A stretch of DNA of 64,000 nucleotides, from positions 398,501-462,500 of the forward strand of contig JACRMN010000023.1 of NCBI GenBank assembly GCA_016214955.1, read 5' to 3'. The notes beneath the pieces are model-generated. The model was not told the DNA's origin and ran no database searches. It saw only the letters and a list, made by a program, of their open reading frames with translations. How positions within the stretch are numbered: position 1 is the stretch's first letter; each line of letters begins with the position of its first letter. Made by a program: the position numbers and the translations under genes. Below, piece by piece: positions 1-64,000 of the stretch. This DNA comes from Deltaproteobacteria bacterium (GTDB lineage Bacteria > Myxococcota > Myxococcia > Myxococcales > Anaeromyxobacteraceae).

Positions 1-662
1 GCCATGCCGCGCAGCACCGCCTCCAGCCGCGGCCTGACCGGCTGCATCAGGGCGCAGTGGAAGGGGGCGCTCACGGGGAGGGGCAGGACGCGCTTGGCGC
101 CCGCCGCCTTGAGCCTGGCTCCGGCCGCCTCCACCGCCGCGGCAGCACCGGCGATGACCGTCTGGGCAGGGTCGTTGTAGTTGGCGGGCGAGACCACCAG
201 CCCGGTCTCGGCCGCGGCCGCGTCGCAGCAGGCCTTCACCTGCGCCGGATCCAGGCCCAGCACGGCGCTCATGGCGCCCTGCCCGGCCGGCACCGCCTCC
301 TGCATGAAGGTGCCGCGGGCGCGGACCGCCCGGGCGGCGTCGGCCGCCGTCACCGCGCCGGCGCAGACGAGCGCCGAGTACTCGCCCAGCGAGTGGCCGG
401 CCACCAGGTCGGGGGCCACGCCCTTCTCGGCCAGCACCGCCGCCGCCGCGGCCGAGACCGCCAGGATGGCCGGCTGGGTGTTGGCGGTGAGCTTCAGCGC
501 CTCCTCCGGCCCCTCGAAGCACAGGGTGGAGAGCTTCTCGCCCAGGGCGGCGTCGATGGCGTCGAAGACCGCGCGGGCGGCGGGGAAGGCCTCGCAGAGC
601 GCCTTGCCCATGCCGGCAGCCTGCGCTCCCTGTCCCGGGAAGATGAAGGCGAGCTTGCCCAT
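1..662 (-). CDS. fabD: malonyl-CoA:ACP transacylase FabD (C-terminus beyond window)
   Basis: Transfers malonyl from CoA to acyl carrier protein, supplying the extender unit for cytosolic type II fatty acid synthesis. The visible N-terminal ~220 residues begin MGKLAFIFPGQGAQ, the family's N-terminal signature, and carry the nucleophile motif GHSLGEYSA. The family is about 310 residues, so roughly 90 C-terminal residues lie beyond base 1. The ATG is preceded by TAGGAAC and begins 9 bases after the fabH stop, so it is the downstream gene of the yceD-rpmF-plsX-fabH-fabD operon. Identity is secure from motifs and gene order; acpP and fabG probably follow outside the window. Confidence 0.96.
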   Translation of the reverse strand, partial: MGKLAFIFPGQGAQAAGMGKALCEAFPAARAVFDAIDAALGEKLSTLCFEGPEEALKLTANTQPAILAVSAAAAAVLAEKGVAPDLVAGHSLGEYSALVCAGAVTAADAARAVRARGTFMQEAVPAGQGAMSAVLGLDPAQVKACCDAAAAETGLVVSPANYNDPAQTVIAGAAAAVEAAGARLKAAGAKRVLPLPVSAPFHCALMQPVRPRLEAVLRGM

Positions 663-671
663 GGTCGGTTC

Positions 672-1652
672 CTACCAGCGGATGATGCCCGCGCCCCAGG
701 CCATCCCGCCACCGATGGCCATCACCAGGATGGAGCTGCCGGGCTTGAACCAGCCGGCCCGGTTGGCCTCGTCGAGGGTGGTGGGCACGCTGGCCGCCGA
801 GGTGTTGCCGTACTTCTCCAGGTTCATCCAGCACTTCGAGGCCGGAATCTCGAGCCGGTCCAGCGTGGCGTCGAGGATGCGCTTGTTGGCCTGGTGGGCG
901 ATGACGAAGTCCACGTCGCCGGTGGTCATGCCGTTGGCGGCCAGCGCCTCGAGGCTCGAGTCCTCCAGCGCCCGCACCGCGATCTTGAAGACCTCGCGCC
1001 CGTTCATCTTGACGAAGTGGGAGTGGTCGTCGATGAGCTTCTGGGAGATGGGGTGCCGCGAGCCGCCGCCCGGCTGGTGGAGGATGGGCCAGGTGGCGCC
1101 GTCGGTGTGGAGGTGGAGGGACTGGATGCCGCGCCTGGGGTCGTCGGTGGGCCGGAGCACCACGGCGCCGGCGCCGTCGCCGAAGAGGATGCAGGTGTTG
1201 CGGTCGGTCCAGTCGGTGATGCGGGTGAGGGTGTCGGCGCCCAGCACCAGCGCGTTCTTCACCGCGCCGCTGGCCACGTACCTGTCGGCGATCGAGAGGG
1301 CGTACAGCGACCCGGCGCAGGCGGCCGAGACGTCGAAGGCGAAGGCCTTCTTGTTGCCGAGCCGCCCCTGGAGCACCGCCGCCGCCGAGGGGAAGGGCAT
1401 GTCGGGCGTCACCGTGCCCACCACGATCATCTCCACGTCCTTGGGGTCGAGCCGGGCCTGCTCCAGGGCGCGGGTGGCGGCGTGGTAGGCCAGATCGCTG
1501 GTGGCCTCCTCGGGCGCGGCGATGTGGCGCTCGCGGATCCCGGTGCGCTCCACGATCCACTGGTCGGTGGTGTCGACCATCTTCTCCAGCTCGGCATTGG
1601 TGAGGATGCGCGATGGGGCGTAGGAGCCGGTGCCGACGATCAGCGATCGCAT
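672..1652 (-). CDS. fabH: beta-ketoacyl-ACP synthase III FabH
   Basis: Condenses acetyl-CoA (or another short primer) with malonyl-ACP to start fatty acid synthesis. At 326 residues it has normal family length. The thiolase-fold triad is visible: Cys112 (SAACAGS), His253 (IAHQANKR) and Asn283 (EKYGNTSA); the glycine-rich C-terminal GGGMAWGAG is also present. GAGGA lies upstream of the ATG, and the gene starts 10 bases after the plsX stop. Nothing in the sequence tells straight-chain from branched-chain primer preference. Confidence 0.97.
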   Translation of the reverse strand: MRSLIVGTGSYAPSRILTNAELEKMVDTTDQWIVERTGIRERHIAAPEEATSDLAYHAATRALEQARLDPKDVEMIVVGTVTPDMPFPSAAAVLQGRLGNKKAFAFDVSAACAGSLYALSIADRYVASGAVKNALVLGADTLTRITDWTDRNTCILFGDGAGAVVLRPTDDPRRGIQSLHLHTDGATWPILHQPGGGSRHPISQKLIDDHSHFVKMNGREVFKIAVRALEDSSLEALAANGMTTGDVDFVIAHQANKRILDATLDRLEIPASKCWMNLEKYGNTSAASVPTTLDEANRAGWFKPGSSILVMAIGGGMAWGAGIIRW

Positions 1653-1662
1653 TTCTCGTCCT

Positions 1663-2733
1663 CTAGGCGCGGGCGCTGCCGCGCCGCGGGTGGTCGGGCG
1701 TTCCGCCGCCCGGGGTGGCCGCGAGGAGCGCCTCCGACCGGGCCACGGCCTCGGCGATCTCGCGGGTGAAGTTGGCCTCCGCAGCCGCCAGCACGCGGCG
1801 GATGGCGTTCTCCATCGCCAGGGCGTCGGAGCGGCCGTGGCTGATGAAGCCCACGCCGTCCACGCCCACCAGCGGAGCTCCCCCCACCTCGCGCCAGTCG
1901 ATCTTCTGCTTCAGGCCGGTGAGCGCGCTCTTGGCGAGCAGCCCGCCGATCTTCGAGGCGGTGCTGCTGCGGAGCGCCTGCTTCACGTACTCGCTCACCA
2001 CCCTGGCGGTCCCCTCCATGGTCTTCAGGGCCACGTTGCCGGTGAAGCCGTCGGTGACGATGACGTCCAGCTCCCCGGTGAGCAGATCCCGCCCCTCGCA
2101 GTAGCCGCGGAAGTCGATGGGGGCGCGCCGCAGCGCCTGGGCCGCGGTCCGGGTCAGCTCCGTCCCCTTCGACTCCTCCTCGCCGTTCGCCAGCACCGCC
2201 ACCTTGGGCCGCGCCACCCCCAGCACCCGCCGGGAGAAGACCTCGCCCATGAGCCCGAACTGCACCAGGTGGCTGGCCTTGCAGTCCACGTTGGCGCCGC
2301 CGTCGAGCATGATGGTGTGGCCGCGCTGCGTGGGGAGCACGGTGATGATGGCCGGCCGCTCCACCGTGCCGGTGCGCCCCAGCACGAAGATGGCCCCCGT
2401 CATCACCGCCCCGCTGTTGCCGGCCGAGACCATGCCGCAGGCCTCGCCCCGCTTCACCAGCTCGAAGCAGACGCGGATGGAGTTGTCCTTCTTGCGCCGC
2501 ATCGCCTGGCCCGGGTGGTCGTCCATGGCCACCACCTCCGAGGCGTGGTGGACCCCGATCGGCAGGGACGAGCCGGCGCGGTGGCGCGCCAGCTCCTGGC
2601 GCACCAGATCCTCCGGACCGACGAGCACGACCGGGATGCCCTTGCGGGCCGCCTGGATGGCACCCTGGACGATGGCGCCGGGGGCGTGATCGCCCCCCAT
2701 CGCGTCGACGGCCACGGGAGCCGAGCGGCGCAT
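1663..2733 (-). CDS. plsX: phosphate acyltransferase PlsX
   Basis: Converts acyl-ACP to acyl-phosphate, the donor for PlsY in phosphatidic acid synthesis; a soluble enzyme associated with the membrane. The chosen ATG gives 356 residues beginning MRRSAPVAVDAMGGDHAP, the PlsX N-terminal signature. The frame stays open another 30 codons upstream, but that extension runs into rpmF and is rejected. The product ends in a Gly/Pro/Arg-rich tail. The gene begins 8 bases after the rpmF stop, the usual rpmF-plsX-fabH linkage. Confidence 0.96.
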   Translation of the reverse strand: MRRSAPVAVDAMGGDHAPGAIVQGAIQAARKGIPVVLVGPEDLVRQELARHRAGSSLPIGVHHASEVVAMDDHPGQAMRRKKDNSIRVCFELVKRGEACGMVSAGNSGAVMTGAIFVLGRTGTVERPAIITVLPTQRGHTIMLDGGANVDCKASHLVQFGLMGEVFSRRVLGVARPKVAVLANGEEESKGTELTRTAAQALRRAPIDFRGYCEGRDLLTGELDVIVTDGFTGNVALKTMEGTARVVSEYVKQALRSSTASKIGGLLAKSALTGLKQKIDWREVGGAPLVGVDGVGFISHGRSDALAMENAIRRVLAAAEANFTREIAEAVARSEALLAATPGGGTPDHPRRGSARA

Positions 2734-2741
2734 GCGGGCGC

Positions 2742-2921
2742 TTACTCGGCCTCGGTGACCTGCTGCCCCTTGTACGTCCCGCAGGACGGGCAGACCCGGT
2801 GCGACAGCACCGGCTCCTTGCACTTGGGGCAGAGGGTGACGTTGGCCGGCTTGATCTTGAAGTTGGCGGCGCGGCGCCTGTCGCGCCGCATCGAGCTGGT
2901 CCGCTTCTTGGGAAGACCCAC
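2742..2921 (-). CDS. rpmF: 50S ribosomal protein L32
   Basis: A 59-residue ribosomal protein of the large subunit. It starts GLPKKRTSSMRRDRRR after a GTG start and has a zinc ribbon formed by Cys31-x2-Cys34 and Cys44-x2-Cys47, so it is the zinc-binding (C+) form. A perfect AAAGGAG lies about 6 bases before the GTG, which fixes the start. It sits between yceD and plsX, the conserved order that couples ribosome and lipid synthesis in many bacteria. Confidence 0.96.
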   Translation of the reverse strand: MGLPKKRTSSMRRDRRRAANFKIKPANVTLCPKCKEPVLSHRVCPSCGTYKGQQVTEAE

Positions 2922-2927
2922 GGTGTG

Positions 2928-2934
2928 CTCCTTT
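2928..2934 (-). promoter_or_regulatory. Shine-Dalgarno site deciding the rpmF GTG start
   Basis: AAAGGAG on the minus strand, 6 bases before the GTG at 2921. It supports the non-ATG start of rpmF; no in-frame ATG near the N-terminus would preserve the conserved GLPKKRTS beginning. Confidence 0.7.
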
Positions 2935-2940
2935 GGTGAA

Positions 2941-3507
2941 CTAACGATCCTGCTTGCGGAACTTCTCGAGCCCCGCCCAGCGGGGGTCGGGCACGTGCGT
3001 GTCGCAGCCGCACTCCCGCTCGTTCCGGTTCTGGCCGCAGACCGGGCACAGCCCCTGGCAGCCCTCGCGGCACAGCGGGTAGGCGGGCAGCGCCAGGAGG
3101 AACTGCTCCCGGACCAGCGGATCGAGCTCGATCTCGCGGCCCTTGTAGGTCTCCTCGTCGGCCTCGGCGAAGGAGCCGGCCACCTTCCTGCGCGGGTGGT
3201 CCTCGGCCTCGGCGCCTGCCACCTCGTCCTGCTCCTCTTCCGGCACGAGGGTCAGGGAGAACTCCACCGGCAGGTCCAGGGCGGTCGGGGCGAGGCAGCG
3301 CCCGCATGCCACCGTCAGCTCCCCCCGGCTCCTGGCGCGGAGCAGCACGCGGCTGCTCAGCCGATCGAGGTGGGCCTCCACGCGCGCGGAAGCGCGAGCC
3401 CGGTAGCCGGCCGGATCGCCCTCGAGCATCTGGTCCAGCTGCTCGCGGGAGAGATCCCAGGCGCGGTCGAGCCCGCCTTCTTTGATTTCATCAATATTCA
3501 CGCGCAT
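2941..3507 (-). CDS. YceD/DUF177 family 23S rRNA accumulation protein
   Basis: 188 residues, start MRVNIDEIKEGGL. The family is widely encoded just before rpmF and is linked to 23S rRNA accumulation. A CGRC pair at residues 68-71 and a C-terminal Cys-rich segment (Cys-x3-Cys-x3-Cys-x2-Cys followed by CGC) are consistent with a zinc-binding site, as in many family members. It is the first gene of the lipid operon, 19 bases upstream of rpmF, and is directly preceded by a strong promoter. The exact molecular function of DUF177 proteins is not settled. Confidence 0.9.
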   Translation of the reverse strand: MRVNIDEIKEGGLDRAWDLSREQLDQMLEGDPAGYRARASARVEAHLDRLSSRVLLRARSRGELTVACGRCLAPTALDLPVEFSLTLVPEEEQDEVAGAEAEDHPRRKVAGSFAEADEETYKGREIELDPLVREQFLLALPAYPLCREGCQGLCPVCGQNRNERECGCDTHVPDPRWAGLEKFRKQDR

Positions 3508-3540
3508 TTGCGCTGCTTCGGAGGTCCGTGAAAGGGCGCC

Positions 3541-3568
3541 ATTATAGGGGCCGAGCGCGGAGAGTCAA
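3541..3568 (-). promoter_or_regulatory. sigma-70 promoter of yceD-rpmF-plsX-fabH-fabD
   Basis: On the minus strand TTGACT (3563-3568) and a perfect TATAAT (3541-3546) are separated by 16 bases. Transcription would begin near 3533, about 26 bases before the yceD ATG. AT-rich hexamers stand out strongly in this very GC-rich sequence. It is the most consensus-like promoter seen in the window and suits a constitutive housekeeping operon. Confidence 0.85.
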
Positions 3569-3603
3569 GGCGCCCCGGGTCATACGTGCAGGTGGAGGGC
3601 CCG

Positions 3604-3619
3604 GGGGGCGGACGCCCCC
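3604..3619 (-). terminator. candidate hairpin after the response regulator
   Basis: A 6-bp G/C stem (GGGGGC/GCCCCC) with a 4-base loop lies 7 bases beyond the response regulator stop codon and upstream of the yceD promoter. No U-tract follows, so it may be only a pause or RNA-stabilising structure. Confidence 0.4.
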
Positions 3620-3626
3620 GACATCC

Positions 3627-4268
3627 CTAGGGCTTCACCAAGCCGCGCGCCACGGCGAGGAGCGCCGCCTCGGCCTTGGTCGAGACGTCCATCTTCTCGT
3701 AGATGCGCTTCACGTAGGTCTGGACCGTGCCCTCGGCGATGCCCAGCGCCTGCGCCACGTCGGCGTAGGTGTGGCCGTGCACCAGCAGCTCCAGCACCTC
3801 CAGCTCCCGCTTGGAGAGCGGCGGGCCGTTGCGCTGCTCCGGCGGATCGCCCCGCAGCTCGGCCAGCAGCACCTTGGCGGCGCGCGGGCTGATGGGGGCG
3901 GCCTCGCCCGAGAGCACCTCCTCGACGGCGCGGGCCAACTCGGAGGCGTGGAAGGGCTTGAGGATGTAGCCGGCCGCGCCCGAGCGCAGCGCCCCGAGCA
4001 CCCGGGCCGGGATGTCCACCGCGGTGAGGGCGATGCACTTGGTCTTGGGCAGCTCCTGGTGGATGGCGTGGATGACCTCCTCGCCGCTCATCCGGGGGAG
4101 CCCCAGGTCCACCAGGGCGACGTCGGGCTTCTCCTTGCGGGCCAGGGCCAGGCCGTCCTCGCCCGTGAGGGCGGTGCCGCAGACCTGGAAGCCGTGCGAG
4201 GAGAGCACCTGCGCGATGAGGCGCGCGACCGCCTCGTCATCCTCGATCGCGATGGCGCGTACAGCCAT
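3627..4268 (-). CDS. NarL/FixJ-type response regulator
   Basis: 213 residues. The N-terminal receiver domain (about 1-120) has the acidic pocket Glu9-Asp10-Asp11, phospho-acceptor Asp54 (VDLGLP), Thr82 and Lys104 (LKPF). A LuxR-type helix-turn-helix lies at about 145-205 (LSKRELEVLELL, then AEGTVQTYVKRIYEKM). It is a DNA-binding transcription factor, presumably controlled by phosphorylation. No sensor kinase is adjacent, so its partner and regulon are unknown. AAAGGAG precedes the ATG. Its own promoter overlaps an inverted repeat, which hints at autoregulation. Confidence 0.93.
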   Translation of the reverse strand: MAVRAIAIEDDEAVARLIAQVLSSHGFQVCGTALTGEDGLALARKEKPDVALVDLGLPRMSGEEVIHAIHQELPKTKCIALTAVDIPARVLGALRSGAAGYILKPFHASELARAVEEVLSGEAAPISPRAAKVLLAELRGDPPEQRNGPPLSKRELEVLELLVHGHTYADVAQALGIAEGTVQTYVKRIYEKMDVSTKAEAALLAVARGLVKP

Positions 4269-4292
4269 GGTTGCCGCTCCTTTACACCCGCT

Positions 4293-4332
4293 GGTCCCGT
4301 CCGTTGTTAGCAGCGTGGGACCAACGGGTCAA
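4293..4332 (-). promoter_or_regulatory. promoter with overlapping inverted repeat before the response regulator
   Basis: Minus-strand TTGACC (4327-4332), 17-base spacer, TAACAA (4304-4309), located about 35 bases before the regulator ATG. A dyad GGTCCC (4293-4298)/GGGACC (4317-4322), with 18 bases between the arms, encloses the -10 box. That placement suits an operator, but the binding protein is unknown. Confidence 0.55.
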
Positions 4333-4386
4333 GGATGGCGTCCCGGCATCAGGGGACGCGGCGGGGCGCACCGGGGCCGCGGCGAC

Positions 4387-4644
4387 CTAGGGGCGCTCGT
4401 CGTCCACCGCCTCGCGGTTGCTCTCCAGCGCCGCCTCGTAGGCGGCACCCCCGGCCTGGAGGTCGAGGACGATGGCCAGGAGGTAGAGGGCCAGCGAGAG
4501 CAGGCCGACCCCCTGCCCGACGCTCATGGCCAGCACCAGCAGGATCGGCTTGGGGGCGACGATGGCCACCACCATCATCCCCAGCGCCACCAGCGTGGCG
4601 ATGGCCGAGAGCGTGACCAGCTTCTTCACGTGGAGGTGCTTCAC
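4387..4644 (-). CDS. small two-helix membrane protein paired with tetraheme cytochrome
   Basis: 85 residues, GTG start overlapping the cytochrome stop by four bases (GTGA), so translation is probably coupled. Two hydrophobic segments (about 9-30 and 34-61) flank a short PKP turn; the second carries the motif VLAMSVGQG. A paralogue at 22342 shares this motif and the following SLALYLLA stretch. No heme motif or known catalytic residue is seen. The strict pairing in both copies suggests an accessory subunit of the cytochrome, perhaps a quinol-site or assembly partner; this is inference. Confidence 0.8.
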   Translation of the reverse strand: MKHLHVKKLVTLSAIATLVALGMMVVAIVAPKPILLVLAMSVGQGVGLLSLALYLLAIVLDLQAGGAAYEAALESNREAVDDERP

Positions 4645-5327
4645 CTGGTGCCCTCCTTCTTCGGCCGGCGCGACAGCGCCAGCGGGTGGATCTCGTTGTG
4701 GCAGTCGATGCAGAGCTGCTTGTTGGCCCGCACGTCCTCGGCGAAGGCCTCGTGCTTCTCGACCCAGATGGCGGCGTGGCTGGAGTGGCACTGCATGCAC
4801 ATGCCGTTCATCTGGGCGTTGAACTGGTCCTCGGTGAGCTTCTTGGCCTCGAGGTCGTGCCGCTTGTAGAGCACGATGGGCGGCCCGCCCTCGCCGTCCG
4901 GCCCGGTGTTCGCGTACTTGGTGACGTACTCGAACAGGTGGCGCATGCCGTTCATCTTGGTGGTGATGGCGCCGAACATCTGGTAGTCGGCGTGGCAGTT
5001 GTAGCAGCTGTTCTCGCCGAACCGGTGGTTGTGGCTGTGGATGGAGGCGAGGCTCTTGGACTTGGGGTCCTGGGCGTCGCGCAGGTAGGGATCCATCACG
5101 TGGCAGCTCCCGCAGAACGGGCGGGAGAGCGTGTACTCGAAGCCGGCGATGTTGCCGGTGAGCGAGACCACCGCGGGGAAGACGCCCAGCCCCACCAGGA
5201 GGAGCGACTTGGTCAGCCGGCCCAGCGGGGGGCGCCGGACGAGGTACCAGAGGATGATGACCGCGGCGATGACCGCGGACACCAAGGCCACTGCCTTGAG
5301 GAGCTGCTCGGTATTGTGAATGGGCAC
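4641..5327 (-). CDS. NapC/NirT-type membrane tetraheme cytochrome c
   Basis: 228 residues with four CXXCH heme sites: CGSCH 72-76, CYNCH 108-112, CMQCH 177-181 and CIDCH 206-210. Hydrophobic segments at about 11-30 and 42-61 anchor it in the inner membrane, with the hemes presumably in the periplasm. Members of the NapC/NrfH/CymA group oxidise quinol and pass electrons to periplasmic reductases. The GTG start is chosen by similarity to the paralogue at 21695 (shared TEQLLK N-terminus). No terminal reductase gene is adjacent, so the acceptor is unknown. Confidence 0.9.
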   Translation of the reverse strand: MPIHNTEQLLKAVALVSAVIAAVIILWYLVRRPPLGRLTKSLLLVGLGVFPAVVSLTGNIAGFEYTLSRPFCGSCHVMDPYLRDAQDPKSKSLASIHSHNHRFGENSCYNCHADYQMFGAITTKMNGMRHLFEYVTKYANTGPDGEGGPPIVLYKRHDLEAKKLTEDQFNAQMNGMCMQCHSSHAAIWVEKHEAFAEDVRANKQLCIDCHNEIHPLALSRRPKKEGTR

Positions 5328-5336
5328 GGGGCGGCT

Positions 5337-5366
5337 GCGATAACATGCCGCATATTGGGCTTTCAA
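5337..5366 (-). promoter_or_regulatory. weak candidate promoter of the cytochrome pair
   Basis: Minus-strand TTGAAA (5361-5366), 18-base spacer, TATCGC (5337-5342), ending 9 bases before the cytochrome GTG. The 14-base palindrome GGGCTTTCAAGCCC (5357-5370) overlaps the -35 box and could be an operator. The region is the 88-base gap shared with the divergent nucleotidase gene. The -10 match is poor. Confidence 0.35.
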
Positions 5367-5415
5367 GCCCGCCCGGGGCGTCCGTGGAGTTCTCCAGTTT
5401 TTCCGCCATGATCCG

Positions 5416-6855
5416 ATGAACTCTCTCCTTCTCATCGGCCTTTTCCTGTCGGCGAGCCCACGCTGCGTGGAGGTGCTGGCCCTCTCCGACCTGCACGGCC
5501 ACCTCGAGGCCCTTCCCCAGGTGGCTGCCCGGGTGGGCGCGCTCCGCGAGCGGGGACCGGTGCTGCTCCTCGACGCCGGCGACTCGCTGCAGGGGACGCT
5601 GGAGGCCGACCGCACCCGCGGCGCGGCGGTGGTGGAGGCCTACGGGGCGATGGGGGTGGCGGCGGCGGCGGTGGGCAACCACGACTTCGACCACGGCGCC
5701 GCGGCGCTGCGCGACCGGATGCGCGAGGCACCCTACCCGTTCCTGGCGGCCAACCTGGCGGAGCGCGCCACCGGCGGCCTGCCTGCCTGGCAAGGGCTGG
5801 CGGCGCGCCGGCTGGTGAAGCTGCCGGGCGGCCTCGCCGTCGGGCTCCTCGGCCTCTCGGCCCGCGAGACCGCTTACACCACCATGCCGCGCAACGTGGA
5901 AGGGCTCGCCTTCTCGGATCCGCTGCCGGCGGCGGCCCGCGAGGCCGCGGCACTCCGGGCCGAGGGGGCGAGCCTGGTGGTGGCGCTGGCCCACGTCGGC
6001 GGCACCTGCCGCGAGCGGCGCGGCGGCGCCCCCTGCCCGGCCGCGGGCGAGCTCCGCCGGCTGGCCGACGGGCTGCCCGCCGGCGCGGTGGACGCGCTGG
6101 TGGGCGGCCACACCCATGAGCTGGTGGCCGAGCGGGTGGGCGCGGTGGGCGTGGTCCAGCCCGGGAAGCACGGCGAGCACCTCGGCTGGATCACCCTGTG
6201 TGAAGGCCGGCCGCCGGAGGTGCACGCGCCGGTGGCGCTGCGGCCCGGCGAGCCCTTCCTGGGCAAGGTGCGGGAGCCGCCGGGGGCGCTCGTCGCCCTG
6301 GTGGAGCGCCGCCGGCAGGCCGTGCGGCGCGAGGGGGAGGAGCCGGTGGGCGCGGTGCTGCCGCGCAGGCTCACCCGCAGCCGCACCGGCCCCTCGCCGC
6401 TGGGCGCGGCGGCGGCCCAGGGGCTGCGGGCGGCGGCGGGCGCCGACTTCGGCTTGGTGAACGCCGGCTCGCTGCGGGCCGACCTGCCCGCCGGGCCGCT
6501 CCTGCAGGGGCGGCTGCACGAGGCCCTGCCCTTCGACGATCGGGTCGCGGTGCTGACGGTCTCGGGGACGGAGCTCACGCGGCTCATCGGGCAGGTGCAG
6601 CGCAAGGGCTTCCCCCAGGTGGCCGGCCTGCTCCTCGGCGCCGAGGGGCCGCGCACCTGCGCCGGCGAGCCGCTGGCTCCGGACGGCCGCTACCGCGTCG
6701 CCACCGGCGAGTTCCTGGCCACCGGCGGCGACCAGAGGAGGAAGGGGCTGCGGCTCGGCCAGGTGGAGCTGCTCCCGGGCCGGACGATGCGCGACGCCGT
6801 GGCCGACTGGCTGCGCAGCGCGCCGCCCGGGCGGCTCGCGGCCCAGTGCCCCTGA
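5416..6855 (+). CDS. bifunctional metallophosphatase/5'-nucleotidase-like protein
   Basis: 479 residues resembling UshA-type 5'-nucleotidases, which dephosphorylate nucleotides outside the cytoplasm. An N-terminal hydrophobic stretch (1-14) is a probable export signal. Metallophosphoesterase motifs are present: DLHGH 25-29, GDSLQG 55-60, GNHDFD 87-92 and GGHTHE near 230. The C-terminal nucleotidase domain has NAGSLRADLPAG and ATGEFLATGGD. It is divergent from the cytochrome operon and converges on the SIMPL gene with only 6 bases between the stops. Substrate is inferred from family only. Confidence 0.88.
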   Translation: MNSLLLIGLFLSASPRCVEVLALSDLHGHLEALPQVAARVGALRERGPVLLLDAGDSLQGTLEADRTRGAAVVEAYGAMGVAAAAVGNHDFDHGAAALRDRMREAPYPFLAANLAERATGGLPAWQGLAARRLVKLPGGLAVGLLGLSARETAYTTMPRNVEGLAFSDPLPAAAREAAALRAEGASLVVALAHVGGTCRERRGGAPCPAAGELRRLADGLPAGAVDALVGGHTHELVAERVGAVGVVQPGKHGEHLGWITLCEGRPPEVHAPVALRPGEPFLGKVREPPGALVALVERRRQAVRREGEEPVGAVLPRRLTRSRTGPSPLGAAAAQGLRAAAGADFGLVNAGSLRADLPAGPLLQGRLHEALPFDDRVAVLTVSGTELTRLIGQVQRKGFPQVAGLLLGAEGPRTCAGEPLAPDGRYRVATGEFLATGGDQRRKGLRLGQVELLPGRTMRDAVADWLRSAPPGRLAAQCP

Positions 6856-6861
6856 CCGCGC

Positions 6862-7584
6862 TCAGGGACCGCGGCGGGGCGAGCGCAGCGCGAAGGTGGC
6901 CTCGACGGTGACGGTGAGCTCGAGCTGGCCCGGCTCCACCGGCGCCCCCTCGGCCTGCACCGCCATGGCCCGGACCATGGGCGCCGGCCCCCGGCCGCCG
7001 CCCTCCGACATCTCCAGCACCGGCCCCAGCTCGTCGCCGGATGCGCGGGCCAGCTCCTCGGCCTTGGCGCGAGCCGCGGCCACGGCCGCCGCGCGGGCGC
7101 GGGAGAGCTCGGCGCGCGGGTCCTCCTTCTGGAAGGCGAGGGAGTGGATGGCGTTGCCGCCGGCCTTCACCACCGCCTCCAGCACGGCGCCGACGCGGGG
7201 CAGGTCGCGCATGGTGGCCCGCACCTCGGTGGAGACGCGGTAGCCGACCAGCTCGGCGGCGCCGCTCTTCTGGTCGTAGCGGCGCTCCACCGCCACGTCG
7301 TGGCGGGTGGTCTGCACGTCGGGGCCGGCGATGCCGGCCTGGGCCAGCGCCACCAGGATGGCCCGCATCTTCTCGTCGGCCTCGCGGCTGGCGTCGGAGA
7401 GCTGCCTCGACACCGCCTCGACGCCGAAGCTGGCCACCGCCACGTCGGGCCGGGCGGCGGCGCGACCCTCGCCCGAGACGCGAACGGTGCGGCCGGGGTG
7501 GCGGCCGTCGGGGGCCACGTGGGCCGCGATGCAGCCGGAGAGGAGGAGGGCGAGCGCGGGGAGCAGGCGGAGTGGAAGGGTCAT
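6862..7584 (-). CDS. SIMPL-domain (DUF541) lipoprotein
   Basis: 240 residues. A lipoprotein signal ends LLLSGC (Cys18). The remainder is a SIMPL/YggE-type domain: an early VSGEGRAAARPDVAVASFGV strand, a mid-protein Ala/Arg-rich helix and a C-terminal VTVEATFAL strand. YggE-like proteins are periplasmic and have been linked to oxidative stress tolerance, but no enzymatic activity can be read from the sequence. A single gene upstream of tRNA-Arg, with its own start about 80 bases from the tRNA. Confidence 0.88.
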   Translation of the reverse strand: MTLPLRLLPALALLLSGCIAAHVAPDGRHPGRTVRVSGEGRAAARPDVAVASFGVEAVSRQLSDASREADEKMRAILVALAQAGIAGPDVQTTRHDVAVERRYDQKSGAAELVGYRVSTEVRATMRDLPRVGAVLEAVVKAGGNAIHSLAFQKEDPRAELSRARAAAVAAARAKAEELARASGDELGPVLEMSEGGGRGPAPMVRAMAVQAEGAPVEPGQLELTVTVEATFALRSPRRGP

Positions 7585-7627
7585 GGCGGCACCTCGGCCC
7601 AGGGTCTACCACGCCCGCGCGAACCCC

Positions 7628-7656
7628 TTGCCTTCCCGGCGGGGGTGACATACACA
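7628..7656 (+). promoter_or_regulatory. candidate promoter of tRNA-Arg
   Basis: TTGCCT (7628-7633), 17-base spacer, TACACA (7651-7656), ending 10 bases before the first base of the mature tRNA. Spacing and placement are right for a tRNA promoter, although the -10 hexamer matches only half of the consensus. Confidence 0.45.
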
Positions 7657-7666
7657 CCCTTCGCCT

Positions 7667-7743
7667 GCGCGGTTAGCTCAGCTGGATAGAGCGTCGGCCT
7701 CCGGAGCCGAAGGCCACAGGTTCGAATCCTGTACCGCGCGCCA
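7667..7743 (+). tRNA. tRNA-Arg (anticodon CCG)
   Basis: A 77-base cloverleaf. The acceptor stem GCGCGGT pairs with ACCGCGC; the D-arm contains AGCTCAGCTGGATAGAGC. The anticodon stem TCGGC/GCCGA closes the loop CTCCGGA, giving anticodon CCG for codon CGG, which is common in this genome. The T-arm is ACAGG-TTCGAAT-CCTGT, the discriminator is G and CCA is encoded. No tRNA neighbours, integrase or att duplication was seen next to it. Confidence 0.97.
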
Positions 7744-7752
7744 CCTTCCTCC

Positions 7753-7786
7753 GAGACCTCACCTGCACTCACGCCGGTGGGGTCTC
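7753..7786 (+). terminator. candidate terminator downstream of tRNA-Arg
   Basis: A 10-bp stem (GAGACCTCAC with GTGGGGTCTC, one G-T pair) and a 14-base loop begin 10 bases after the CCA end. The following bases (TTCGTTGTTGG) are moderately T-rich, so an intrinsic terminator is plausible. Confidence 0.55.
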
Positions 7787-7989
7787 TTCGTTGTTGGTCG
7801 CTGCTCCGCGCGAAGTGTCAGAAGGCGTCCAGGCTCCGCGCGTGTACTCGCGCGCGTTGCGATCCGCGCTCCGGCTGACGCGACCGCCGCGAGCGGAGCT
7901 CGCAGGAGCGGCCGGAGGCGGGCATCACCACCCCGGAGCCCGGAGTGGTGATGCTGCGCCCCTCGATCTTCGCCGCTACAGGGCGCTCA

Positions 7990-8860
7990 GGGTCGCCACG
8001 GCCGGGGCGGCGCTGCTGCCGTTGCTGGTCTGCAGCGCGCCGGCGGGCAGCGTGTTGACGTAGACGCCCGCGGCGGGCACGTACACGTCGAACTGCACGG
8101 TGCAGGAGCCGTTGGCGGGGATCGAGCCTCCCGTCAGGGTCACCGTCGTGTCGCCCGCTGCCGGCGTGAACATCCCGCCGCAGGTGTTGCTGGCGTTGGG
8201 GCCGGATCCCCAGTCGACGCGCGGCAGCGGCTTGCCGCTCTTGGTGACCAGCGCCTTCTCGCCGGCCACCATCAGGCCGCTGGGCAAGGTGTCGACGAGT
8301 GGCCCGGTGAGGCTGGCGTCGGTGCCGTCCGGGTTGCTGAGCGTGATGGTCACTGTCGAGATCCAGCCCGCGGTCATGCTCGACGGGCTGAAGGCCTTGA
8401 CCAGCGTGGGCGCGAGGACCCCGGGGGCCGTGGCCGTCAGGGTCGCGGCGGCCTCGTCGGCGTTGCTGCCGTTGCTGGTCTGCAGCGCGCCGGCAGGCAG
8501 CGTGTTGACGTAGACGCCCGCGGTGGGCACGTACACGTCGAACTGCACGGTGCAGGAGCCGTTGGCGGGGATCGTGCCTCCCGTCAGGGTCACCGTGGTG
8601 TCGCCCGCTGCCGGCGTGAACATCCCGCCGCAGGTGTTGCTGGCGTTGGGGCCGGACCCCCAGTCGACGCGCGGCAGCGGCTTGCCGCTCTTGGTGACCA
8701 GCGCCTTCTCGCCGGCCACCATCAGGCCGCTGGGCAAGGTGTCGACGAGCGGCCCGGTGAGGCTGGCGTCCGTGCTGCCCGGGTTGCTCAGCGTGATGGT
8801 GACTGTCGAGATCCAGCCCGCGGTCATGGTGGAGGGGCCGAAGGACTTGGCGAGCGTGGG
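7990..8860 (-). repeat. two near-identical 450-bp repeats inside the DUF11-type region
   Basis: Blocks spaced exactly 450 bases apart (for example 8071 and 8521, 8101 and 8551) differ at only a few positions and encode two 150-residue repeats. A third, more diverged unit lies upstream, up to about 9130. Such identity suggests recent duplication or gene conversion and makes the locus prone to recombination and misassembly. Confidence 0.85.
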
Positions 8861-9028
8861 CGGGGCGAGCGTGGGTGGAACGACCACGGGGGCGGCGACC
8901 GTCAGGGTCGCCTCGGCCGGGGCGGCGCTGCTGCCGTTGCTGGTCTGCAGCGCGCCGGCGGGAAGCGAGTTGAGGTAGCTGCCGCCGGCGGCGGCGGTCA
9001 CGCTCACCGTCACCGTGCAGGAGCCCCT

Positions 9029-9132
9029 GGCCGGGATCGTGCCTCCCGTCAGGGTCACCGCCGAGCCGCCCGCGGTGGCCGGCCGGGATCGTGCCTCCCG
9101 TCAGGGTCACCGCCGAGCCGCCCGCGGTGGCC
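9029..9132. repeat. 52-bp perfect tandem duplication causing a frameshift
   Basis: Copy one is 9029-9080 and copy two 9081-9132, identical base for base. Because 52 is not a multiple of three, the second copy disrupts the surrounding ice-binding-like gene. It is the only lesion needed to explain the split frame. Confidence 0.95.
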
Positions 9133-10124
9133 TCGAGTGCCCCGCCGCAGGTGGTGACGGCGCCGGGTGTGGCGGCCAGCACCAGGCCGTCGGGCAAGCT
9201 GTCGACGAGCGGCCCGGTCAGGCCGGCGTCCGCGCCGTCCGGGTTGCCCAGCGTGATGGTGAGGGTCGAGATGCCGCCCGCGGGGATGGCGGCCGGGCCG
9301 AAGGCCTTGCCGAGCGTGGGCGCGGCGGGAACGGTCGGCGTCGCGCCGCAGGCCGACGTGCCGACGGTGTTGGAATCCAGCGTCACGGCGCCGTTGCGGG
9401 CCAGGACGCTGCCGGACACGCTCGCACCGGTAGTGAGCGTGATGCTGGTGAGCGCGATGACGTGCCCGATGAACGAGGTGCCGGTCCCGAGGGTCGCGGA
9501 GCTGCCGACCTGCCAGAAGACGTTGCAGGGCTGTCCACCGTTGGTGAGCAGGACGGACGAGCTGGACGCCGTCGTGAGGGTGCTCCCTGCCCTGAACAGC
9601 CAGACGGCCGTGGCGTCGCCACCGGCGTCGAGCGTGAGCGCTCCGGTCAGCTGAGCCGTGGACGAGAAGCAGTAGACCCCCGGCACGAGCGTGAGCCCGC
9701 CGAGGTCCTGGCCCGTCAGGTCGGAAGTGCAGGCCTGGTCCGCCAGGGCGCCGCTCACGGTGGTGGTGTCGTTCTGGGCCTGGAGGGCCACCGCGTCCGC
9801 TGCGTGGATCGTCCCGCCGGCCACGAGCCCCGGAGGGAAGCCGGTGACCGCCGAGCCCGGGCTGACCCCCAGGTCGCCGGTGATGACGCTCGGGCCGGTG
9901 TTGGTCACCGTGGAGCCGCCCAGCACCGCGAAGGTCCGCGCCACGCCGAGGGGCGGTGCCAGGGCCGACTTGGCGCTGGCCGCGGGAGCACCCTTCCTCT
10001 CGGTGCCGCATCCTGCCAGGTGCAAGATGGGGAGGAGCAGGAGAACGGCCACCACCTGGACGGCGGCGGCGAGCCTCGAAGCCGGCGCTCGCGGCGTCGG
10101 TGCATGATTCGCTGGATTTCTCAT

Positions 10125-10550
10125 GAGGCGTCTCCTTGCCGGGAAGGGGCGTTGCGCGAGGGCCGGTGGACGGCCTCGCCGGCGGCGCGGAGCCCGACCC
10201 CCGCGGCAATGAGCGGGCCGTGTCCAGGCCCCAGGTCTGCACTCCCAGGCATGGCCGGGTGGGCCATGGGAACTCCTCGGTCGGCCAGACCCGAGTCGCG
10301 GCGCGACACCCGCGGCTGGAGCGTTCGCTGGCTCGCCGATCGCATCGCGGCCAGTGGTCGACCCGTCGAATCTCCAAAGCGCATTGCACGGGTCGTGCCC
10401 CTCGGGCGCGGCGCCAAAGGGCAATGGATTCGAGCGGGGGCCCGCGGCCGGGCATTCCGATGAGCCGTTCAGGAACGTTCGCCACTGGAGGTTGGCCTCG
10501 CGAGGCGAGGCCCGGGCGGGAGGCGCCTCCCGCTCGCACGCGGCCCGGGT
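10125..10550. other. 426-bp non-coding interval upstream of the ice-binding-like gene
   Basis: Lies between the PLD gene's end and the lipoprotein start. Reading frames across it have no recognisable protein or ribosome-binding site. The minus-strand leader has short hairpin potential near 10260-10300 (ACTCGG/CCGAG) but does not match a riboswitch that I can recognise. The end nearer 10550 contains the paired hairpins listed separately. Confidence 0.5.
10494..10533 (-). terminator. double hairpin after the phospholipase D-type gene
   Basis: Two perfect stems follow the stop codon at 10551: a 7-bp stem with a 4-base loop (10516-10533) and an 8-bp stem with a 3-base loop (10494-10512). They begin about 18 bases after the stop. 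No U-tract follows, so termination may depend on Rho or the structures may protect the 3' end. Confidence 0.5.
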
Positions 10551-11843
10551 TCAGAGCTGCGACTTCAGCGGCAGCACGAACTTCTCCAGGAACTTCTCCG
10601 TCCAGGGCCGCCCGCTCCACTCCTGGTACGAGTAGGCGCTCGCCTGGCGCAGGTCCTGCTCGAAGACGGCCGTCATCCGCTCGGCAAACGCGCGGTCGTA
10701 GACGTTGAGGCTGGCCTCGTCGTTGAGGCGGAAGGAGCGGATGTCGAAGTTGGTCGAACCCACCGAGACCATCTCCCGGTCCACGATCAGCAGCTTGGTG
10801 TGCAGCATGGTCGGCCGGTACCGGTAGATCTCCACGCCGGCCTTCAGCAGCTCGCCCCAGTTCTCCCGGGAGGCCAGCTTCACGGTCGCCAGGTCCATGT
10901 GCTCGCCCGGGAGCAGGATCCGCACGCGGACGCCCCGGTGGCGCGCGGCCACCAGCGCCTTGTTGATCAGCGCATCGGGAACGAAGTACGAGGCGGCCAG
11001 GTCGAGGGTCTGCGCGGCCGCCGCGATCGACATCAGGTACATCAGGTGCATGCTGTCGCTGCCGCCCGCCTGCGAGCTGATGAACAGGTGGGCATCCAGG
11101 TCGCCGAGCGGCTTCAGCTGTGGGAAGTACTCGGCGCCGTTGAGCACCTCGCCTGTGGTCCTGACCCAGTTGTCGTTGAAGGCAGCCTGGAACTGCGCGA
11201 CCACCGGGCCCTCGATGCGGAAGTGCATGTCACGCCAGTGCTCCGGGTCCTGCGCGCTCCCGAGCCACTGGTCGGCGATGCCGACGCCGCCGGTGAACCC
11301 CACCCTCCCGTCCACCACCAGGAGCTTGCGGTGCGTGCGGTTGTTCATGCGGCCGAGGTTGTACCAGCGCAGCGGACGATAGCGCTCGAGCTTGACCCCG
11401 GCATCCGTGAGCTGGTCGAGCATGGCCCGATCCATCTTGATGCTGCCGGCCCAGTCGATGATCACGTGGACCCGGATGCCGGCGCGGGCGCGCTCGGCCA
11501 GCGCGGTCGCGAACCTCTGACCGACCTCGCCTGACCAGTAGATGTAGGTCTCGAAGGTGATCGTCCGCCGTGCCCCGGCGATGGCCTCCAGCATGGCGGG
11601 GAAGATCTCGCTGCCGTTCTGCAGGTCGCTGGCGCGATTGCCGGAGAGGATCGCCGGCCCCATCAGCACGCCCATCTCGCGCCGGAACTGCGGGTCGGCC
11701 ACGCCGTAGCGGTGCTCGATCTTGCGCTTCAGCTCCTTCTCGGGCGTGACGAAGTTCATGCCCACGACGAGGGCCAGCACGGTCAGTGCGCTGGTGATCA
11801 CCAGGGCCCAGATGGTGCGCTTGCGACTCCAGCGAAAGGGCAT
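10551..11843 (-). CDS. cardiolipin synthase-like phospholipase D protein
   Basis: 430 residues with an N-terminal membrane segment (about 10-29) and two HKD motifs: His171-x-Lys173-x4-Asp178 followed by a GFTGG stretch, and His348-x-Lys350-x4-Asp355 followed by SVGSTN. Two HKD motifs plus an N-terminal anchor fit bacterial cardiolipin synthases, which join phosphatidylglycerol molecules at the inner membrane; other PLD-family transferases cannot be excluded. The ATG before PFRWSRKR is preferred because AGGA lies upstream and a basic stretch precedes the membrane helix; the frame extends 15 codons further. Transcribed alone. Confidence 0.85.
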   Translation of the reverse strand: MPFRWSRKRTIWALVITSALTVLALVVGMNFVTPEKELKRKIEHRYGVADPQFRREMGVLMGPAILSGNRASDLQNGSEIFPAMLEAIAGARRTITFETYIYWSGEVGQRFATALAERARAGIRVHVIIDWAGSIKMDRAMLDQLTDAGVKLERYRPLRWYNLGRMNNRTHRKLLVVDGRVGFTGGVGIADQWLGSAQDPEHWRDMHFRIEGPVVAQFQAAFNDNWVRTTGEVLNGAEYFPQLKPLGDLDAHLFISSQAGGSDSMHLMYLMSIAAAAQTLDLAASYFVPDALINKALVAARHRGVRVRILLPGEHMDLATVKLASRENWGELLKAGVEIYRYRPTMLHTKLLIVDREMVSVGSTNFDIRSFRLNDEASLNVYDRAFAERMTAVFEQDLRQASAYSYQEWSGRPWTEKFLEKFVLPLKSQL

Positions 11844-11954
11844 GGGGCGAATTCCTGCGCGCTGCCAGACCTGTAGGTCGGGCAGCACCAGCCCGCAGCA
11901 CCCATCGGCGCGGCCCTTCGGGGCCTGCGCGAACCGGCTCGCGGCCTGGGGTCG

Positions 11955-11987
11955 GGCGCGGCCCCGGTGGCCGGCCGTGGCCGCGCC
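11955..11987 (-). terminator. hairpin downstream of the BON lipoprotein gene
   Basis: A perfect 9-bp stem, GGCGCGGCC/GGCCGCGCC, with a 15-base loop that can itself fold. It lies about 140 bases after the BON gene stop and about 110 bases before the PLD gene start on the same strand. It could separate the two units. Confidence 0.3.
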
Positions 11988-12124
11988 GCCAGGACAGGCG
12001 CTGAATCGGCATGGCCCCTTGCAGCTCGGTCGACGCGCGACAAGAAGGCCCGCGGCGCCCGGGGGTGCCGGACGCGGCGGAGGTCTCGCTTCCCGCGGAC
12101 CCGCTGGAGTCCCCTGCCTCCGGT

Positions 12125-12604
12125 CTAGTCCGTCACGACCAGCTGGTTGTCGACTTCACTCACCCCGACCGTCCGCATCGCGATCTCGGCGATGGCCAGC
12201 TTCGCCTTGTCGCTCTTCACCGGGCCCCGCAGGGTCACCTTGGTGCCCACGGTGGCGACCTTCACGTCCGGGCTGGACCCGAGGGCGTCGTCGGCCAGGA
12301 TTCCCTTGCGGATGGTGGCGGTGATCTCGGTCTCCGCCGCGCTGCTCCCCTGCTCCGCGGGCGCGAGCCCGGCCTGGCGGCCTCGCTCGTTGGCGCCGGC
12401 GTTGTTGGCGTCCCTCGTCTGGCCGGCCGTCTCCGCTCCGTTGGACATGGCCGGGGCGGGAGCCGCGTCCGGGGTCGCTCTGGCGGTCGGGGCTGCCGCC
12501 GCGTCCGTGGTTCCGGCGGCGCGATCCTGGACCGACCTGGCCTCCGGCCTGGTGCAGGCCACGGCCGCGAGGGCACTGGTGAGGATGATGACTCGTGCGT
12601 TCAT
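12125..12604 (-). CDS. BON-domain lipoprotein
   Basis: 159 residues. A short lipoprotein signal ends LAAVAC (Cys17), followed by an Ala-rich, low-complexity linker of about 70 residues and a C-terminal BON domain (about 90-159; ITATIRKGILAD, VTLRGPVKSD, VDNQLVVTD). BON domains bind membranes or envelope components and occur in osmotic-stress proteins such as OsmY. AAAGGAG sits 5 bases before the ATG. The role is inferred as envelope maintenance. Confidence 0.88.
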   Translation of the reverse strand: MNARVIILTSALAAVACTRPEARSVQDRAAGTTDAAAAPTARATPDAAPAPAMSNGAETAGQTRDANNAGANERGRQAGLAPAEQGSSAAETEITATIRKGILADDALGSSPDVKVATVGTKVTLRGPVKSDKAKLAIAEIAMRTVGVSEVDNQLVVTD

Positions 12605-13148
12605 TCCGCTCCTTTGGGGTGGGTTTCGCTGCGTGGGGCGACGGGGGCCCTGTCGAGCTGGGGCGCCCGCTTCCGGTTCGACGACTCGGCAGCCATGACT
12701 GCACCCATCGTGCCCGGTGCAAGGTACGGCCGTTGCTGCGGGCTCACGCCCGAGCGGGCCCCGAGAACGGTATGGCGGCTGCTCCCGGACGTTCGTGGGC
12801 TGGCCGGCCGGCAGGCGAGGCTGCGAGGGAGCAGGCGACCCGTCGAGGTGCCGTCCCGGGGGCGCGGCATTCACGGACCGTCACGCACTGGGCGGATCTG
12901 GCGCACACCCGGACCGCGCGTACGGCCCGGGCGCCTTCATTCACCAACCGTGACTGGGTGCACGGGGAACCGGTGCGGCGAGGCGGGCCGGGCCGCCCTG
13001 CCCCGTCCTTCCACGACGCGGCGCGATCGCACAACCACGGCGGCGGGAACCCACCTTGGCGCACAGGCCCGGGAGCGGGGGGGCGTAGCCTGGCGGGAAC
13101 TCGTGCGCCGAGGACTGCGGGCCGAGCGCCGCGAGGGAGGGAGAAGCC
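12605..13148. other. 544-bp intergenic region between divergent genes
   Basis: Separates the minus-strand BON gene from the plus-strand secreted protein. Open frames cross it on both strands, but none has a family signature or a well-placed ribosome site. A 6-bp dyad TGCACC/GGTGCA (12700-12705/12716-12721) is the clearest structure. No strong sigma-70 hexamer pair was found. It may be only a long regulatory gap. Confidence 0.5.
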
Positions 13149-14036
13149 ATGCGGAGGATGATGGTGAGAACGGTGGTGGCGGTCCTGCTCGCGGCCAGCG
13201 GCGGTCCCGCGCTGGCCTGCCACCTCGAAGGTCGCGTGATCTGCGAAGAGCTCGGGCTCCCGGTGGAGGGAGCCACCGTCACCGTGACCGGGGCCGGCTT
13301 CACGGCGAGCGCACAGACCGACGGCGACGGCTACTACGTGGTCTCGATGCCCGAGACGTTCCCGGCGAGCTACGAGGCAACGCTGACGACGGGCCAGGGC
13401 ACCATCGTCGGATCGGCCACCCAGCCGTTCACGCTCACGCCCGAGGCCAGCATCGTCGCGGTCGACTGGGTGGTCGGCGGGCTGCCGGGCTGCGGGCGGC
13501 TCGGCTGCTGGCTCACGGGCGGCGGAGCCAAGTTCAGCAACATCGCCGGCGTCCTGGTGGCGGAGCGCGGGCCCAAGGTGAGCTTCGGGGGCAACGTCAA
13601 CCCCAGCTGCAGCCCCGAGCCGGGCATGGGCGGGCAGTGGAACCACGTGGACCACGAGCGCCGGCTCTTCTTCCAGGGCAGCCAGATCACCGTCGACCGC
13701 TGCGGCAACGTCGAGGGCATCGAGCCCGGCTCCACTTCGCCGGTGACGCCTTACAACTTCATCGAGTTCAGCGGGACCGGCCGGCTGAAGGGCATCGCCG
13801 GGAACAAGCTCGACCGCCCGCTGGTCTGCTTCGCGGCGCGCGCCGAGGACCGCAACGAGCCGGGCAGCTCCGGCCAGCGCGACGGGGCCTACCGGGACCG
13901 CTACTTCCTGCGGGTCTTCGACTGCTCGACGGGGGCCACCCTCCTCGTCCTGGAGACGACGGCCGGGGCCGCCGATCCGGTGGTGATCACCGACGGCAAC
14001 CTCCAGCTCCACGCCTCGAGCTGCGCGACCCCGTGA
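13149..14036 (+). CDS. secreted protein with carboxypeptidase-regulatory-like domain
   Basis: 295 residues. A Sec signal peptide (about 1-23, ending PALA) is followed by a beta-sandwich resembling carboxypeptidase regulatory domains (about 26-100: GRVICEELGLPVEGATVTV, then DGDGYYVVSMP). The rest is a Cys-containing domain with GGNVNPSCSP and ERRLFFQG, which I cannot assign. An even number of cysteines in the exported part suggests disulfides. GGGAGGGAGAAGCC precedes the ATG. Probably a secreted or cell-surface protein of unknown function. Confidence 0.75.
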   Translation: MRRMMVRTVVAVLLAASGGPALACHLEGRVICEELGLPVEGATVTVTGAGFTASAQTDGDGYYVVSMPETFPASYEATLTTGQGTIVGSATQPFTLTPEASIVAVDWVVGGLPGCGRLGCWLTGGGAKFSNIAGVLVAERGPKVSFGGNVNPSCSPEPGMGGQWNHVDHERRLFFQGSQITVDRCGNVEGIEPGSTSPVTPYNFIEFSGTGRLKGIAGNKLDRPLVCFAARAEDRNEPGSSGQRDGAYRDRYFLRVFDCSTGATLLVLETTAGAADPVVITDGNLQLHASSCATP

Positions 14037-14144
14037 CCGCACGGCGCGCCCCCGGGGCCGTGGCCCCGGGGGCGCCCGCCGGCCCCGCGGAGGCTCTCCA
14101 CCCCCTCGCACCCGAGTAGGATCCTGCGACGGGAGTCCAGCGCC

Positions 14145-16130
14145 ATGTCCTCGGGTCGATCGGTTCGAGAGCCGTCATCCTGGAGTGGCGCGGCCATCGG
14201 GCCTGCCCTGCTCGCAGCCACCCTGCTGACCGGCTGCGGTGGCGGCTCGGCCCCCGGGCCCATGGTGGCGGGCAACGGGTTCGCCCCCGCGACGGGCCCC
14301 GGCGACACCTCGGGCTACTTCCCTCACGCCCCCGGCGACCGGTGGCTCTTCCACTACACCTCCTCCGGGGCCGGCGCGAACGCCGTCGAGGGCACCCTGA
14401 CCGCCACGGTCGCGGCGCCGCGGACGGTGCTCGGCGTCAGCGCCACCGTGATCTCGCAGGTGGACTCGGCAGGCGGCGTCGGAAGCACCGACGAGTTCTT
14501 CGCCGCCAGCCCGGGAGGCGTCACCTACCTGGGCAACGACGACCCCGGAGACACCATCACGCCGTGGCTGGTGCCCTACCCGCGCGTGCTGTACCCGGTT
14601 GCGCTGGGAACGGTGGCCACCATCGACGCCCGGGGCCTGCCCGTCGGGACCGACCCGATCGGCAACCCGGTGACCCTGGACCTCACCCAGCAGATCGAGA
14701 ACCAGGCCTTCGAGCCGCTCCGCGTCGCTGCGGGCTCGTTCGCCACCGCGCTCAGGCAGGTGACCTCGATCTCCGGGACGGCACGGGACCCGGCCGTGGG
14801 CCTCACCCTTCCGTTCACCGGCAGCGAGACCCGCTGGTTCGTCCCGGGCGTCGGCCTGGTGAAGCAGTCGACAGCGACCGCGCTGGGCGGGGAGAGCAGC
14901 AGCAGCATCGCCGAGCTGAGCGGCTACACCGTCGGCGGAGTGCCCCGCGGGATCGGGTCCCCGACCACCGCGCTCGGCGGCCTCTCGCCGATCGGCGGCG
15001 GGCCCACCTCCATTCCCGCCACCGGGAGCGATGGCGCCGCCTTCCTCGCCGTCGCCCGGAAGGTCGCCGCCGGGCCCGGGAGCGGCTGGCTCTCGAGCTG
15101 GGTCGCCCAGCGGGTCGGCGCCGGCGGCGCGCCCCTGGGCGACAGCGTGGAGCTCGTCGCCCCGAGGGCGGTGTTCGACGCCGTCACCCCGCGAGAAGCG
15201 GCGGTCGCCTTCGACGGCTCGGGCTACCTGGCGGTCCTGGAGCGAGAGGAGGACCCGTCGATCGCGGGGCACGTGGCCTCCCTCGTCGCCGTCCAGGTCT
15301 CGGCGCTGGGCGTCGCGCTCGGGCCGGCGGCGACGGTGGCCGCAGCCACCGACGCCCTCCCCGCCGCCACCGCGCCCGCCCTCGCCTTCGACGGCAGCCG
15401 CTACCTCCTGATCTTCGTCCGCCGCAGCAGCGACGCCCTCCACCAGGTGGTGGGGGTGTTCGTCTCCCCGGCCACCGGGCAGGCGGACGGAGCGGAGTTT
15501 CCCATCGCCGAGGCCCCGGGGTACCAGTCGAGCCCGGCGGTGTCCTTCGACGGGTCGAGCTACCTGGTGGTCTGGAACCAGGAGCCCTGGCTGGCACAGA
15601 CGCGCGGTGTCGTCGCCAGGCGCGTCGACATGGCCGGGAACCTGCTCGGGACCGGCAGCATCGAGGTGTGCCGCCCGCCCGGCGGTCTCGGGGATCGACC
15701 CGCGCTGGCCTTCGACGGCGCGAACCACCTCGTCCTCTGGTCCGACATGACCGACATCCACGCCAACCGCATCTCGCCTGCCGGCGAGCTCCTCGACGGC
15801 GACGCGGCCAGCGGCGGCATCGCGGTGACGGCCGCACCGGGGACGAGCCGGGTCCTCCCGGCGCTCGCCTTCTTCGACGGCCACTACCTGGCGGCGTGGC
15901 TCGCGAGCTCGTCCCCGGGCATCTACGAGGGCCTGTTCGGCGCGCGCATCTCGCCGGCGGGAGCTGTCGTGAGCCCGGGGACCGCGGGCATGCGGCTGAC
16001 GCCGGGCGGCTTCCGGACCGGCCCGGCGCTCTCGGCCGGCGCGAACAGCGCCCTGCTGACGTGGCTCGACCCCGGCGACGCCCCGGGCGCCTCGGTGGGC
16101 GCCCTGGGCATCCATCCGTTCGGCAGGTGA
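14145..16130 (+). CDS. large lipoprotein with FDGxxYL propeller-like repeats
   Basis: 661 residues. A lipoprotein signal ends LLTGC (Cys31). An N-terminal beta-rich domain (about 40-260) starts with the GYFPHAPGDRWLFHY motif typical of secreted myxobacterial proteins. From about 280 onward, blades of 40-70 residues each contain FDGSGYLAVL, FDGSRYLLIF, FDGSSYLVVW, FDGANHLVLW or FDGHYLAAW, suggesting a beta-propeller. No catalytic residues were recognised. Followed after about 135 bases by another propeller lipoprotein in the same direction. Confidence 0.78.
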   Translation: MSSGRSVREPSSWSGAAIGPALLAATLLTGCGGGSAPGPMVAGNGFAPATGPGDTSGYFPHAPGDRWLFHYTSSGAGANAVEGTLTATVAAPRTVLGVSATVISQVDSAGGVGSTDEFFAASPGGVTYLGNDDPGDTITPWLVPYPRVLYPVALGTVATIDARGLPVGTDPIGNPVTLDLTQQIENQAFEPLRVAAGSFATALRQVTSISGTARDPAVGLTLPFTGSETRWFVPGVGLVKQSTATALGGESSSSIAELSGYTVGGVPRGIGSPTTALGGLSPIGGGPTSIPATGSDGAAFLAVARKVAAGPGSGWLSSWVAQRVGAGGAPLGDSVELVAPRAVFDAVTPREAAVAFDGSGYLAVLEREEDPSIAGHVASLVAVQVSALGVALGPAATVAAATDALPAATAPALAFDGSRYLLIFVRRSSDALHQVVGVFVSPATGQADGAEFPIAEAPGYQSSPAVSFDGSSYLVVWNQEPWLAQTRGVVARRVDMAGNLLGTGSIEVCRPPGGLGDRPALAFDGANHLVLWSDMTDIHANRISPAGELLDGDAASGGIAVTAAPGTSRVLPALAFFDGHYLAAWLASSSPGIYEGLFGARISPAGAVVSPGTAGMRLTPGGFRTGPALSAGANSALLTWLDPGDAPGASVGALGIHPFGR

Positions 16131-16266
16131 GGTCGGGCCAGCCGAGCGGGCGGGGCCGCGCCCGGCTGCCCGTGGCGCCGGCGTGAGGCAGCTGGCGAGG
16201 CGGCGCCCCACCCAACCGGGAGTCTCCGCGCGGCGCGTCCGCGACTAGCTTGGGTGGCTCCTGTCG

Positions 16267-18294
16267 ATGCGAATCGAGGTGCAGAAGGTGAGAGCGTACT
16301 CGTGGGCGGTGCTGTCCGCCCTGCTGGCGGCCTGCGGCGGCAGCTCCTTGCGGGATCCACCCCGGCCCCCGCCCGAGCCCGAGGTGTCGCGCGGCCCGGT
16401 CCAGCTCCTCGTCGAGCGATTCACCCGCGGTGGAACTCGCGACTTCTACCTCGTGGAGCCGGACGGGTCGCGCCTGGCCTCCTTCCCGGCGATGCCCCGC
16501 GAGGTGACGCAGGTGGTGCCGTCGCCCGACGGCAGGACGCTGGCCCAGCTCGTCCAGCAGCCCACCGGCGAGGTCCACCTCTGGCTCGCCGACCGCGACG
16601 GCCGCAACCGGCGGCCGCTCCTCGAGGGAGATCGCTGGGTGGCCTCGGTGGCCTGGTCACCCGACTCGACGCGGCTGGCCGTGAGCCAGACCACCCTCGA
16701 CACCGAGCTGGACGTCTGGGTGGTGGGCGCCGACGGCACGGGCCTCGCCGACCTCACGCCCGATCCCGACCCCGTGGCCTTCTTCGACGCCAACCCCTCC
16801 TGGTCCCCCGACGGCACGCGCATCGTCTTCTCCAGCAACCGGGGCGGCACCTACTCGCACCTCTACACCGTGGCGCCCGCCGGCGGCGCGGAGCCGCAGC
16901 CGGTGCTGGCAGTGTCGCAGGAGTCGATGGAGCACCACCCGGCCTGGTCGCCCGACGGCCGCCGCATCGCCTTCCTGGGCGGCCTGCCCGGCACCGCCGT
17001 GGGCATCGGCCTCGTGGAGCCCGGCGGCATGGGCTACACGATCCTGCCGGCCGTGGGCCGGCCCGAGAACCTGGCCTGGTCGCCCGACGGCCGGATCCTC
17101 TACGCCAGCGCCGCCGGCGGCGCCTACGACATCCAGGCGCTCGATCCCTCGACCGGCCTCTCCCAGAACCTGACGGACACCTCGGTGGACCACGAGGTCC
17201 GCGCCGTGCCGCTGCGCGCGGTGCCGGCCGGCCCCTGGCGCGGCTTCGGCCCACTGGCCCGCTACGAGTCGACCCGCCCCCCACCGCTTGCCCTGGCCGG
17301 AGGCGACGTCGAGGCCGACGGTGCCACCGACCTGGTGTCGCTCCTGCCCACGCTGGGCCAGGTGCGCGTACACCAGGGGACGGGCGGCGGCGCGCTCCAC
17401 GACCTGGGCAGCCTCGACGCGCCGGCCGGGCCGCGGGCGCTGCTCACCACCCGGGTGGACCGCGACGGCGCCGTCGACCTGGCGGCGCTGGGGGCGACGG
17501 AGCTGTGGGTCTGGCGCGGCGGCCCCGGCGGCCCGGGCACCCCGGCGGCGCTGCCGCTCCCCGGGCAGGGGCGCGCCCTGGTGGCGGGCGACTTCTCCTG
17601 GACGGGGACGAGCCAGCTCGCCTCGCTGGTGGAGGCCGGCGGAGGCGCCATGCGGCTCGTGCTGCACGGCCTCTCCGGAGCGGGCGAGCTCGGCGCGCTG
17701 CTCGACGCGGACACCGGCTTCTCGCTCCCGGGCCAGGCCTGCGCCGGGGACGTCACCGGCGAGGGCTCCCTCGACATCGTGGCCACCACCCGCGACCCGG
17801 CCGCGCCGGTGCTCCTCCTCCCCACCGAGGGGATCTCCTTCGCCGTCCCGGTGGTCGCGGCCACCGGCGTGGAGGTGGACCCGGCCACGCCCCCCATCTG
17901 CGCCGACCTGGACGGCGATCGGCGCGCCGACGCGGTGCTGCTCCGGCCCGGGGTGGAGAAGGGGCTGGCGGTGCTCCGCTCCACCGGCGCGGCCTTCGCC
18001 GCACCGGTCGAGCTCTCCATCCAGGGCGTGGCGATGGCCGCGGGCGACGTGGACCAGGACGGCGACGTGGACCTGATCGTCGCCCAGGGGTCGCCGGGCG
18101 CCATCCTCTTCCTGCGCAACCTGGGGGACGGCCGCTTCGCCGCACCGGCCACGCTCGCCACCGGCGGCGCGCCGCGGGCGCTGGCGCTCGCCGACCTCGA
18201 CGGCGACGGCCTCCTCGACCTGGCCGTGGCCGACGCCGACGGCTCCCTCGCCACCTGGCGCAACCTGGGGCGGGAGGTGGCCTCCCCCGGGTGA
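16267..18294 (+). CDS. TolB-like/VCBS-repeat lipoprotein
   Basis: 675 residues. The signal ends LLAAC (Cys23). Residues about 45-310 carry TolB-like PD40 blades (repeated WSPDGxRIxF). Residues about 330-675 carry FG-GAP/VCBS-type repeats with calcium-binding-like loops (DLDGDRRADAV, DVDQDGDVDLI, DLDGDGLLDLA). Two stacked propellers on one lipid anchor imply an extracytoplasmic binding scaffold. No enzyme motif was seen, and no pal or tolA gene is near, so this is not the canonical TolB. Confidence 0.82.
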   Translation: MRIEVQKVRAYSWAVLSALLAACGGSSLRDPPRPPPEPEVSRGPVQLLVERFTRGGTRDFYLVEPDGSRLASFPAMPREVTQVVPSPDGRTLAQLVQQPTGEVHLWLADRDGRNRRPLLEGDRWVASVAWSPDSTRLAVSQTTLDTELDVWVVGADGTGLADLTPDPDPVAFFDANPSWSPDGTRIVFSSNRGGTYSHLYTVAPAGGAEPQPVLAVSQESMEHHPAWSPDGRRIAFLGGLPGTAVGIGLVEPGGMGYTILPAVGRPENLAWSPDGRILYASAAGGAYDIQALDPSTGLSQNLTDTSVDHEVRAVPLRAVPAGPWRGFGPLARYESTRPPPLALAGGDVEADGATDLVSLLPTLGQVRVHQGTGGGALHDLGSLDAPAGPRALLTTRVDRDGAVDLAALGATELWVWRGGPGGPGTPAALPLPGQGRALVAGDFSWTGTSQLASLVEAGGGAMRLVLHGLSGAGELGALLDADTGFSLPGQACAGDVTGEGSLDIVATTRDPAAPVLLLPTEGISFAVPVVAATGVEVDPATPPICADLDGDRRADAVLLRPGVEKGLAVLRSTGAAFAAPVELSIQGVAMAAGDVDQDGDVDLIVAQGSPGAILFLRNLGDGRFAAPATLATGGAPRALALADLDGDGLLDLAVADADGSLATWRNLGREVASPG

Positions 18295-18447
18295 GCGGCA
18301 GGGAGGCCCTTGCGCCCGCCGCCGCGCCCCGGTAAGGGGAAGGCGCGCCGCCACCGCGGCGCCGCCATGACCCACTCCTAGCGAGCCCAGGCCCTCACGC
18401 CCACCGCCGGCAGCGCGCTGCGCGCCGGCCTCGCCCCGGAGTACCCG

Positions 18448-19932
<1,485 letters not shown>

Positions 19933-19933
19933 C

Positions 19934-19959
19934 GGAGGCGCGGGGAGGCCGGCGCCTCC
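19934..19959. terminator. bidirectional hairpin between ABC-F and cupredoxin genes
   Basis: A perfect 8-bp stem, GGAGGCGC/GCGCCTCC, with a 10-base loop fills the 38-base gap between two convergent stop codons. Location supports a shared terminator, although no T-tract is present. Confidence 0.5.
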
Positions 19960-19970
19960 CGGGCTCCCGC

Positions 19971-21185
19971 CTACGGCACCGCGTAGACCACGCCCATCAT
20001 CCCCACCGCGCCGTGGACGGCGCAGTAGTAGGGCCAGGTGCCGGCGGGCACGGTGAAGCTGGCGCTGGTCCCGGTGGCCCTGCTCCCCGCGAAGGGGCCG
20101 CCGGTCGCGGGCACCAGCGCCAGGCCCACCACCTCGCCACCGGTGAACGGGTGCGAGAGCAGGGAGCCGGAGAAGGTGACGGTGGTCCCGGCCCTCACCG
20201 CGATGCAGGGCTGCGAGTACTGGAAGAGCAGGCCCACGGGGAAGGTCACGGTCACCGACGGCTGGGCGGTGAGATCGGCGGCCGCCGCCCGGGTGCAGCC
20301 GTTCAGCGCCGCCGTGGGGCAGCCGCCGGCGCCGTCGCAGGTGCCGCCGGGGCAGGCGGTGGCCGAGGAGGCCGGCGGGTGGGAGGGGACGCCGCCCGTG
20401 CACAGGTCCTGCGTGCAGACGTTGCCGTCCACCGGGACGTCGCCGTCGTCCACCACGCTGGCGATGCCCCCGGAGCCGTCGCACTGCAGGGCGTGGCAGT
20501 CGCCGGGCGTCGGGTCGGCGAGCGCCGTGCCCGCCGGGGCGAAGGAGGTGCTGCAGGCCTGGGCCTGGCACTGGCGCGTGGCGCAGGCGGTGTCGGAGCC
20601 GGGGCAGTCGGCCGGTGCGCTGCAGCCGCAGAGGCCGGTTCCGTTGCACACCAGCCCGCCGCCGCAGTCGGTGCCGAAGGCGGCGTGGGCCACGCCGCAG
20701 GAGTGGGCGGCGCTGCAGGTGCGGGTGCTGCAGGCGCCGTCGGCGCCCGGGCAGTCGGCGGGGGAGCCGCAGCCGGCGACGCAGGCGCCGGCGCCGTTGC
20801 ACACCAGGCCGGCGCCGCAGGCGTCGCCGGGCGCGCGCTGGGTCGTCGAGGGCACGCCGCCGCTGCAGGCGGTCAGCGTGCAGGGGCCGGGGCTGGCCGG
20901 CCGATCGGCGTCGTCGGGCGCGCTCACCGCCTGGCCGGCACCGTCGCAGACCCGCTTCTGGCAGTCGCCGGGCGTCGGATCGGCGAGCAGGGTGCCAGCC
21001 GGGGTGGGCTGGAGCTGGCAGCCGGGACCCACCGAGGCGCAGACCGTCGGCTGGAGGCTGCAGGGCGCGGGGCCGCCGCCACCGCCTCCGCCGCAGGAGC
21101 CGGAGAGCAGCCCGGCGACGGCGAGCGCCACCGCCCGCCGCGCGGCGGGGGACCGGGCCGTGTGGCGCGTCGGGTCTCGTTGCAT
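19971..21185 (-). CDS. Cys-rich lipoprotein with C-terminal cupredoxin domain
   Basis: 404 residues. An N-terminal export signal ends in a Gly/Ser-rich segment with Cys31 (atypical lipobox LSGSC). About 230 residues of cysteine-rich repeats follow (VCNGAGACV, CPGADGACSTRTC, LADPTPGDC twice). The C-terminal 100 residues form a plastocyanin-like domain with a complete type 1 copper set: His345, Cys388, His391 and Met396 in the spacing C-x2-H-x4-M. It is likely a surface-anchored blue copper electron carrier on a disulfide-rich stalk. Electron partners are unknown; tetraheme cytochrome genes lie divergently upstream. Confidence 0.85.
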   Translation of the reverse strand: MQRDPTRHTARSPAARRAVALAVAGLLSGSCGGGGGGGPAPCSLQPTVCASVGPGCQLQPTPAGTLLADPTPGDCQKRVCDGAGQAVSAPDDADRPASPGPCTLTACSGGVPSTTQRAPGDACGAGLVCNGAGACVAGCGSPADCPGADGACSTRTCSAAHSCGVAHAAFGTDCGGGLVCNGTGLCGCSAPADCPGSDTACATRQCQAQACSTSFAPAGTALADPTPGDCHALQCDGSGGIASVVDDGDVPVDGNVCTQDLCTGGVPSHPPASSATACPGGTCDGAGGCPTAALNGCTRAAAADLTAQPSVTVTFPVGLLFQYSQPCIAVRAGTTVTFSGSLLSHPFTGGEVVGLALVPATGGPFAGSRATGTSASFTVPAGTWPYYCAVHGAVGMMGVVYAVP

Positions 21186-21398
21186 GGGTGGTCCCCCGGC
21201 GCGGCGGGGGACAGGGTCACCCCTTGGAGGCGCCGCGCTCTCCGTTCAGACGCCAGGGGCCGCCGGCGGATCCGCGTCACCCTCCAGCGGGGGCCTGCCT
21301 TGACAGGCACGGTGCCGGACGCGGACTCTGTCGGGATCCCACCATCGAGGCCTCGCAGGCCTCTCCGACCCGGCCACCCCCCGGCCGCGGAGGCGTGA

Positions 21399-21677
21399 AT
21401 GTACGGAACCATCCGGCGCTACAAGCTCTCGAAGCCGAAGGAGTTCAACGAGAAGGTCAACAGCTCCTTCATCAACGTGATCCGCAAGGTGCCCGGCTTC
21501 ATCTCCTACGTCGCCATCGACGAGGGCGACGGCTGGTGGGCGTCGGTGAGCCTCTTCGAGACCCGCGAGGGGATCACGCAGTCGGACCGGGTGGCGGCCG
21601 AGTGGGTGAAACAGAACGCCTCGGGCATGGTCTCGGGCGCGCCCGAGATCACCGAGGGGCCCGTGGTGGTGAAGTAG
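21399..21677 (+). CDS. ABM-fold dimeric alpha/beta barrel protein
   Basis: 92 residues resembling the antibiotic-biosynthesis-monooxygenase fold: an opening strand MYGTIRRYKL, a central PGFISYVAIDEGDGWWASVSLFET block and a Gly-containing tail. Such small dimeric proteins can be monooxygenases or simply ligand-binding proteins; no catalytic residues can be assigned. It is 17 bases upstream of the second tetraheme cytochrome, same strand, so probably cotranscribed. The first cytochrome copy lacks such a neighbour. Confidence 0.7.
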   Translation: MYGTIRRYKLSKPKEFNEKVNSSFINVIRKVPGFISYVAIDEGDGWWASVSLFETREGITQSDRVAAEWVKQNASGMVSGAPEITEGPVVVK

Positions 21678-21694
21678 GCGAGTGAGGCACGCCC

Positions 21695-22345
21695 TTGTTC
21701 TCCATCCACACGACGGAGCAGCTCCTCAAGGTGACGGCGCTCGTCAGCGCGGTCATCTCGGTCCTCATCGGCGCCTGGTACCTGGTGCGGCGGCCGCACC
21801 TGCAGCGGGTGACGAAGGCCCTCCTCTTCCTCGGCCTCGGCGTCTTCCCGGCCATCGTCTCCCTGACCGGCAACATCGCCTCCTTCGAGTACACCCTCTC
21901 CCGGCCCTTCTGCGGCTCCTGCCACGTGATGAGCCCGTACCTGCGGGACGCGGAGGACCCCCAGTCCAACAGCCTGGCGGCGCTCCACAGCCGCAACCAC
22001 AAGTTCGGTGAGACGAGCTGCTACACCTGCCACGCCGACTACCAGATGTTCGGCGCCATGACGACCAAGCTCAACGGCATGCGCCACCTCTTCCAGTACG
22101 TGACCGTCTACGCCAGCACCGGTCCCGACGGCGAGGGCGGGCCGCCCATCCACCTCTACAAGCCGTTCAAGAGCGAGCTGTGCATGCAGTGCCACTCGAC
22201 CACCGCCAAGAAGTACGTCGAGACGCACGAGGCGGCGCTGGAGGGCATCCGCGCCGGCGAGACCTCCTGCATCGACTGCCACAGCGAGGTGCACCCGCTG
22301 GCGCTCTCGCGCCGCGCCGGTGGCGCCAAGGGGGCCAAGCCATGA
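21695..22345 (+). CDS. NapC/NirT-type tetraheme cytochrome c (second copy)
   Basis: 216 residues, paralogue of the gene at 4641. Heme sites are CGSCH 73-77, CYTCH 109-113, CMQCH 163-167 and CIDCH 192-196. The two N-terminal hydrophobic helices (about 12-31 and 43-62) and the stretch HADYQMFGA are shared. The TTG start gives the same TEQLLK N-terminus as the paralogue; GAGG lies upstream. Compared with the first copy it lacks about 14 residues between hemes two and three. Probably an inner-membrane quinol-oxidising electron carrier. Confidence 0.9.
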   Translation: MFSIHTTEQLLKVTALVSAVISVLIGAWYLVRRPHLQRVTKALLFLGLGVFPAIVSLTGNIASFEYTLSRPFCGSCHVMSPYLRDAEDPQSNSLAALHSRNHKFGETSCYTCHADYQMFGAMTTKLNGMRHLFQYVTVYASTGPDGEGGPPIHLYKPFKSELCMQCHSTTAKKYVETHEAALEGIRAGETSCIDCHSEVHPLALSRRAGGAKGAKP

Positions 22346-22620
22346 AGCACCAGCTCGCCAAGCGGATGGTGCTGTTCTCGGTGCTGGGGACCATGGTGGC
22401 CATGGCCTTCATGATCGTGGCCGTCCTCTTCCCCAACCCGCTCGTCCTGGTGCTGGCCATGAGCGTGGGCCAGGGCATCGCCATCCTCTCGCTGGCCCTG
22501 TACCTGCTGGCGGTGGCCCTCGACCTGCAGTCGAGCGGCGGCGCCTACGTCTCCGCGGTGGACGAGCTCCAGGCGGCCCCCGAGACGCCACCCGACTCGA
22601 CCGCCGGCCCGCAGGCCTAG
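22342..22620 (+). CDS. small two-helix membrane protein (second copy)
   Basis: 92 residues, ATG overlapping the cytochrome stop (ATGA), the same coupled arrangement as the copy at 4387. Two hydrophobic helices (about 9-29 and 32-60), with the conserved motif VLAMSVGQG and SLALYLLA, then a hydrophilic tail. No cofactor motif is visible. Retention of the pair in both loci argues that it is a functional partner of the cytochrome. Confidence 0.82.
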   Translation: MKHQLAKRMVLFSVLGTMVAMAFMIVAVLFPNPLVLVLAMSVGQGIAILSLALYLLAVALDLQSSGGAYVSAVDELQAAPETPPDSTAGPQA

Positions 22621-22769
22621 CGGCCGGCCCCTCTCCCCGGCGCACACCTCCTGGCGCCGGCGCCGGTCGCGGCCTCCCCGGCGCCGGTGGCGCCGCCCGG
22701 AGGCCGGGTGGCGAAAGACCGCGCGACACGGTGCAACGGCCCGCCGATGCTCGCGGGCGAGGTCCTTCG

Positions 22770-22799
22770 CCTGCCGCCGGCTCCCGGGCCGGCGGCAGG
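22770..22799 (+). terminator. long perfect hairpin between the cytochrome operon and cupin gene
   Basis: A perfect 12-bp stem (CCTGCCGCCGGC/GCCGGCGGCAGG) with the 6-base loop TCCCGG ends 26 bases before the cupin ATG. It could end the upstream operon or act as a 5' structure for the cupin mRNA. No U-tract. Confidence 0.5.
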
Positions 22800-22825
22800 A
22801 CGGCGTCGCACCGCGGAGAACGACC

Positions 22826-23233
22826 ATGGCCAGCGCACCCCCCATCCCCCACGGGCTCCTCGACTCCAGCCCGGCGGCCTCGGTTCTCGTCCCCCTCGCC
22901 GAGTACTACCAGCGCCGCACGCTCCCGCCCTCGGGCGTGGACAGCGACCCGGTGTTCGAGAGCCCGCGCTCGCAGGTGATGATCCGGACGGCGGTGAAGG
23001 GGACCACCATCGGGGCCCACTACCACTCGGTCTGCGACGAGTACGTGCTGGTGATCGCCGGCCGGGGCGAGATCTTCGTCAACGGTGAGTGGCACGAGGT
23101 GAAGGCCGGCGACCTGCACGTCTGCCCGCGCGGCGTGGTCCACGACACCCGGGCGCTCGACGAGCACCTGCGCTACCTGTCGGTCTTCACCCCGCACCCG
23201 CCGCCCGGGAACGACATCAACTGGCTGAAGTAG
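22826..23233 (+). CDS. single-domain cupin
   Basis: 135 residues. Cupin motif 1 supplies His65, His67 and Glu72 (GAHYHSVCDEY); motif 2 supplies His106 (PRGVVH). Together they are a plausible metal site. Small cupins range from isomerases to dioxygenases and sensors, so no reaction is assigned. The short spacing to the convergent hydrolase gene (6 bases) leaves no room for a separate terminator. Confidence 0.85.
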   Translation: MASAPPIPHGLLDSSPAASVLVPLAEYYQRRTLPPSGVDSDPVFESPRSQVMIRTAVKGTTIGAHYHSVCDEYVLVIAGRGEIFVNGEWHEVKAGDLHVCPRGVVHDTRALDEHLRYLSVFTPHPPPGNDINWLK

Positions 23234-23239
23234 CGCGGG

Positions 23240-24256
23240 TCAGCGCGCGCTCGCCAGGCCGCCCGACAGGTGCCGCCGCACGGCGGCCACGCTCTCCTCC
23301 GGCTTCTCGCCGAACATGGTGTGGCCGGCGCCCTCCACCACCTCGAGGCGGGCGCGGCGGAAGTGGACCATGTGGCGCCGCTGCATGGCCTCGCCGATGA
23401 TCTCGTCGCAGGAGCCGGCCAGGAAGAGCACCTCGCCCTCGAAGCGCTCCACGCCCCGCACGAAGTCCACGTTCCAGGTGCCGTCGGCGGCGCGCGCCTC
23501 GCGGAACAGGGCCGGCGCGGCCCGGGCGCCGAAGCGCCAGGTCTCGGCGCGGGAGCGGCGGAGGTCGCGTCCGCAGTAGTAGCCAGCCACCGGGTGGCCC
23601 TCGAAGGGCGTGGAGGAGAGGGTCCCGGCGAACCAGTCGTCCCGTGCGTCGGCGTCGGGGCCGGAGACCGCCAGCGAGCGAAGCCAGGTGCGGGCCCCGA
23701 GCCAGAGGATCGCGAGGCTCATCCGCGGCTGCATGCCGTTGGTGGCGGCCATGAGGTCGCGGGCCGTCTCCGGGGTGAGCATGCCGGGCTCGGCCAGCAC
23801 AAGCCGCTCCACCTTCTCCGGGTGGCGGCCCGTGTAGCCCGAGGCCAGCATCGCGCCCCAGGAGTGGCCCACCAGGTGGACCTTCCGGCCGGCGCCGAAG
23901 CGATCCACGACGGCATCGAGATCGGCGTGGAAGGCCTCGAGGGTGAGCCGCTCGTCGGGAACGCGCTCCGAGAGGCCGCTGCCGCGCTGGTCGTAGAAGA
24001 CCACCTGGTACTCGTCGGCCAGCGCCTCGAGGGGCAGCAGGGCGCGGAAGTCCATGCCCGGCCCGCCGTGGATCACCACCACCACGGGGCTGCCGGGGGC
24101 CCCGGCGGTCCGGACGTGGAGCAGGACCCCGCCCGCCCCCTCGATGCGCGGGAGGGCCGGGTCGCCGGCGACGGTGAGGGGGACGGGAGCGACGCTGCAG
24201 GCGGCGGCGCCCAGCAGGGCCGCGGCGAGGGCGAGGTGGCGAGAGCGGGTGTGCAT
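23240..24256 (-). CDS. alpha/beta hydrolase, exported
   Basis: 338 residues. The N-terminus is a hydrophobic export signal with Cys20 in an imperfect lipobox (GAAAC). The hydrolase core has an oxyanion motif HGGPG (63-67), nucleophile Ser132 in GHSWG, a likely acid in GSCDE and His in GAGHTMF. It resembles the proline iminopeptidase/epoxide hydrolase group, but substrate cannot be predicted. GGAGGAA lies upstream of the chosen ATG; the frame extends further into the shared promoter region. Divergent from an AraC regulator, which may control it. Confidence 0.87.
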   Translation of the reverse strand: MHTRSRHLALAAALLGAAACSVAPVPLTVAGDPALPRIEGAGGVLLHVRTAGAPGSPVVVVIHGGPGMDFRALLPLEALADEYQVVFYDQRGSGLSERVPDERLTLEAFHADLDAVVDRFGAGRKVHLVGHSWGAMLASGYTGRHPEKVERLVLAEPGMLTPETARDLMAATNGMQPRMSLAILWLGARTWLRSLAVSGPDADARDDWFAGTLSSTPFEGHPVAGYYCGRDLRRSRAETWRFGARAAPALFREARAADGTWNVDFVRGVERFEGEVLFLAGSCDEIIGEAMQRRHMVHFRRARLEVVEGAGHTMFGEKPEESVAAVRRHLSGGLASAR

Positions 24257-24401
24257 GACCTGGTTCCTCCGGCGCGGGGCCGCCTCCGGGCGGCCTCCGT
24301 CGCGAACCGGAGGATGCTCTCGCGCCCCCCTGCCCCGCTTGACCGCGCGCGCCACACGCCGGGCCTGGCGCGCCACCTCGGGGCCTGTGTACGGTCCGGG
24401 C

Positions 24402-25400
24402 ATGGCCGACCTCGTGCTCCCCGTGGCCACGCGCGCCGTGGTCGAGGCCTGCCGCCGGCTGGGCCTCGACACCGGACGGCTCCTTGCCGAGGCGGGCATC
24501 GAGCCCGCGTCGCTGGCCGACCCCGACGCGCGCCTGCCCACCGCCCGCGCCGACGCCCTGTGGGAGGCCGCCTACCGGGCGGCCCGCAGCGAGCACCTGG
24601 CGCTGGAGGCCGCCGAGGCCACGCCCTTCGGCGCCTTCCGCGTCCTCGACTACCTGGGCGCAACCGGACCGACGCTGGGCGAGGGGATCCGCCTGGTGGC
24701 CCGCTACTTCCCGCTCGTCGATCCGCGCGGCCGCCTCCACGTGGAGGAGCGGCCGCGAGCCGCCGCCATCCGCTTCACCGCCGCCGCCGGCGTGGAGCTC
24801 CCGCGGCCGGCCCAGGAGTACACGCTGGCGGTGCTGCTGGGGCGGGCCCGCCACGCCGCCGCGCGGCCGCTCCGGGCGGCGGCGGTCGCCTTCACCTTCC
24901 CGCGCCCGGCCGGCGGCGGGCCCCACGCGCGCGTCTTCGGCGTCGAGCCGCGCTTCGAGGCCCCGGCCGCCGAGCTCTGCCTGGCGCGCGACGACTGGGA
25001 GCGGCCCACCGGCATGACCGACCCGGGGCTCTTCGCCGTGCTGGGCGAGCACCTCCGCGCCCTGGCCGGCGGCGCCGCCGGCGACGACCTCCTCTCCCGC
25101 GCCCGCGGCGCCATCGCCGCCGACCTGCGCGGGCAGGCGCCCACGCTCGCGGCCACGGCGCGGCGGCTGGCCCTGAGCGCCCGGACCCTGCAGCGCAGGC
25201 TGGAGGCGGCGGGCACGAGCCACGCCCGGCTCCTCGCCGAGGTGCGCCGGGCGCGGGCCGAGGCCCTGCTCCGCGCCGGCGACGTCTCGGTGGCCGAGGT
25301 GAGCTGGCTGCTGGGCTTCTCGGAGCAGAGCGCCTTCACCCGGGCCTTCCGCCGCTGGACCGGCCGCGCGCCCACGGCCTTCCGCGCCGCGGAGCGCTGA
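24402..25400 (+). CDS. AraC-family transcriptional regulator
   Basis: 332 residues. The N-terminal region (about 1-190) resembles the AraC ligand-binding domain found in OruR/ArgR-like regulators. The C-terminal AraC helix-turn-helix pair (about 230-330) includes LALSARTLQRRLEAAGT and VAEVSWLLGFSEQSAFTRAFRRWTG. The start at ATG-GCC (MADLVLP) is chosen because the longer frame overlaps the divergent hydrolase gene. The 145-base divergent gap would hold both promoters. Confidence 0.9.
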   Translation: MADLVLPVATRAVVEACRRLGLDTGRLLAEAGIEPASLADPDARLPTARADALWEAAYRAARSEHLALEAAEATPFGAFRVLDYLGATGPTLGEGIRLVARYFPLVDPRGRLHVEERPRAAAIRFTAAAGVELPRPAQEYTLAVLLGRARHAAARPLRAAAVAFTFPRPAGGGPHARVFGVEPRFEAPAAELCLARDDWERPTGMTDPGLFAVLGEHLRALAGGAAGDDLLSRARGAIAADLRGQAPTLAATARRLALSARTLQRRLEAAGTSHARLLAEVRRARAEALLRAGDVSVAEVSWLLGFSEQSAFTRAFRRWTGRAPTAFRAAER

Positions 25401-25432
25401 GCGCCCGACCCCGCCCGCCGCCGCCTTCGGGG

Positions 25433-25453
25433 GGCGGGAATATCTTCCCCGCC
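25433..25453 (+). terminator. hairpin between the araC-type gene and the TonB-like gene
   Basis: Stem GGCGGGAA/TTCCCCGCC with one bulged C and a 4-base loop (TATC), 32 bases after the regulator stop. Its AT-containing core is unusual locally. Could be a terminator or an attenuator for the TonB-like gene. Confidence 0.4.
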
Positions 25454-25476
25454 AGCGGCTTCTTCCTGGTTGCCTG

Positions 25477-26598
25477 GTGATCGAACCTCGCCGCCCCCGC
25501 CCTCGCCTCTCCCTCCCGCTCGCGGCCTCGCTGGCGCTGCACGCCCTGCTGCTCCTCCTGCTGGTCGGGCTCGCGCCGCGGGACCGGCCTTCCGCGCGGC
25601 CGCCCCTGCCGGTGACGTTACGGATCCTCCCCCCGCCCGCCGCGTCACCCAGCGTGGACCGCTCGCGGCCGCTCCCGCCCGCGGCCGACCAGCGACCTGC
25701 CGCACCGCCCGCCGCCGAGGGAACTGCGGCGCCGGGTGGGGTCGCAGGCAAGCCCGGGCCGGTGCACCTGCCGGGCAGCGTGGGCTGGCTGGCGGAGCGG
25801 GGGCTGGAGCGGGGCGATGGCACTCCGGTGTCGCTGCCGCCCGCCGTCGGCGCGTCGGCGCTGCCGCCGGTTCCGGCTGGCGTGGGTGGCCCGACCGACG
25901 GCCGGCCGGATCCGCAGGCCGCGGTCCAGTCCATCCTCGCCGACCTGCAGTCCGCGGATCGGGTGCGCACCCCGCACAGCTACTGGTCGGGCGTGCGTGC
26001 CCGGCTGGAGGAGGGCTTCTCGCCGGGCTGGGAGATCCTGGAGACCGGTCCGGGCGCCGAGCGCGGACTGGTCTCGGGCAAGGCGGTCGGGGACGCCGTA
26101 CGCCAGTACCTGGCCGGCGCCCAGCGATACGGGCGCGCCGGCAATCCCCACGGCGAGGGCGCGGTCGGCGCCGGCAACCGGGCCGAGTCGCTGCGCCGGA
26201 TGACTTCCCGGCTCCCCGAGGAGGCCGAGGGCCTGCTGGAGGAGGCCCGCCCCGGGAACAGCCTCTTCCACCAGGAGCTGGAGGTGCTGGTCCGCGTGGC
26301 GCAGGCGGCCGACGGTCGGGTCGAGCGCGTGGAACTGGTGCAGGGCTCTGGCAACAGGGCCTACGACAGGCTAGCCCTGGCCCGCGCCCAGGCGCTTGGC
26401 GAGGAGGCCGAGACGCGCCTCGGGCCGCCACCGGCGCAGGGGCGCGAGACGGTGTGGGCCTTCCGCACCTCCTTCGACCGCGTGCCGCCGCTGCCGGTGG
26501 TGGGCCTGACCTTCGACGCCTACTTCCGGCCCGAGTCGTTTCTCTATCCGCTCAAGGCCAGCGCCAGCTCCCGGGTGGAGCTGCGGGCGATCCGCTGA
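25477..26598 (+). CDS. TonB-like periplasm-spanning protein
   Basis: 373 residues, GTG start. A cytoplasmic basic N-terminus and single membrane helix (about 12-33) precede a long Pro/Ala-rich region (about 38-120) and a C-terminal domain (about 260-373) with a QELEVLVRVAQAADGRVERVELVQGSG-type TonB signature split by short linkers. TonB proteins transduce proton motive force to outer-membrane receptors. No exbB, exbD or receptor gene is near, and the C-terminus is unusual, so a structural role is possible. Confidence 0.72.
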   Translation: MIEPRRPRPRLSLPLAASLALHALLLLLLVGLAPRDRPSARPPLPVTLRILPPPAASPSVDRSRPLPPAADQRPAAPPAAEGTAAPGGVAGKPGPVHLPGSVGWLAERGLERGDGTPVSLPPAVGASALPPVPAGVGGPTDGRPDPQAAVQSILADLQSADRVRTPHSYWSGVRARLEEGFSPGWEILETGPGAERGLVSGKAVGDAVRQYLAGAQRYGRAGNPHGEGAVGAGNRAESLRRMTSRLPEEAEGLLEEARPGNSLFHQELEVLVRVAQAADGRVERVELVQGSGNRAYDRLALARAQALGEEAETRLGPPPAQGRETVWAFRTSFDRVPPLPVVGLTFDAYFRPESFLYPLKASASSRVELRAIR

Positions 26599-26609
26599 GC
26601 AGCCGACCG

Positions 26610-27008
26610 TCAGCCGCCCGGCTGACCCACCGTCAGCAGGAAGGCGCTGTCCTCGACCGCCTCGATCTCGTGGGCCGTGCCGCGGTCGAGCACCAGCAGG
26701 TGGCCCTGGGCCAGGTCCATCGTCCGGCCCCCGACGTGGAGCCGGATCCGCCCGGCCAGCACCTCCATCGACATCCGCTCCTGCGGCTCGCGGGTGGCGA
26801 TGCGCGCGCCGGCCCGCAACACCTCCAGCACCAGCCTGAGGTCGGCGTGCTTGGCGAGGGTGATGGCGTTGTGCCCGTGCTCCACCCAGGGCCGCTCGCG
26901 GCGCAGCCTGTCGGCCTCGACGCCGAGGTGGAAGGAGAGGTGCGGCCCCTGCAGCGAGCGCTCCAGTCCGGTGCGCTCCCCGGCAGTCGGCGACGTGGTC
27001 GGGCTCAT
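26610..27008 (-). CDS. small cupin-domain protein
   Basis: 132 residues. The central region (about 70-125) has a cupin/RmlC-like barrel pattern: LRLVLEVLRAGARIATRE, then QGHLLVLDRGTAHEIEAVE with a conserved His. The first metal motif is degenerate, so metal binding is uncertain. Convergent with the TonB-like gene (11 bases apart) and divergent from the next gene. Confidence 0.75.
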   Translation of the reverse strand: MSPTTSPTAGERTGLERSLQGPHLSFHLGVEADRLRRERPWVEHGHNAITLAKHADLRLVLEVLRAGARIATREPQERMSMEVLAGRIRLHVGGRTMDLAQGHLLVLDRGTAHEIEAVEDSAFLLTVGQPGG

Positions 27009-27140
27009 GGGAAACCTCCGCGGCTCGGGCCGCAGCCCATTGTCTGTCCGGCCGGCGGGAAGCGCCGCTCCCTGTGGGGGGTGGCGACATCCGGGCAGCC
27101 CGGGCGCGCGCGACGCCGCGTCGCCGGTTACACCTCCGCC

Positions 27141-27665
27141 ATGCCCCTCCCCATCGCCGGCAAGGCCCACCAGGCCTCCTCCGGCAGCGACTTCGTCTGG
27201 TTCGTCTACGGCTCCTCCCTCGACCGGGAGGCCTTCCAGGCCTGGGCCGCCGAGCACGGCTACCAGGTGCCCGACTTCTCGCGCGCCGTCCCCGCGCGCC
27301 TCGAGGGCTGGCGCCTCTCCTTCGACGTTGCCTCCCGCTACTGGGGCGGCGCCGTCGGCAGCCTCCTGGCCCAGGCTGGCGCGCGGGTCGAGGGGCTGGC
27401 GCTGCCCATGCCCGGCTCGGCGCGCGGCCTCGCCGACCACAAGGAGGGCGCCATCTCCGGGCTCTACCAGGCGGTCCCGGTGCAGGTGGTGCCGCTGGCC
27501 GGCGGCCCGCCCCTCGCCGCAAGTGCCTGGGTGGCCAGCCCCGACAGGCGCCTGCCCGCCGAGCAGCCGCCCTCCCCCACCTGGCTGGAGACGGTGGTGC
27601 GCGGCGCGCGAGCCACGGGCCTCTCGGCCGCCTGGGTCGCGGAGCTGGAGGCGCTCGGGCGATGA
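27141..27665 (+). CDS. gamma-glutamylcyclotransferase-like (AIG2/GGCT) protein
   Basis: 174 residues. Near the N-terminus the motif WFVYGSSLDREAF matches the YGSxL nucleotide-like loop of the GGCT fold. The ADHKEGAISGLYQ region further on supplies a Glu in the position of the catalytic acid. The family includes glutathione-degrading enzymes and uncharacterised members. The ATG is selected because the longer frame has a different, improbable composition. Followed closely by a convergent acetyltransferase gene. Confidence 0.8.
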   Translation: MPLPIAGKAHQASSGSDFVWFVYGSSLDREAFQAWAAEHGYQVPDFSRAVPARLEGWRLSFDVASRYWGGAVGSLLAQAGARVEGLALPMPGSARGLADHKEGAISGLYQAVPVQVVPLAGGPPLAASAWVASPDRRLPAEQPPSPTWLETVVRGARATGLSAAWVAELEALGR

Positions 27666-27695
27666 CCCGCCGCGAGCTCGCCGTCGAGGGTACCG

Positions 27696-28619
27696 TCAGC
27701 CCGGCGCCACCGGGCGGGTCATGACGGTGCCTCCGCCGGGCGCGAAGGCGGCGAACTCCTCCGAGGCCCGCAGCCCGGCCGGCACCTCGTCGGCTGCCGC
27801 CCGCCGGTAGCCCTGGCGGGCGAAGAACTCCTCGGCCGTCATGGTGACCACGTAGAGGGTCCGCACACCCGCCAGCACCGCCTGGTGGAGGAGCCGCTCG
27901 TGGAGCCGCGTCCCCAGGCCCGCGTTGCGGCGGGTCCAGCGGACCGCCATGGAGCGCACCAGGGCGTCCTGCCCCGCGAGCTGCAGGCCGGCGCAGCCCA
28001 GCACCCGGCCGCCCTCGGCGGCCAGGATGAAGCGCTGCCCGGGCGGACCGACGACGTCGCGGGAGGGCAGGAGGGCCGCCGCCAGCAGCAGCTTGATGCC
28101 CTCCATGTCGCCGCCCGAGGCCGGCCCGATGGAGGTGGAGACGCCGGCTTCCGCCGGAGGCGGCATGGCCTCCCGGGCGAACACCCGGATGAACCGGCGC
28201 CGCAGCTCGTTGCGGACGGCCCGGTAGCGGGCCAGCTTCTCCTCGTCGGTGCCGCCGCCGGCGGCCGGGTCGGGGAACGGCCAGTGGATGCGCAGGGCCT
28301 GCTGGAGCGCCGGCGGCGTCGGGTCCTGCTCCGAGACCACGAGGACGGCCTGGGCACCGGCGACACCAGGCTCGTCGAGCGTCATGGCCTGCGGCTCGGA
28401 GACCAGCACCGACAGCTCGGCCAGCACCTTCACCGCCAGCCGGTCCACCGGGCCGCTCGCGGCAGAGGCCGCGGAGACGCGGACCTGGCGCGGCGCCAGC
28501 GCCTGGGCCAGCCCCAGGGCGATCTGGCCGACGGCACCGTGGGACTGCGAGAGCACGATGGCGTGGCGCGCCCCGGAGGCGTGCAGGCGATCGGCGTCCT
28601 TCTCCCAGGCAGACGACAT
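27696..28619 (-). CDS. dead arsenate-reductase-like domain fused to ArsN2-type acetyltransferase
   Basis: 307 residues. Residues about 18-148 align by eye with low-molecular-weight phosphatase-type arsenate reductases, including HWPFPDPAAGGGTDEEK (Asp117). However, the CX5R loop is lost: Ser24 replaces the catalytic Cys and Val30 replaces the Arg. Residues about 172-305 form a GNAT domain (SMAVRWTRRNAGLGTRL, then GVRTLYVVTMTAEEFFARQGYRR) like ArsN2 arsenic-resistance acetyltransferases. GGAGGAA precedes the ATG. Probably an arsenic-related or descended sensor/acetyltransferase; substrate unknown. No other ars gene is adjacent. Confidence 0.83.
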   Translation of the reverse strand: MSSAWEKDADRLHASGARHAIVLSQSHGAVGQIALGLAQALAPRQVRVSAASAASGPVDRLAVKVLAELSVLVSEPQAMTLDEPGVAGAQAVLVVSEQDPTPPALQQALRIHWPFPDPAAGGGTDEEKLARYRAVRNELRRRFIRVFAREAMPPPAEAGVSTSIGPASGGDMEGIKLLLAAALLPSRDVVGPPGQRFILAAEGGRVLGCAGLQLAGQDALVRSMAVRWTRRNAGLGTRLHERLLHQAVLAGVRTLYVVTMTAEEFFARQGYRRAAADEVPAGLRASEEFAAFAPGGGTVMTRPVAPG

Positions 28620-28708
28620 GGCGGCTTCCTCCGGAGCGATTGCGTGCGGCGGGGTTCGAGGATCATCCGTACCACGGGCCGGGCAGCCCGCGCCTCCCGC
28701 CGCGCGGA

Positions 28709-29410
28709 CTACCGGAACGCCCAGCCGATCGTCCAGCCGACCCGGTAGCCGCCGATGGAGTAGCTCCCCGGATAGCCACGCCCGACGCCCACGCCGCTGT
28801 TCACCCAGACGTAGCGGGCCTCCAGACCCGCGGTCAGCCCGGAGTCCGAGGTGAGCTGGAGGGCGCCTCCGAGGTGCGCGCCGAAGCTCTCCGTGCTGGG
28901 CTGGTAAGGCACGACGTCGTCCCGGCTGAGGCGGGTGGCGTAGTAACCGATCCCGGCCAGGAGCAGCGGCGACAGCCGGGCCCGTTCCAGCCTCAGCCCC
29001 GAGGCCTCCGCCCGGAGGCCCAGCGTGAGCGGGCAGGTGCGCGTCTGGTCGGCGTAGGATGCGCGAACGCTGGGGTAGACGCTGGTCTCGAGCCGGTAGC
29101 AGCCGACCCCCGCCTCCAGGCCCAGCCAGGGCAGGAACCACCAGCCCGCCACCGCCTCCACGTCGAGCCGCCCGCTCGATACGCCCCGCGAGGCCGGATC
29201 GCTCACCGGGAAGATCGTCCCGATGCGCAGCGCGGCGAAGGCCACGGGAGCCCGCAGGGGATCCGCTCCCCTCGCCGCCGGAGGCGCCTCCGCCGGTGCA
29301 GCCAGCTGCCCGGCGGCCCGGACGGCGGTGGCGGACGGCCCGGGGGGCGGCTCTTCGCCACGGTCGGTGGCAGCCGCCACCGCAAGCAGGATGGCCATCA
29401 CCTGGTGCAT
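28709..29410 (-). CDS. outer-membrane beta-barrel-like protein
   Basis: 233 residues. A short signal peptide (about 1-15) and an Ala/Pro-rich stretch precede alternating amphipathic strands rich in Gly, Tyr and Trp (GGWWFLPWLGLEAGVGCY, LLAGIGYYATRL, GLEARYVWVNSG), ending WTIGWAFR with a terminal aromatic pattern typical of BamA substrates. Predicted outer membrane; function unknown. Not obviously linked with its neighbours. Confidence 0.65.
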   Translation of the reverse strand: MHQVMAILLAVAAATDRGEEPPPGPSATAVRAAGQLAAPAEAPPAARGADPLRAPVAFAALRIGTIFPVSDPASRGVSSGRLDVEAVAGWWFLPWLGLEAGVGCYRLETSVYPSVRASYADQTRTCPLTLGLRAEASGLRLERARLSPLLLAGIGYYATRLSRDDVVPYQPSTESFGAHLGGALQLTSDSGLTAGLEARYVWVNSGVGVGRGYPGSYSIGGYRVGWTIGWAFR

Positions 29411-29605
29411 CTCGCGCTCCTCGGGGCGGTGCCCGGCTCTCGCGACGCGGCTCTCGCGACCGCTCCCTGGGCCGCTGCAGGACGGCTTTCCCGCCCTGCG
29501 GCCCGTGCGTCGCGTGCCCGCGAGAGTTGCACGGATCGTGGAATCGGGGCAAGGCGCACCGCCCCGCGGCGCTGCCGGACGCGGCCCCCGGGGCTCGCCC
29601 GCCCG

Positions 29606-30391
29606 CTACTGCGCCGTGTAGCCGCCGTCGACGACCACCGGCGCGCCGGTGACACCCCCCGCCTTCTCGCCGGTGAGGAAGAGCGCGTAGGCGGAGATGT
29701 CCTCCACCGAGAGCAGCTTCCGCATCGGCACCAGCGGGTAGATGACCTCCTCCAGCACCTTCTCCAGCGGCACGTTGCGGGTGCGGGCCAGGTCGGCGAG
29801 CTGGTTGCGCACCAGCGGCGTGTCCACGTAGCCGGGGCAGAGGGCGTTGACGGTGATGCCGTGGGGCGCCCCCTCCAGCGCCGCCACCTTGGTGAGGCCG
29901 ATGAGGCCGTGCTTGGCCGAGTTGTAGCCGGCCTTGCCGGCGAAGCCGACCAGGCCGTTGATGGAGGCCACGTTGAGGATGCGCCCGTACCCCTGCTTCT
30001 TCATCACCGGGAAGGCGCGCTTGATGGCGACGAAGGGGGCCACCAGCATCACCGCCAGCAGCTTCTCGAACTTCTCGGTGGGGAAGGTCTCGAGCGTGGC
30101 CACGTGCTGGAAGCCGGCGTTGTTCACCAGCACGTCGAGGCGGCCCCAGCGGGCCACCGTGGCGTCGATGGCGGCGTTGACCTCGGCCTCGCGGGTGACG
30201 TCGCAGGGAGCGGCGGCCACGGTGAAGCCCTCCTTGCCGAGCGCCTCCACCGCCTGGCGCAGCGGCGGGCCGTCGAGATCGGAGAGGGCCACGCGGGCCC
30301 CCTCGCGGCACAGGTCGCGGGCGATCTGCAGCCCGATGCCGCCGGCGGCGCCCGTGAGGAAGGCCACCCGGTTCTCGAAGCTCCTTGCCAT
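29606..30391 (-). CDS. 3-hydroxybutyrate dehydrogenase-like SDR
   Basis: 261 residues. The short-chain dehydrogenase hallmarks are the cofactor motif GAAGGIG (14-20), NNAG (90-93), catalytic Ser143, Tyr156 and Lys160 (YNSAK), and the C-terminal VDGGYTAQ. The overall sequence is like 3-hydroxybutyrate dehydrogenases, which interconvert 3-hydroxybutyrate and acetoacetate in polyhydroxybutyrate or ketone-body use; Gln at FQHVAT fits that group. The ATG at 30391 is chosen over an in-frame GTG six bases earlier because of the ribosome site. Confidence 0.88.
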   Translation of the reverse strand: MARSFENRVAFLTGAAGGIGLQIARDLCREGARVALSDLDGPPLRQAVEALGKEGFTVAAAPCDVTREAEVNAAIDATVARWGRLDVLVNNAGFQHVATLETFPTEKFEKLLAVMLVAPFVAIKRAFPVMKKQGYGRILNVASINGLVGFAGKAGYNSAKHGLIGLTKVAALEGAPHGITVNALCPGYVDTPLVRNQLADLARTRNVPLEKVLEEVIYPLVPMRKLLSVEDISAYALFLTGEKAGGVTGAPVVVDGGYTAQ

Positions 30392-30398
30392 GGCCACG

Positions 30399-30405
30399 CT
30401 CCTTC
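30399..30405 (-). promoter_or_regulatory. ribosome-binding site deciding the dehydrogenase start
   Basis: GAAGGAG on the minus strand lies 7 bases before the ATG at 30391 but only 1 base before the alternative GTG at 30397, so the ATG is the likely start. Confidence 0.75.
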
Positions 30406-30527
30406 GCAGGGGTGGGTGAGTGTAGCACTCCCCCGCCCGGCGGCTCCTGCACGCCCAGCGCCTTCCCGCCCGGCCCGTTTCCCCCTAGTGTCGCGCATCG
30501 GGGAGCGGCCGCGCCGCTCCTGCGCAC

Positions 30528-31460
30528 ATGCCTCCGTCCACGGCCGCCCCGACCTACCGGGCCTTCCTCGCCAGCCGCTGGCCGATCCGGACCCGCGGCC
30601 TGGCGCTCCACGCCATCGCAGGCACCTTCGCGCTGGCGCTCCTCGACTGGGTCTTCGCGCGCGCCCTGGGCCTGCCGCTCGGTGCCGGCACCATCGCCGC
30701 GGTCCGGCTGCCCTGGTCCATCGTCCCGGTGCTGGGGTATCTCTTCCTGCTGGTGGCGCCCGGGGCGCGCCTGCTGCCCGCCGCGGTCATCGGCCTCTGC
30801 TTGACCTGGGCCTGGGGGAACTCCTGGGCCTACCTGGCGCTGGGGCTCGACGGGACCGTGCTCCACGCCGTCGCCCGGCTCGCCTGGCTGGTGACGGTGG
30901 CCTCCTTCCTGCCCGTCAGCGTGCGCCTGCGGGCCCTCGTCTTCGCGCTGATGTGGCTCGGCCACCCGGTCCTGTCGCTCTTCGTCCGGCCCGCCTCGCC
31001 GCTGGCGGTGCGGCTCGCCGCCGAGCTCGTGGTCGTCGCCTTCGCGGTGATCCAGATCCTCGTCTTCCAGCGCTACGCCGCCAGCCAGCGGCGCGGCATC
31101 CTGCTGCGGCGCCGGCTGGAGCAGGCCGTGGTGGAGCTCGACGTCTCGCGCCAGCGGGCCGCCGACGCCGTCGCCCAGGTGGGGCGCATGGCCGCCAACG
31201 TGGCCCACGACGTCAACAACCCGCTCTCGGCGGTGAAGGTCAACGTGCGCTGGCTGGCCAGCGAGAGCGCCGTCTCCGAGCCGCCGGCCGAGCGGGCCGA
31301 GGTGGCCGCCGACACGCTGCAGGCCGTGGAGCGCATCGCTCGCATCGTCGCCGAGCTGAAGCAGCGGGCTACCGAGCACGAGGAGAAGGTGCACCGGGAG
31401 CAGCCCTCGGAGGAGACCACCTCCATCCGGCGGCTGGCCGGGGACTCGGAGAGCCGCTGA
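30528..31460 (+). CDS. membrane histidine-kinase-like protein lacking the ATPase domain
   Basis: 310 residues. Five or six hydrophobic helices (about 24-50, 62-105, 115-150 and 160-180) lead to a coiled coil and a dimerisation/phosphotransfer region with the H-box AHDVNNPLSAVKV (His227). The protein ends about 80 residues later in a charged tail without N, G1 or G2 boxes, so it cannot bind ATP by itself. It could act with another kinase or as a phosphatase scaffold. The first gene of three in the plus direction. Confidence 0.8.
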   Translation: MPPSTAAPTYRAFLASRWPIRTRGLALHAIAGTFALALLDWVFARALGLPLGAGTIAAVRLPWSIVPVLGYLFLLVAPGARLLPAAVIGLCLTWAWGNSWAYLALGLDGTVLHAVARLAWLVTVASFLPVSVRLRALVFALMWLGHPVLSLFVRPASPLAVRLAAELVVVAFAVIQILVFQRYAASQRRGILLRRRLEQAVVELDVSRQRAADAVAQVGRMAANVAHDVNNPLSAVKVNVRWLASESAVSEPPAERAEVAADTLQAVERIARIVAELKQRATEHEEKVHREQPSEETTSIRRLAGDSESR

Positions 31461-31549
31461 GGCCGCCCGCTCCGGAACCGGACCTCCTGCCGGTCCTCCG
31501 AGCCGCCGGGCCGGGTTCCGTGGCAACATGCCGGCTCCGGGAGGCGTGC

Positions 31550-31735
31550 ATGGCGGACCAGGGCGGCATGGGCAAGGGGCTGGCGCGAGCGGGCGTGGCC
31601 GCGAGCGCCTTCCTGATGTTCGTCTGCGGCTGGTTCGCGATGAGGAGCGACGACTGGCGCGTCACCGTCGGTCTCACCTTGCTCGCCGGCGTGGCCGCCC
31701 TGGTTGCGCAGGCCTTCTCGCGCCGCGCCCGCTGA
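31550..31735 (+). CDS. small membrane protein
   Basis: 61 residues with two hydrophobic stretches (about 12-30 and 38-54), a middle RSDDWR turn and a basic end (RRAR). GGGAGGC lies about 5 bases before the ATG, and codon bias fits coding. No family recognised. Lies between the kinase-like gene and the DUF2339-like gene. Confidence 0.55.
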   Translation: MADQGGMGKGLARAGVAASAFLMFVCGWFAMRSDDWRVTVGLTLLAGVAALVAQAFSRRAR

Positions 31736-31828
31736 CGCCTCCCGGCGTCGCGCCCCCTTCCATCCATCGAGTTGACCCGAACGGGCGACGGCACCTGCAC
31801 CCGTGCGCCCTTCCTGTCGCAGGGGCCT

Positions 31829-33637
31829 ATGATGGAACCGTTCCCACCACGCCGGCCCCTGGAGTCGCCCCTGCCCGATCCTGCGCCCGATCTCGCAGCG
31901 AAGGTCGCCGATCTCACCGATGCCCTGCTGAAGCTGGAGCGCCGCGTGGCGGCGCTGGAGGCGGGGCCGGTTCGCACCGCCCGGCCCGCGGCCGCCCGCC
32001 GCGCCGCGCCGGCACCCGAGGAGGAGGAGTCGATCCTGCCCGCCGGCCTCGGCCTCACCGAGGCCCTCTCCCTCGGCGGGCGCACCTTCCTGGTCCTCGC
32101 CGGCGCCTTCGTCCTGCGCCACCTCACCGAGTCCCAGACGCTGCCCACCTGGCTGGGCGTGGCGCTGGGCCTCGCCTACGCCGGCACCTGGCTGTTCATG
32201 GCCGACGTCGCCGGGCGCGCCGGGCGCCCGTGGAGCGCCGGCTTCCACGGCCTGGCCACCGTCGCCGTGGGCCTTCCCCTGCTCCTCGAGGCCGCCTCCC
32301 GCTTCAAGCTCCTCTCGCCCCCCCTGGCCGCGGCGCTGCTCCTCGCCCTCACCGGCGTGGCCCTGGCGGTGGCGGTGCGGCGCCGCCTCCACGGCCTCGC
32401 CTGGCTGGTCACCGTCGGCGGCACCCTCACCGCCGTGGCGCTCATGCTGGTGAGCGGTCGCCTCGGGCCGGCCACCGCCTACCTCATCCTCCTGGGCGTG
32501 GCCACGCTCTGGCTCGGCTACGTGGTGGACTGGCTCTACCTGCGCTGGCCGGTGGCCCTGGTCGCCGACCTGGTGATGGCCTTCCTGGCGCTGCGGGCGG
32601 GGGCCCAGGCCACGGCCGAGGGGCCCACGGTGGCGCTCCTGGTGCAGGCGCTCCTCGTGGCCGGCTACTTCGGGAGCTTCGCGGCGCGGACCCTGCTCCT
32701 GCAGCGCAAGGTGGTGGCCTTCGAGGTCTTCCAGACCGCCGCCGCGATCCTCGTCGGGCTGGGCGGCGCGGTCCTGGTGGCCGCCCGCTCCGGCAGCGGG
32801 CGGCCGGCCCTGGGCGCGGTCAGCCTGGTGTTCGGCGCCGGCGCCTACGCCGTGGCCTTCGCCTTCGTGGAGCGGCGCCAGAAGATCCGCGAGAACTTCT
32901 ACTTCTACGCCTCGGTGGCGCTGGTCTTCACCCTGGCCGGCACCACGCTGCTCCTGCCGGGAGGCGCCCTGGCGGTGGTCTGGGCGGCGCTGGCGGTGGG
33001 GGCGGGGCTGCTGGCGCGCCGCCAGCGCAGCGCGACGCTGGCGCTCCACGCCGCGGTGTACGGCGTGGCGGCCGCGCTGGCAGGCGATCTCGTGCACCAC
33101 GCCGCCGAGGCGCTCTTCGGCCCACCCGAGGTGGCCTGGTCGCCCGCAGGCCTGGCGAGCGTGCTGGTGGCCGCCGGCATGGCCGCCACCACCTGGCTCA
33201 CCGCCCACCAGGACGGGCCGGCCCGGCCGCTGGCGCGGGTCCCGCGCTTCCTCCTCTTCCTGGCGCTCGCGCTATCGGTCACCGGGCTTCTCACCGGCTG
33301 GCTCGGCCCGCTGCTCGCCGGCGCGCCGGGCGCCGGCGCCAGCCCCTCCGTGCTGGCCGCGGTCCGCACCGCCGTCCTCTCCTCGGGCGCGCTGCTCCTC
33401 GCCTGGCTGGGTCGGTCTCCCCGCTGGGCAGAGGCGGGCTGGCTCGTCTACCCGGTGCTCGGCGTCGCGGGCATCAAGATCCTGCTCGAGGACCTGCGCG
33501 TCGGCCGCCCGGCCACCCAGGTGCTGACCTTCGCCTTCTTCGGCGCGGCGCTCATCCTCGTGCCCCGGCTGCGCGGCCGGAAGAAGGAGCCCCCGGCCGC
33601 CGCCCCGCCCGCCGACGCGGCGCGGAAGGCCGGGTAG
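31829..33637 (+). CDS. DUF2339-like polytopic membrane protein
   Basis: 602 residues from the ATG. Residues about 18-50 form a coiled coil (LTDALLKLERRVAALE), residues 70-80 are acidic, and the rest contains roughly 16 hydrophobic helices separated by short loops, ending in a soluble KKEPPAA tail. This architecture resembles DUF2339 membrane proteins of unknown function. The TTG at 31772 would add 19 residues without a ribosome site, so the ATG is preferred. Confidence 0.72.
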   Translation: MMEPFPPRRPLESPLPDPAPDLAAKVADLTDALLKLERRVAALEAGPVRTARPAAARRAAPAPEEEESILPAGLGLTEALSLGGRTFLVLAGAFVLRHLTESQTLPTWLGVALGLAYAGTWLFMADVAGRAGRPWSAGFHGLATVAVGLPLLLEAASRFKLLSPPLAAALLLALTGVALAVAVRRRLHGLAWLVTVGGTLTAVALMLVSGRLGPATAYLILLGVATLWLGYVVDWLYLRWPVALVADLVMAFLALRAGAQATAEGPTVALLVQALLVAGYFGSFAARTLLLQRKVVAFEVFQTAAAILVGLGGAVLVAARSGSGRPALGAVSLVFGAGAYAVAFAFVERRQKIRENFYFYASVALVFTLAGTTLLLPGGALAVVWAALAVGAGLLARRQRSATLALHAAVYGVAAALAGDLVHHAAEALFGPPEVAWSPAGLASVLVAAGMAATTWLTAHQDGPARPLARVPRFLLFLALALSVTGLLTGWLGPLLAGAPGAGASPSVLAAVRTAVLSSGALLLAWLGRSPRWAEAGWLVYPVLGVAGIKILLEDLRVGRPATQVLTFAFFGAALILVPRLRGRKKEPPAAAPPADAARKAG

Positions 33638-33753
33638 GCCGCCGGGCGGCGCCGGGCCTGGCGCTCCCGGGAGCGGGGGGCCGGAAGGGTGGCCGCGACC
33701 GGGGTCTCATTCTCCCCCGTGACCTCGGGGCCGTTTGGTGCTTTGCTCTCCCC

Positions 33754-33942
33754 ATGCCCGTGAGCAAGAAGCGCAAGAAGGACGGCAAGCCGGCCCGCCG
33801 GGCCGTCCCTCCGCCGGCGCCCGAGGGCGCCCACGACCACCCGGAGAGCCACCCGCAGTCGCCGCTGGCGCAACGCATGGGGAAGCCCAGCAACCCCTTC
33901 GTGGCCCAGCTGCCCAAGCGCGCCGCGCAGCGCGGCCGGTAG
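33754..33942 (+). CDS. small basic hypothetical protein
   Basis: 62 residues, strongly basic: [16 protein letters not shown], a Pro/His middle ([11 protein letters not shown]) and [10 protein letters not shown] at the end. No family is recognised; size and charge suggest nucleic-acid binding. The GIY-YIG gene begins 8 bases downstream on the same strand. The codon pattern is consistent with coding, but evidence is limited. Confidence 0.55.
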
Positions 33943-33950
33943 GCGCAGCG

Positions 33951-34241
33951 TTGACCGCGCCGGACTGGCGCGTCTACGTCCTGCGCTGCCGCGATGGCTC
34001 GCTGTACACCGGGGCGACCAACGACCTCGAGGCGCGCCTGGCGCGCCACGCGGCCGGCAAGGGATCGCGCTACACGCGGTCGCGCCTGCCCGTCCGCCTC
34101 GTCTACCAGGAGGCGGCGCCCGACCGCAGCGCCGCGCTGCGCCGCGAGGCCGCCCTGAAGCGGCTCACCCGCGCCGAGAAGCTCGCGCTCGTCTCGCGCC
34201 GTCGCCGCCGAGCGGCGCGTCCCCCGCGCCCCGGGTGGTGA
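33951..34241 (+). CDS. GIY-YIG nuclease-superfamily protein (YhbQ-like)
   Basis: 96 residues from a TTG start. The GIY-YIG core is visible as WRVYVLRC and LYTGATND, followed by the arginine [13 protein letters not shown] and Glu in RREAALKRL. Small stand-alone members are often annotated as UPF0213 and are suspected structure-specific nucleases. The frame extends upstream over the basic-protein gene, so the TTG just after that stop is preferred. Basic Arg/Pro C-terminus. Confidence 0.85.
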
Positions 34242-34257
34242 GGCGGATCGAGCCGCC
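34242..34257. terminator. weak hairpin between convergent genes
   Basis: GGCGG/CCGCC with a 6-base loop fills the 21-base gap between the GIY-YIG stop and the acyl carrier protein stop. A short stem, so only weak support for a shared terminator. Confidence 0.3.
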
Positions 34258-34262
34258 GCCCG

Positions 34263-34511
34263 TCAGGCCTTGGCCTGCTTGCGCTCCAGGTAGGCGCAGA
34301 TGCGGGCGATGGTCTCGAAGTTCTCCGGGACCAGCTCCTCCTCGGCGACCTTGATGGAGAACTTCTCCTCCAGGAAGGTGACGATCTCCAGCATGCCGGT
34401 GGAGTCCACGTAGCCGCCCTCCAGCAGGGAGGTCTCGGGTCCGAGGGCGTTGGCGTCGCTCACGTAGAAGTTCTCGACGATGAACTTCTTCACCTGCGGT
34501 GCATGATTCAT
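34263..34511 (-). CDS. acyl carrier protein
   Basis: 82 residues. The phosphopantetheine serine is Ser37 in GGYVDSTGM, a variant of the usual DSL motif, and the fold is the normal four-helix carrier length. The ATG overlaps the asparagine-synthase stop (ATGA), so it is translationally coupled to it. Given an acyl-CoA-ligase-like gene nearby, it likely carries an acyl or aminoacyl group for modification of the locus polymer; the substrate is not known. Not the housekeeping AcpP, which is expected next to fabD. Confidence 0.88.
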   Translation of the reverse strand: MNHAPQVKKFIVENFYVSDANALGPETSLLEGGYVDSTGMLEIVTFLEEKFSIKVAEEELVPENFETIARICAYLERKQAKA

Positions 34512-36553
34512 GACGGACGGCTCTCCGTTTCGTTGGCGGGGCGAGGCCCGGCGCCGGGATGGGTCAGGCGATCGACGACGGTTCGGAAGGGCACGGCGGT
34601 GGCGCGCTCGGGCGGCCGTCGCACCAGCTGCTGGACCAGGAGACCGGTGGAGAGCACCCCCACCAGCGCCATGTTGTCCGCGTTGGAGAACTGGGCCCCG
34701 CCGCCGGAGGCCTGGCACTTCTTCCAGAGCCGGGCCACGCCCTCGGGCGCGAAGACCCCCGCCTGGCGCACCGCCTCCGGCGAGAGCGTCTCGCCCACCC
34801 ACTCCGGCGCCTGCGGCCCGACGAAGGACAGCGCGTCGGGCGCCCGGTAGGGCTGCTTGGGCCGCCGCAGGATCTCCTCGGGCACGAGCTGGCGGGCCGC
34901 CCGCTTCAGGACGTGCTTCTCGTCGAGGCCGCGCAGCTTGTAGCTGGGAGGCAGGGCGTTGGCCAGCTCGACCACGTCGGCGTCGAGGAACGGGAAGCGC
35001 CCCTCCACCGAGTTGGCCATGAGCATCCGGTCGCCCTGCGAGGCCAGCAGGTAGCCGGCCAGCAGGGTGCGCACCTCGAGGTACTGGTCCTGCGCCAGCG
35101 CGCGCCAGCGCGGGAACTCCGGCGGCAGGCTGGCCAGCAGGCGGCCCACCACGTCCACCTCGCCGGCGGCGCGCCGGACCTCCTCGGTGAACAGCCGCTG
35201 CAGCGCGGCAGCCGGGCCCCAGCGCGTCTGGTGGGCGAACCCGGGGAGCTTCCCCTGCTCCCGGTTGCGGCCGAAGAACTCGCGGGCCATGCCCTGCTGC
35301 GCCACCGGCGAGCGGGCCAGGTACGGGTAGAGCCGCTCCAGCAGGCGGGGCCTGGCCTTCGAGGCCGGCTGGCGCCCCCAGAAGCGGCGCACCTGCCCCT
35401 CGCGGAAGAGGTCGTAGCCGGCGAACATCTCGTCGGCGCCCTCGCCGGTGAGCACCACCTTGATGCCCGAGTCGCGCACCAGCCGCGAGAGCAGGAACAG
35501 CGGCGCCGGCGCGGTGCGAAGCAGGGGTCGCTCGGCGTGGAGCACCACCTCGGGGAAGACCTCGGCGATGTCGTTCGGGCCCACCACCACCTCGCGGTGG
35601 TCGCTGCCGATGCGGGCCACCGCGGCGCGCTGGTAGGAGGTCTCGTCGTACTCGGCGTTCTCGAAGCGCAGCGAGAAGGTGAGGAAGCGCTCCCCCTTCA
35701 CCCTCCGTCCCAGCGCCGCCACCAGGGAGCTGTCGAGCCCGCCGGAGAGGTAGCTGCCCACCGGCACGTCGGCGCGCAGCATGCGCAGCCGCACCGCCTG
35801 CTCCAGCGCCGCCTCCACCCGCTCGGCCGCCTCCGGCAGGGTGCCCTGGAAGCCCTCTCCCGGGGCGGCCGGGTACCGCGGCGTCCAGAAGGCCCGGTCG
35901 CGCACCGCGCCGTCGCGGTAGACGCGGACGTGGCCCGGCTCCAGCTCGGAGACCCCCTGGAACACCGCCTGCGGGGGGACCACCGTCCAGAAGGTGAAGG
36001 TCTCGGAGAGGCCCACCGGGTCGAGCGCGCGCGGCAGCTCGGGGGCGCCGGCGAAGAGGGCCCGGACCTCGCTGGCGAACCAGAGCCTCCCGCCCTGCTC
36101 CGCCAGGTAGAGGGGCCGCACGCCGAGCCGGTCGCGGGCCAGCACCAGGGCCTCGGCCCGGCCGTCCCAGAGCCCGACCGCGAACTGCCCGTTGAAGCGG
36201 GCGAAGGAGTCCTCCCCCCAGGCCTCCCAGGCGTGGACGATGACCTCGGTGTCGCTGCGCGTGCGGAAGCGGTGGCCCAGCGCCTGCAGCTCCTCGCGCA
36301 GCTCCAGGTAGTTGAAGATCTCGCCGTTGAAGACGATCCAGAGCGTCCCGTCCTCGTTGCACAGCGGCTGCTGGCCGGTGGCCAGGTCGATGATGGAGAG
36401 GCGCGCGTGCGCCAGGCCGGCCCGCGCGTCGCGGTAGAGCCCGAACTCGTCGGGCCCGCGGTGGCGCATGGCCCCGGCCATGGCGGTGAGGTCCTCGATG
36501 GATGGCGGCGCGGCCCCGGGCCGGAGGGCGACGCACCCCGCGATGCCGCACAT
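34508..36553 (-). CDS. asparagine-synthase-type glutamine amidotransferase
   Basis: 681 residues. Cys2 (MCGIAGC) is the N-terminal nucleophile of the class II glutaminase domain (about 1-210, with RHRGPDE and FNGEIFNY). The synthetase domain has the ATP-pyrophosphatase motif SGGLDSS (270-276). The reaction family transfers glutamine-derived ammonia to an adenylated carboxylate. Relatives are frequent in exosortase-associated polysaccharide loci, where the real substrate is unknown. One base separates it from the NAD-synthase-like gene upstream. Confidence 0.9.
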   Translation of the reverse strand: MCGIAGCVALRPGAAPPSIEDLTAMAGAMRHRGPDEFGLYRDARAGLAHARLSIIDLATGQQPLCNEDGTLWIVFNGEIFNYLELREELQALGHRFRTRSDTEVIVHAWEAWGEDSFARFNGQFAVGLWDGRAEALVLARDRLGVRPLYLAEQGGRLWFASEVRALFAGAPELPRALDPVGLSETFTFWTVVPPQAVFQGVSELEPGHVRVYRDGAVRDRAFWTPRYPAAPGEGFQGTLPEAAERVEAALEQAVRLRMLRADVPVGSYLSGGLDSSLVAALGRRVKGERFLTFSLRFENAEYDETSYQRAAVARIGSDHREVVVGPNDIAEVFPEVVLHAERPLLRTAPAPLFLLSRLVRDSGIKVVLTGEGADEMFAGYDLFREGQVRRFWGRQPASKARPRLLERLYPYLARSPVAQQGMAREFFGRNREQGKLPGFAHQTRWGPAAALQRLFTEEVRRAAGEVDVVGRLLASLPPEFPRWRALAQDQYLEVRTLLAGYLLASQGDRMLMANSVEGRFPFLDADVVELANALPPSYKLRGLDEKHVLKRAARQLVPEEILRRPKQPYRAPDALSFVGPQAPEWVGETLSPEAVRQAGVFAPEGVARLWKKCQASGGGAQFSNADNMALVGVLSTGLLVQQLVRRPPERATAVPFRTVVDRLTHPGAGPRPANETESRPS

Positions 36554-36554
36554 C

Positions 36555-37538
36555 TCAGGCCTCCGGCTTCTCTCCCACGCGCAGCGGCGCCTGGTGCAGG
36601 TATCGGCTGACGCGCCGCTTGGCCTCGATGTCCCGGTAGACCCGCTCCACCTGGGCGGCGGTGAGCTTCAGCACCGGCGCGGCCTCGGCGGGCGGCACCT
36701 GGTGGTTGTGGGCCCAGAGGCACAGGTCCATCTCGTGGTAGGGCAGCGCGAAGTAGAACTCCTCCTGCGTCTGCGGCAGGGAGAAGGTGTCGGTGGTGGG
36801 CGGCCGCCGGCGGATCTCCTCGGGCACCCCCAGGTACTCGGCGAGCGCGAACACCTGGGTCTTGTAGAGGTGGGCGATGGGCTTGAAGTCGGCGGCGCCG
36901 TCCCCCTGCTTCACGAAGAAGCCCTGGTCGTACTCCAGCAGGTTCGGCGTGCCGGCCACGGCGTAGTGGAGCCGATCGGCGTGGTAGTACTCCATCATCT
37001 TGCGGCCGCGCTGCTTGAAGTTGGTGGCCGCGACCATCTGCAAGTAGGCGGCCGGGGTCATCCGCACCGTGCGCTGGGCGCCGCCGGGCTCGGCGATGGT
37101 GAGCGCGGTGATGCTGAGCCGATCGCCCTCGAGCAGCGAGGGGATGGTGAGCTTGCACTTCCAGCCCTCGCCGTACTCCGGCACCACCTGGCGGATGGCC
37201 TCCAGCTGGCGCCGGTAGCAGCCCAGCCCCTCCAGCGCCGGTGCGATGTCCTCGACCAGGTAGCGGATGCCGAGGTGCTCGGCCAGCGTGCGGCCCAGCC
37301 GCGCCGCGTCGCCGGAGGTGTCGCGCTCCGGCATCAGCAGGCCGACGACGCGGTCCTTGCCCAGGGCACGCGTGCAGAGCGAGGCCACCACCGAGCTGTC
37401 GATGCCTCCGGACATGCCGACCACCGCGCCGCGCCGGCGCAGGCCGGCGAGCACCTGCTCGCGGATGGACTCCGCGATGCGGTCGGCCTCCTGCGCCAGG
37501 TCGATGCGGAGCACGTCGCGGTGAAAGGGCGTCGTCAT
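36555..37538 (-). CDS. nadE: NAD(+) synthase-like ATP-pyrophosphatase
   Basis: 327 residues, with no glutaminase domain. The ATP-binding motif SGGIDSS is at 43-49; the C-terminal half includes NFKQRGRKMMEYYHAD, the stretch VKQGDGAADFKPIAHLYKT and TTDTFSLPQ, characteristic of this family. It may amidate deamido-NAD using ammonia. Its position next to an amidotransferase and a carrier protein also allows a specialised amidation role. No ribosome site precedes the ATG. Confidence 0.85.
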   Translation of the reverse strand: MTTPFHRDVLRIDLAQEADRIAESIREQVLAGLRRRGAVVGMSGGIDSSVVASLCTRALGKDRVVGLLMPERDTSGDAARLGRTLAEHLGIRYLVEDIAPALEGLGCYRRQLEAIRQVVPEYGEGWKCKLTIPSLLEGDRLSITALTIAEPGGAQRTVRMTPAAYLQMVAATNFKQRGRKMMEYYHADRLHYAVAGTPNLLEYDQGFFVKQGDGAADFKPIAHLYKTQVFALAEYLGVPEEIRRRPPTTDTFSLPQTQEEFYFALPYHEMDLCLWAHNHQVPPAEAAPVLKLTAAQVERVYRDIEAKRRVSRYLHQAPLRVGEKPEA

Positions 37539-37547
37539 AGGGCGCGC

Positions 37548-37556
37548 AGCATATCA
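37548..37556 (-). promoter_or_regulatory. extended -10 element before the NAD-synthase-like gene
   Basis: Minus-strand TGATATGCT (an extended -10 with TATGCT) ends 9 bases before the nadE ATG. Transcription would start next to the start codon, and no Shine-Dalgarno sequence is present, so a leaderless message is plausible. No -35 match. Confidence 0.35.
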
Positions 37557-37673
37557 CCGCCGCCGCCAGTGAACCTCCCGTATTCTCGGGACCTTTGGCT
37601 CCGTCCGGGACCCCCTCGCCTCGCTGCACCGGCGCGGCGCGGGTGTTACCTTGGGCCCGGAGGTGCGCACCGC

Positions 37674-39242
37674 ATGTCACGGCTGCACGAATGGGTTCTC
37701 CGCCACGCCGAGAGGACGCCCGGGGCCCCGGCAGTCCACACGCTCGCGGTACGCCTCGACTACCAGGGCCTGGCGGCGCGGCTGCGCGCGCTGGCGGGCC
37801 ACCTCGCGGCCTCGGGCGTGGGCCCCGGCGATCGGGTGCTGGTGGCGCTCCCCAACACCCCGGCCACCGTGGTGGCCAGCCTGGCCATCCAGGCCCTGGG
37901 GGCCACGCCGGTCGAGGTGAACCGGGAGTGGAGCCCGGAGATCCTGGCCGACATCGCCGCGCGCACCGGGGTCCGCCAGGCATTCGGGTGGGGCCGCGAC
38001 GCCCGCGCATGGGGAAGGATCCGCGCCCTGCGCCCCATCGATCGACTCTGGATGGTGCACGGCGGGCCCCTCCCCGCGCCGCTCGTGGCCGATGCCGGCC
38101 CGGGTCCCGTCCACCTGCTCCTCGACGACGGCAGCTCCGATCCCGCCCTGGGCCCGGCGCCGGTCACCCCGCTGGGGGGCGCGGGGAGCGCCCCGGCGCT
38201 CATCCTCTACACCTCGGGGAGCACCGGCCAGCCCCGAGGCGTGGTCCAGACCCACGCCAACGTCGCCGCCAACACCCGCTCCATCGTCGAGTACCTGGGG
38301 CTCGGCCCCCAGGACCGGGCCCTGCTGGTGCTGCCGCTCTACTACTGCTACGGCCGCAGCGTGCTGCAGACCCACCTCTTCGCGGGGGGCTCGGTCTTCC
38401 TGGAGGGGCGGCTCGCCTTCCCGCGGGTGGTGATGCAGGCCATCGCCGCCGAGGGCTGCACCGGCTTCGCCGGCGTGCCCCTGACCTTCGAGCTCATCCG
38501 CCGGCAGGTGGACGTGGCGGCCATGAAGTTCCCGCGCCTCCGCTACCTCACCCAGGCCGGTGGGGCGATGGCCCCCGAGACCATCTCCTGGGTCCGCGGT
38601 GCCTTCCACCCGGCCCGGCTCTTCGTCATGTACGGGCAGACCGAGGCCACGGCCCGCCTCAGCTACCTGCCGCCGGAGCGGGCCGAGGAGAAGAAGGGCT
38701 CGATCGGCATCCCCATCCCCGGCGTCCACCTGGCGGTAGTCGACGAGGCCGGGCGTGAGTTGCCGATCGGCGAGACAGGCCACCTGGTGGCCCGCGGCGA
38801 CAACGTCACGCCGGGCTACCTCGACGAGCCGGAGGAGACCTCCGCCATCCTCCACGACGGCTGGCTCTGGACCGGCGACCTGGCCTTCCGCGACCCGGAC
38901 GGCTTCTTCTTCCACCAGGGGCGCTCCAAGGAGATCCTCAAGGTGGGCGGCCACCGGGTGAGCCCGGTGGAGATCGAGCACGTGGTGGCCGAGCATCCGG
39001 AGGTGGCCGAGGCGGCGGTCATCGGCGCTCCCGACCAGCTCATGGGCGAGCTGCCGGTGGCCTTCGTCGTGCCCCGGCCCGGCTGCGCGCCGACCCCCGA
39101 GGCGATCCAGCGCTTCTGCCGGGAGCGGATGGCGGCCTGGCGCGTCCCCGCCCGCGTTCACTTCCTGCCCTCGCTGCCGCGCAACGAGGCCGGGAAGCTG
39201 CTGCGCGCCCAGCTCCGCGCGCAAGAGAAGGCCCCGGCCTGA
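37674..39242 (+). CDS. AMP-forming acyl-CoA ligase-like protein
   Basis: 522 residues. The AMP-binding signature YTSGSTGQPRGV begins at 179; further motifs are YGQTEATARLSY, WTGDLAFRD and a late catalytic-loop Lys in PRNEAGKLLRAQL. It would adenylate a carboxylic acid and transfer it to CoA or a carrier protein. Relatives are encoded in exosortase-linked EPS loci. GGAGGTG lies upstream of the ATG. Divergent from the nadE-asnB-ACP operon, which supplies an acyl carrier and an amidotransferase, so a shared pathway is likely. Confidence 0.88.
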   Translation: MSRLHEWVLRHAERTPGAPAVHTLAVRLDYQGLAARLRALAGHLAASGVGPGDRVLVALPNTPATVVASLAIQALGATPVEVNREWSPEILADIAARTGVRQAFGWGRDARAWGRIRALRPIDRLWMVHGGPLPAPLVADAGPGPVHLLLDDGSSDPALGPAPVTPLGGAGSAPALILYTSGSTGQPRGVVQTHANVAANTRSIVEYLGLGPQDRALLVLPLYYCYGRSVLQTHLFAGGSVFLEGRLAFPRVVMQAIAAEGCTGFAGVPLTFELIRRQVDVAAMKFPRLRYLTQAGGAMAPETISWVRGAFHPARLFVMYGQTEATARLSYLPPERAEEKKGSIGIPIPGVHLAVVDEAGRELPIGETGHLVARGDNVTPGYLDEPEETSAILHDGWLWTGDLAFRDPDGFFFHQGRSKEILKVGGHRVSPVEIEHVVAEHPEVAEAAVIGAPDQLMGELPVAFVVPRPGCAPTPEAIQRFCRERMAAWRVPARVHFLPSLPRNEAGKLLRAQLRAQEKAPA

Positions 39243-39255
39243 TCGGGCCGGGGCC
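39230..39255. terminator. bidirectional terminator overlapping the ligase stop codon
   Basis: A perfect 10-bp stem GGCCCCGGCC/GGCCGGGGCC with the 6-base loop TGATCG; the stop codon of the acyl ligase lies in the loop. It separates that gene from the convergent sorting-signal protein gene. No U-tract on either strand. Confidence 0.6.
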
Positions 39256-39280
39256 CCGCCGCGGGCGGCGCGCGCGCCGG

Positions 39281-39466
39281 CTACTTCTTCTTGCGGCGCG
39301 CCACCAGCACGCCGCCGCCGGCGATCAGCGCCGCCACCACGCCGGCGGCCGCCGGGTCGAACTCGGGGACGGAGCGGCGGTGGCGCCCGCGGCGCTCCTC
39401 GGCCTCGGCGGAGGCTGCGGCCAGCAGCAGCACGGCGACGAACACTGCGCGAAGTACGTTGTGCAT
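39281..39466 (-). CDS. miniature VPEID-CTERM-like sorting-signal protein
   Basis: 61 residues. A signal peptide (about 1-22, ending SAEA) is followed by only about 10 basic residues (EERRGRHRRS), then VPEFD (33-37), one membrane helix (39-56) and the basic tail RRKKK (57-61). This tripartite end matches exosortase recognition signals of the VPEID-CTERM type. An exosortase E-like fusion is encoded 10 kb upstream in the same array. GGGGGAGA precedes the ATG. Likely substrate of that exosortase; after processing almost no protein would remain, so a peptide, lipid-handle or signalling role is possible. Confidence 0.82.
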   Translation of the reverse strand: MHNVLRAVFVAVLLLAAASAEAEERRGRHRRSVPEFDPAAAGVVAALIAGGGVLVARRKKK

Positions 39467-39572
39467 CGGATCTCCCCCGCGGAACTCGCGTCGGGAGCGG
39501 TGGCGCTCCCGGGAGCCAGTCTCGGCCCCGGCACCCGGGCACGCAACTCCCACGTGCCGGTGACTCCGCCAT

Positions 39573-41594
39573 TCAGACGGTGCCGGACGGCACCATCCGC
39601 CGCACCCCCTCGACCAGGCCCACACGGGGCTGCCAGCCGAGCAGCCCGGTGTTCTCACAGGCGAAGTCCAGGCGGGCCAGCGCCGAATGTAGCCGGTAGC
39701 CCGACACCGGCGACTTGCGCTTCAGGAGGCCGAGGAGCGGTTCGGTGAGCCTTCCCGCGGCGAACACGAAGGCGCGCGGCAGCCGCACCACCTTGGCGCC
39801 CGGCCCCAGCAGCTGCGCCAGCACCTGGTTCTGGGTGAGGCGAGCCGGGTCGACGAGCTGGATCACCTCCCCGCCGCGAAGCGGGCCGTCGAGCGCCGTC
39901 TGCACGGCGTCCACCACGTCGTCGATGTAGACCAGGGGAAGCTTCAGCTCGCCGTCGCCGAGCACCAGCCAGCGCCGGCCGGCGCGGCGCGCCACCGCGG
40001 GCGTGAGCAGGGGCAGGCGGCCACCGAAGATCTGGCCCGGGCGGAGGATGACCGCCGGGAGCCCGGCGGCGGCTGCGGCCCGCACCAGCTTCTCGGCCTC
40101 GAGCTTGGCCCGGGTGTACGGCCCCCGGTCGTCGGGCCGCGGCTCGTCGGCCGTGCGCTCGGAGAGGACACCTCCCTCGGAGCCGGCCCAGTCGACGACC
40201 GACATCGAGGAGACGTGCACCAGCTTGGACACGCCGTGACGCTGGCAGGCCTCCACCACGTTGCGGGTGCCGACCACCGTCCCGCGCTCGTGCTCCTCCC
40301 AGCCGCCCTTCATGGCCGCGCCGACGTGGATCACCGCCTTCACCCCGCGCACGGCCCGCTCCACGGCCTCGGGATCGCCCAGGTCGCCGACGACCACCTC
40401 GGCGCCCGGCGGGATCTCTGCCGGGTAGCGGCGCACCAGCAGGCGGACCCGGCGCCCGGCGAGGCGCTTCACCACCTCGCTGCCAAGCGCGCCGGAGGCG
40501 CCGGTGACCAGCACCTCGGCCTGCTCGAGCGCGGGCAGGCGCGCCAGGCGCGCGGCGTGATCGGCGTCCGCGGCTCGCGCCACTTCCTCCACCCAGCGCA
40601 CCACCGAGGTGGCCTCGCCCAGAGCCACCGGCGGCGGGCGGCCGCCCTCCAGCCCCTGGTAGAAGGCGCGCACCAGGCCGTGCAGGCCCTGGTAGGGCTT
40701 CACCACCTTGGTGGCGAACTTGACCACGCCCACCGGGACGTCGATCAGCGGCTGCAGCGAGTCGGTGAGCGCGTTGACCACCCGCTCCGCCGGCTTGGGG
40801 AGCGGCAGGGCCGAGCGCAGCGCCTTGAACATGAGGAACAGGTCGAGCCGGAGCACGCCGCGGGTGCCCTGGATGATGATCTGGCTCTGCATGGGCCGCA
40901 CGTTCCAGGAGAGCTGCACCTGGCCCATCCCGCGCCTGCAGCGCACCATGGTCCGCCACTCGTCCCAGGCCAGGTTGGGGTCGCCGCCGCGCGATTCCCA
41001 GAAGCCGCGCGCCTCCTCGATGGGGCCGAGGAAGGCCTCGAAGAGGTAGAAGGCGTGGATCCCCAGGTCGCGGAACGGGTAGCCCGGCGTGCGGTAGTGC
41101 GGCGGCAGCGGGCCGCCGCGATACGGCGGGTACATCGAGCCGCGGAGGATGTCGACCGAGACCACCTCGCCCAGCTTCCCGGCCCGGACCAGCGCCAGCG
41201 CCTTGACCACCTGCGGGTCGTAGAGCAACGAGTGGTTGACGGACGCCTGCAGGCCGCGGCTCTCGGCCGCGGCCGTCACCCGGCGGCAGTCCTCGACGCT
41301 GGTCGCCAGGGGCTTCTCCACCAGCACGTGGCAGCCCAGCTCGAGGGCCGAGCAGGCCACGTCGGCGTGGCTGTCCGGCGGGGTGAGCACGTGGATCACC
41401 GAGGCCCCGGCCTCGCGCAGCGCCGCCAGCGACGGGTAGGCGCGGCTGCCGACCCGCTCGGCGAAGGCCTGGGCGCGCGCCGGATCCAGGTCGACCACCC
41501 CGACCAGCTCCACGTTCTCCAGTCCGCGCAGCGCGGCAGCGTGATGCTCGGCGATGGCGCCGGTTCCCACCAGCCCTGCCCGGAATCGCGTCAT
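39573..41594 (-). CDS. Gfo/Idh/MocA oxidoreductase fused to an NAD-dependent epimerase/dehydratase
   Basis: 673 residues. Residues 1 to about 345 form a Gfo/Idh/MocA oxidoreductase: cofactor motif LVGTGAIAEHH, then TPPDSHADVA and VEKPLA. Residues about 352-673 are an extended SDR: VTGASGALGSEVV, the VSSMSVVDW block and a PYTRAKLEAE segment with the Tyr-x3-Lys pair. Both domains use NAD(P)-sugars, suggesting sequential steps in making a modified sugar nucleotide for the polymer. Starts 1 base after the upstream polymerase stop; downstream end is about 100 bases from the sorting-signal gene. Confidence 0.87.
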   Translation of the reverse strand: MTRFRAGLVGTGAIAEHHAAALRGLENVELVGVVDLDPARAQAFAERVGSRAYPSLAALREAGASVIHVLTPPDSHADVACSALELGCHVLVEKPLATSVEDCRRVTAAAESRGLQASVNHSLLYDPQVVKALALVRAGKLGEVVSVDILRGSMYPPYRGGPLPPHYRTPGYPFRDLGIHAFYLFEAFLGPIEEARGFWESRGGDPNLAWDEWRTMVRCRRGMGQVQLSWNVRPMQSQIIIQGTRGVLRLDLFLMFKALRSALPLPKPAERVVNALTDSLQPLIDVPVGVVKFATKVVKPYQGLHGLVRAFYQGLEGGRPPPVALGEATSVVRWVEEVARAADADHAARLARLPALEQAEVLVTGASGALGSEVVKRLAGRRVRLLVRRYPAEIPPGAEVVVGDLGDPEAVERAVRGVKAVIHVGAAMKGGWEEHERGTVVGTRNVVEACQRHGVSKLVHVSSMSVVDWAGSEGGVLSERTADEPRPDDRGPYTRAKLEAEKLVRAAAAAGLPAVILRPGQIFGGRLPLLTPAVARRAGRRWLVLGDGELKLPLVYIDDVVDAVQTALDGPLRGGEVIQLVDPARLTQNQVLAQLLGPGAKVVRLPRAFVFAAGRLTEPLLGLLKRKSPVSGYRLHSALARLDFACENTGLLGWQPRVGLVEGVRRMVPSGTV

Positions 41595-41595
41595 G

Positions 41596-42951
41596 TCACC
41601 ACCCCAGCTTCCAGCCGGTGTACCCCGTGAACGAGGCCACCAGCGCGATGCAGATCAGGAAGACTGCCCCCAGATCGCGGCGCGTGAACTCGACGTGGAA
41701 GCCGGGCTCGTGCCTGCGAATCGCGCCGTATAGCACGGCGGTCAAACCGATGTATACCCAGAGCGTGGTCTTGTAGTTGAAGGACAGGAACATCACGCCC
41801 ACCGCCATGCCCGCGACCGACGCCAGGATGGCGAGCGCCCAGATGCGCGCCACGGGCGGGAGCGGCGCGCGCAGCGCCGCCACCGGGATCTTGGTCGCCA
41901 GGTAGACGTTGGAGCTCCAGATCACCATGCCCGGCAGCCCCAGCTCGGCCGCTGCCAGGATGTAGCTGTTGTGGGCGGTGAGCCGGTGGTGCTCGATGAA
42001 GAGGCCGGTGCCGATCCCCACCACCGGCGAGCTGGCGAAGAGGTGCATGCCGACCCACCAGCACTCCAGCCGCTCCATGGTGGAGTCCTCGGCGCCGGAC
42101 CGGCCGCCCAGGAGCAGGACCGGGAGCGCCAGCAGCATCCCCAGGGCCAGCCCCTTGGCGATGCCGACCCGCTTCACGAAGTAGATGCCCAGCACCGTGA
42201 GGAACACCAGCTGCCCGCCGCGCGACTGGGTGAAGAGCGTGCAAAGGCCGATGCTCCCGGCCGCCAGCACCATGATGGCCATGCGGGTGAGGCTGCGCTT
42301 CCGCTCGTAGAAGGCGAAGGAGAAGGGCAGCGCCATGGCCAGGACCAGCGCCAGCTCGTTGGGATCCTCCAGGCTGCCGCGGAAGCGGACCCGGCCATTG
42401 ATGGAGGAGGTGCCGAAGAGACCCTCCTTCTCGCAGGAGTAGTCGGCGCCCGGATCGCCGTCGGCCTCGCAGTCGAGCCGGGTCTCGCAGGGGCGGCCGT
42501 CGTAGTTCCAGCGCATGTCGCCGTCGACGATGGTCACCCGGTAGCAGGCCGGATCCGCCAGCCCCTGGTGGACGCCGATGGCGGCCAGCACCAGCGAGAG
42601 GGCGAGCAGGAGCCCGCACAGGATCTCCAGGGCGCGGAAGGTCTGGAGCCCGTGGGCCACCAGCAGGTAGATGGCGAGGGGGATGGCCAGGGCCGCTGCC
42701 CGGGCAGGCGCCTGGCCCGGCCCGCGCAGGGTCACCGCCAGGATGCACCAGGCGAAGAAGGCCAGGGCCAGCAGGAGGTGGGGCGCCCGGCGGAGCTTGG
42801 TCAGGCCGATCCGCAGGTCGACCACGTACCCGAGCAGCGCCAGCCCGGCGGCCATGTGGAGGAGCGGCACGCCCCGGAGGCCGGCCACGTACTCCTGGGG
42901 GCGGAGGTAGTCCACCGCGACCAGCGCCAGCAGCCCGAGGAGCGCGAACAT
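41596..42951 (-). CDS. O-antigen polymerase/ligase family membrane protein
   Basis: 451 residues with about 11 hydrophobic helices and the conserved periplasmic loop (QSRGGQLVF) of the Wzy_C/O-antigen ligase family. It would polymerise lipid-linked repeat units at the periplasmic face or ligate glycan to an acceptor; exosortase loci often carry such proteins as putative O-glycosylation ligases. A 1-base gap on each side indicates tight operon structure. Wzy and WaaL-like activities are not separable by sequence. Confidence 0.85.
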   Translation of the reverse strand: MFALLGLLALVAVDYLRPQEYVAGLRGVPLLHMAAGLALLGYVVDLRIGLTKLRRAPHLLLALAFFAWCILAVTLRGPGQAPARAAALAIPLAIYLLVAHGLQTFRALEILCGLLLALSLVLAAIGVHQGLADPACYRVTIVDGDMRWNYDGRPCETRLDCEADGDPGADYSCEKEGLFGTSSINGRVRFRGSLEDPNELALVLAMALPFSFAFYERKRSLTRMAIMVLAAGSIGLCTLFTQSRGGQLVFLTVLGIYFVKRVGIAKGLALGMLLALPVLLLGGRSGAEDSTMERLECWWVGMHLFASSPVVGIGTGLFIEHHRLTAHNSYILAAAELGLPGMVIWSSNVYLATKIPVAALRAPLPPVARIWALAILASVAGMAVGVMFLSFNYKTTLWVYIGLTAVLYGAIRRHEPGFHVEFTRRDLGAVFLICIALVASFTGYTGWKLGW

Positions 42952-42952
42952 G

Positions 42953-44062
42953 CTAGCGGGCCGCGACGGGCGGCGGCGGGACGACCCGGTCCCGGTGGGC
43001 GCCCGGATCGCCGCTGGCGCCCTGCATGGCCGCCAGGGCGATGTTGTACATCTCGCGTGCGGTGACGTAGTGGAGCAGCCAGTCGCGCCCGTCGTTGTAG
43101 CGGGCCGCCAGGTACTGGTGCAGCAACCGGCCCTCGGCGCCGAGGAGGGAGGCGGTGCTGGCCTCCTGGGCGCCGTGGCAGTGGATCTTGACGAAGACCC
43201 ACTCCGGCCTCCCCTCGACGTGGATGTCCTGGGCCACCCAGGAGTCCACGCGCGCCGGCGTCGGCGGGTCGCCTCCCTGGAGCGCCGCCGACTCGATCCG
43301 CAGCGCCAGCCGGCCCGGGCGCCGGGCCAGGGCGATGGGCCCCTGGATCAGGAGCAGCCGGTCGTCCATCACCTGGCCGACCCGCGCCCGCTGCCCCCAC
43401 TCGTAGGCCCGCCGGCGCGCCAGGTCGCCCGTGGGCCAGTAGATCTGGTTGACGATCCCGGGCTGGCTCTCGTCGGGCGCGGCCGGGAAGGTGAAGTCGG
43501 CGTAGCAGCCCTCCTCGAAGAGCAGCGGCAGCTCGGCGTCGACGCCGCAGCGCCTCCCGTCGCGGCGGGCGTTGGCCAGGCACCAGTTGCCGTGGATGAA
43601 GGCCCAGCGCGGGCGCCCGGCGGCGTCTCGCGAGATGTGGCCGTGCCGGCTGAAGTCGGCGATGGCCCGCGCCAGGCTGGCCCGCATCCCCGCCGGCGTG
43701 TCGTCGTCGTGGTGGAGGTGGACCTCGACCTCGCCGTGGCCGGCGCGAGCCAGCCCGGCCAGCGGCTCCAGGAACTCCGGGGCGTACTCCTCTCCCGGGA
43801 AGAAGAAGGTGTGCCGCGGGCCCCGTCCCTCGGCGTCGCGGAAGGCCGCGAAGTTGGCGGGGTAGCCCTCGGCCCAGGCCTTCACCCGCTCCCGGCCCCG
43901 GGCGGCGTCCACCCGGGCCCACAGCGGCTCGTAGTGGTCGCAGAGGGCGAAGAGCAGGTGGCGCGGGCCGGCGGGGCGGCGGCGCACGGCTCGCCGGACC
44001 ACGTCGCCGGCCCAGCCGCCGAGCCAGTTTTGCAGGTTCTTGGAGCGAAGGCGCGCGAGCAC
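42953..44062 (-). CDS. polysaccharide deacetylase-like protein of unknown activity
   Basis: 369 residues from a GTG start. It has histidine/aspartate-rich strands reminiscent of NodB-type TIM barrels: LFALCDHYEPL, VEVHLHHDDDTPAG, FIHGNWCLAN and VKIHCHGAQE. These could build a metal site, but the order is not that of standard polysaccharide deacetylases. I know similar proteins only as uncharacterised members of EPS clusters. It likely acts on the locus polysaccharide or its lipid precursor. GTG chosen because the longer frame overlaps the next gene. Confidence 0.62.
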   Translation of the reverse strand: MLARLRSKNLQNWLGGWAGDVVRRAVRRRPAGPRHLLFALCDHYEPLWARVDAARGRERVKAWAEGYPANFAAFRDAEGRGPRHTFFFPGEEYAPEFLEPLAGLARAGHGEVEVHLHHDDDTPAGMRASLARAIADFSRHGHISRDAAGRPRWAFIHGNWCLANARRDGRRCGVDAELPLLFEEGCYADFTFPAAPDESQPGIVNQIYWPTGDLARRRAYEWGQRARVGQVMDDRLLLIQGPIALARRPGRLALRIESAALQGGDPPTPARVDSWVAQDIHVEGRPEWVFVKIHCHGAQEASTASLLGAEGRLLHQYLAARYNDGRDWLLHYVTAREMYNIALAAMQGASGDPGAHRDRVVPPPPVAAR

Positions 44063-44079
44063 GGTGGGATGGTAGCAGG

Positions 44080-44682
44080 TCAGTTGGCGCCGACGAGGAG
44101 GACGCCCAGGCCGGTGGGCTGCGGCAGGTCGGCCAGCCAGCGGCGGACCTCCCCAGCGCGGACGCGGCCGCTGCGGGCCACCAGCGCCCAGGCGTGCACC
44201 AGGCCGGCCGCCGCCACGTGCTCGCCGCGCCTCTCGAAGCCGGTGAGGTCGAGGATCAGGTGGGAGAAGCCCCAGGCCTCCTGGGTGACGATGTCGAGGA
44301 GCTGCTCGGTGCCGCCGCGGCCCCCGGACCGCGGCGTGAGCACCGCCAGCCGCTCCAGCACCCAGGTGGTGACGGCGGCCCGCTGCTCGTCGGTTCCACC
44401 CTGCGCCAGCTCCGGGGCACAGGGCCAGCCGGCAGCGGCATCGACCACGCCCACCACCGAGCCCTGCTCCGCCAGGGCGCAGGCCAGCTCCAGCGCGGCG
44501 GACATCACGCCCGCGTCCCGGCCCACCGGGTAGAGCCCCACGGTGTGCAGGCCGCGCTCGCGCAGGATCCGCGCCAGGCGGCTGCACTCGACCCGCAGCG
44601 CCCCGGGCTGCGGCCGGGCCAGGGGGCGGACCCCGGCCCGCTCCAGGAGCGCCTGCGCCTGCTGCATGTCCCGCTGCGGCAT
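44080..44682 (-). CDS. degenerate ParA/BY-kinase-like protein
   Basis: 200 residues. Its core follows a P-loop ATPase of the MinD/ParA type by outline (strand GLHTVGLYPV, helix MSAALELACALAEQGSVVGVVD, later ILDLTGFERRG), but the loop reads PVGRDAGVMSA without GK[ST], so ATP binding is probably lost. It follows the Wzc-like gene with 8 bases between and shares its fold, so it may be a regulatory pseudo-ATPase partner. Confidence 0.6.
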   Translation of the reverse strand: MPQRDMQQAQALLERAGVRPLARPQPGALRVECSRLARILRERGLHTVGLYPVGRDAGVMSAALELACALAEQGSVVGVVDAAAGWPCAPELAQGGTDEQRAAVTTWVLERLAVLTPRSGGRGGTEQLLDIVTQEAWGFSHLILDLTGFERRGEHVAAAGLVHAWALVARSGRVRAGEVRRWLADLPQPTGLGVLLVGAN

Positions 44683-44690
44683 GCCCCGCC

Positions 44691-46940
44691 CTAGCCGCCG
44701 AGCAGCGCGAAGCCGGCCACCTTGGCGGTGCCGATCTGGCCCAGCGCGGCCCGGATGGCCCGGGTGCGCGAGACGCGCGTCCTCACCGAGAGCAGCACCA
44801 GGTCGACGCTCTCCTGCATCAGGTTGACGTCGGCGCTCTGCAGCACCTCGGGGCTGTCGACGATGATGTAGTCGTAGCCGCTCATCCGGAAGGCGGCAAC
44901 CGCCAGGTTGAGGGCCCGGTCCAGCGTAGGCTTGGCGGTGCTCCCCGGCGAGATGGCCACGGTGTGCAGCGAGGGCACGCCGGTCTCCACCGCCTCCCAG
45001 GGCTCGCGCGGCTTGAAGCGGTGCGACTCGAGCTGCTCGCCGGCGCAGACCAGCGGCTGGAAGCCGAAGACGCTGGCCAGCACCGGGGCGCGGAAGTTGG
45101 TCTCCAGGAGCAGGACCCGGGCCCTGTCGGCCTCGCCCAGCGCCATGGCCAGGTTCACGGCGCAGAAGCTCTTGCCCTCGCTGCCGCGGGCGCTGGTGAC
45201 CAGGATGGTTCGCGGGTCGCCGCGCTCGCGCAGCCGGTGGCGCAGCACGCGGAAGGCGGCGGCGGCCGGGGATTCGGGGGAGTTGAGCATCACCAGCCGC
45301 GGGTCGCTGGTGCGCAGCGTGGGGACGCGGTGGACGCGCACGAAGGCGGCGCCGCCCGGCATCGCCTCCGGGGCGATGGCGGCGCCCGGCGCCGCGATGC
45401 GCGCCAGCGCGGTGGAACCGCCGCCGCCCTCCTTGCCGCCCCGGCCCTTCTCCCCGGGCAGGAGGCCGGCCACCGGGGCTCGCGCCCCTCCCCCGTTCCC
45501 GGCGGCCAGGACCGGCCCGCCGGCCGGCATCGCCGCCCTGCCGATCTCGAGGAGCACCGGAAGGGAGGGCAGCCGCTCCAGGTCGGGGGCCTCGTAGACC
45601 ACGTCGTCGTAGAGGGCGAACAGCAGCGCCACCGCCACGCCGGCCACCAGCGCGGCCAGCAAGCCGATGAGCGCCTTCACGCCGCGGCTGGGGCCGAGGG
45701 GCTGGGCCGGGAGGAAGGCCGGGTCGATGACCACGATCTGCGAGGACTGGCCGCTGGCCGCCATGCTGGCGGTCATCGAGGCCACGAACTGCCGGTTGTC
45801 GAGCTGCTGCAGCCGCTCGCGGGCCTCGGCCACCTCGCGGTTGAGCCTCGCCCACTCCGCCTCGTCGCTGACCACCCGCTGCGCCGCCTCGGGGGTGCGC
45901 GGCACCGCCTGCTGGGGGCGCTGCGCCGCCTGGAGGCGCCGCGCCGTGGCCAGCTCCTCCTGCACCTGCTGCAGCCGCCCGCTCAGCACCTGGGGCTCGG
46001 TTGCCTGCAGGGCGTCCGCGGCGCGGCGGTAGGCGTCGAGGGCGCCCCTGACGTTGGCCTCGGCGGCCCGGACGTCCGGGTGCTGCTCGGTGTAGGCGGC
46101 CCGCTTCTCGTTCAGGTCCCGCTGCGCCGCGCGCAGCTTGGCCTCCGCGTCGTCCTTGGCCGCCACCAGCGCCGGATCGGGGCCGGTGCGCTGGCCCGGC
46201 GTGGTGATCTGGCGCCTCAGCCGCTCCTCCTCGCGCCGCAGCGCGACAACCGCGTCGCTCTCGCGATCGCCCTCGGGCGCTGCCCGGGCCCGGCCGCGCA
46301 TCGCGCCGGCCGCCTGGCCCTGCTCGGCGGAGAACTCCGGGTGTCGCGCCATGAACCGGAGCAGCGCCGCCTCGCGGGTGGCCAGGTCGCCCTCGGTCCG
46401 CTTCTTCTCCGCGTCCAGGAAGGTCCCGGCGCCCTGGGTCTGCTCGGAGCGCAGCCGCGCGTTCTCGGCGATGAGCAGGTCGGTGAGCCGGGCCACGACC
46501 TTCTGGGCCTCCCCGGCGGAGTCCCCGGTGTAGGAGATGGCGTAGACGTCGCTCTGGTCGATGCGGAACCCGATGGCCAGGCGCATCTCCTCGACGGCCT
46601 CTCCCATGCGGCCGGCCTTCACCAGCCGCGGGTAGAGGCCCGACTCCTGGATGAGCTTGGTGAGCAGCGTCCGGGCCAGCAGCATGTCCTTGAAGCGCTG
46701 GCCCATGCGGCGGGCGTTGGGTGCGTCGGTGGTCGTCCACTGCAGCCCCTCGCGATAGTAGACCACCGCCTCGGAGCGCCAGCGCTTGGGCCACCACTGG
46801 ATCACCGCGCCGGTGGCCAGCATCCCCACCACCACGGCCGCCAGCCCGGGCCGCCACTTGCGCAGCGTTCGCCGGGCCAGGCGGAAGATGGCCTGCAGCT
46901 CGTCGTTCCAGGAGGCGTGGGCGGAAGGAGTCGGTTCCAT
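44691..46940 (-). CDS. Wzc-like polysaccharide co-polymerase/ATPase
   Basis: 749 residues. N-terminal membrane helix (about 32-48), a Wzz-type region with long coiled coils (about 150-370), a second helix (about 430-450) and a C-terminal P-loop domain. Walker A is SARGSEGKS, followed by LLLETNFRAP in place of the usual A' Asp, and YDYIIVDSPE. There is no C-terminal tyrosine cluster, so autophosphorylation as in Wzc is unlikely. Controls chain length and export coupling of the polymer at the inner membrane. Confidence 0.87.
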   Translation of the reverse strand: MEPTPSAHASWNDELQAIFRLARRTLRKWRPGLAAVVVGMLATGAVIQWWPKRWRSEAVVYYREGLQWTTTDAPNARRMGQRFKDMLLARTLLTKLIQESGLYPRLVKAGRMGEAVEEMRLAIGFRIDQSDVYAISYTGDSAGEAQKVVARLTDLLIAENARLRSEQTQGAGTFLDAEKKRTEGDLATREAALLRFMARHPEFSAEQGQAAGAMRGRARAAPEGDRESDAVVALRREEERLRRQITTPGQRTGPDPALVAAKDDAEAKLRAAQRDLNEKRAAYTEQHPDVRAAEANVRGALDAYRRAADALQATEPQVLSGRLQQVQEELATARRLQAAQRPQQAVPRTPEAAQRVVSDEAEWARLNREVAEARERLQQLDNRQFVASMTASMAASGQSSQIVVIDPAFLPAQPLGPSRGVKALIGLLAALVAGVAVALLFALYDDVVYEAPDLERLPSLPVLLEIGRAAMPAGGPVLAAGNGGGARAPVAGLLPGEKGRGGKEGGGGSTALARIAAPGAAIAPEAMPGGAAFVRVHRVPTLRTSDPRLVMLNSPESPAAAAFRVLRHRLRERGDPRTILVTSARGSEGKSFCAVNLAMALGEADRARVLLLETNFRAPVLASVFGFQPLVCAGEQLESHRFKPREPWEAVETGVPSLHTVAISPGSTAKPTLDRALNLAVAAFRMSGYDYIIVDSPEVLQSADVNLMQESVDLVLLSVRTRVSRTRAIRAALGQIGTAKVAGFALLGG

Positions 46941-46943
46941 GGT

Positions 46944-48008
46944 CTAGCCAGTCCGTTCCTGCGGCGGAGCGCGGCGCGAGCCTACCTCGTCGCCGGGTTG
47001 CAGCGGTAAGGCCCCCAGGGCGGGCAGGCCATGGGCTCGCACGTCGGCCGGCTCGTAGAGCCGGTCGTCGAAGGCGCCGATCACGGTGGCCACGAGCAGC
47101 AGCGCGACCAGCAGCGCCAGGATGGCGCGGCGCACCACCTGGCCCCAGGTCAGGCGCGACGAGAGGGTGATGAGCGCGTCGTCGAAGGGGGCGAAGGATA
47201 CGCCCAGGTTCCGCTCCTCGGCAGCCAGGCGGAAGGCCAGGTCGGCGCGGCGGCGCTCCAGCAGGAGCAGGTTGTCGAGCGCGGTGCGGTTCTGCGACTC
47301 CAGGGCGGAGAGCTGGGCCTGGGCGCCGATGGCCCGGCGGGTGTCGGAGGAGCTCGCCTGCAGCCGCAGCCCGGCCATGGAGCGCTGGAGCGAGGCGGCG
47401 TGGGCCCGCGCCGCGCCGATCTGGGTCTCCAGGAGCTGCCGCGCCGACTCCAGCCGCTCGCCGCGCTGCGCCGCCTGCACCTCGAGGATGGTGTCGCCCA
47501 GCTCCCGCACGATGGCGCGGGCACTCTCCTCGTCGTTGCCGCGGAAGGAGATGGAGACGTGGGCCGAGCGCGGCGGGTCGGTGGCACTCCGGCCCCAGAT
47601 GAAGTAGTCGCGGGTGACCTCGACGCCGATCTCGGAGCGGAAGTCATCGATGGCCGCCTCGCGGTTCCGCGCCAGCCAGGCGACGGCGCGCCGGTGCTTG
47701 CGCATGATCCGCTCCAGGTTCTGGGCGGAGAGCGCCACGTTGGCGATGTGCTCGCGGATGTTCTGGGGCCTCTCGGGGCCGGTGGCGTCGTCGACCTCTC
47801 CCTCGTCGATGCGCAGGTAGACGACGGCCTCGTAGAGCGGCGGGCGCACGGCCCGGAGGGTCGTCACCCCGGCGGCGGCCAGCGTCGCCAGGGCGATCAC
47901 CAGCGCGGGGCGGCGCAGCGAGCGGCGCAGCGCCTGGCGCGCCACCGCGCCCAGCTGCCGCTCGGCGTCGGCCCAGGCCGCTTCCCGGGCGGCACCCAGG
48001 CCGCTCAT
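46944..48008 (-). CDS. Wzz-like chain-length determinant protein
   Basis: 354 residues. Two membrane helices (about 33-52 and 293-312) flank a periplasmic segment with a predicted coiled coil (about 190-270), the Wzz/co-polymerase layout. No ATPase domain. Begins at ATGA overlapping the upstream glycosyltransferase stop and is 3 bases before the Wzc-like gene, so the three genes form a unit. Confidence 0.83.
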   Translation of the reverse strand: MSGLGAAREAAWADAERQLGAVARQALRRSLRRPALVIALATLAAAGVTTLRAVRPPLYEAVVYLRIDEGEVDDATGPERPQNIREHIANVALSAQNLERIMRKHRRAVAWLARNREAAIDDFRSEIGVEVTRDYFIWGRSATDPPRSAHVSISFRGNDEESARAIVRELGDTILEVQAAQRGERLESARQLLETQIGAARAHAASLQRSMAGLRLQASSSDTRRAIGAQAQLSALESQNRTALDNLLLLERRRADLAFRLAAEERNLGVSFAPFDDALITLSSRLTWGQVVRRAILALLVALLLVATVIGAFDDRLYEPADVRAHGLPALGALPLQPGDEVGSRRAPPQERTG

Positions 48009-49177
48009 GCCAGCGCCCCCTGGAGCGCTGCCTCCAGGCGCCGGGCGCTCTCGTCCCAGCCGTGGCGCGCCCCGGCCCGGGCCACCTCCTCGGGCACGTA
48101 GGCCTGGCCGAGGGCCCCGGACAGCGCTCGCGCCAGCGCCTCGGGATCGCCCGGCGCCACGAGCTCCCCCAGCTCCGGGCCGGTGATCACGTCGGGCGTG
48201 CCGCCGACGCGGGTGGCCACCACCCGGCGCCCGCAGGCCAGCGCCTCCAGCGCCACGTTGGGCGTGCCCTCGGCGCGGCTGGGCAGCACCAGCAGGTCGG
48301 AGGCGGCCATCCAGCGAGGCACCGCCTCGAGCGGCTGCGACCCGGCCAGGAGCACGCGGTCACCGAGGGACGCGGCCGATCGGGCGCAGGCCTGGCGCAG
48401 CGACCCGTCGCCGACGATGGCCAGCCGCACGTCGGCGCGGCTCCGCGCCAGGCGACCGAAGGCCTCGAGGAGCTCGGCGACCCCCTTCACCGGCTCCAGG
48501 CGGCCGACGTAGAGGCACCAGGACCGCGTGTCCCCGCCGTGCCCCAGCGCGGCGCGGGCCTCCTGTCGGTCGCGGGGGTGGAACAGGGCCTGGTCGACGC
48601 CGTTGGTGATCACCTCGATGCGCTCGCGGGCCACGCCCAGGGCCGCCACCGCCTCGCCCAGCGGCCGCGAGACCGCCACGATGCGCCCTGCCTGCGGCAG
48701 CGTCCGGCGGAGGTTCTGCTCCACGCCGGGCAGCCGCCCCACCACGTTGATGTCGGAGCCGGAGACCTTGACCACGGCCGGGACGCCCGACTGGCGCGCC
48801 AGGAGCACGGCGGCGTGGCCGTCCGGATAGGCCCACGAGGAGAAGAGGACGTCGAAGCTCCCGCGGCGGCGACGGACCTCCCCAGCGAGCGAGCGCGCGT
48901 AGAGCCAGCCGGCCCAGCGGCGCCCCATCCGCGGAGGGTGGAGGAACCGGGGGTGGTGCACCTCCAGGCCGTCGATGACCTCGCGCGCGGGGACCTGGAG
49001 CAGGCGGCCGGCCTGCGACCAGCGGGAGAGCTGCCTGGCGCCGGGGTACCAGGGGATGGGCGCCAGGACCTGCACCGGGCAGCGCCGCGCCAGCGCCGCC
49101 ACCATCTGGCGGTTGAACGGCGACGCCAGCGGCTCGGCCGCGTTGGGGAACTGCTGGGTGATCACCAGGACTCTCAT
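48005..49177 (-). CDS. family 4 glycosyltransferase
   Basis: 390 residues, ATG chosen at MRVLVITQQFPN, the typical GT-B N-terminus. N-terminal GPGTF-like half, C-terminal nucleotide-sugar half with SRAEGTPNVALEALACG, the EX7E motif of family 4. The frame extends 34 codons upstream, but that part lies in the intergenic region. Probably adds one sugar to the lipid-linked repeat unit in the cytoplasm; donor not predictable. Confidence 0.88.
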   Translation of the reverse strand: MRVLVITQQFPNAAEPLASPFNRQMVAALARRCPVQVLAPIPWYPGARQLSRWSQAGRLLQVPAREVIDGLEVHHPRFLHPPRMGRRWAGWLYARSLAGEVRRRRGSFDVLFSSWAYPDGHAAVLLARQSGVPAVVKVSGSDINVVGRLPGVEQNLRRTLPQAGRIVAVSRPLGEAVAALGVARERIEVITNGVDQALFHPRDRQEARAALGHGGDTRSWCLYVGRLEPVKGVAELLEAFGRLARSRADVRLAIVGDGSLRQACARSAASLGDRVLLAGSQPLEAVPRWMAASDLLVLPSRAEGTPNVALEALACGRRVVATRVGGTPDVITGPELGELVAPGDPEALARALSGALGQAYVPEEVARAGARHGWDESARRLEAALQGALA

Positions 49178-49347
49178 CCAGTCGGCCAGGCGCCCCGGGG
49201 GTGAAACGTCGAGTGAAATGCGTCGGAGAGGGTGCGCCCGTCCGCGGCCCTCCCCGCTGCCGGCGGCCCGGAGCAGCAACCTGCGATACTAACAAGAATT
49301 CCCCGGTGCGGCGGCCGATCGCGCGTCCCCGGGTCCGGGTACCGCCG

Positions 49348-50943
49348 TCACCGCCAGAGGTCCCACCTTCCCCCGGCCAGCACCGCGAGCGCGACCACCC
49401 CGTTGGCCACCATGTGGGCCAGGATGGCGTCCCCCAGCCGTCCGCGCAGGCGGAGCGCCAGCGCGAAGGCCAGGCCGGCCAGCGTTCCCTGCCACCAGCC
49501 CGCGTGCAGCGCCCCGAACGCGAGCGAGGAGAGGAGCGCCGCCGGCAGGCCGAAGTCGCGCCCGGAACCCTCGCCGTGCGGGGCCAGCCACGAGAGCAGG
49601 AATCCGCGGAAGGCCAGCTCCTCCGCGACGGGGATCACCAGCGTGGACCCCAGCAGGCGCACGGCGATCCAGGCCCCGCGCGCCGGCAGCGACAGGTCCG
49701 CGAGCCAGGGCGGCGGGAGCGCCGGCTCCGCGCGGTGGGCCACCACCCAGAGCACGCCCGCGCCCAGCCCGAGGAGCGCCGCGAGACCCGACCGCCCCAC
49801 CAGCGGCCGGGGCCACCAGCGGCGCACGCCGGCCAGCACCAGCAGCGGCGCCGCCACCCGGAGCCCGTAGGCCATGGGCCCGGTGCCGGCGCCGACCACC
49901 TCCATCGCCATCGCTGTCGCCAGCGACGCCAGGAGCGGCGCGACCCATGGCCCGGCGGCCGCCGGCATCCCGCCCCCGGCGGCGAGCGCCTGCGGCCGGC
50001 GCAGCCAGTCGAGGTGCTCGGTGGCCGCGACGCTGGCCAGGGCGATGGCGGTGAAGAGCAGCCAGCCCACCTTCGAGTGGAAGGCGCCCACCGCAAGCTC
50101 CTCGTGCCCGTTGCCGCCCAGCCACACCAGGCCGGCGATGCGCAGCACGTTGCCGGCCAGGGCCACCGCGGCACCCGCGGGCAGGAGCAGGAGCGCTCGC
50201 CCCAAGCGCAGCCGCCCGTGGGCCAGCCCGATCCAGATGGACTGGAACACCAGCGTCAGCCCCACCCCGTCGATGCCGGCACAGTGCTGCGCGATCTCGA
50301 CCTCGAACGCCCCCAGGCCGATGACCCGCTCCGGCAGGTCGACGATCACCTCCGCCGAGACCAGGCGCAGCAGCCAGGCCACCGCCCGAAGGGTCCCGTC
50401 GGCCATGCGCCCCCACAGCGCCTCGGAGGCAGCCATGACCCGCCAGGAAGCCAGCCCCGCCGCCAGCGCCACCACCGGAACGCCCCAGGTTCGCCCCAGG
50501 CGCCGCCCCAGCCAGCCGAACGGGACGGCGCTGCGCAACGCCAGGACCGTGGCCCCGGCCAGCAGCGCCAGCCACGGGGCGACGCGGCCGCCGGTGGGCG
50601 GTGCCGCCCCGGGACCGAACAGCCGCGGGGTGAGGAGGGCGACGGGGAGGAAGGCGGCGGCGTGGGCCAGCAGCCAGGGCCACGGCCGCCAGGGCGGCAG
50701 GGGCTCCGGCGAGGTCTCGACGGCACGCAGCAGCATCCAGGCGGTCACCGCGCTCGCCAGCGCCACCGCCATGCCCATGCGCAGCGTCGACACCAGCTGC
50801 CCCAGCGGCCCGATGGTGGGGAGGTCGCCGAGGACGGTGAGCAGGCCGAGCTCGGCGGCCAGCAGCCCGGCCAGCACCGCCCAGCGCCACGGGGCGCGGC
50901 GCCCGGGGCCCTCCCCGGCGGATCCTGCCACGGCGGCGATCAT
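49348..50943 (-). CDS. xrtE: exosortase E-like / CPBP (CAAX) protease fusion
   Basis: 531 residues, many membrane helices. The exosortase half carries the catalytic set Cys221 (QHCAGIDG), Arg268 (NVLRIAG) and His289 (AFHSKVG). The C-terminal part is a CPBP family intramembrane protease: Glu441-Glu442 and Arg446 (EELAFRG), His480 (GALHAGW) and His510 (AHMVANG). This domain order is known for the exosortase E group linked with VPEID-CTERM proteins. It would cut and transfer tagged proteins at the membrane. Starts ATGA-overlapped with the upstream glycosyltransferase. Confidence 0.9.
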   Translation of the reverse strand: MIAAVAGSAGEGPGRRAPWRWAVLAGLLAAELGLLTVLGDLPTIGPLGQLVSTLRMGMAVALASAVTAWMLLRAVETSPEPLPPWRPWPWLLAHAAAFLPVALLTPRLFGPGAAPPTGGRVAPWLALLAGATVLALRSAVPFGWLGRRLGRTWGVPVVALAAGLASWRVMAASEALWGRMADGTLRAVAWLLRLVSAEVIVDLPERVIGLGAFEVEIAQHCAGIDGVGLTLVFQSIWIGLAHGRLRLGRALLLLPAGAAVALAGNVLRIAGLVWLGGNGHEELAVGAFHSKVGWLLFTAIALASVAATEHLDWLRRPQALAAGGGMPAAAGPWVAPLLASLATAMAMEVVGAGTGPMAYGLRVAAPLLVLAGVRRWWPRPLVGRSGLAALLGLGAGVLWVVAHRAEPALPPPWLADLSLPARGAWIAVRLLGSTLVIPVAEELAFRGFLLSWLAPHGEGSGRDFGLPAALLSSLAFGALHAGWWQGTLAGLAFALALRLRGRLGDAILAHMVANGVVALAVLAGGRWDLWR

Positions 50944-52106
50944 GGAGCGCCGGGGCGGGGCCGGGTTCCGGGGGAGCCGCGCGCCGCCAGCTCGCGGTAG
51001 AGCTCCACGTGGGCGCCGGCCATCGAGGCGACGCTGAAGCTGCGCCGGAACTTCTCGACGTTGGCCTCCCGCATGCGGCGCCTCAGGGCCGGGTCGCGGC
51101 GGATCTCCAGGACGGCGCGGGCGATGGCGCCCGGGTCCCGCGGCGGGAAGAGCAGCCCGTTCTCGCGGTCCGTCACCACCTCGGGGTTTCCTCCCACGGT
51201 GGTCGCCAGGATCGGCTTGCCGCCGGCCAGGGCCTCGAGGAGCGCCAGCGGCAGCCCCTCCCAGAGCGAGGGCAGCACGTAGGCGTCGAGGGCGGCGATG
51301 AGCTGCGGAACGTCGCGGCGGTAGCCGAGGAAGCGGACCCCGTCCCCCAGCCCCATGTCCCGCGCCTGTGCCTCGAGCTCGCCCCGCAGCGGGCCGTCGC
51401 CGGCCACCACGAAGCGGATCGAGGGATCGGCCTCGCGCACCAGGCGAGCCGCCTCGAGCAGGTACCGGATCCCCTTCTGCTCGGAGAGGACCACCGCCGT
51501 GCCCACCAGGAACTCGCCCTCGCGCCGCCCCAGCTCCCGCTCCACCGCCTCGGCGTCGGCCCCGACGAAGGCCCCCGGGTCGATGCCGTTGTGTAGCACC
51601 CGCACCGTCCGCGCCACCTGGAGCTTCTCCACCAGGGTCTTCCGCAGGTCGTGCGAGACGGCCACCACCTCGTCGGCCAGCCGCAGGTACCTGCCGAAGC
51701 GGCGAAGGGCACGCCCTCCGGCCCGGTAGACCTGGTTGTGCTCCGAGTAGGCCACCGCCGGCCGCCAGGGGCCGAGGAGCCGGGCCGCCAGCCCTCCGTA
51801 GAGGAGCGGGGCCAGGTTGTGGGTGTGCACCACCTCGACCCGCCGCGCCCGCAGGAAGCGTGCGATCCGCGCCAGCAGCAGGGGCGTGCGCAGCCGCTCG
51901 GCGGCGTTCACCTCGGCGCGCTTGTCGAGGACCAGGCAGGCCCCGGGTGGCAGCGGCAGGTCGCCGAAGAGCTTCCCGGGACCGGAGAGGCAGACGAGCG
52001 AGAGCTCGACCTCGGCGGCGGGCAGGTGCCGGGCCAGGCTCAGCACCACCTTCTCGAGCCCGCCCACGTCCAGGTTGTTGACCACCATGCAGACGCGAAC
52101 GGCCAT
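50940..52106 (-). CDS. family 4 glycosyltransferase
   Basis: 388 residues: MVVNNLDVGGLEKVV N-terminus and, in the C-terminal half, GTAVVLSEQKGIRYL and PSLWEGLPLALLEALAGGKP (EX7E motif). A retaining GT-B enzyme acting on a lipid-linked intermediate; sugar unknown. The ATG is the start of the conserved fold, though the frame is open further upstream. Its stop overlaps the exosortase start, so expression of the two is coupled. Confidence 0.88.
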   Translation of the reverse strand: MAVRVCMVVNNLDVGGLEKVVLSLARHLPAAEVELSLVCLSGPGKLFGDLPLPPGACLVLDKRAEVNAAERLRTPLLLARIARFLRARRVEVVHTHNLAPLLYGGLAARLLGPWRPAVAYSEHNQVYRAGGRALRRFGRYLRLADEVVAVSHDLRKTLVEKLQVARTVRVLHNGIDPGAFVGADAEAVERELGRREGEFLVGTAVVLSEQKGIRYLLEAARLVREADPSIRFVVAGDGPLRGELEAQARDMGLGDGVRFLGYRRDVPQLIAALDAYVLPSLWEGLPLALLEALAGGKPILATTVGGNPEVVTDRENGLLFPPRDPGAIARAVLEIRRDPALRRRMREANVEKFRRSFSVASMAGAHVELYRELAARGSPGTRPRPGAP

Positions 52107-52135
52107 GGCTCCCCCGGCGCGGCGGACCGCGCTCC

Positions 52136-53200
52136 TCAGATGTCGATCTCGCCGTCGAGCATCAGCCAGCGATCGGGGTCGAGCACCTCGGCGCGCAGCG
52201 CCTCCGGCACCGACTCCGCGTGCACCATCAGCGGGCGGCTGCCGGGGCGCGGGAGGAAGCCGACGCGGCGCAGCCGGGGGCCGAAGGCCTGGTCGCCCAC
52301 GTAGCAGACGAGCAGCGAGTCCGCGCCCTGGTCGCGCAACCGCCCGGCCAGCGCCAGGAGCAGGGCCTCGTCGGTGTCGGGGTCCCGGTCGCTGAAGAGG
52401 TGGCGCACGAGGCCGGCGCCCCCCGCGAGCGAGCAGGCCGCGTAGCCGGCCAGCTGGCCGTCGGGCCCCTCCACGCCGACGAGCTGGTGGGCCTGGGTGA
52501 CGAAGCGCCCGTAGCGCCAGTCCAGGTAGCTGCCGGTCTGCTCCCCGACAACGCCGTACCGCCGGCGGGCGCGCTGCCAGAGCTCGTCGACGCGCCGGTC
52601 GCCCGGCGCCAGCGGGGTGGCGACCGCGGGGCGGCGCGCCAGCACCCGCAGGGCCCCGTCGAGGAGCCGCAGACCCAGATCCGCCGGCAGCGCGGCCGCC
52701 TGGGCCGCCGCCTTCCAGGGGAGGATCTCCCGCAGCTTGTAGAGGGAGCGGAGGGGCTTCACCCAGGTCGTGGCCTGGGCCACCTGGCGGTAGCCCAGCC
52801 GGCCGAACAGGGCCGCCGACTTCTGGTTGGGGTAGCCGTAGAGCAGCTCGATGCCGGCGGCCCGCGCCTCGGCCAGCAGCCCCCGCTGGATGGCCAGCGC
52901 CGCGCCCACCACCCGGTGGGCCCTGGCCACCGCGAAGTCGCAGAGCACGGCGCCGCGGCGCACCGCGCCCGCGGCCCAGGTGGCCCGCGGCAGGAACGAG
53001 CCGCAGCCGATGACCGCGCCGCTCTCGCGGTGCAGGCAGAGGCAGGTGGTGGCCGGTCCTCCGGGATTGGAGCGGTAGAGCCACTCGATGCGCGCGCCGA
53101 CATGCTCGGCGATGCGCGGGTCGGACATGTTCTCCGCCCAGAGCCGGCCCAGGGCCTCGCCATGCTCCTCCAGCCGGAGGGGGACGACCTCGTAGCTCAT
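52136..53200 (-). CDS. GNAT-family N-acyltransferase of the polysaccharide locus
   Basis: 354 residues, with two GNAT-like lobes. The N-terminal lobe has SFLPRATWAAGAVRRG and ARAHRVVGAALAIQRGLLAEAR (acetyl-CoA loop); the C-terminal lobe repeats the pattern more loosely. Proteins of this kind in exosortase-linked operons are thought to modify amino sugars or act as FemAB-like enzymes, but the substrate is not known. Sits 23 bases after the SGNH gene and 29 bases before the next glycosyltransferase. Confidence 0.78.
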   Translation of the reverse strand: MSYEVVPLRLEEHGEALGRLWAENMSDPRIAEHVGARIEWLYRSNPGGPATTCLCLHRESGAVIGCGSFLPRATWAAGAVRRGAVLCDFAVARAHRVVGAALAIQRGLLAEARAAGIELLYGYPNQKSAALFGRLGYRQVAQATTWVKPLRSLYKLREILPWKAAAQAAALPADLGLRLLDGALRVLARRPAVATPLAPGDRRVDELWQRARRRYGVVGEQTGSYLDWRYGRFVTQAHQLVGVEGPDGQLAGYAACSLAGGAGLVRHLFSDRDPDTDEALLLALAGRLRDQGADSLLVCYVGDQAFGPRLRRVGFLPRPGSRPLMVHAESVPEALRAEVLDPDRWLMLDGEIDI

Positions 53201-53223
53201 CTGCTCCCCGGCACCCCGCGGCC

Positions 53224-54039
53224 TCAGTCGACCGACGCCAGGGCCTCGAGCAGGTGCGCGGCCACCCAGCGCGACCCGAGCTCGTTGAGGTGCTTGCCGT
53301 CGGACGAGTACTCGGGCGCCAGCGCCGGCCAGGTCCGGCCGGCGGCCCGGAAGGTCGCGGTCTCGCCGTTGGGCCGGCGCGACTCGACGGCCGCCAGGTC
53401 GAAGAAGGGCTCCTTGCCCTGGTACTCCCGGCGCAGGAGCTCGTTGAAGCGCTCGCGGACCTGGTTGGCGTCGGCGCCCCAGAGCGGCCTGCCCAGCAGG
53501 CTCTTCACCAGCGCCTTGGGCCCGGTCTGCACGATGGTCAGCGGCGAGGTCACGTGGACGAAGCGCACCTTGGGGTGCGCCAGCCGCAGGGCCGCCAGCG
53601 CCGACCGGTACTCGGCGAAGACCCTGTCGACGTCGGTGCCGGGCGGGAAGTCGACGTAGCAGAACTTGAAGAGGGCGATGTCGGCGGCGCCGCCCATGCC
53701 GACCCGCAGCGTCTCCGAGAAGTCGGTGATCTTGGTGAGCGGCTCGTGGTTGCGGCCGTTGAGGGCGTGGGCGATGCCGGGGGTGGCGAGCGCGTCGGGG
53801 GCCCGGCTCTCCAGCAGCCTCAGGCCGGCCTCGGGGCGCAGGCGCGCCACCTGGGCGATGCCCTCGGCGATGTTCTGCCCCACCGACTGGTGGCCGAAGT
53901 AGACGCGCCTCCTGGCGAGCTTCTGCAGCCCCTCGGCGGGAAGCCTCTTCACGACGGCGTCGACGTCTTCTCGGGTCACGCCCTTCCCCTGGCAGGCGAG
54001 TGTGGCGAGCAGCGGAGTGATGAGCAGCAGCGCCTTCAT
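53224..54039 (-). CDS. SGNH-hydrolase-like lipoprotein
   Basis: 271 residues. A short lipoprotein signal ends LLATLAC (Cys16). The conserved RVYFGHQSVGQNI block near residue 45, a TSPLTI strand and a C-terminal SSDGKHLNELGSRW containing the Asp-x2-His-like pair fit the SGNH/GDSL superfamily, although the classic GDSL serine is not evident. Possibly an esterase acting on acylated polysaccharide outside the inner membrane. Confidence 0.7.
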   Translation of the reverse strand: MKALLLITPLLATLACQGKGVTREDVDAVVKRLPAEGLQKLARRRVYFGHQSVGQNIAEGIAQVARLRPEAGLRLLESRAPDALATPGIAHALNGRNHEPLTKITDFSETLRVGMGGAADIALFKFCYVDFPPGTDVDRVFAEYRSALAALRLAHPKVRFVHVTSPLTIVQTGPKALVKSLLGRPLWGADANQVRERFNELLRREYQGKEPFFDLAAVESRRPNGETATFRAAGRTWPALAPEYSSDGKHLNELGSRWVAAHLLEALASVD

Positions 54040-54061
54040 GGCGGCGGAGTGTCGCAGGCGA

Positions 54062-55627
54062 TCAGGCCTTTGGCAAGCCACGGGAACCCAGCAGCGCGCG
54101 GAGCTCGTCGCGCGCCTCGGGGACGGCGACCAGCACCAGGGCGGCGAACACCGCGCTGGTCGCCAGACCCGCCGCCACGAAGGCCACCGGCCCCTCGATG
54201 CGCAGCAGGCGCAGCGGCAGGAGCAGGGCGATGTAGCCCAGCGCCAGCGGCACGGAGCGGCGGTGGGAGCGGGCCCACTGGCCCAGCGAGATGCCGGCCT
54301 CCGCGCGCAGCAGGAAGGGGAACAGGATCCCCCGGAAGACGAGCATGGGGATGGCCGTCCCCAGGCACACCCCGTAGATGCCGTAGCGCCCGATGAGGGC
54401 GATGCTGAGGCCGAGGTTGGCCGCCGCCTCGGCCAGGGTGAGCGCGGTGATGCCGCGCAGCCGGCCCGAGGCCATGAGCAGCTTCTCGCCGGCGATGGTG
54501 AGCAGGGCCACGAAGTAGGCCGGGAGCATGATCTGGGTGACAAGGAACGCCTCCTCCACCCAGGGCTTGCGGATCCAGAGGCGCAGGAAGGGCAGGCCGA
54601 GCACGGCGATGTTGGCCAGCACCCAGCCGGTGACCAGGCCGGTGGTGAGGTTGGCCTTGTCCAGGAGCCGCTCGATGCCCTGGCGATCGTGGCGTTCGTG
54701 GAGGCCGGCGAAGCGCGGGAAGGTCATGGCGCCGATGACCGCGATGGCCATGTAGGCGATGTGGATGAGCCTCATCCCGATGGAGTAGACGGTGATGTGC
54801 TCGCTGGTGAGGAAGTAGCCGATGACCGCCGAATCGAGCTGGAACCGGACCAGCTCGCCGATCTGGATGAGGAAGGTGCCGGTGCCGTAGACGGCCAGCG
54901 CCCAGACGGTGGCCCTGTCGACGGCCCGCGGGCTGGGGCGGCGGGTCCAGGGGCAGAGCCACAGCGCCGAGCCCGTCATGGCCAGGTTGCGCACCAGGCT
55001 CTCGGCGAGGACCAGCAGGGCCAGGAGCCACAGCGAGATGCCGGTGCGGGAGAGCCAGAGCACCAGCCCCAGCTTGAACACGGTGTAGGTGAGGAACTCG
55101 ACCGAGTCGGGGATGAAGTAGAACGAGCGGGCGCGGAGGCTGGCCGGCTGGGGGTGCAGCAGCAGGTCGAGGAGACCCGCCAGGCCGAGCACGGCGATGA
55201 CCCCGCCCTTGCCGGCCAGGGCCTCGGGGAAGAGGCGCGGCAGGAGCACAGAGAGGATCCCGGTGGCCAGGAGCGCCAGCGAGGCCGCTCCGGCGAACAT
55301 CATGGCGCTGGAGCTGTGGATCTGCCGCAGGCGCGTCTGGTCGCCGCGGGCCAGCGCACCGGCGGTGAAGCGCAGCGTTCCGGCCGACATGCCCAGATCC
55401 AGCGCGCGCAGGTGGGTGATGAAGGAGTTGACCAGCAGCCAGGCCCCGTACTGCGCCTCGCCCAGGCCGAAGATCAGCGCCGGGGTGACGATGAAGCTGC
55501 CGGCGATGCCGATGAGCTGGCAGGACCACGAGGCCGCCAGGTTTCCCAGGTGCAGCCAGCGCCCCCTGCCCGGGCCCTCGGCTGCCTCTGCCTGGCCGGC
55601 GGCCGGCTCCGTCTCCGCGATTTCCAC
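54062..55627 (-). CDS. Wzx-type oligosaccharide flippase
   Basis: 521 residues, about 14 hydrophobic helices in the pattern of MATE-like/polysaccharide flippases. A short soluble N-terminus (EIAETEPAAG) precedes the first helix. It would move lipid-linked repeat units to the periplasmic face, supplying the polymerase at 41596. Family signatures are weak in such proteins, so the assignment rests on size, topology and context. Confidence 0.82.
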   Translation of the reverse strand: MEIAETEPAAGQAEAAEGPGRGRWLHLGNLAASWSCQLIGIAGSFIVTPALIFGLGEAQYGAWLLVNSFITHLRALDLGMSAGTLRFTAGALARGDQTRLRQIHSSSAMMFAGAASLALLATGILSVLLPRLFPEALAGKGGVIAVLGLAGLLDLLLHPQPASLRARSFYFIPDSVEFLTYTVFKLGLVLWLSRTGISLWLLALLVLAESLVRNLAMTGSALWLCPWTRRPSPRAVDRATVWALAVYGTGTFLIQIGELVRFQLDSAVIGYFLTSEHITVYSIGMRLIHIAYMAIAVIGAMTFPRFAGLHERHDRQGIERLLDKANLTTGLVTGWVLANIAVLGLPFLRLWIRKPWVEEAFLVTQIMLPAYFVALLTIAGEKLLMASGRLRGITALTLAEAAANLGLSIALIGRYGIYGVCLGTAIPMLVFRGILFPFLLRAEAGISLGQWARSHRRSVPLALGYIALLLPLRLLRIEGPVAFVAAGLATSAVFAALVLVAVPEARDELRALLGSRGLPKA

Positions 55628-55696
55628 GTGATGCTCCCCTGAAAGCGCGGGACCCTAGTCGCGAGGTGGCCGCCCCTCAAGGCCGGCCCCGCCCGT

Positions 55697-56725
55697 TCAG
55701 GGCACGGCGGTCGGCACGGGTCGCGGCGCTCTCCGCTCCAGACGGTCCTTCAGGACGAGGAAGGGCTTCTCGATGAGGTTGTAGGAGAAGGCGGCGTAGG
55801 CCACCAGCAGCACCGGCCGCAGCGCCAGCGGCATGTCGACGTTGTGGAAGGCGTCCAGGGCCGGCTGCGCCAGGTAGAGGGAGTAGGAGAGGCGCCCCAC
55901 CAGCTGCATGGGCGCCAGGTCCAGGAAGCGCGTGAACGGGTCGTCGGGGCGGTGGATGAGGGCGTGCGTGACCAGGGCCACCGCCACGGCCTCGACCAGG
56001 TGAGAGGGGCCGAGCACGTACTTGCCCGAGCGCGAGAACACGTAGATCGAGAGGAAGAACACCGTCCCGCCCAGCGCCGCCCAGCGCCAGCCGCGGAAGC
56101 GCTCCTCCTTGCCGTCGACGAAGGCCAGCAGGCAGCCCACCGCGATGGTGTCGAGCTGGGTCGGGGTGAAGAAGTCGATGTCGATGCCGGGGAAGGCGCT
56201 GGGCTGCAGGAAGCGCAGCGCGGCCGCCACGGCGATGACCCCGACCAGGATGCGCTGCGCGGACTTGCGGCCGGCCAGGAGCAGCGTGGCGGGCCAGAGG
56301 AGGTAGAAGTGCTCCTCGACGCACAGCGACCAGACCAGGCCCACAGTGGACTGATCCAGGCCGGCCTTGAGGTTGAAGGTGTAGGTGAGCAGGTAGGGCC
56401 ACACGTCGGCGCCCACGCGGGTCAGGCCCAGCCCGGCGACGATGGCGACGACCAGCAGGAAGAGGAGGTACGCCGGGGTGATGCGCAGGAAGCGCCGCCG
56501 GTAGAAGGCCGCCAGCGAGATGGTGCCGCTGCGGTCCAGCTCCTTGAGCAGCAGCGTGGTGATCAGGTACCCGGAGATGACGAAGAACACCTTCACCCCG
56601 GGTGCACCGAGCGGCTTGACCGCGTCGGCGATGCGGCCACCCACGACCATGGGGACGTAGTGGCTGATCGACACCAGCAGGATGGAAATGGCCCGCAGCC
56701 CGTCGAGGGCGTGGATGCGCTTCAT
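55697..56725 (-). CDS. OafA-type acyltransferase 3 family membrane protein
   Basis: 342 residues, about ten hydrophobic helices. The family motifs RIHALDGLRAISILLVSISHY (near the N-terminus) and FFVISGYLITTLLLKE are present, with an early Arg/His pair thought to be catalytic. Such proteins add acetyl or other acyl groups to surface polysaccharide. First gene of the minus-strand array; the next gene follows after 69 bases. Confidence 0.87.
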   Translation of the reverse strand: MKRIHALDGLRAISILLVSISHYVPMVVGGRIADAVKPLGAPGVKVFFVISGYLITTLLLKELDRSGTISLAAFYRRRFLRITPAYLLFLLVVAIVAGLGLTRVGADVWPYLLTYTFNLKAGLDQSTVGLVWSLCVEEHFYLLWPATLLLAGRKSAQRILVGVIAVAAALRFLQPSAFPGIDIDFFTPTQLDTIAVGCLLAFVDGKEERFRGWRWAALGGTVFFLSIYVFSRSGKYVLGPSHLVEAVAVALVTHALIHRPDDPFTRFLDLAPMQLVGRLSYSLYLAQPALDAFHNVDMPLALRPVLLVAYAAFSYNLIEKPFLVLKDRLERRAPRPVPTAVP

Positions 56726-56867
56726 GGGCGAGTCAGCTTAACACAGCACTTCGGGGGAGGCTCCGGTCCGGCGCCGCCGCGGTCCGGTGACACCGAGTGC
56801 GGGTACCTGTCGACGTGCGCATGGATCCGCGACCTCGACTGGGGGTATGATTCGCGCCGGAAAATCC

Positions 56868-57773
56868 ATGGAACCGCTGGTCTCCGCCGTCATACCTACA
56901 TACAACTACGGCCACTTCGTGGCACGCGCCGTGGAGAGCGTGCTGGCGCAGACCTACCACCCCCTCGAGTGCGTGGTGGTCGACGACGGCTCGACCGACG
57001 ACACCCCCTCGGTGCTCGGGCCCTACCAGGACCGCATCCGGGTGATCCGGCAGGCGAACCGCGGCCTCTCGGCGGCGCGCAACGCAGGCATCGCCGCGGC
57101 GCGCGGCCCGCTGCTGGCGCTCCTCGACGCCGACGACGCCTGGAAGCCGGAGAAGATCGCGCGGCAGGTGGCACTGCTGGCCCAGGACCCGGAGGTCGGG
57201 GCGGTGGGGTGCGGCGTGGAGCTGGCCGACGCCGCCGGGAACCGGCGCACCGTCCCGGTGCGCACCATTCCCGAGGCGCACCCGGCGCGGCTGCGCAGCG
57301 TGGCGCTGCGCGAGGCCTGGGTGGAAGGGTCGGGATCGGGCGCCCTCATCCCGCGCCGCGTCCTCGACGAGGTGGGCCCTTTCGACGAAGGGCTGCGCGC
57401 CGCCGAGGACTGGGACATGTGGCTCCGCATCGCGGCGCGCTACCGGATCCGCAACGTCCCCGAGACGCTGGTCACCATCTCGCGCCACGGCACCGGCACC
57501 TTCCGCAACGCCGAGAAGATGCAGTCCGCCCAGCTGGCGGTGTACGGGTCGGCGGTGGCGCGCTGGCCGGTGGAGCTGGATGCCATCACCCGGCGCCGGA
57601 TGCGGGCGCTCATCCTGGCCGACGCCGGCGGGGAGCTGGCGGCCGCGGGCCACGTCGGGCCGGCCCTCTCCCGCTACCTGGCGTCGCTCGGGACCTGGCC
57701 CTTCCAGGCGATGCGGTGGCGCATCGCCGCCAACCTCTGCCGGCGTGCGGTGCGGGAGGGCCGACCGGCGTGA
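56868..57773 (+). CDS. family 2 glycosyltransferase
   Basis: 301 residues starting MEPLVSAVIPTYN. GT-A signatures: DDGSTDD, NRGLSAARNAGI, LDADDAW and EDWDMW. A processive or single-addition inverting transferase for the repeat unit. Alternative ATGs at 56847 and 56787 would add N-terminal residues not typical of the family; the ribosome site is weak for all three. Confidence 0.86.
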   Translation: MEPLVSAVIPTYNYGHFVARAVESVLAQTYHPLECVVVDDGSTDDTPSVLGPYQDRIRVIRQANRGLSAARNAGIAAARGPLLALLDADDAWKPEKIARQVALLAQDPEVGAVGCGVELADAAGNRRTVPVRTIPEAHPARLRSVALREAWVEGSGSGALIPRRVLDEVGPFDEGLRAAEDWDMWLRIAARYRIRNVPETLVTISRHGTGTFRNAEKMQSAQLAVYGSAVARWPVELDAITRRRMRALILADAGGELAAAGHVGPALSRYLASLGTWPFQAMRWRIAANLCRRAVREGRPA

Positions 57774-57902
57774 TGGGCTCGCGCCCACCTGGCGGGGGCC
57801 GCCCGCCCCTCTCGCCACGCGCTCCCCGGGATTCTGCGCCCGGGTCGCAGCGCGCGCGGAGGCGATGGCAGGCTCCACCGCAGTCGCCGGTGAGGACGTG
57901 AC

Positions 57903-58952
57903 ATGACAGCGCGCCGCCTCAGTCGCATGCTGGGCCCCGGTGCCAAGTCCTGGCTCTCCGACGCGGCGAGCCTCTTCGGGCTCTACCGGGTCGCGGGCAG
58001 GCGCTACGGCGGGGTGGGGCTGATCTTCGCGCTGCACCGGGTGACCCGCCCTGGCGTCCCCCTGCTCTGGCCCGGGTACGAGGTGGCCGTCGACCAGCTC
58101 TCCCGCGTCCTCGTCGAGACGCGGCGCCTGGGCTTCGAGATCGTCTCGCTCGACGAGGTGCACCGCCGCCTGACGGAGGGAGAGCACCGCACGCCCTTCG
58201 CAGCCTTCACCTTCGACGACGGCTATGCCGACAACCTCCATCTGGCGCTGCCGGTGTTCCGCGAGCACCGGGCTCCGCTCTGCGTGTATGTTGCCACCGG
58301 GCTGGTGGAGCGCACCGCGTCCTACTGGTGGGGCGCCCTGGCCGACGTGGTGCACGCGCACGACCACATCCGCCTTCCCGAGCCAGTTCCCGGCCTCCCC
58401 GCCGAGCTGGAGGCGGCCACGCTGCCGCAGAAGCGGCACGCCTACGACACCCTCAACGACTTCCTCCACGTGGCCCCGCCCTCCGTCGCCGAGCAGATCT
58501 TCCGGGCGCACGGCGTCGATGCGAGCGCGGTCCTGGACCGCGACCTGCTCAGCGTGGCCCAGGTGCGGGAGCTGGCCGCCGAGCCGCTGGTGACCATCGG
58601 CGCCCACGGGGTGCGCCACCGCCCGCTCTCGGCCCTGGATGCCTCGGACTGCGCGGAGGAGCTGGCCGCGTCGCGCCGGATCCTCGAGGGCTGGGTCCAG
58701 CGCCCGGTGGTCCACCTCGCCTACCCGTTCGGCGGCCCCGCCGCCTGCGGCCGGCGCGAGTTCGAGCTGGCCCGGAGCGCCGGCTACGCCACCGCGGTGA
58801 CCACCCGACGCGGCAACCTCTTCCCGTCCCACCGCGAGCACCTCCACGGGCTGCCGCGCCGGGAGATCCCGCTCGACCGGCTGCGGCTGCGCCACGCACT
58901 CTACGGCATCGAGTCGCTGGTGCGACGCGACCCCTTGGTCCAGCTCGGCTGA
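57903..58952 (+). CDS. NodB-type polysaccharide deacetylase
   Basis: 349 residues. The NodB homology region (about 95-290) has TFDDGYADN (Asp-Asp base/metal), HGVRHRPLS (metal His-x3-His) and YPFGGP. It would remove N-acetyl groups from the polysaccharide. No signal peptide was seen, so it may act in the cytoplasm on lipid-linked intermediates. Follows the glycosyltransferase after 129 bases, convergent with another. Confidence 0.87.
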   Translation: MTARRLSRMLGPGAKSWLSDAASLFGLYRVAGRRYGGVGLIFALHRVTRPGVPLLWPGYEVAVDQLSRVLVETRRLGFEIVSLDEVHRRLTEGEHRTPFAAFTFDDGYADNLHLALPVFREHRAPLCVYVATGLVERTASYWWGALADVVHAHDHIRLPEPVPGLPAELEAATLPQKRHAYDTLNDFLHVAPPSVAEQIFRAHGVDASAVLDRDLLSVAQVRELAAEPLVTIGAHGVRHRPLSALDASDCAEELAASRRILEGWVQRPVVHLAYPFGGPAACGRREFELARSAGYATAVTTRRGNLFPSHREHLHGLPRREIPLDRLRLRHALYGIESLVRRDPLVQLG

Positions 58953-58959
58953 GCCGGGC

Positions 58960-58973
58960 CGGCCTTCAGGCCG
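58960..58973. terminator. short hairpin between convergent genes
   Basis: CGGCC/GGCCG with a 4-base loop TTCA; the loop carries the stop codon of the minus-strand glycosyltransferase. Weak but well placed. Confidence 0.3.
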
Positions 58974-59991
58974 CCGCGGGGTCGCGGGGGGGAAGCCGCT
59001 CGGGCTCTCCCCAGTCGCGCTGCCGCAGGTAGCGGGCCGCGCCGGCCAGGAACCCGGCGCCGTGCGAGGCGACGATCACCGGGAAGATGGCCCAGGTGGT
59101 GAGCAGCTGCCGCAGCCCGCCGCCGCGCCCGACGCGGACGGCCTCCAGGAAGGTGCCGGCGGCGTAGAGCCCGAGCGCCCAGGGCGTGAGCGGCTGCACC
59201 GGCCAGGTGAGGAGCAGCGCCGCGCCCAGGACCAGCGCCACCGCCGGGAGCACGGGCCGCACCGAGAGGAGCCGGCCGTGCTTGGCCACGGTGCGGGCCC
59301 GGCCCTGGCCGTACCGGTAGTACTGGCGCGCCAGGGCCGCGAAGGAGGCCCGCGGGTAGTAGTGGACCACGATCTCCTTCGAGAGGAACACGCGGCCGCC
59401 GGCGGCGATGATGCGCTGGTTGAGCTCGGCGTCCTCGTTGGTGGCGGCCCCCGGGTCGTAGAGCCCGACCCGCTCGAAGACCCGCCGCCGGAAGGCACCC
59501 AGGAAGACGGTGTCGACGAAGCCCTCCTCGCCTGCCGACCGGTAGCGGGCATTCCCCACCCCCAGCGGGCTCTGCAGGGCGGCGCAGAGCGCCCGCTGGA
59601 ACGGGGTGTGGGCCCGGGGGCGCTGGGCCCCGCCGACGTTGTCGGCGCCCGTTCGATCGAGCGCCTCCACGCACCGTCGGACGTAGTCCGGCGCGTACTC
59701 GCAGTGCACGTCCATGCGGACCAGCACCTCGCCGCGCGCCCGCCGGATGGCGGCGTTCATCCCCGGGGCCTGGAGGCGGTCCGGGTTGTCGACCATCGCC
59801 ACCCGCGGGTCCTCCGCGGCGACGCGGGCGATGATCTCCCGGGTGCCGTCGCGCGAGCCGCCGTCGGTCACCAGGATCTCCAGCTTGTCGGCCGGGTAGT
59901 CCTGCTGGCGCACGCTGCCCAGGCAAGCCTCGATGTAGCGCGCCTCCTGGAGGCACGGCATGACGATGGTGACGGTGGGGAGCCAGCCCAA
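58966..59991 (-). CDS. family 2 glycosyltransferase with C-terminal membrane helices
   Basis: 341 residues. The GT-A half has VTIVMPCLQEARYIE, TDGGSRDGT, MDVHCEY and GAFRRRVFERVGLYD, then EDAELNQRI and the QYYRYGQGR stretch (an RxxRW-like site). Two or three hydrophobic helices follow (about 240-330). Similar in outline to exosortase-associated and cellulose-type transferases. Divergent from the Wza-like gene. Confidence 0.87.
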   Translation of the reverse strand: MGWLPTVTIVMPCLQEARYIEACLGSVRQQDYPADKLEILVTDGGSRDGTREIIARVAAEDPRVAMVDNPDRLQAPGMNAAIRRARGEVLVRMDVHCEYAPDYVRRCVEALDRTGADNVGGAQRPRAHTPFQRALCAALQSPLGVGNARYRSAGEEGFVDTVFLGAFRRRVFERVGLYDPGAATNEDAELNQRIIAAGGRVFLSKEIVVHYYPRASFAALARQYYRYGQGRARTVAKHGRLLSVRPVLPAVALVLGAALLLTWPVQPLTPWALGLYAAGTFLEAVRVGRGGGLRQLLTTWAIFPVIVASHGAGFLAGAARYLRQRDWGEPERLPPRDPAAA

Positions 59992-60046
59992 GGCGGCGCG
60001 AGGCTAGCAAATGGCCGGTGTGCCGTCCACGCGCGCCCGGCGCGCG

Positions 60047-60076
60047 TTGACTCCCCGAGCAGTCCGCCGCTAGAGT
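60047..60076 (+). promoter_or_regulatory. sigma-70-like promoter of the Wza-like gene
   Basis: TTGACT (60047-60052), 18-base spacer, TAGAGT (60071-60076), followed by about 45 bases of leader to the ATG. Good -35, moderate -10, in the gap divergent from the glycosyltransferase. Confidence 0.6.
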
Positions 60077-60128
60077 CTGCCCGCCTCAGGACACCGCGCC
60101 GTCTCCTCTCTCGACCGGTCACCCCGTC

Positions 60129-60710
60129 ATGAGATCCGCCCTCCTCTCCCTCCTGCTCCTCGGCGCCTGCGCCGGAGCGCGGCCCTACGACTACTCCCGG
60201 GAGCCGGATCCCCGGCGCGCCGAGTACATCATCGGCCCGGCCGACCAGCTGTCGGTGCAGGTGTGGAAGAACCCGGAGCTCTCCAAGGACGTCTCGGTCC
60301 GCCCCGACGGGACCGTCACCCTGCCGCTCATCGGCGACATCAAGGCCGCCGGCCAGACCCCCACCCAGCTCCGCGAGGAGATCGTGCGGCAGCTCGGGCG
60401 CTTCGTCCGCGGCGAGGGGCTGGTGGTGACCGTGGGGGTCACCGGCGTGAACAGCTACACGTTCACCGTGAGCGGCAACGTCGAGCGAGCCGGCGTCTAC
60501 TCCTCGCAGCGCTACGTCACCGTGCTGGAGGCCATCCAGCTGGCCGGCGGCCCCAACCGCTTCGCCTCACCGGGCGGCATCGAGATCTACCGCCGCGATG
60601 CCGAGGGGAAGGTGCGCGCCATCCCCATCGACTACCCGGCGCTGCTGGCCGGCCGGCGGCCCGAGTCCAACGTGGCCATCCTGGCCGGCGACCAGATCAA
60701 CGTCCCCTGA
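60129..60710 (+). CDS. Wza-like polysaccharide export lipoprotein
   Basis: 193 residues. Signal ending LLLLGAC (Cys14). A Poly_export domain (about 33-112: YIIGPADQLSVQVWKNPELSKDVSV-type) is followed by one SLBB domain (about 115-190). Outer-membrane export channel subunit for the locus polymer. Shorter than E. coli Wza (about 380 residues), lacking the C-terminal amphipathic helix that forms its outer-membrane pore, so a short exosortase-type version. Confidence 0.88.
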   Translation: MRSALLSLLLLGACAGARPYDYSREPDPRRAEYIIGPADQLSVQVWKNPELSKDVSVRPDGTVTLPLIGDIKAAGQTPTQLREEIVRQLGRFVRGEGLVVTVGVTGVNSYTFTVSGNVERAGVYSSQRYVTVLEAIQLAGGPNRFASPGGIEIYRRDAEGKVRAIPIDYPALLAGRRPESNVAILAGDQINVP

Positions 60711-60731
60711 TCGCCGGCTGCCCCCGGCGGC

Positions 60732-62978
60732 CTACTCCCAGACCGGACCGGCGTCGGTGACGCTGATGCCCTGGACCGTGCTGGTGAGGGTGGCGCCGGC
60801 GCCGGCCACCGTGAGCGACCCGCCGCTCGAGGTCATCCCCTTGTCGAAGGTGACCCCGTTGCTGCCGTCGAGCGTCACCGCCAGCGTGCCGGTCCCGTCG
60901 ACGACCGAGGGGGAGAGGCTGGCCGCGCCCGACGACTTGGCCTGGAGCACGGTGACGATGTAGCTCTGGGCCGTGCCCGGCGAGGTGTCGACCTCGATGC
61001 GGTACTGGCCGATGCTGCCGCCCTCGGTCACCACCCGGTACGTGGAGGTGGCCGGCACCAGCGTGGTCATCACCAGCGACTGGGAGCCGTTGGTGCAGGT
61101 GGCGGTGCCCGCCCCCACGGACGGGTTGGCCTCGCAGTGCGCCAGGAAGGTCTTGGTGGCCCCCGCGGTGCTGGACTGGATGCGATCCAGGATCACCAGG
61201 GTCTCGAGCCCGCGGAAGAAGACGAACTCCCGCTCCCAGTGCGCGAAGCGCGAGTTGGCCTGGCCGAAGTCGCCTCCGTCGGCCCCCAGCGAGGCGCCGG
61301 TCAGGTCGACGGCGGCGTAGGCGTAGCCGGCCCGCGACTCGAGCCGCCGGACGTTCGCCTGGCCCGAGATCCACTGGTCCAGCCGCGGCCCGGTGCCGTC
61401 GATGAGGAGCGTGTTGTGGCCCAGCGCCAGGTCGGCGGTGACCGTCCCGTTCCCGGCGAAGCCGGCGATGGAGTCGCCGTAGGAGGGCGACTCGCGCGAC
61501 AGGAACCGGCCGCCGCGCCAGATCTGCCAGGTGCCCCAGTCGAGGTGCTGGTGGCCCGAGCCCGGCCCCTCGCCGAGCTGGAGCATGAAGGTGGTGCCCC
61601 CGGTGCCCCAGGCGCTCCGGCCCCAGAAGTACTTGGGCCCGGGGGCATAGTAGTCGAGGGGCAGCGAGGAGAAGGACTGGGCCGTGCCGCCGGCGTCCAC
61701 CGCCTGGGCGAAGCGGTCGGCGGTGGCGGAGGTGAGGTTGAGCCACTGGCGGGCGTGCTGGCCCACGGCGATGCCGCTCCAGCGCATGGCCGCCGCGGTC
61801 ATGAAGTTGCCCTTCACCGAGCCCACCTGGCCGCCGTTGGCCCACTGCTCGTCGTCGGACCAGGGGAAGAAGGTGTACTCGGTGCGGCCCATGAAGGTCG
61901 TCGGGGACGGCGTCACCGAGTAGACGTAGGCGTAGACCGCCTCCTTCCAGAAGTTGGTCTCCGAGAGGACGTCGCGGCCGAGGAGGCCGGCGGAGACGAA
62001 GGGGACGGTGGCGTACCAGGCCGGGTACGGGCCGTACTGCGTTCCCTCGTGGCCCACGCCGCCCCGGGCGCCGGCCAGGGTGGCCGGGTTGAAGTCGCCG
62101 GCCAGGCGGGTGGTGAAGACGTCGTCGAGGAAGGTCTCGGCCATCGTCGGGCTGGCCTCGTAGGAGGTGATGGCCCAGAGCAGCTCGTTGCGCAGGTAGC
62201 CCCAGTAGTAGTTGTTGTGGTGCATGGGAACGCCGCCCCACGGCTGGGTGCGCCAGTGGTCGAGCCAGGTGTTGGTGGCGCTCACGAAGGTGGCTCGCTC
62301 GGCGGCTGTCATGTGGGCGTAGCACCAGTCGTAGGTGAGGATGATGTCCTCGCCGAACCAGCGGCAGTTGTCGCAGGAGACACCGGTCATGGGCATGCTG
62401 CCGGTCGTCGTGGCCAGGGCCCAGTCGATGGCCCCGCGGCACTGGGCGGCCTCGTCGTTGAGCAGGCCGCGGAGCGCCCGGTCCTGGTAGTCGCCGTTGC
62501 CGGGCGTGAAGGGGTGCCCCTGGTACCAGGCCTTGGCGGCGTCGAGCCGGCCCGAGAACCAGAGCCGCGGGTGCGAGGGCGGGATGGCGATCCCGTGGGT
62601 GACGATCGAGTTGGGCGAGAGCACCGTGACCGTGGCCTCGCCGCTGACGCCGGAGACCGGCTCGCGCGCCACCACCGCGTACGAGCCCGGGGTGGGACCA
62701 GCAGTGTAGAGCCCGCCCGTGGTGATGCTCCCGCCGGAGGTCGGGCGCACCGACCACTCCACCGTGGGCACGGTGGCGGCGAAGGGCTGCGTCTGGCCCG
62801 GATTGAGGATGACCGACGGCGGCGTGACCGTGACGCTCCCGGGCGGCGGGGGCGGCGGTGGTGGGGGCGGGTTGCCGTTGTTGGTGGACTTCTCGGTGAC
62901 GCTGGCGGCGGAGCACGCCGCGAGGCTGCAGCACAACCAGGCCCCGGCCAGGGCTCGACCTGCATTCGACTTGTTCAC
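60732..62978 (-). CDS. heparinase II/III-like lipoprotein
   Basis: 748 residues. Lipoprotein signal ending SLAAC (Cys22), a Pro-rich linker with ten consecutive prolines (about 37-46), a Big2-like Ig domain (about 50-120), an alpha/alpha-toroid region (about 140-430) and a C-terminal beta-sandwich region (about 450-748) with GPGSGHQHLDWGTWQIWRGG, a conserved His/Trp block of heparinase II/III folds. Probably a polysaccharide lyase or a related binding protein that remodels the exopolysaccharide. Tandem paralogue of the next gene. Confidence 0.8.
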   Translation of the reverse strand: MNKSNAGRALAGAWLCCSLAACSAASVTEKSTNNGNPPPPPPPPPPGSVTVTPPSVILNPGQTQPFAATVPTVEWSVRPTSGGSITTGGLYTAGPTPGSYAVVAREPVSGVSGEATVTVLSPNSIVTHGIAIPPSHPRLWFSGRLDAAKAWYQGHPFTPGNGDYQDRALRGLLNDEAAQCRGAIDWALATTTGSMPMTGVSCDNCRWFGEDIILTYDWCYAHMTAAERATFVSATNTWLDHWRTQPWGGVPMHHNNYYWGYLRNELLWAITSYEASPTMAETFLDDVFTTRLAGDFNPATLAGARGGVGHEGTQYGPYPAWYATVPFVSAGLLGRDVLSETNFWKEAVYAYVYSVTPSPTTFMGRTEYTFFPWSDDEQWANGGQVGSVKGNFMTAAAMRWSGIAVGQHARQWLNLTSATADRFAQAVDAGGTAQSFSSLPLDYYAPGPKYFWGRSAWGTGGTTFMLQLGEGPGSGHQHLDWGTWQIWRGGRFLSRESPSYGDSIAGFAGNGTVTADLALGHNTLLIDGTGPRLDQWISGQANVRRLESRAGYAYAAVDLTGASLGADGGDFGQANSRFAHWEREFVFFRGLETLVILDRIQSSTAGATKTFLAHCEANPSVGAGTATCTNGSQSLVMTTLVPATSTYRVVTEGGSIGQYRIEVDTSPGTAQSYIVTVLQAKSSGAASLSPSVVDGTGTLAVTLDGSNGVTFDKGMTSSGGSLTVAGAGATLTSTVQGISVTDAGPVWE

Positions 62979-63029
62979 GTGATGCCCCCGTATTCCTCGT
63001 CACCCGGTCGGGCGACAGACGCGCGTCGT

Positions 63030-63047
63030 GTCTCCCGGCCGGGAGAC
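63030..63047 (-). terminator. palindromic hairpin between the tandem heparinase-like genes
   Basis: GTCTCCC-GGCC-GGGAGAC, a 7-bp stem with a 4-base loop, about 130 bases downstream of the upstream paralogue's stop and 50 bases before the next start. Could terminate, or act as an operator of, the downstream gene. Confidence 0.4.
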
Positions 63048-63174
63048 ATCGACGGCCCGACTCTACACCCGTCGCCAGGAGCGCGACTACCGCCGGCGTG
63101 CGACGGGCACCCACGCGCACGGGGCGCGTGCGCCGCCCTCGCACATGCACTCCAGCGGCGGCGCCCGGCCGGCG

Positions 63175-64000
63175 CTAGCGCCAGATCGGGCCGGCGTCGC
63201 CGACCTCCATGGCCTGCACGTCGGCGCGCAGCGGCGCCGGCGCACCGTCGAAGGCGATGGTGCCGCCGCTGCTGCGCGCGCCCTTGGCGAAGCTCAGCCG
63301 GACGCCGCGCTCCAGCTCGACGGCGAGGCTGCCCCCGTCCTCGCGCAGCACCGGGGGCGGCGGCGGCGCGCCGGCGTCGTGGAGCTGCAGCACGGTCACC
63401 ATATGGCTCAGGGCCGTTCCCGGCGCGGTGTCCACCTCGATGCGGTGCTGCCCCACCTTGCCTCCCTCGACCACGCTGCGCAGGGTCGCCCCCGGCGAGA
63501 GCGCCGTCAGGGTGAGGGCCTGGTCGCCGGCCGGACAGGTGGCGACCGCGCCGGCGAGCCGCGGCGCGCCCTCGCAGTGGGCCAGGAAGGTCTTCACCGC
63601 CGAGGCCTTCCGGGTCTCGATGCGGTCGAGCACCACCAGCGTGGCCGGCGATCGCACGAAGACGAACTCCCGCTCCACGTGCGCCACCTGGGGGTGGGTC
63701 GCGGTGGGCGTGAGATCCACCGCCGCGTAGGCGTAGCCAGGACGCGACTCCAGCCGGCGCAGCACCGTGCGCCCCGGCGTCCAGGGATCGCCGCGGAGCC
63801 CATCGCCGTCGATCAGCAGCCCGTTGTGAGCGTGGGCCGCCGAGGAGCTGATGCTCCCCTCGCCGCGGTAGCCGGCGATCTTCTCGCCATAGCCGACCGA
63901 CTCGCGCGACAGGAAGCGGCCCTTGCGCCAGATCTGCCAGGTGCCCCAGTCGACGTGCTGGTGGCCGGAGCCGGGCCCCTCGCCGAGCTGCAGCATCACC
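63175..64000 (-). CDS. heparinase II/III-like protein, 5' part beyond window
   Basis: At least 275 C-terminal residues are visible; the frame is open at base 64000, so the start and the toroid region lie outside. It shares GPGSGHQHVDWGTWQIWRKG, FLSRES, RLESRPGYAYAAVDL and VTVLQ with the paralogue at 60732 and ends DAGPIWR where that one ends DAGPVWE. A tandem duplicate with the same proposed lyase-type role. Confidence 0.8.
   Translation of the reverse strand, partial: VMLQLGEGPGSGHQHVDWGTWQIWRKGRFLSRESVGYGEKIAGYRGEGSISSSAAHAHNGLLIDGDGLRGDPWTPGRTVLRRLESRPGYAYAAVDLTPTATHPQVAHVEREFVFVRSPATLVVLDRIETRKASAVKTFLAHCEGAPRLAGAVATCPAGDQALTLTALSPGATLRSVVEGGKVGQHRIEVDTAPGTALSHMVTVLQLHDAGAPPPPPVLREDGGSLAVELERGVRLSFAKGARSSGGTIAFDGAPAPLRADVQAMEVGDAGPIWR

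Follow-up and report, generated by a model that had tools for sequence, protein, structure and literature searches.

What is a protein for that consists of almost nothing but a sorting signal? The question is raised by a 61-residue ORF 10 kb from the exosortase gene xrtE in the 64-kb stretch of DNA analysed here, which we call the window. The initial annotation described this ORF as a signal peptide with little beyond a sorting tag, and our analysis bears this out, since the ORF is real, has a good ribosome binding site and is conserved in relatives. Read from the minus strand, the product is MHNVLRAVFVAVLLLAAASAEAEERRGRHRRSVPEFDPAAAGVVAALIAGGGVLVARRKKK*, 61 residues in which a signal peptide, about ten further residues, a VPEFD motif, a hydrophobic helix and an RRKKK tail follow one another (Table 1); a plus-strand reading of the same segment was rejected, there being no meaningful ORF. 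The ORF has a coding-like codon-position composition and, in a six-frame scan of the window, is the sole ORF that combines the motif, the helix and the basic tail. A profile built from 67 non-myxobacterial tags recovers it with an E-value of 7.4e-7 as the only significant match among 718 window ORFs (next 0.21). A chance or decayed ORF might be suspected from the short length alone, but the small protein is conserved in five relatives, belongs to a family under purifying selection and is recognised by an independently built profile, so that we regard this explanation as practically dismissed.

Table 1. Coordinates of the small tagged gene, its parts and its neighbours in the window
Feature	Position	Strand	Evidence and remarks
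Micro-substrate gene, 61 aa	39281..39466	minus	ATG at 39466; translation, homologues, coding composition, independent profile
Shine-Dalgarno-like GGGGGAG	39472..39478	minus	5 nt spacing to ATG; sequence
Signal peptide, residues 1-22	39401..39466	minus	predicted cut after ASA or AEA; sequence and simple scoring rule
Exported remnant EERRGRHRRS, residues 23-32	39371..39400	minus	predicted; not conserved
Sorting motif VPEFD, residues 33-37	39356..39370	minus	PE invariant in 40-member alignment
Hydrophobic helix PAAAGVVAALIAGGGVLVA, residues 38-56	39299..39355	minus	sequence and alignment
Basic tail RRKKK	39284..39298	minus	sequence
Gfo/Idh-like and sugar epimerase/reductase fusion	39573..41594	minus	next gene upstream of the micro-substrate gene
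Possible O-antigen ligase-like protein	41596..42951	minus	weak match, TIGR03097 E 2.2e-7, below cut-off
Chain-length determinant / BY-kinase (Wzc-like)	44691..46940	minus	TIGR03007, TIGR03018, below cut-off
GT4 glycosyltransferase	48005..49279	minus	
XrtE: exosortase domain fused to CPBP (CAAX-protease-like) domain	49348..50943	minus	TIGR04162 181.6 bits, cut-off 150
GT4 glycosyltransferase	50940..52106	minus	xrtE start overlapped by 4 bp
Flippase-like (Wzx)	54062..55627	minus	weak match NF041503
Polysaccharide export protein (Wza-like)	60129..60710	plus	TIGR03027 127 bits, below cut-off 180

The gene is the last of a minus-strand polysaccharide array that runs from about 56725 to 39281, and is oriented convergently with a gene for an acyl-CoA ligase; its earlier placement at the downstream end of the array that also encodes the exosortase is thus correct, xrtE lying 10 kb away in the same array. 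Genes of the kind that accompany XrtA adjoin the array at 34263-39242 (an asparagine synthase-like amidotransferase, an acyl carrier protein and an acyl-CoA ligase similar to TIGR03098), and the genome has no XrtA. Elsewhere in the window, two similar gene pairs 16 kb apart (4387-5327 and 21695-22620) each encode a NapC/NirT-type multihaem cytochrome and a small protein, of 85 and 92 aa respectively, that has no Pfam match.

The window's XrtE also scores above the cut-offs of TIGR03008 and TIGR04178. The catalytic residues of both halves (Cys, Arg and His; EExxxR, His and His/Asn) are aligned and conserved in six sequences, while the presence of EExxxR in 81 of 81 XrtE proteins is a biased count because the loci were located with the EExxxR peptide itself. 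A sequence search for solved structures among XrtE relatives gave none, and the papers searched yielded nothing on XrtE function.

The curated tag model TIGR04161 does not match the window protein up to an E-value of 10, nor did a genome search with the same limit recover the protein. Searched one protein at a time with E up to 0.1, 24 of the 40 family members sampled do match the model. As detectors in six genomes, TIGR04161 and TIGR02595 were discarded, as all but one of their weak matches lay off the tag positions; TIGR02595 gives the window ORF a sub-threshold 14.2 bits. The match to the independent profile together with the failure of TIGR04161 therefore indicates a protein that works like, and appears related to, the VPEID-CTERM targets of XrtE, while failing the curated tag model. 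The window protein is a divergent member of this dedicated kind. It also scores 17.8 bits with the LPXTG model TIGR01167 (cut-off 15.9), but that match covers only the helix and tail (residues 39-61); the motif is VPEFD and there is no LPXTG, which speaks against this identity.

The small protein and XrtE occur together. Among 99 genomes, the small protein was found in six Anaeromyxobacteraceae, namely the window's own genome (G000; 5.3 Mb, 30 contigs), its congener G002, G004, G016 (Anaeromyxobacter sp. PSR-1), G019 and G022 (Anaeromyxobacter oryzae Red232), G000 belonging to a different genus from the last and from PSR-1, and XrtE scored above its cut-off in exactly those six. The initial annotation had tied its reading to conservation of the small ORF or its motif in relatives that keep xrtE, and all five relatives with XrtE above cut-off keep the small protein; the co-occurrence that it proposed to test is also seen, as no XrtE-negative genome of the 99 has a genuine copy. 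A homologue in G067 (E 8.6e-4) was rejected as a chance match that has no signal, helix or basic end. In 195 Myxococcota genomes the tag profile matches nine, all of them within the 11 that are XrtE-positive, although co-occurrence counts of this sort are not independent draws because the genomes share ancestry. Within the genus Anaeromyxobacter (g3) both genes are patchily distributed and are either jointly present or jointly absent. Each of the six genomes has one strong tag-profile match (62-71 bits), the next best reaching 17 bits and none exceeding 18, XrtE is the only exosortase found in each, and no PEP-CTERM cohort was found in any of them. We conclude that the micro-protein is almost certainly a dedicated XrtE substrate, and we think it probable that, as an overall explanation, it is the single dedicated substrate in its genome and a member of a family of nearly cargo-free targets that is widespread. 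There could be XrtE substrates whose tag is unrecognised.

Four of the six genomes, all from among the five relatives, have the tagged gene directly upstream of xrtE. In three Anaeromyxobacter genomes the xrtE ATG is about 10 bp past the stop codon of the target, and in G002 about 60 bp. In the window the target gene does not adjoin xrtE. The 10 kb between them, and the 2.5 Mb between target and xrtE in A. oryzae, mean that adjacency is not universal. The start of xrtE in A. oryzae is overlapped by a gene for a 432-aa protein without a Pfam match (locus L043, 8457-9755).

Our search for further targets covered 80 named XrtE loci from Acidobacteriota (many of them Bryobacterales), Planctomycetota, alpha-, beta- and gammaproteobacteria and Myxococcota, retrieved with a six-sequence XrtE alignment as query; a contig search with a single XrtE sequence gave no matches. 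The scan for tagged ORFs had no upper length limit and was then filtered to small products. It found 74 small tagged ORFs at most 1.2 kb from xrtE and on its strand (about 180 kb of flank) in 61 of the 80 loci, with lengths of 42-107 aa and a median of 56.5. Only three were found elsewhere (about 967 kb plus the opposite strand), and the one that is real, in L070, is adjacent to xrtE on the opposite strand. Inspection showed a target near xrtE in six further loci, L055 (167 aa), L059 (cut by the contig end), L070, L090, L107 (start unclear) and L118. Several of the remaining 13 loci have little flanking sequence, and the targets of two, L060 and L122, are about 230 aa long. Two targets stand in tandem in about 12 loci. 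The betaproteobacterial locus L122 has two such tandem targets of about 230 aa (7453-8988; APELN/APEIN), a large-cargo exception. That tiny exosortase substrates are unusual, as the initial annotation implied, does not hold for XrtE, for which small targets are the rule. This suggests that XrtE handles short peptides rather than large surface proteins.

The predicted remnant, from the signal-peptidase cut to the motif, has a median length of five residues, and an AxA-like site is present in 70 of 77 targets, single cut positions being uncertain because the signal-peptidase rule used is a crude one. Two alphaproteobacterial targets of 42 aa (L090, 9330-9473, MGWASFAAAYCPPVPEFDGPAGIAAAALLISVAAVLYDKIKK; L104, 56-199) have no evident signal peptide. 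Of the 26 nucleotide differences between these two, 18 are at third codon positions, and their flanks are unrelated, so conservation is at the protein level. In the alphaproteobacterial targets L090, L104, L113 and L115 a Cys stands two to four residues before the motif (YCPP-VPEFD, WNCA-VPEID, FWNCA-APEID), conceivably a lipidation-like site; myxobacterial targets such as that of the window have no Cys there.

The remnant itself varies widely. Those of relatives differ completely from one another (EERRGRHRRS, QHHHREGRGDDGRRG and GDEGNDHGRGHGRGHHHGNGYGHG), and the six myxobacterial targets, 61, 70, 83, 155, 167 and 168 aa long, are well conserved in the tag only. In Anaeromyxobacter the remnant exceeds 100 residues and is Gly/Asp-rich, in Acidobacteriota it is about five residues, and over the family it may be absent altogether or form a Gly-, Pro- or His-rich stretch. 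The three Anaeromyxobacter targets of 155-168 aa mean that the lack of cargo is not absolute in the family. Comparison of 15 pairs, each of close relatives or of tandem copies, gave a pN/pS of 0.15 for the tag against 0.45 for the N-terminal part; these figures are descriptive, as the pairs share sequences. The comparison of the window with G002 gave 0.51 and 0.77. As the remnant is not conserved, it is the tag and its processing that matter, not a specific peptide. We therefore reject the earlier suggestion that the basic peptide EERRGRHRRS is the specific product, and a specific bioactive peptide is unlikely in general. For the same reason we give very little credence to the release of a short secreted signal or antimicrobial, with XrtE as its maturation protease: the export signal, the processing site, the small size and the basic remnant in the window would fit, but the sequence, charge and length of the remnant are unconserved between close relatives or phyla, and no receptor, transporter or immunity gene is a conserved neighbour.

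The surrounding array invites the idea that the micro-protein serves the polysaccharide, as a primer, an anchor or a length-limiting cap for the exopolysaccharide (EPS) made by the array. The initial annotation mentioned this context, and for the window it stands, the gene lying within a polysaccharide array with XrtE; it does not extend to the family. When all ORFs of the 80 loci and the window were clustered, one cluster, XrtE, was present in every locus. The next two lie on the opposite strand over xrtE and look like its antisense shadows, and the further clusters (TonB-dependent-receptor-like proteins, MacB/FtsX permeases and others) are each confined to at most ten loci. Any gene similar to the window's array lies within 10 kb of xrtE in only 11 of 80 loci, a count obtained by BLAST against the window's genes, which would overlook EPS genes unrelated to them. 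XrtE thus has no constant companion other than the micro-target, the EPS array is not typical, and an EPS partnership as a general rule is rejected by the clustering. Although xrtE lies near Wza-like, glycosyltransferase or ligase genes in the window, G002 and G022, the pair is isolated, next to a response regulator gene, in three Anaeromyxobacter genomes, and a role in serving the neighbouring polysaccharide seems to us improbable.

By analogy with sortases and other exosortases, we envisage the following mechanism. The signal peptide would export the short N-terminal stretch, while the PE[F/L/I]D-helix-RRK tag would anchor the protein to the inner membrane. XrtE would cut at the motif with its exosortase half, through the cysteine of the Cys-Arg-His site, and might pass the tiny remnant to an acceptor in the envelope, a glycan or lipid; the fused CPBP domain may then clear the left-over helix. 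Transfer of the remnant to such an acceptor is a tentative proposal that we would put at slightly under an even chance. Rather less likely is that processing or occupancy is the function itself, the micro-protein being a regulator or pseudo-substrate. As a membrane partner it might occupy or stabilise XrtE, or its cleavage might be the signal, with no peptide attached to anything. The strongest conservation being in the motif and helix, the remnant of only 0-6 residues in many members, the 42-aa targets of L090 and L104 with no evident signal peptide and the usual position of the gene beside xrtE would all suit this alternative, which we rate as doubtful. XrtE retains its catalytic residues and these genomes have no other visible substrate, which would leave an inhibitor or activator without a process to control; the tandem diverged copies fit a substrate better, and the export signals with their AxA-like sites also speak against pure regulation.

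Taken as a substrate, the micro-protein allows a broader if provisional interpretation, to which we lean not quite halfway: XrtE may be a cargo-free system, found in at least four phyla, that sorts no surface proteins. It would instead process a dedicated, sequence-tolerant micro-peptide, either for tagging a polymer of the envelope or as a signal, and the tag gene and xrtE would form a portable unit that works independently of exopolysaccharide loci. An exosortase need not, then, come with a set of surface proteins or with an EPS locus. The action of exosortases on their substrates is still largely inferred. For direct measurement of the cleavage site, the acceptor and the biological role, hardly a smaller system could be expected than a two-gene module of this kind, in which the substrate is little more than its recognition signal, each genome has one target and accessory genes are not conserved.

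The pair is already known by name in NCBIfam, as XrtE (TIGR04162) and VPEID-CTERM (TIGR04161). Haft et al. in 2012 reportedly presented it as an alphaproteobacterial system dedicated to a single target. The window's pair agrees with it in an enzyme above the curated family cut-off, in having one target per genome, in a tag of P-E-[hydrophobic]-D, helix and basic tail, and in a gene that usually stands beside xrtE. It differs in that the VPEFD/VPELD tag of the window type escapes TIGR04161, in its myxococcotal host and in a target gene that, in the window, comes last in a polysaccharide array. The PExPT-CTERM targets of XrtJ (TIGR04200, a model of 57 positions) are likewise tiny, so XrtE is not alone in having cargo-poor targets; that system has another exosortase, and with its model the window protein scores 6.1 bits against a cut-off of 40 and no protein in the genome exceeds the cut-off. 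The XrtA/PEP-CTERM system shares the tripartite tag, the exosortase chemistry and the EPS neighbourhood. XrtA has many targets with large mature domains, whereas the window genome has neither XrtA nor a PEP-CTERM cohort. In the same phylum, the myxosortase MrtX is an intramembrane protease that likewise sorts C-terminally tagged proteins, and XrtE too has a CPBP-type protease domain; in MYXO-CTERM a Cys is invariant and dozens of substrates are typical (PMC11980579), in contrast to the window's tag, which has no Cys (there is none in the 61 aa) and a single substrate. To what is known of XrtE our analysis adds a divergent tag in Anaeromyxobacteraceae and the range of phyla over which the system extends; it also puts figures on the lack of cargo, finds selection acting on the tag and separates the system from EPS loci.
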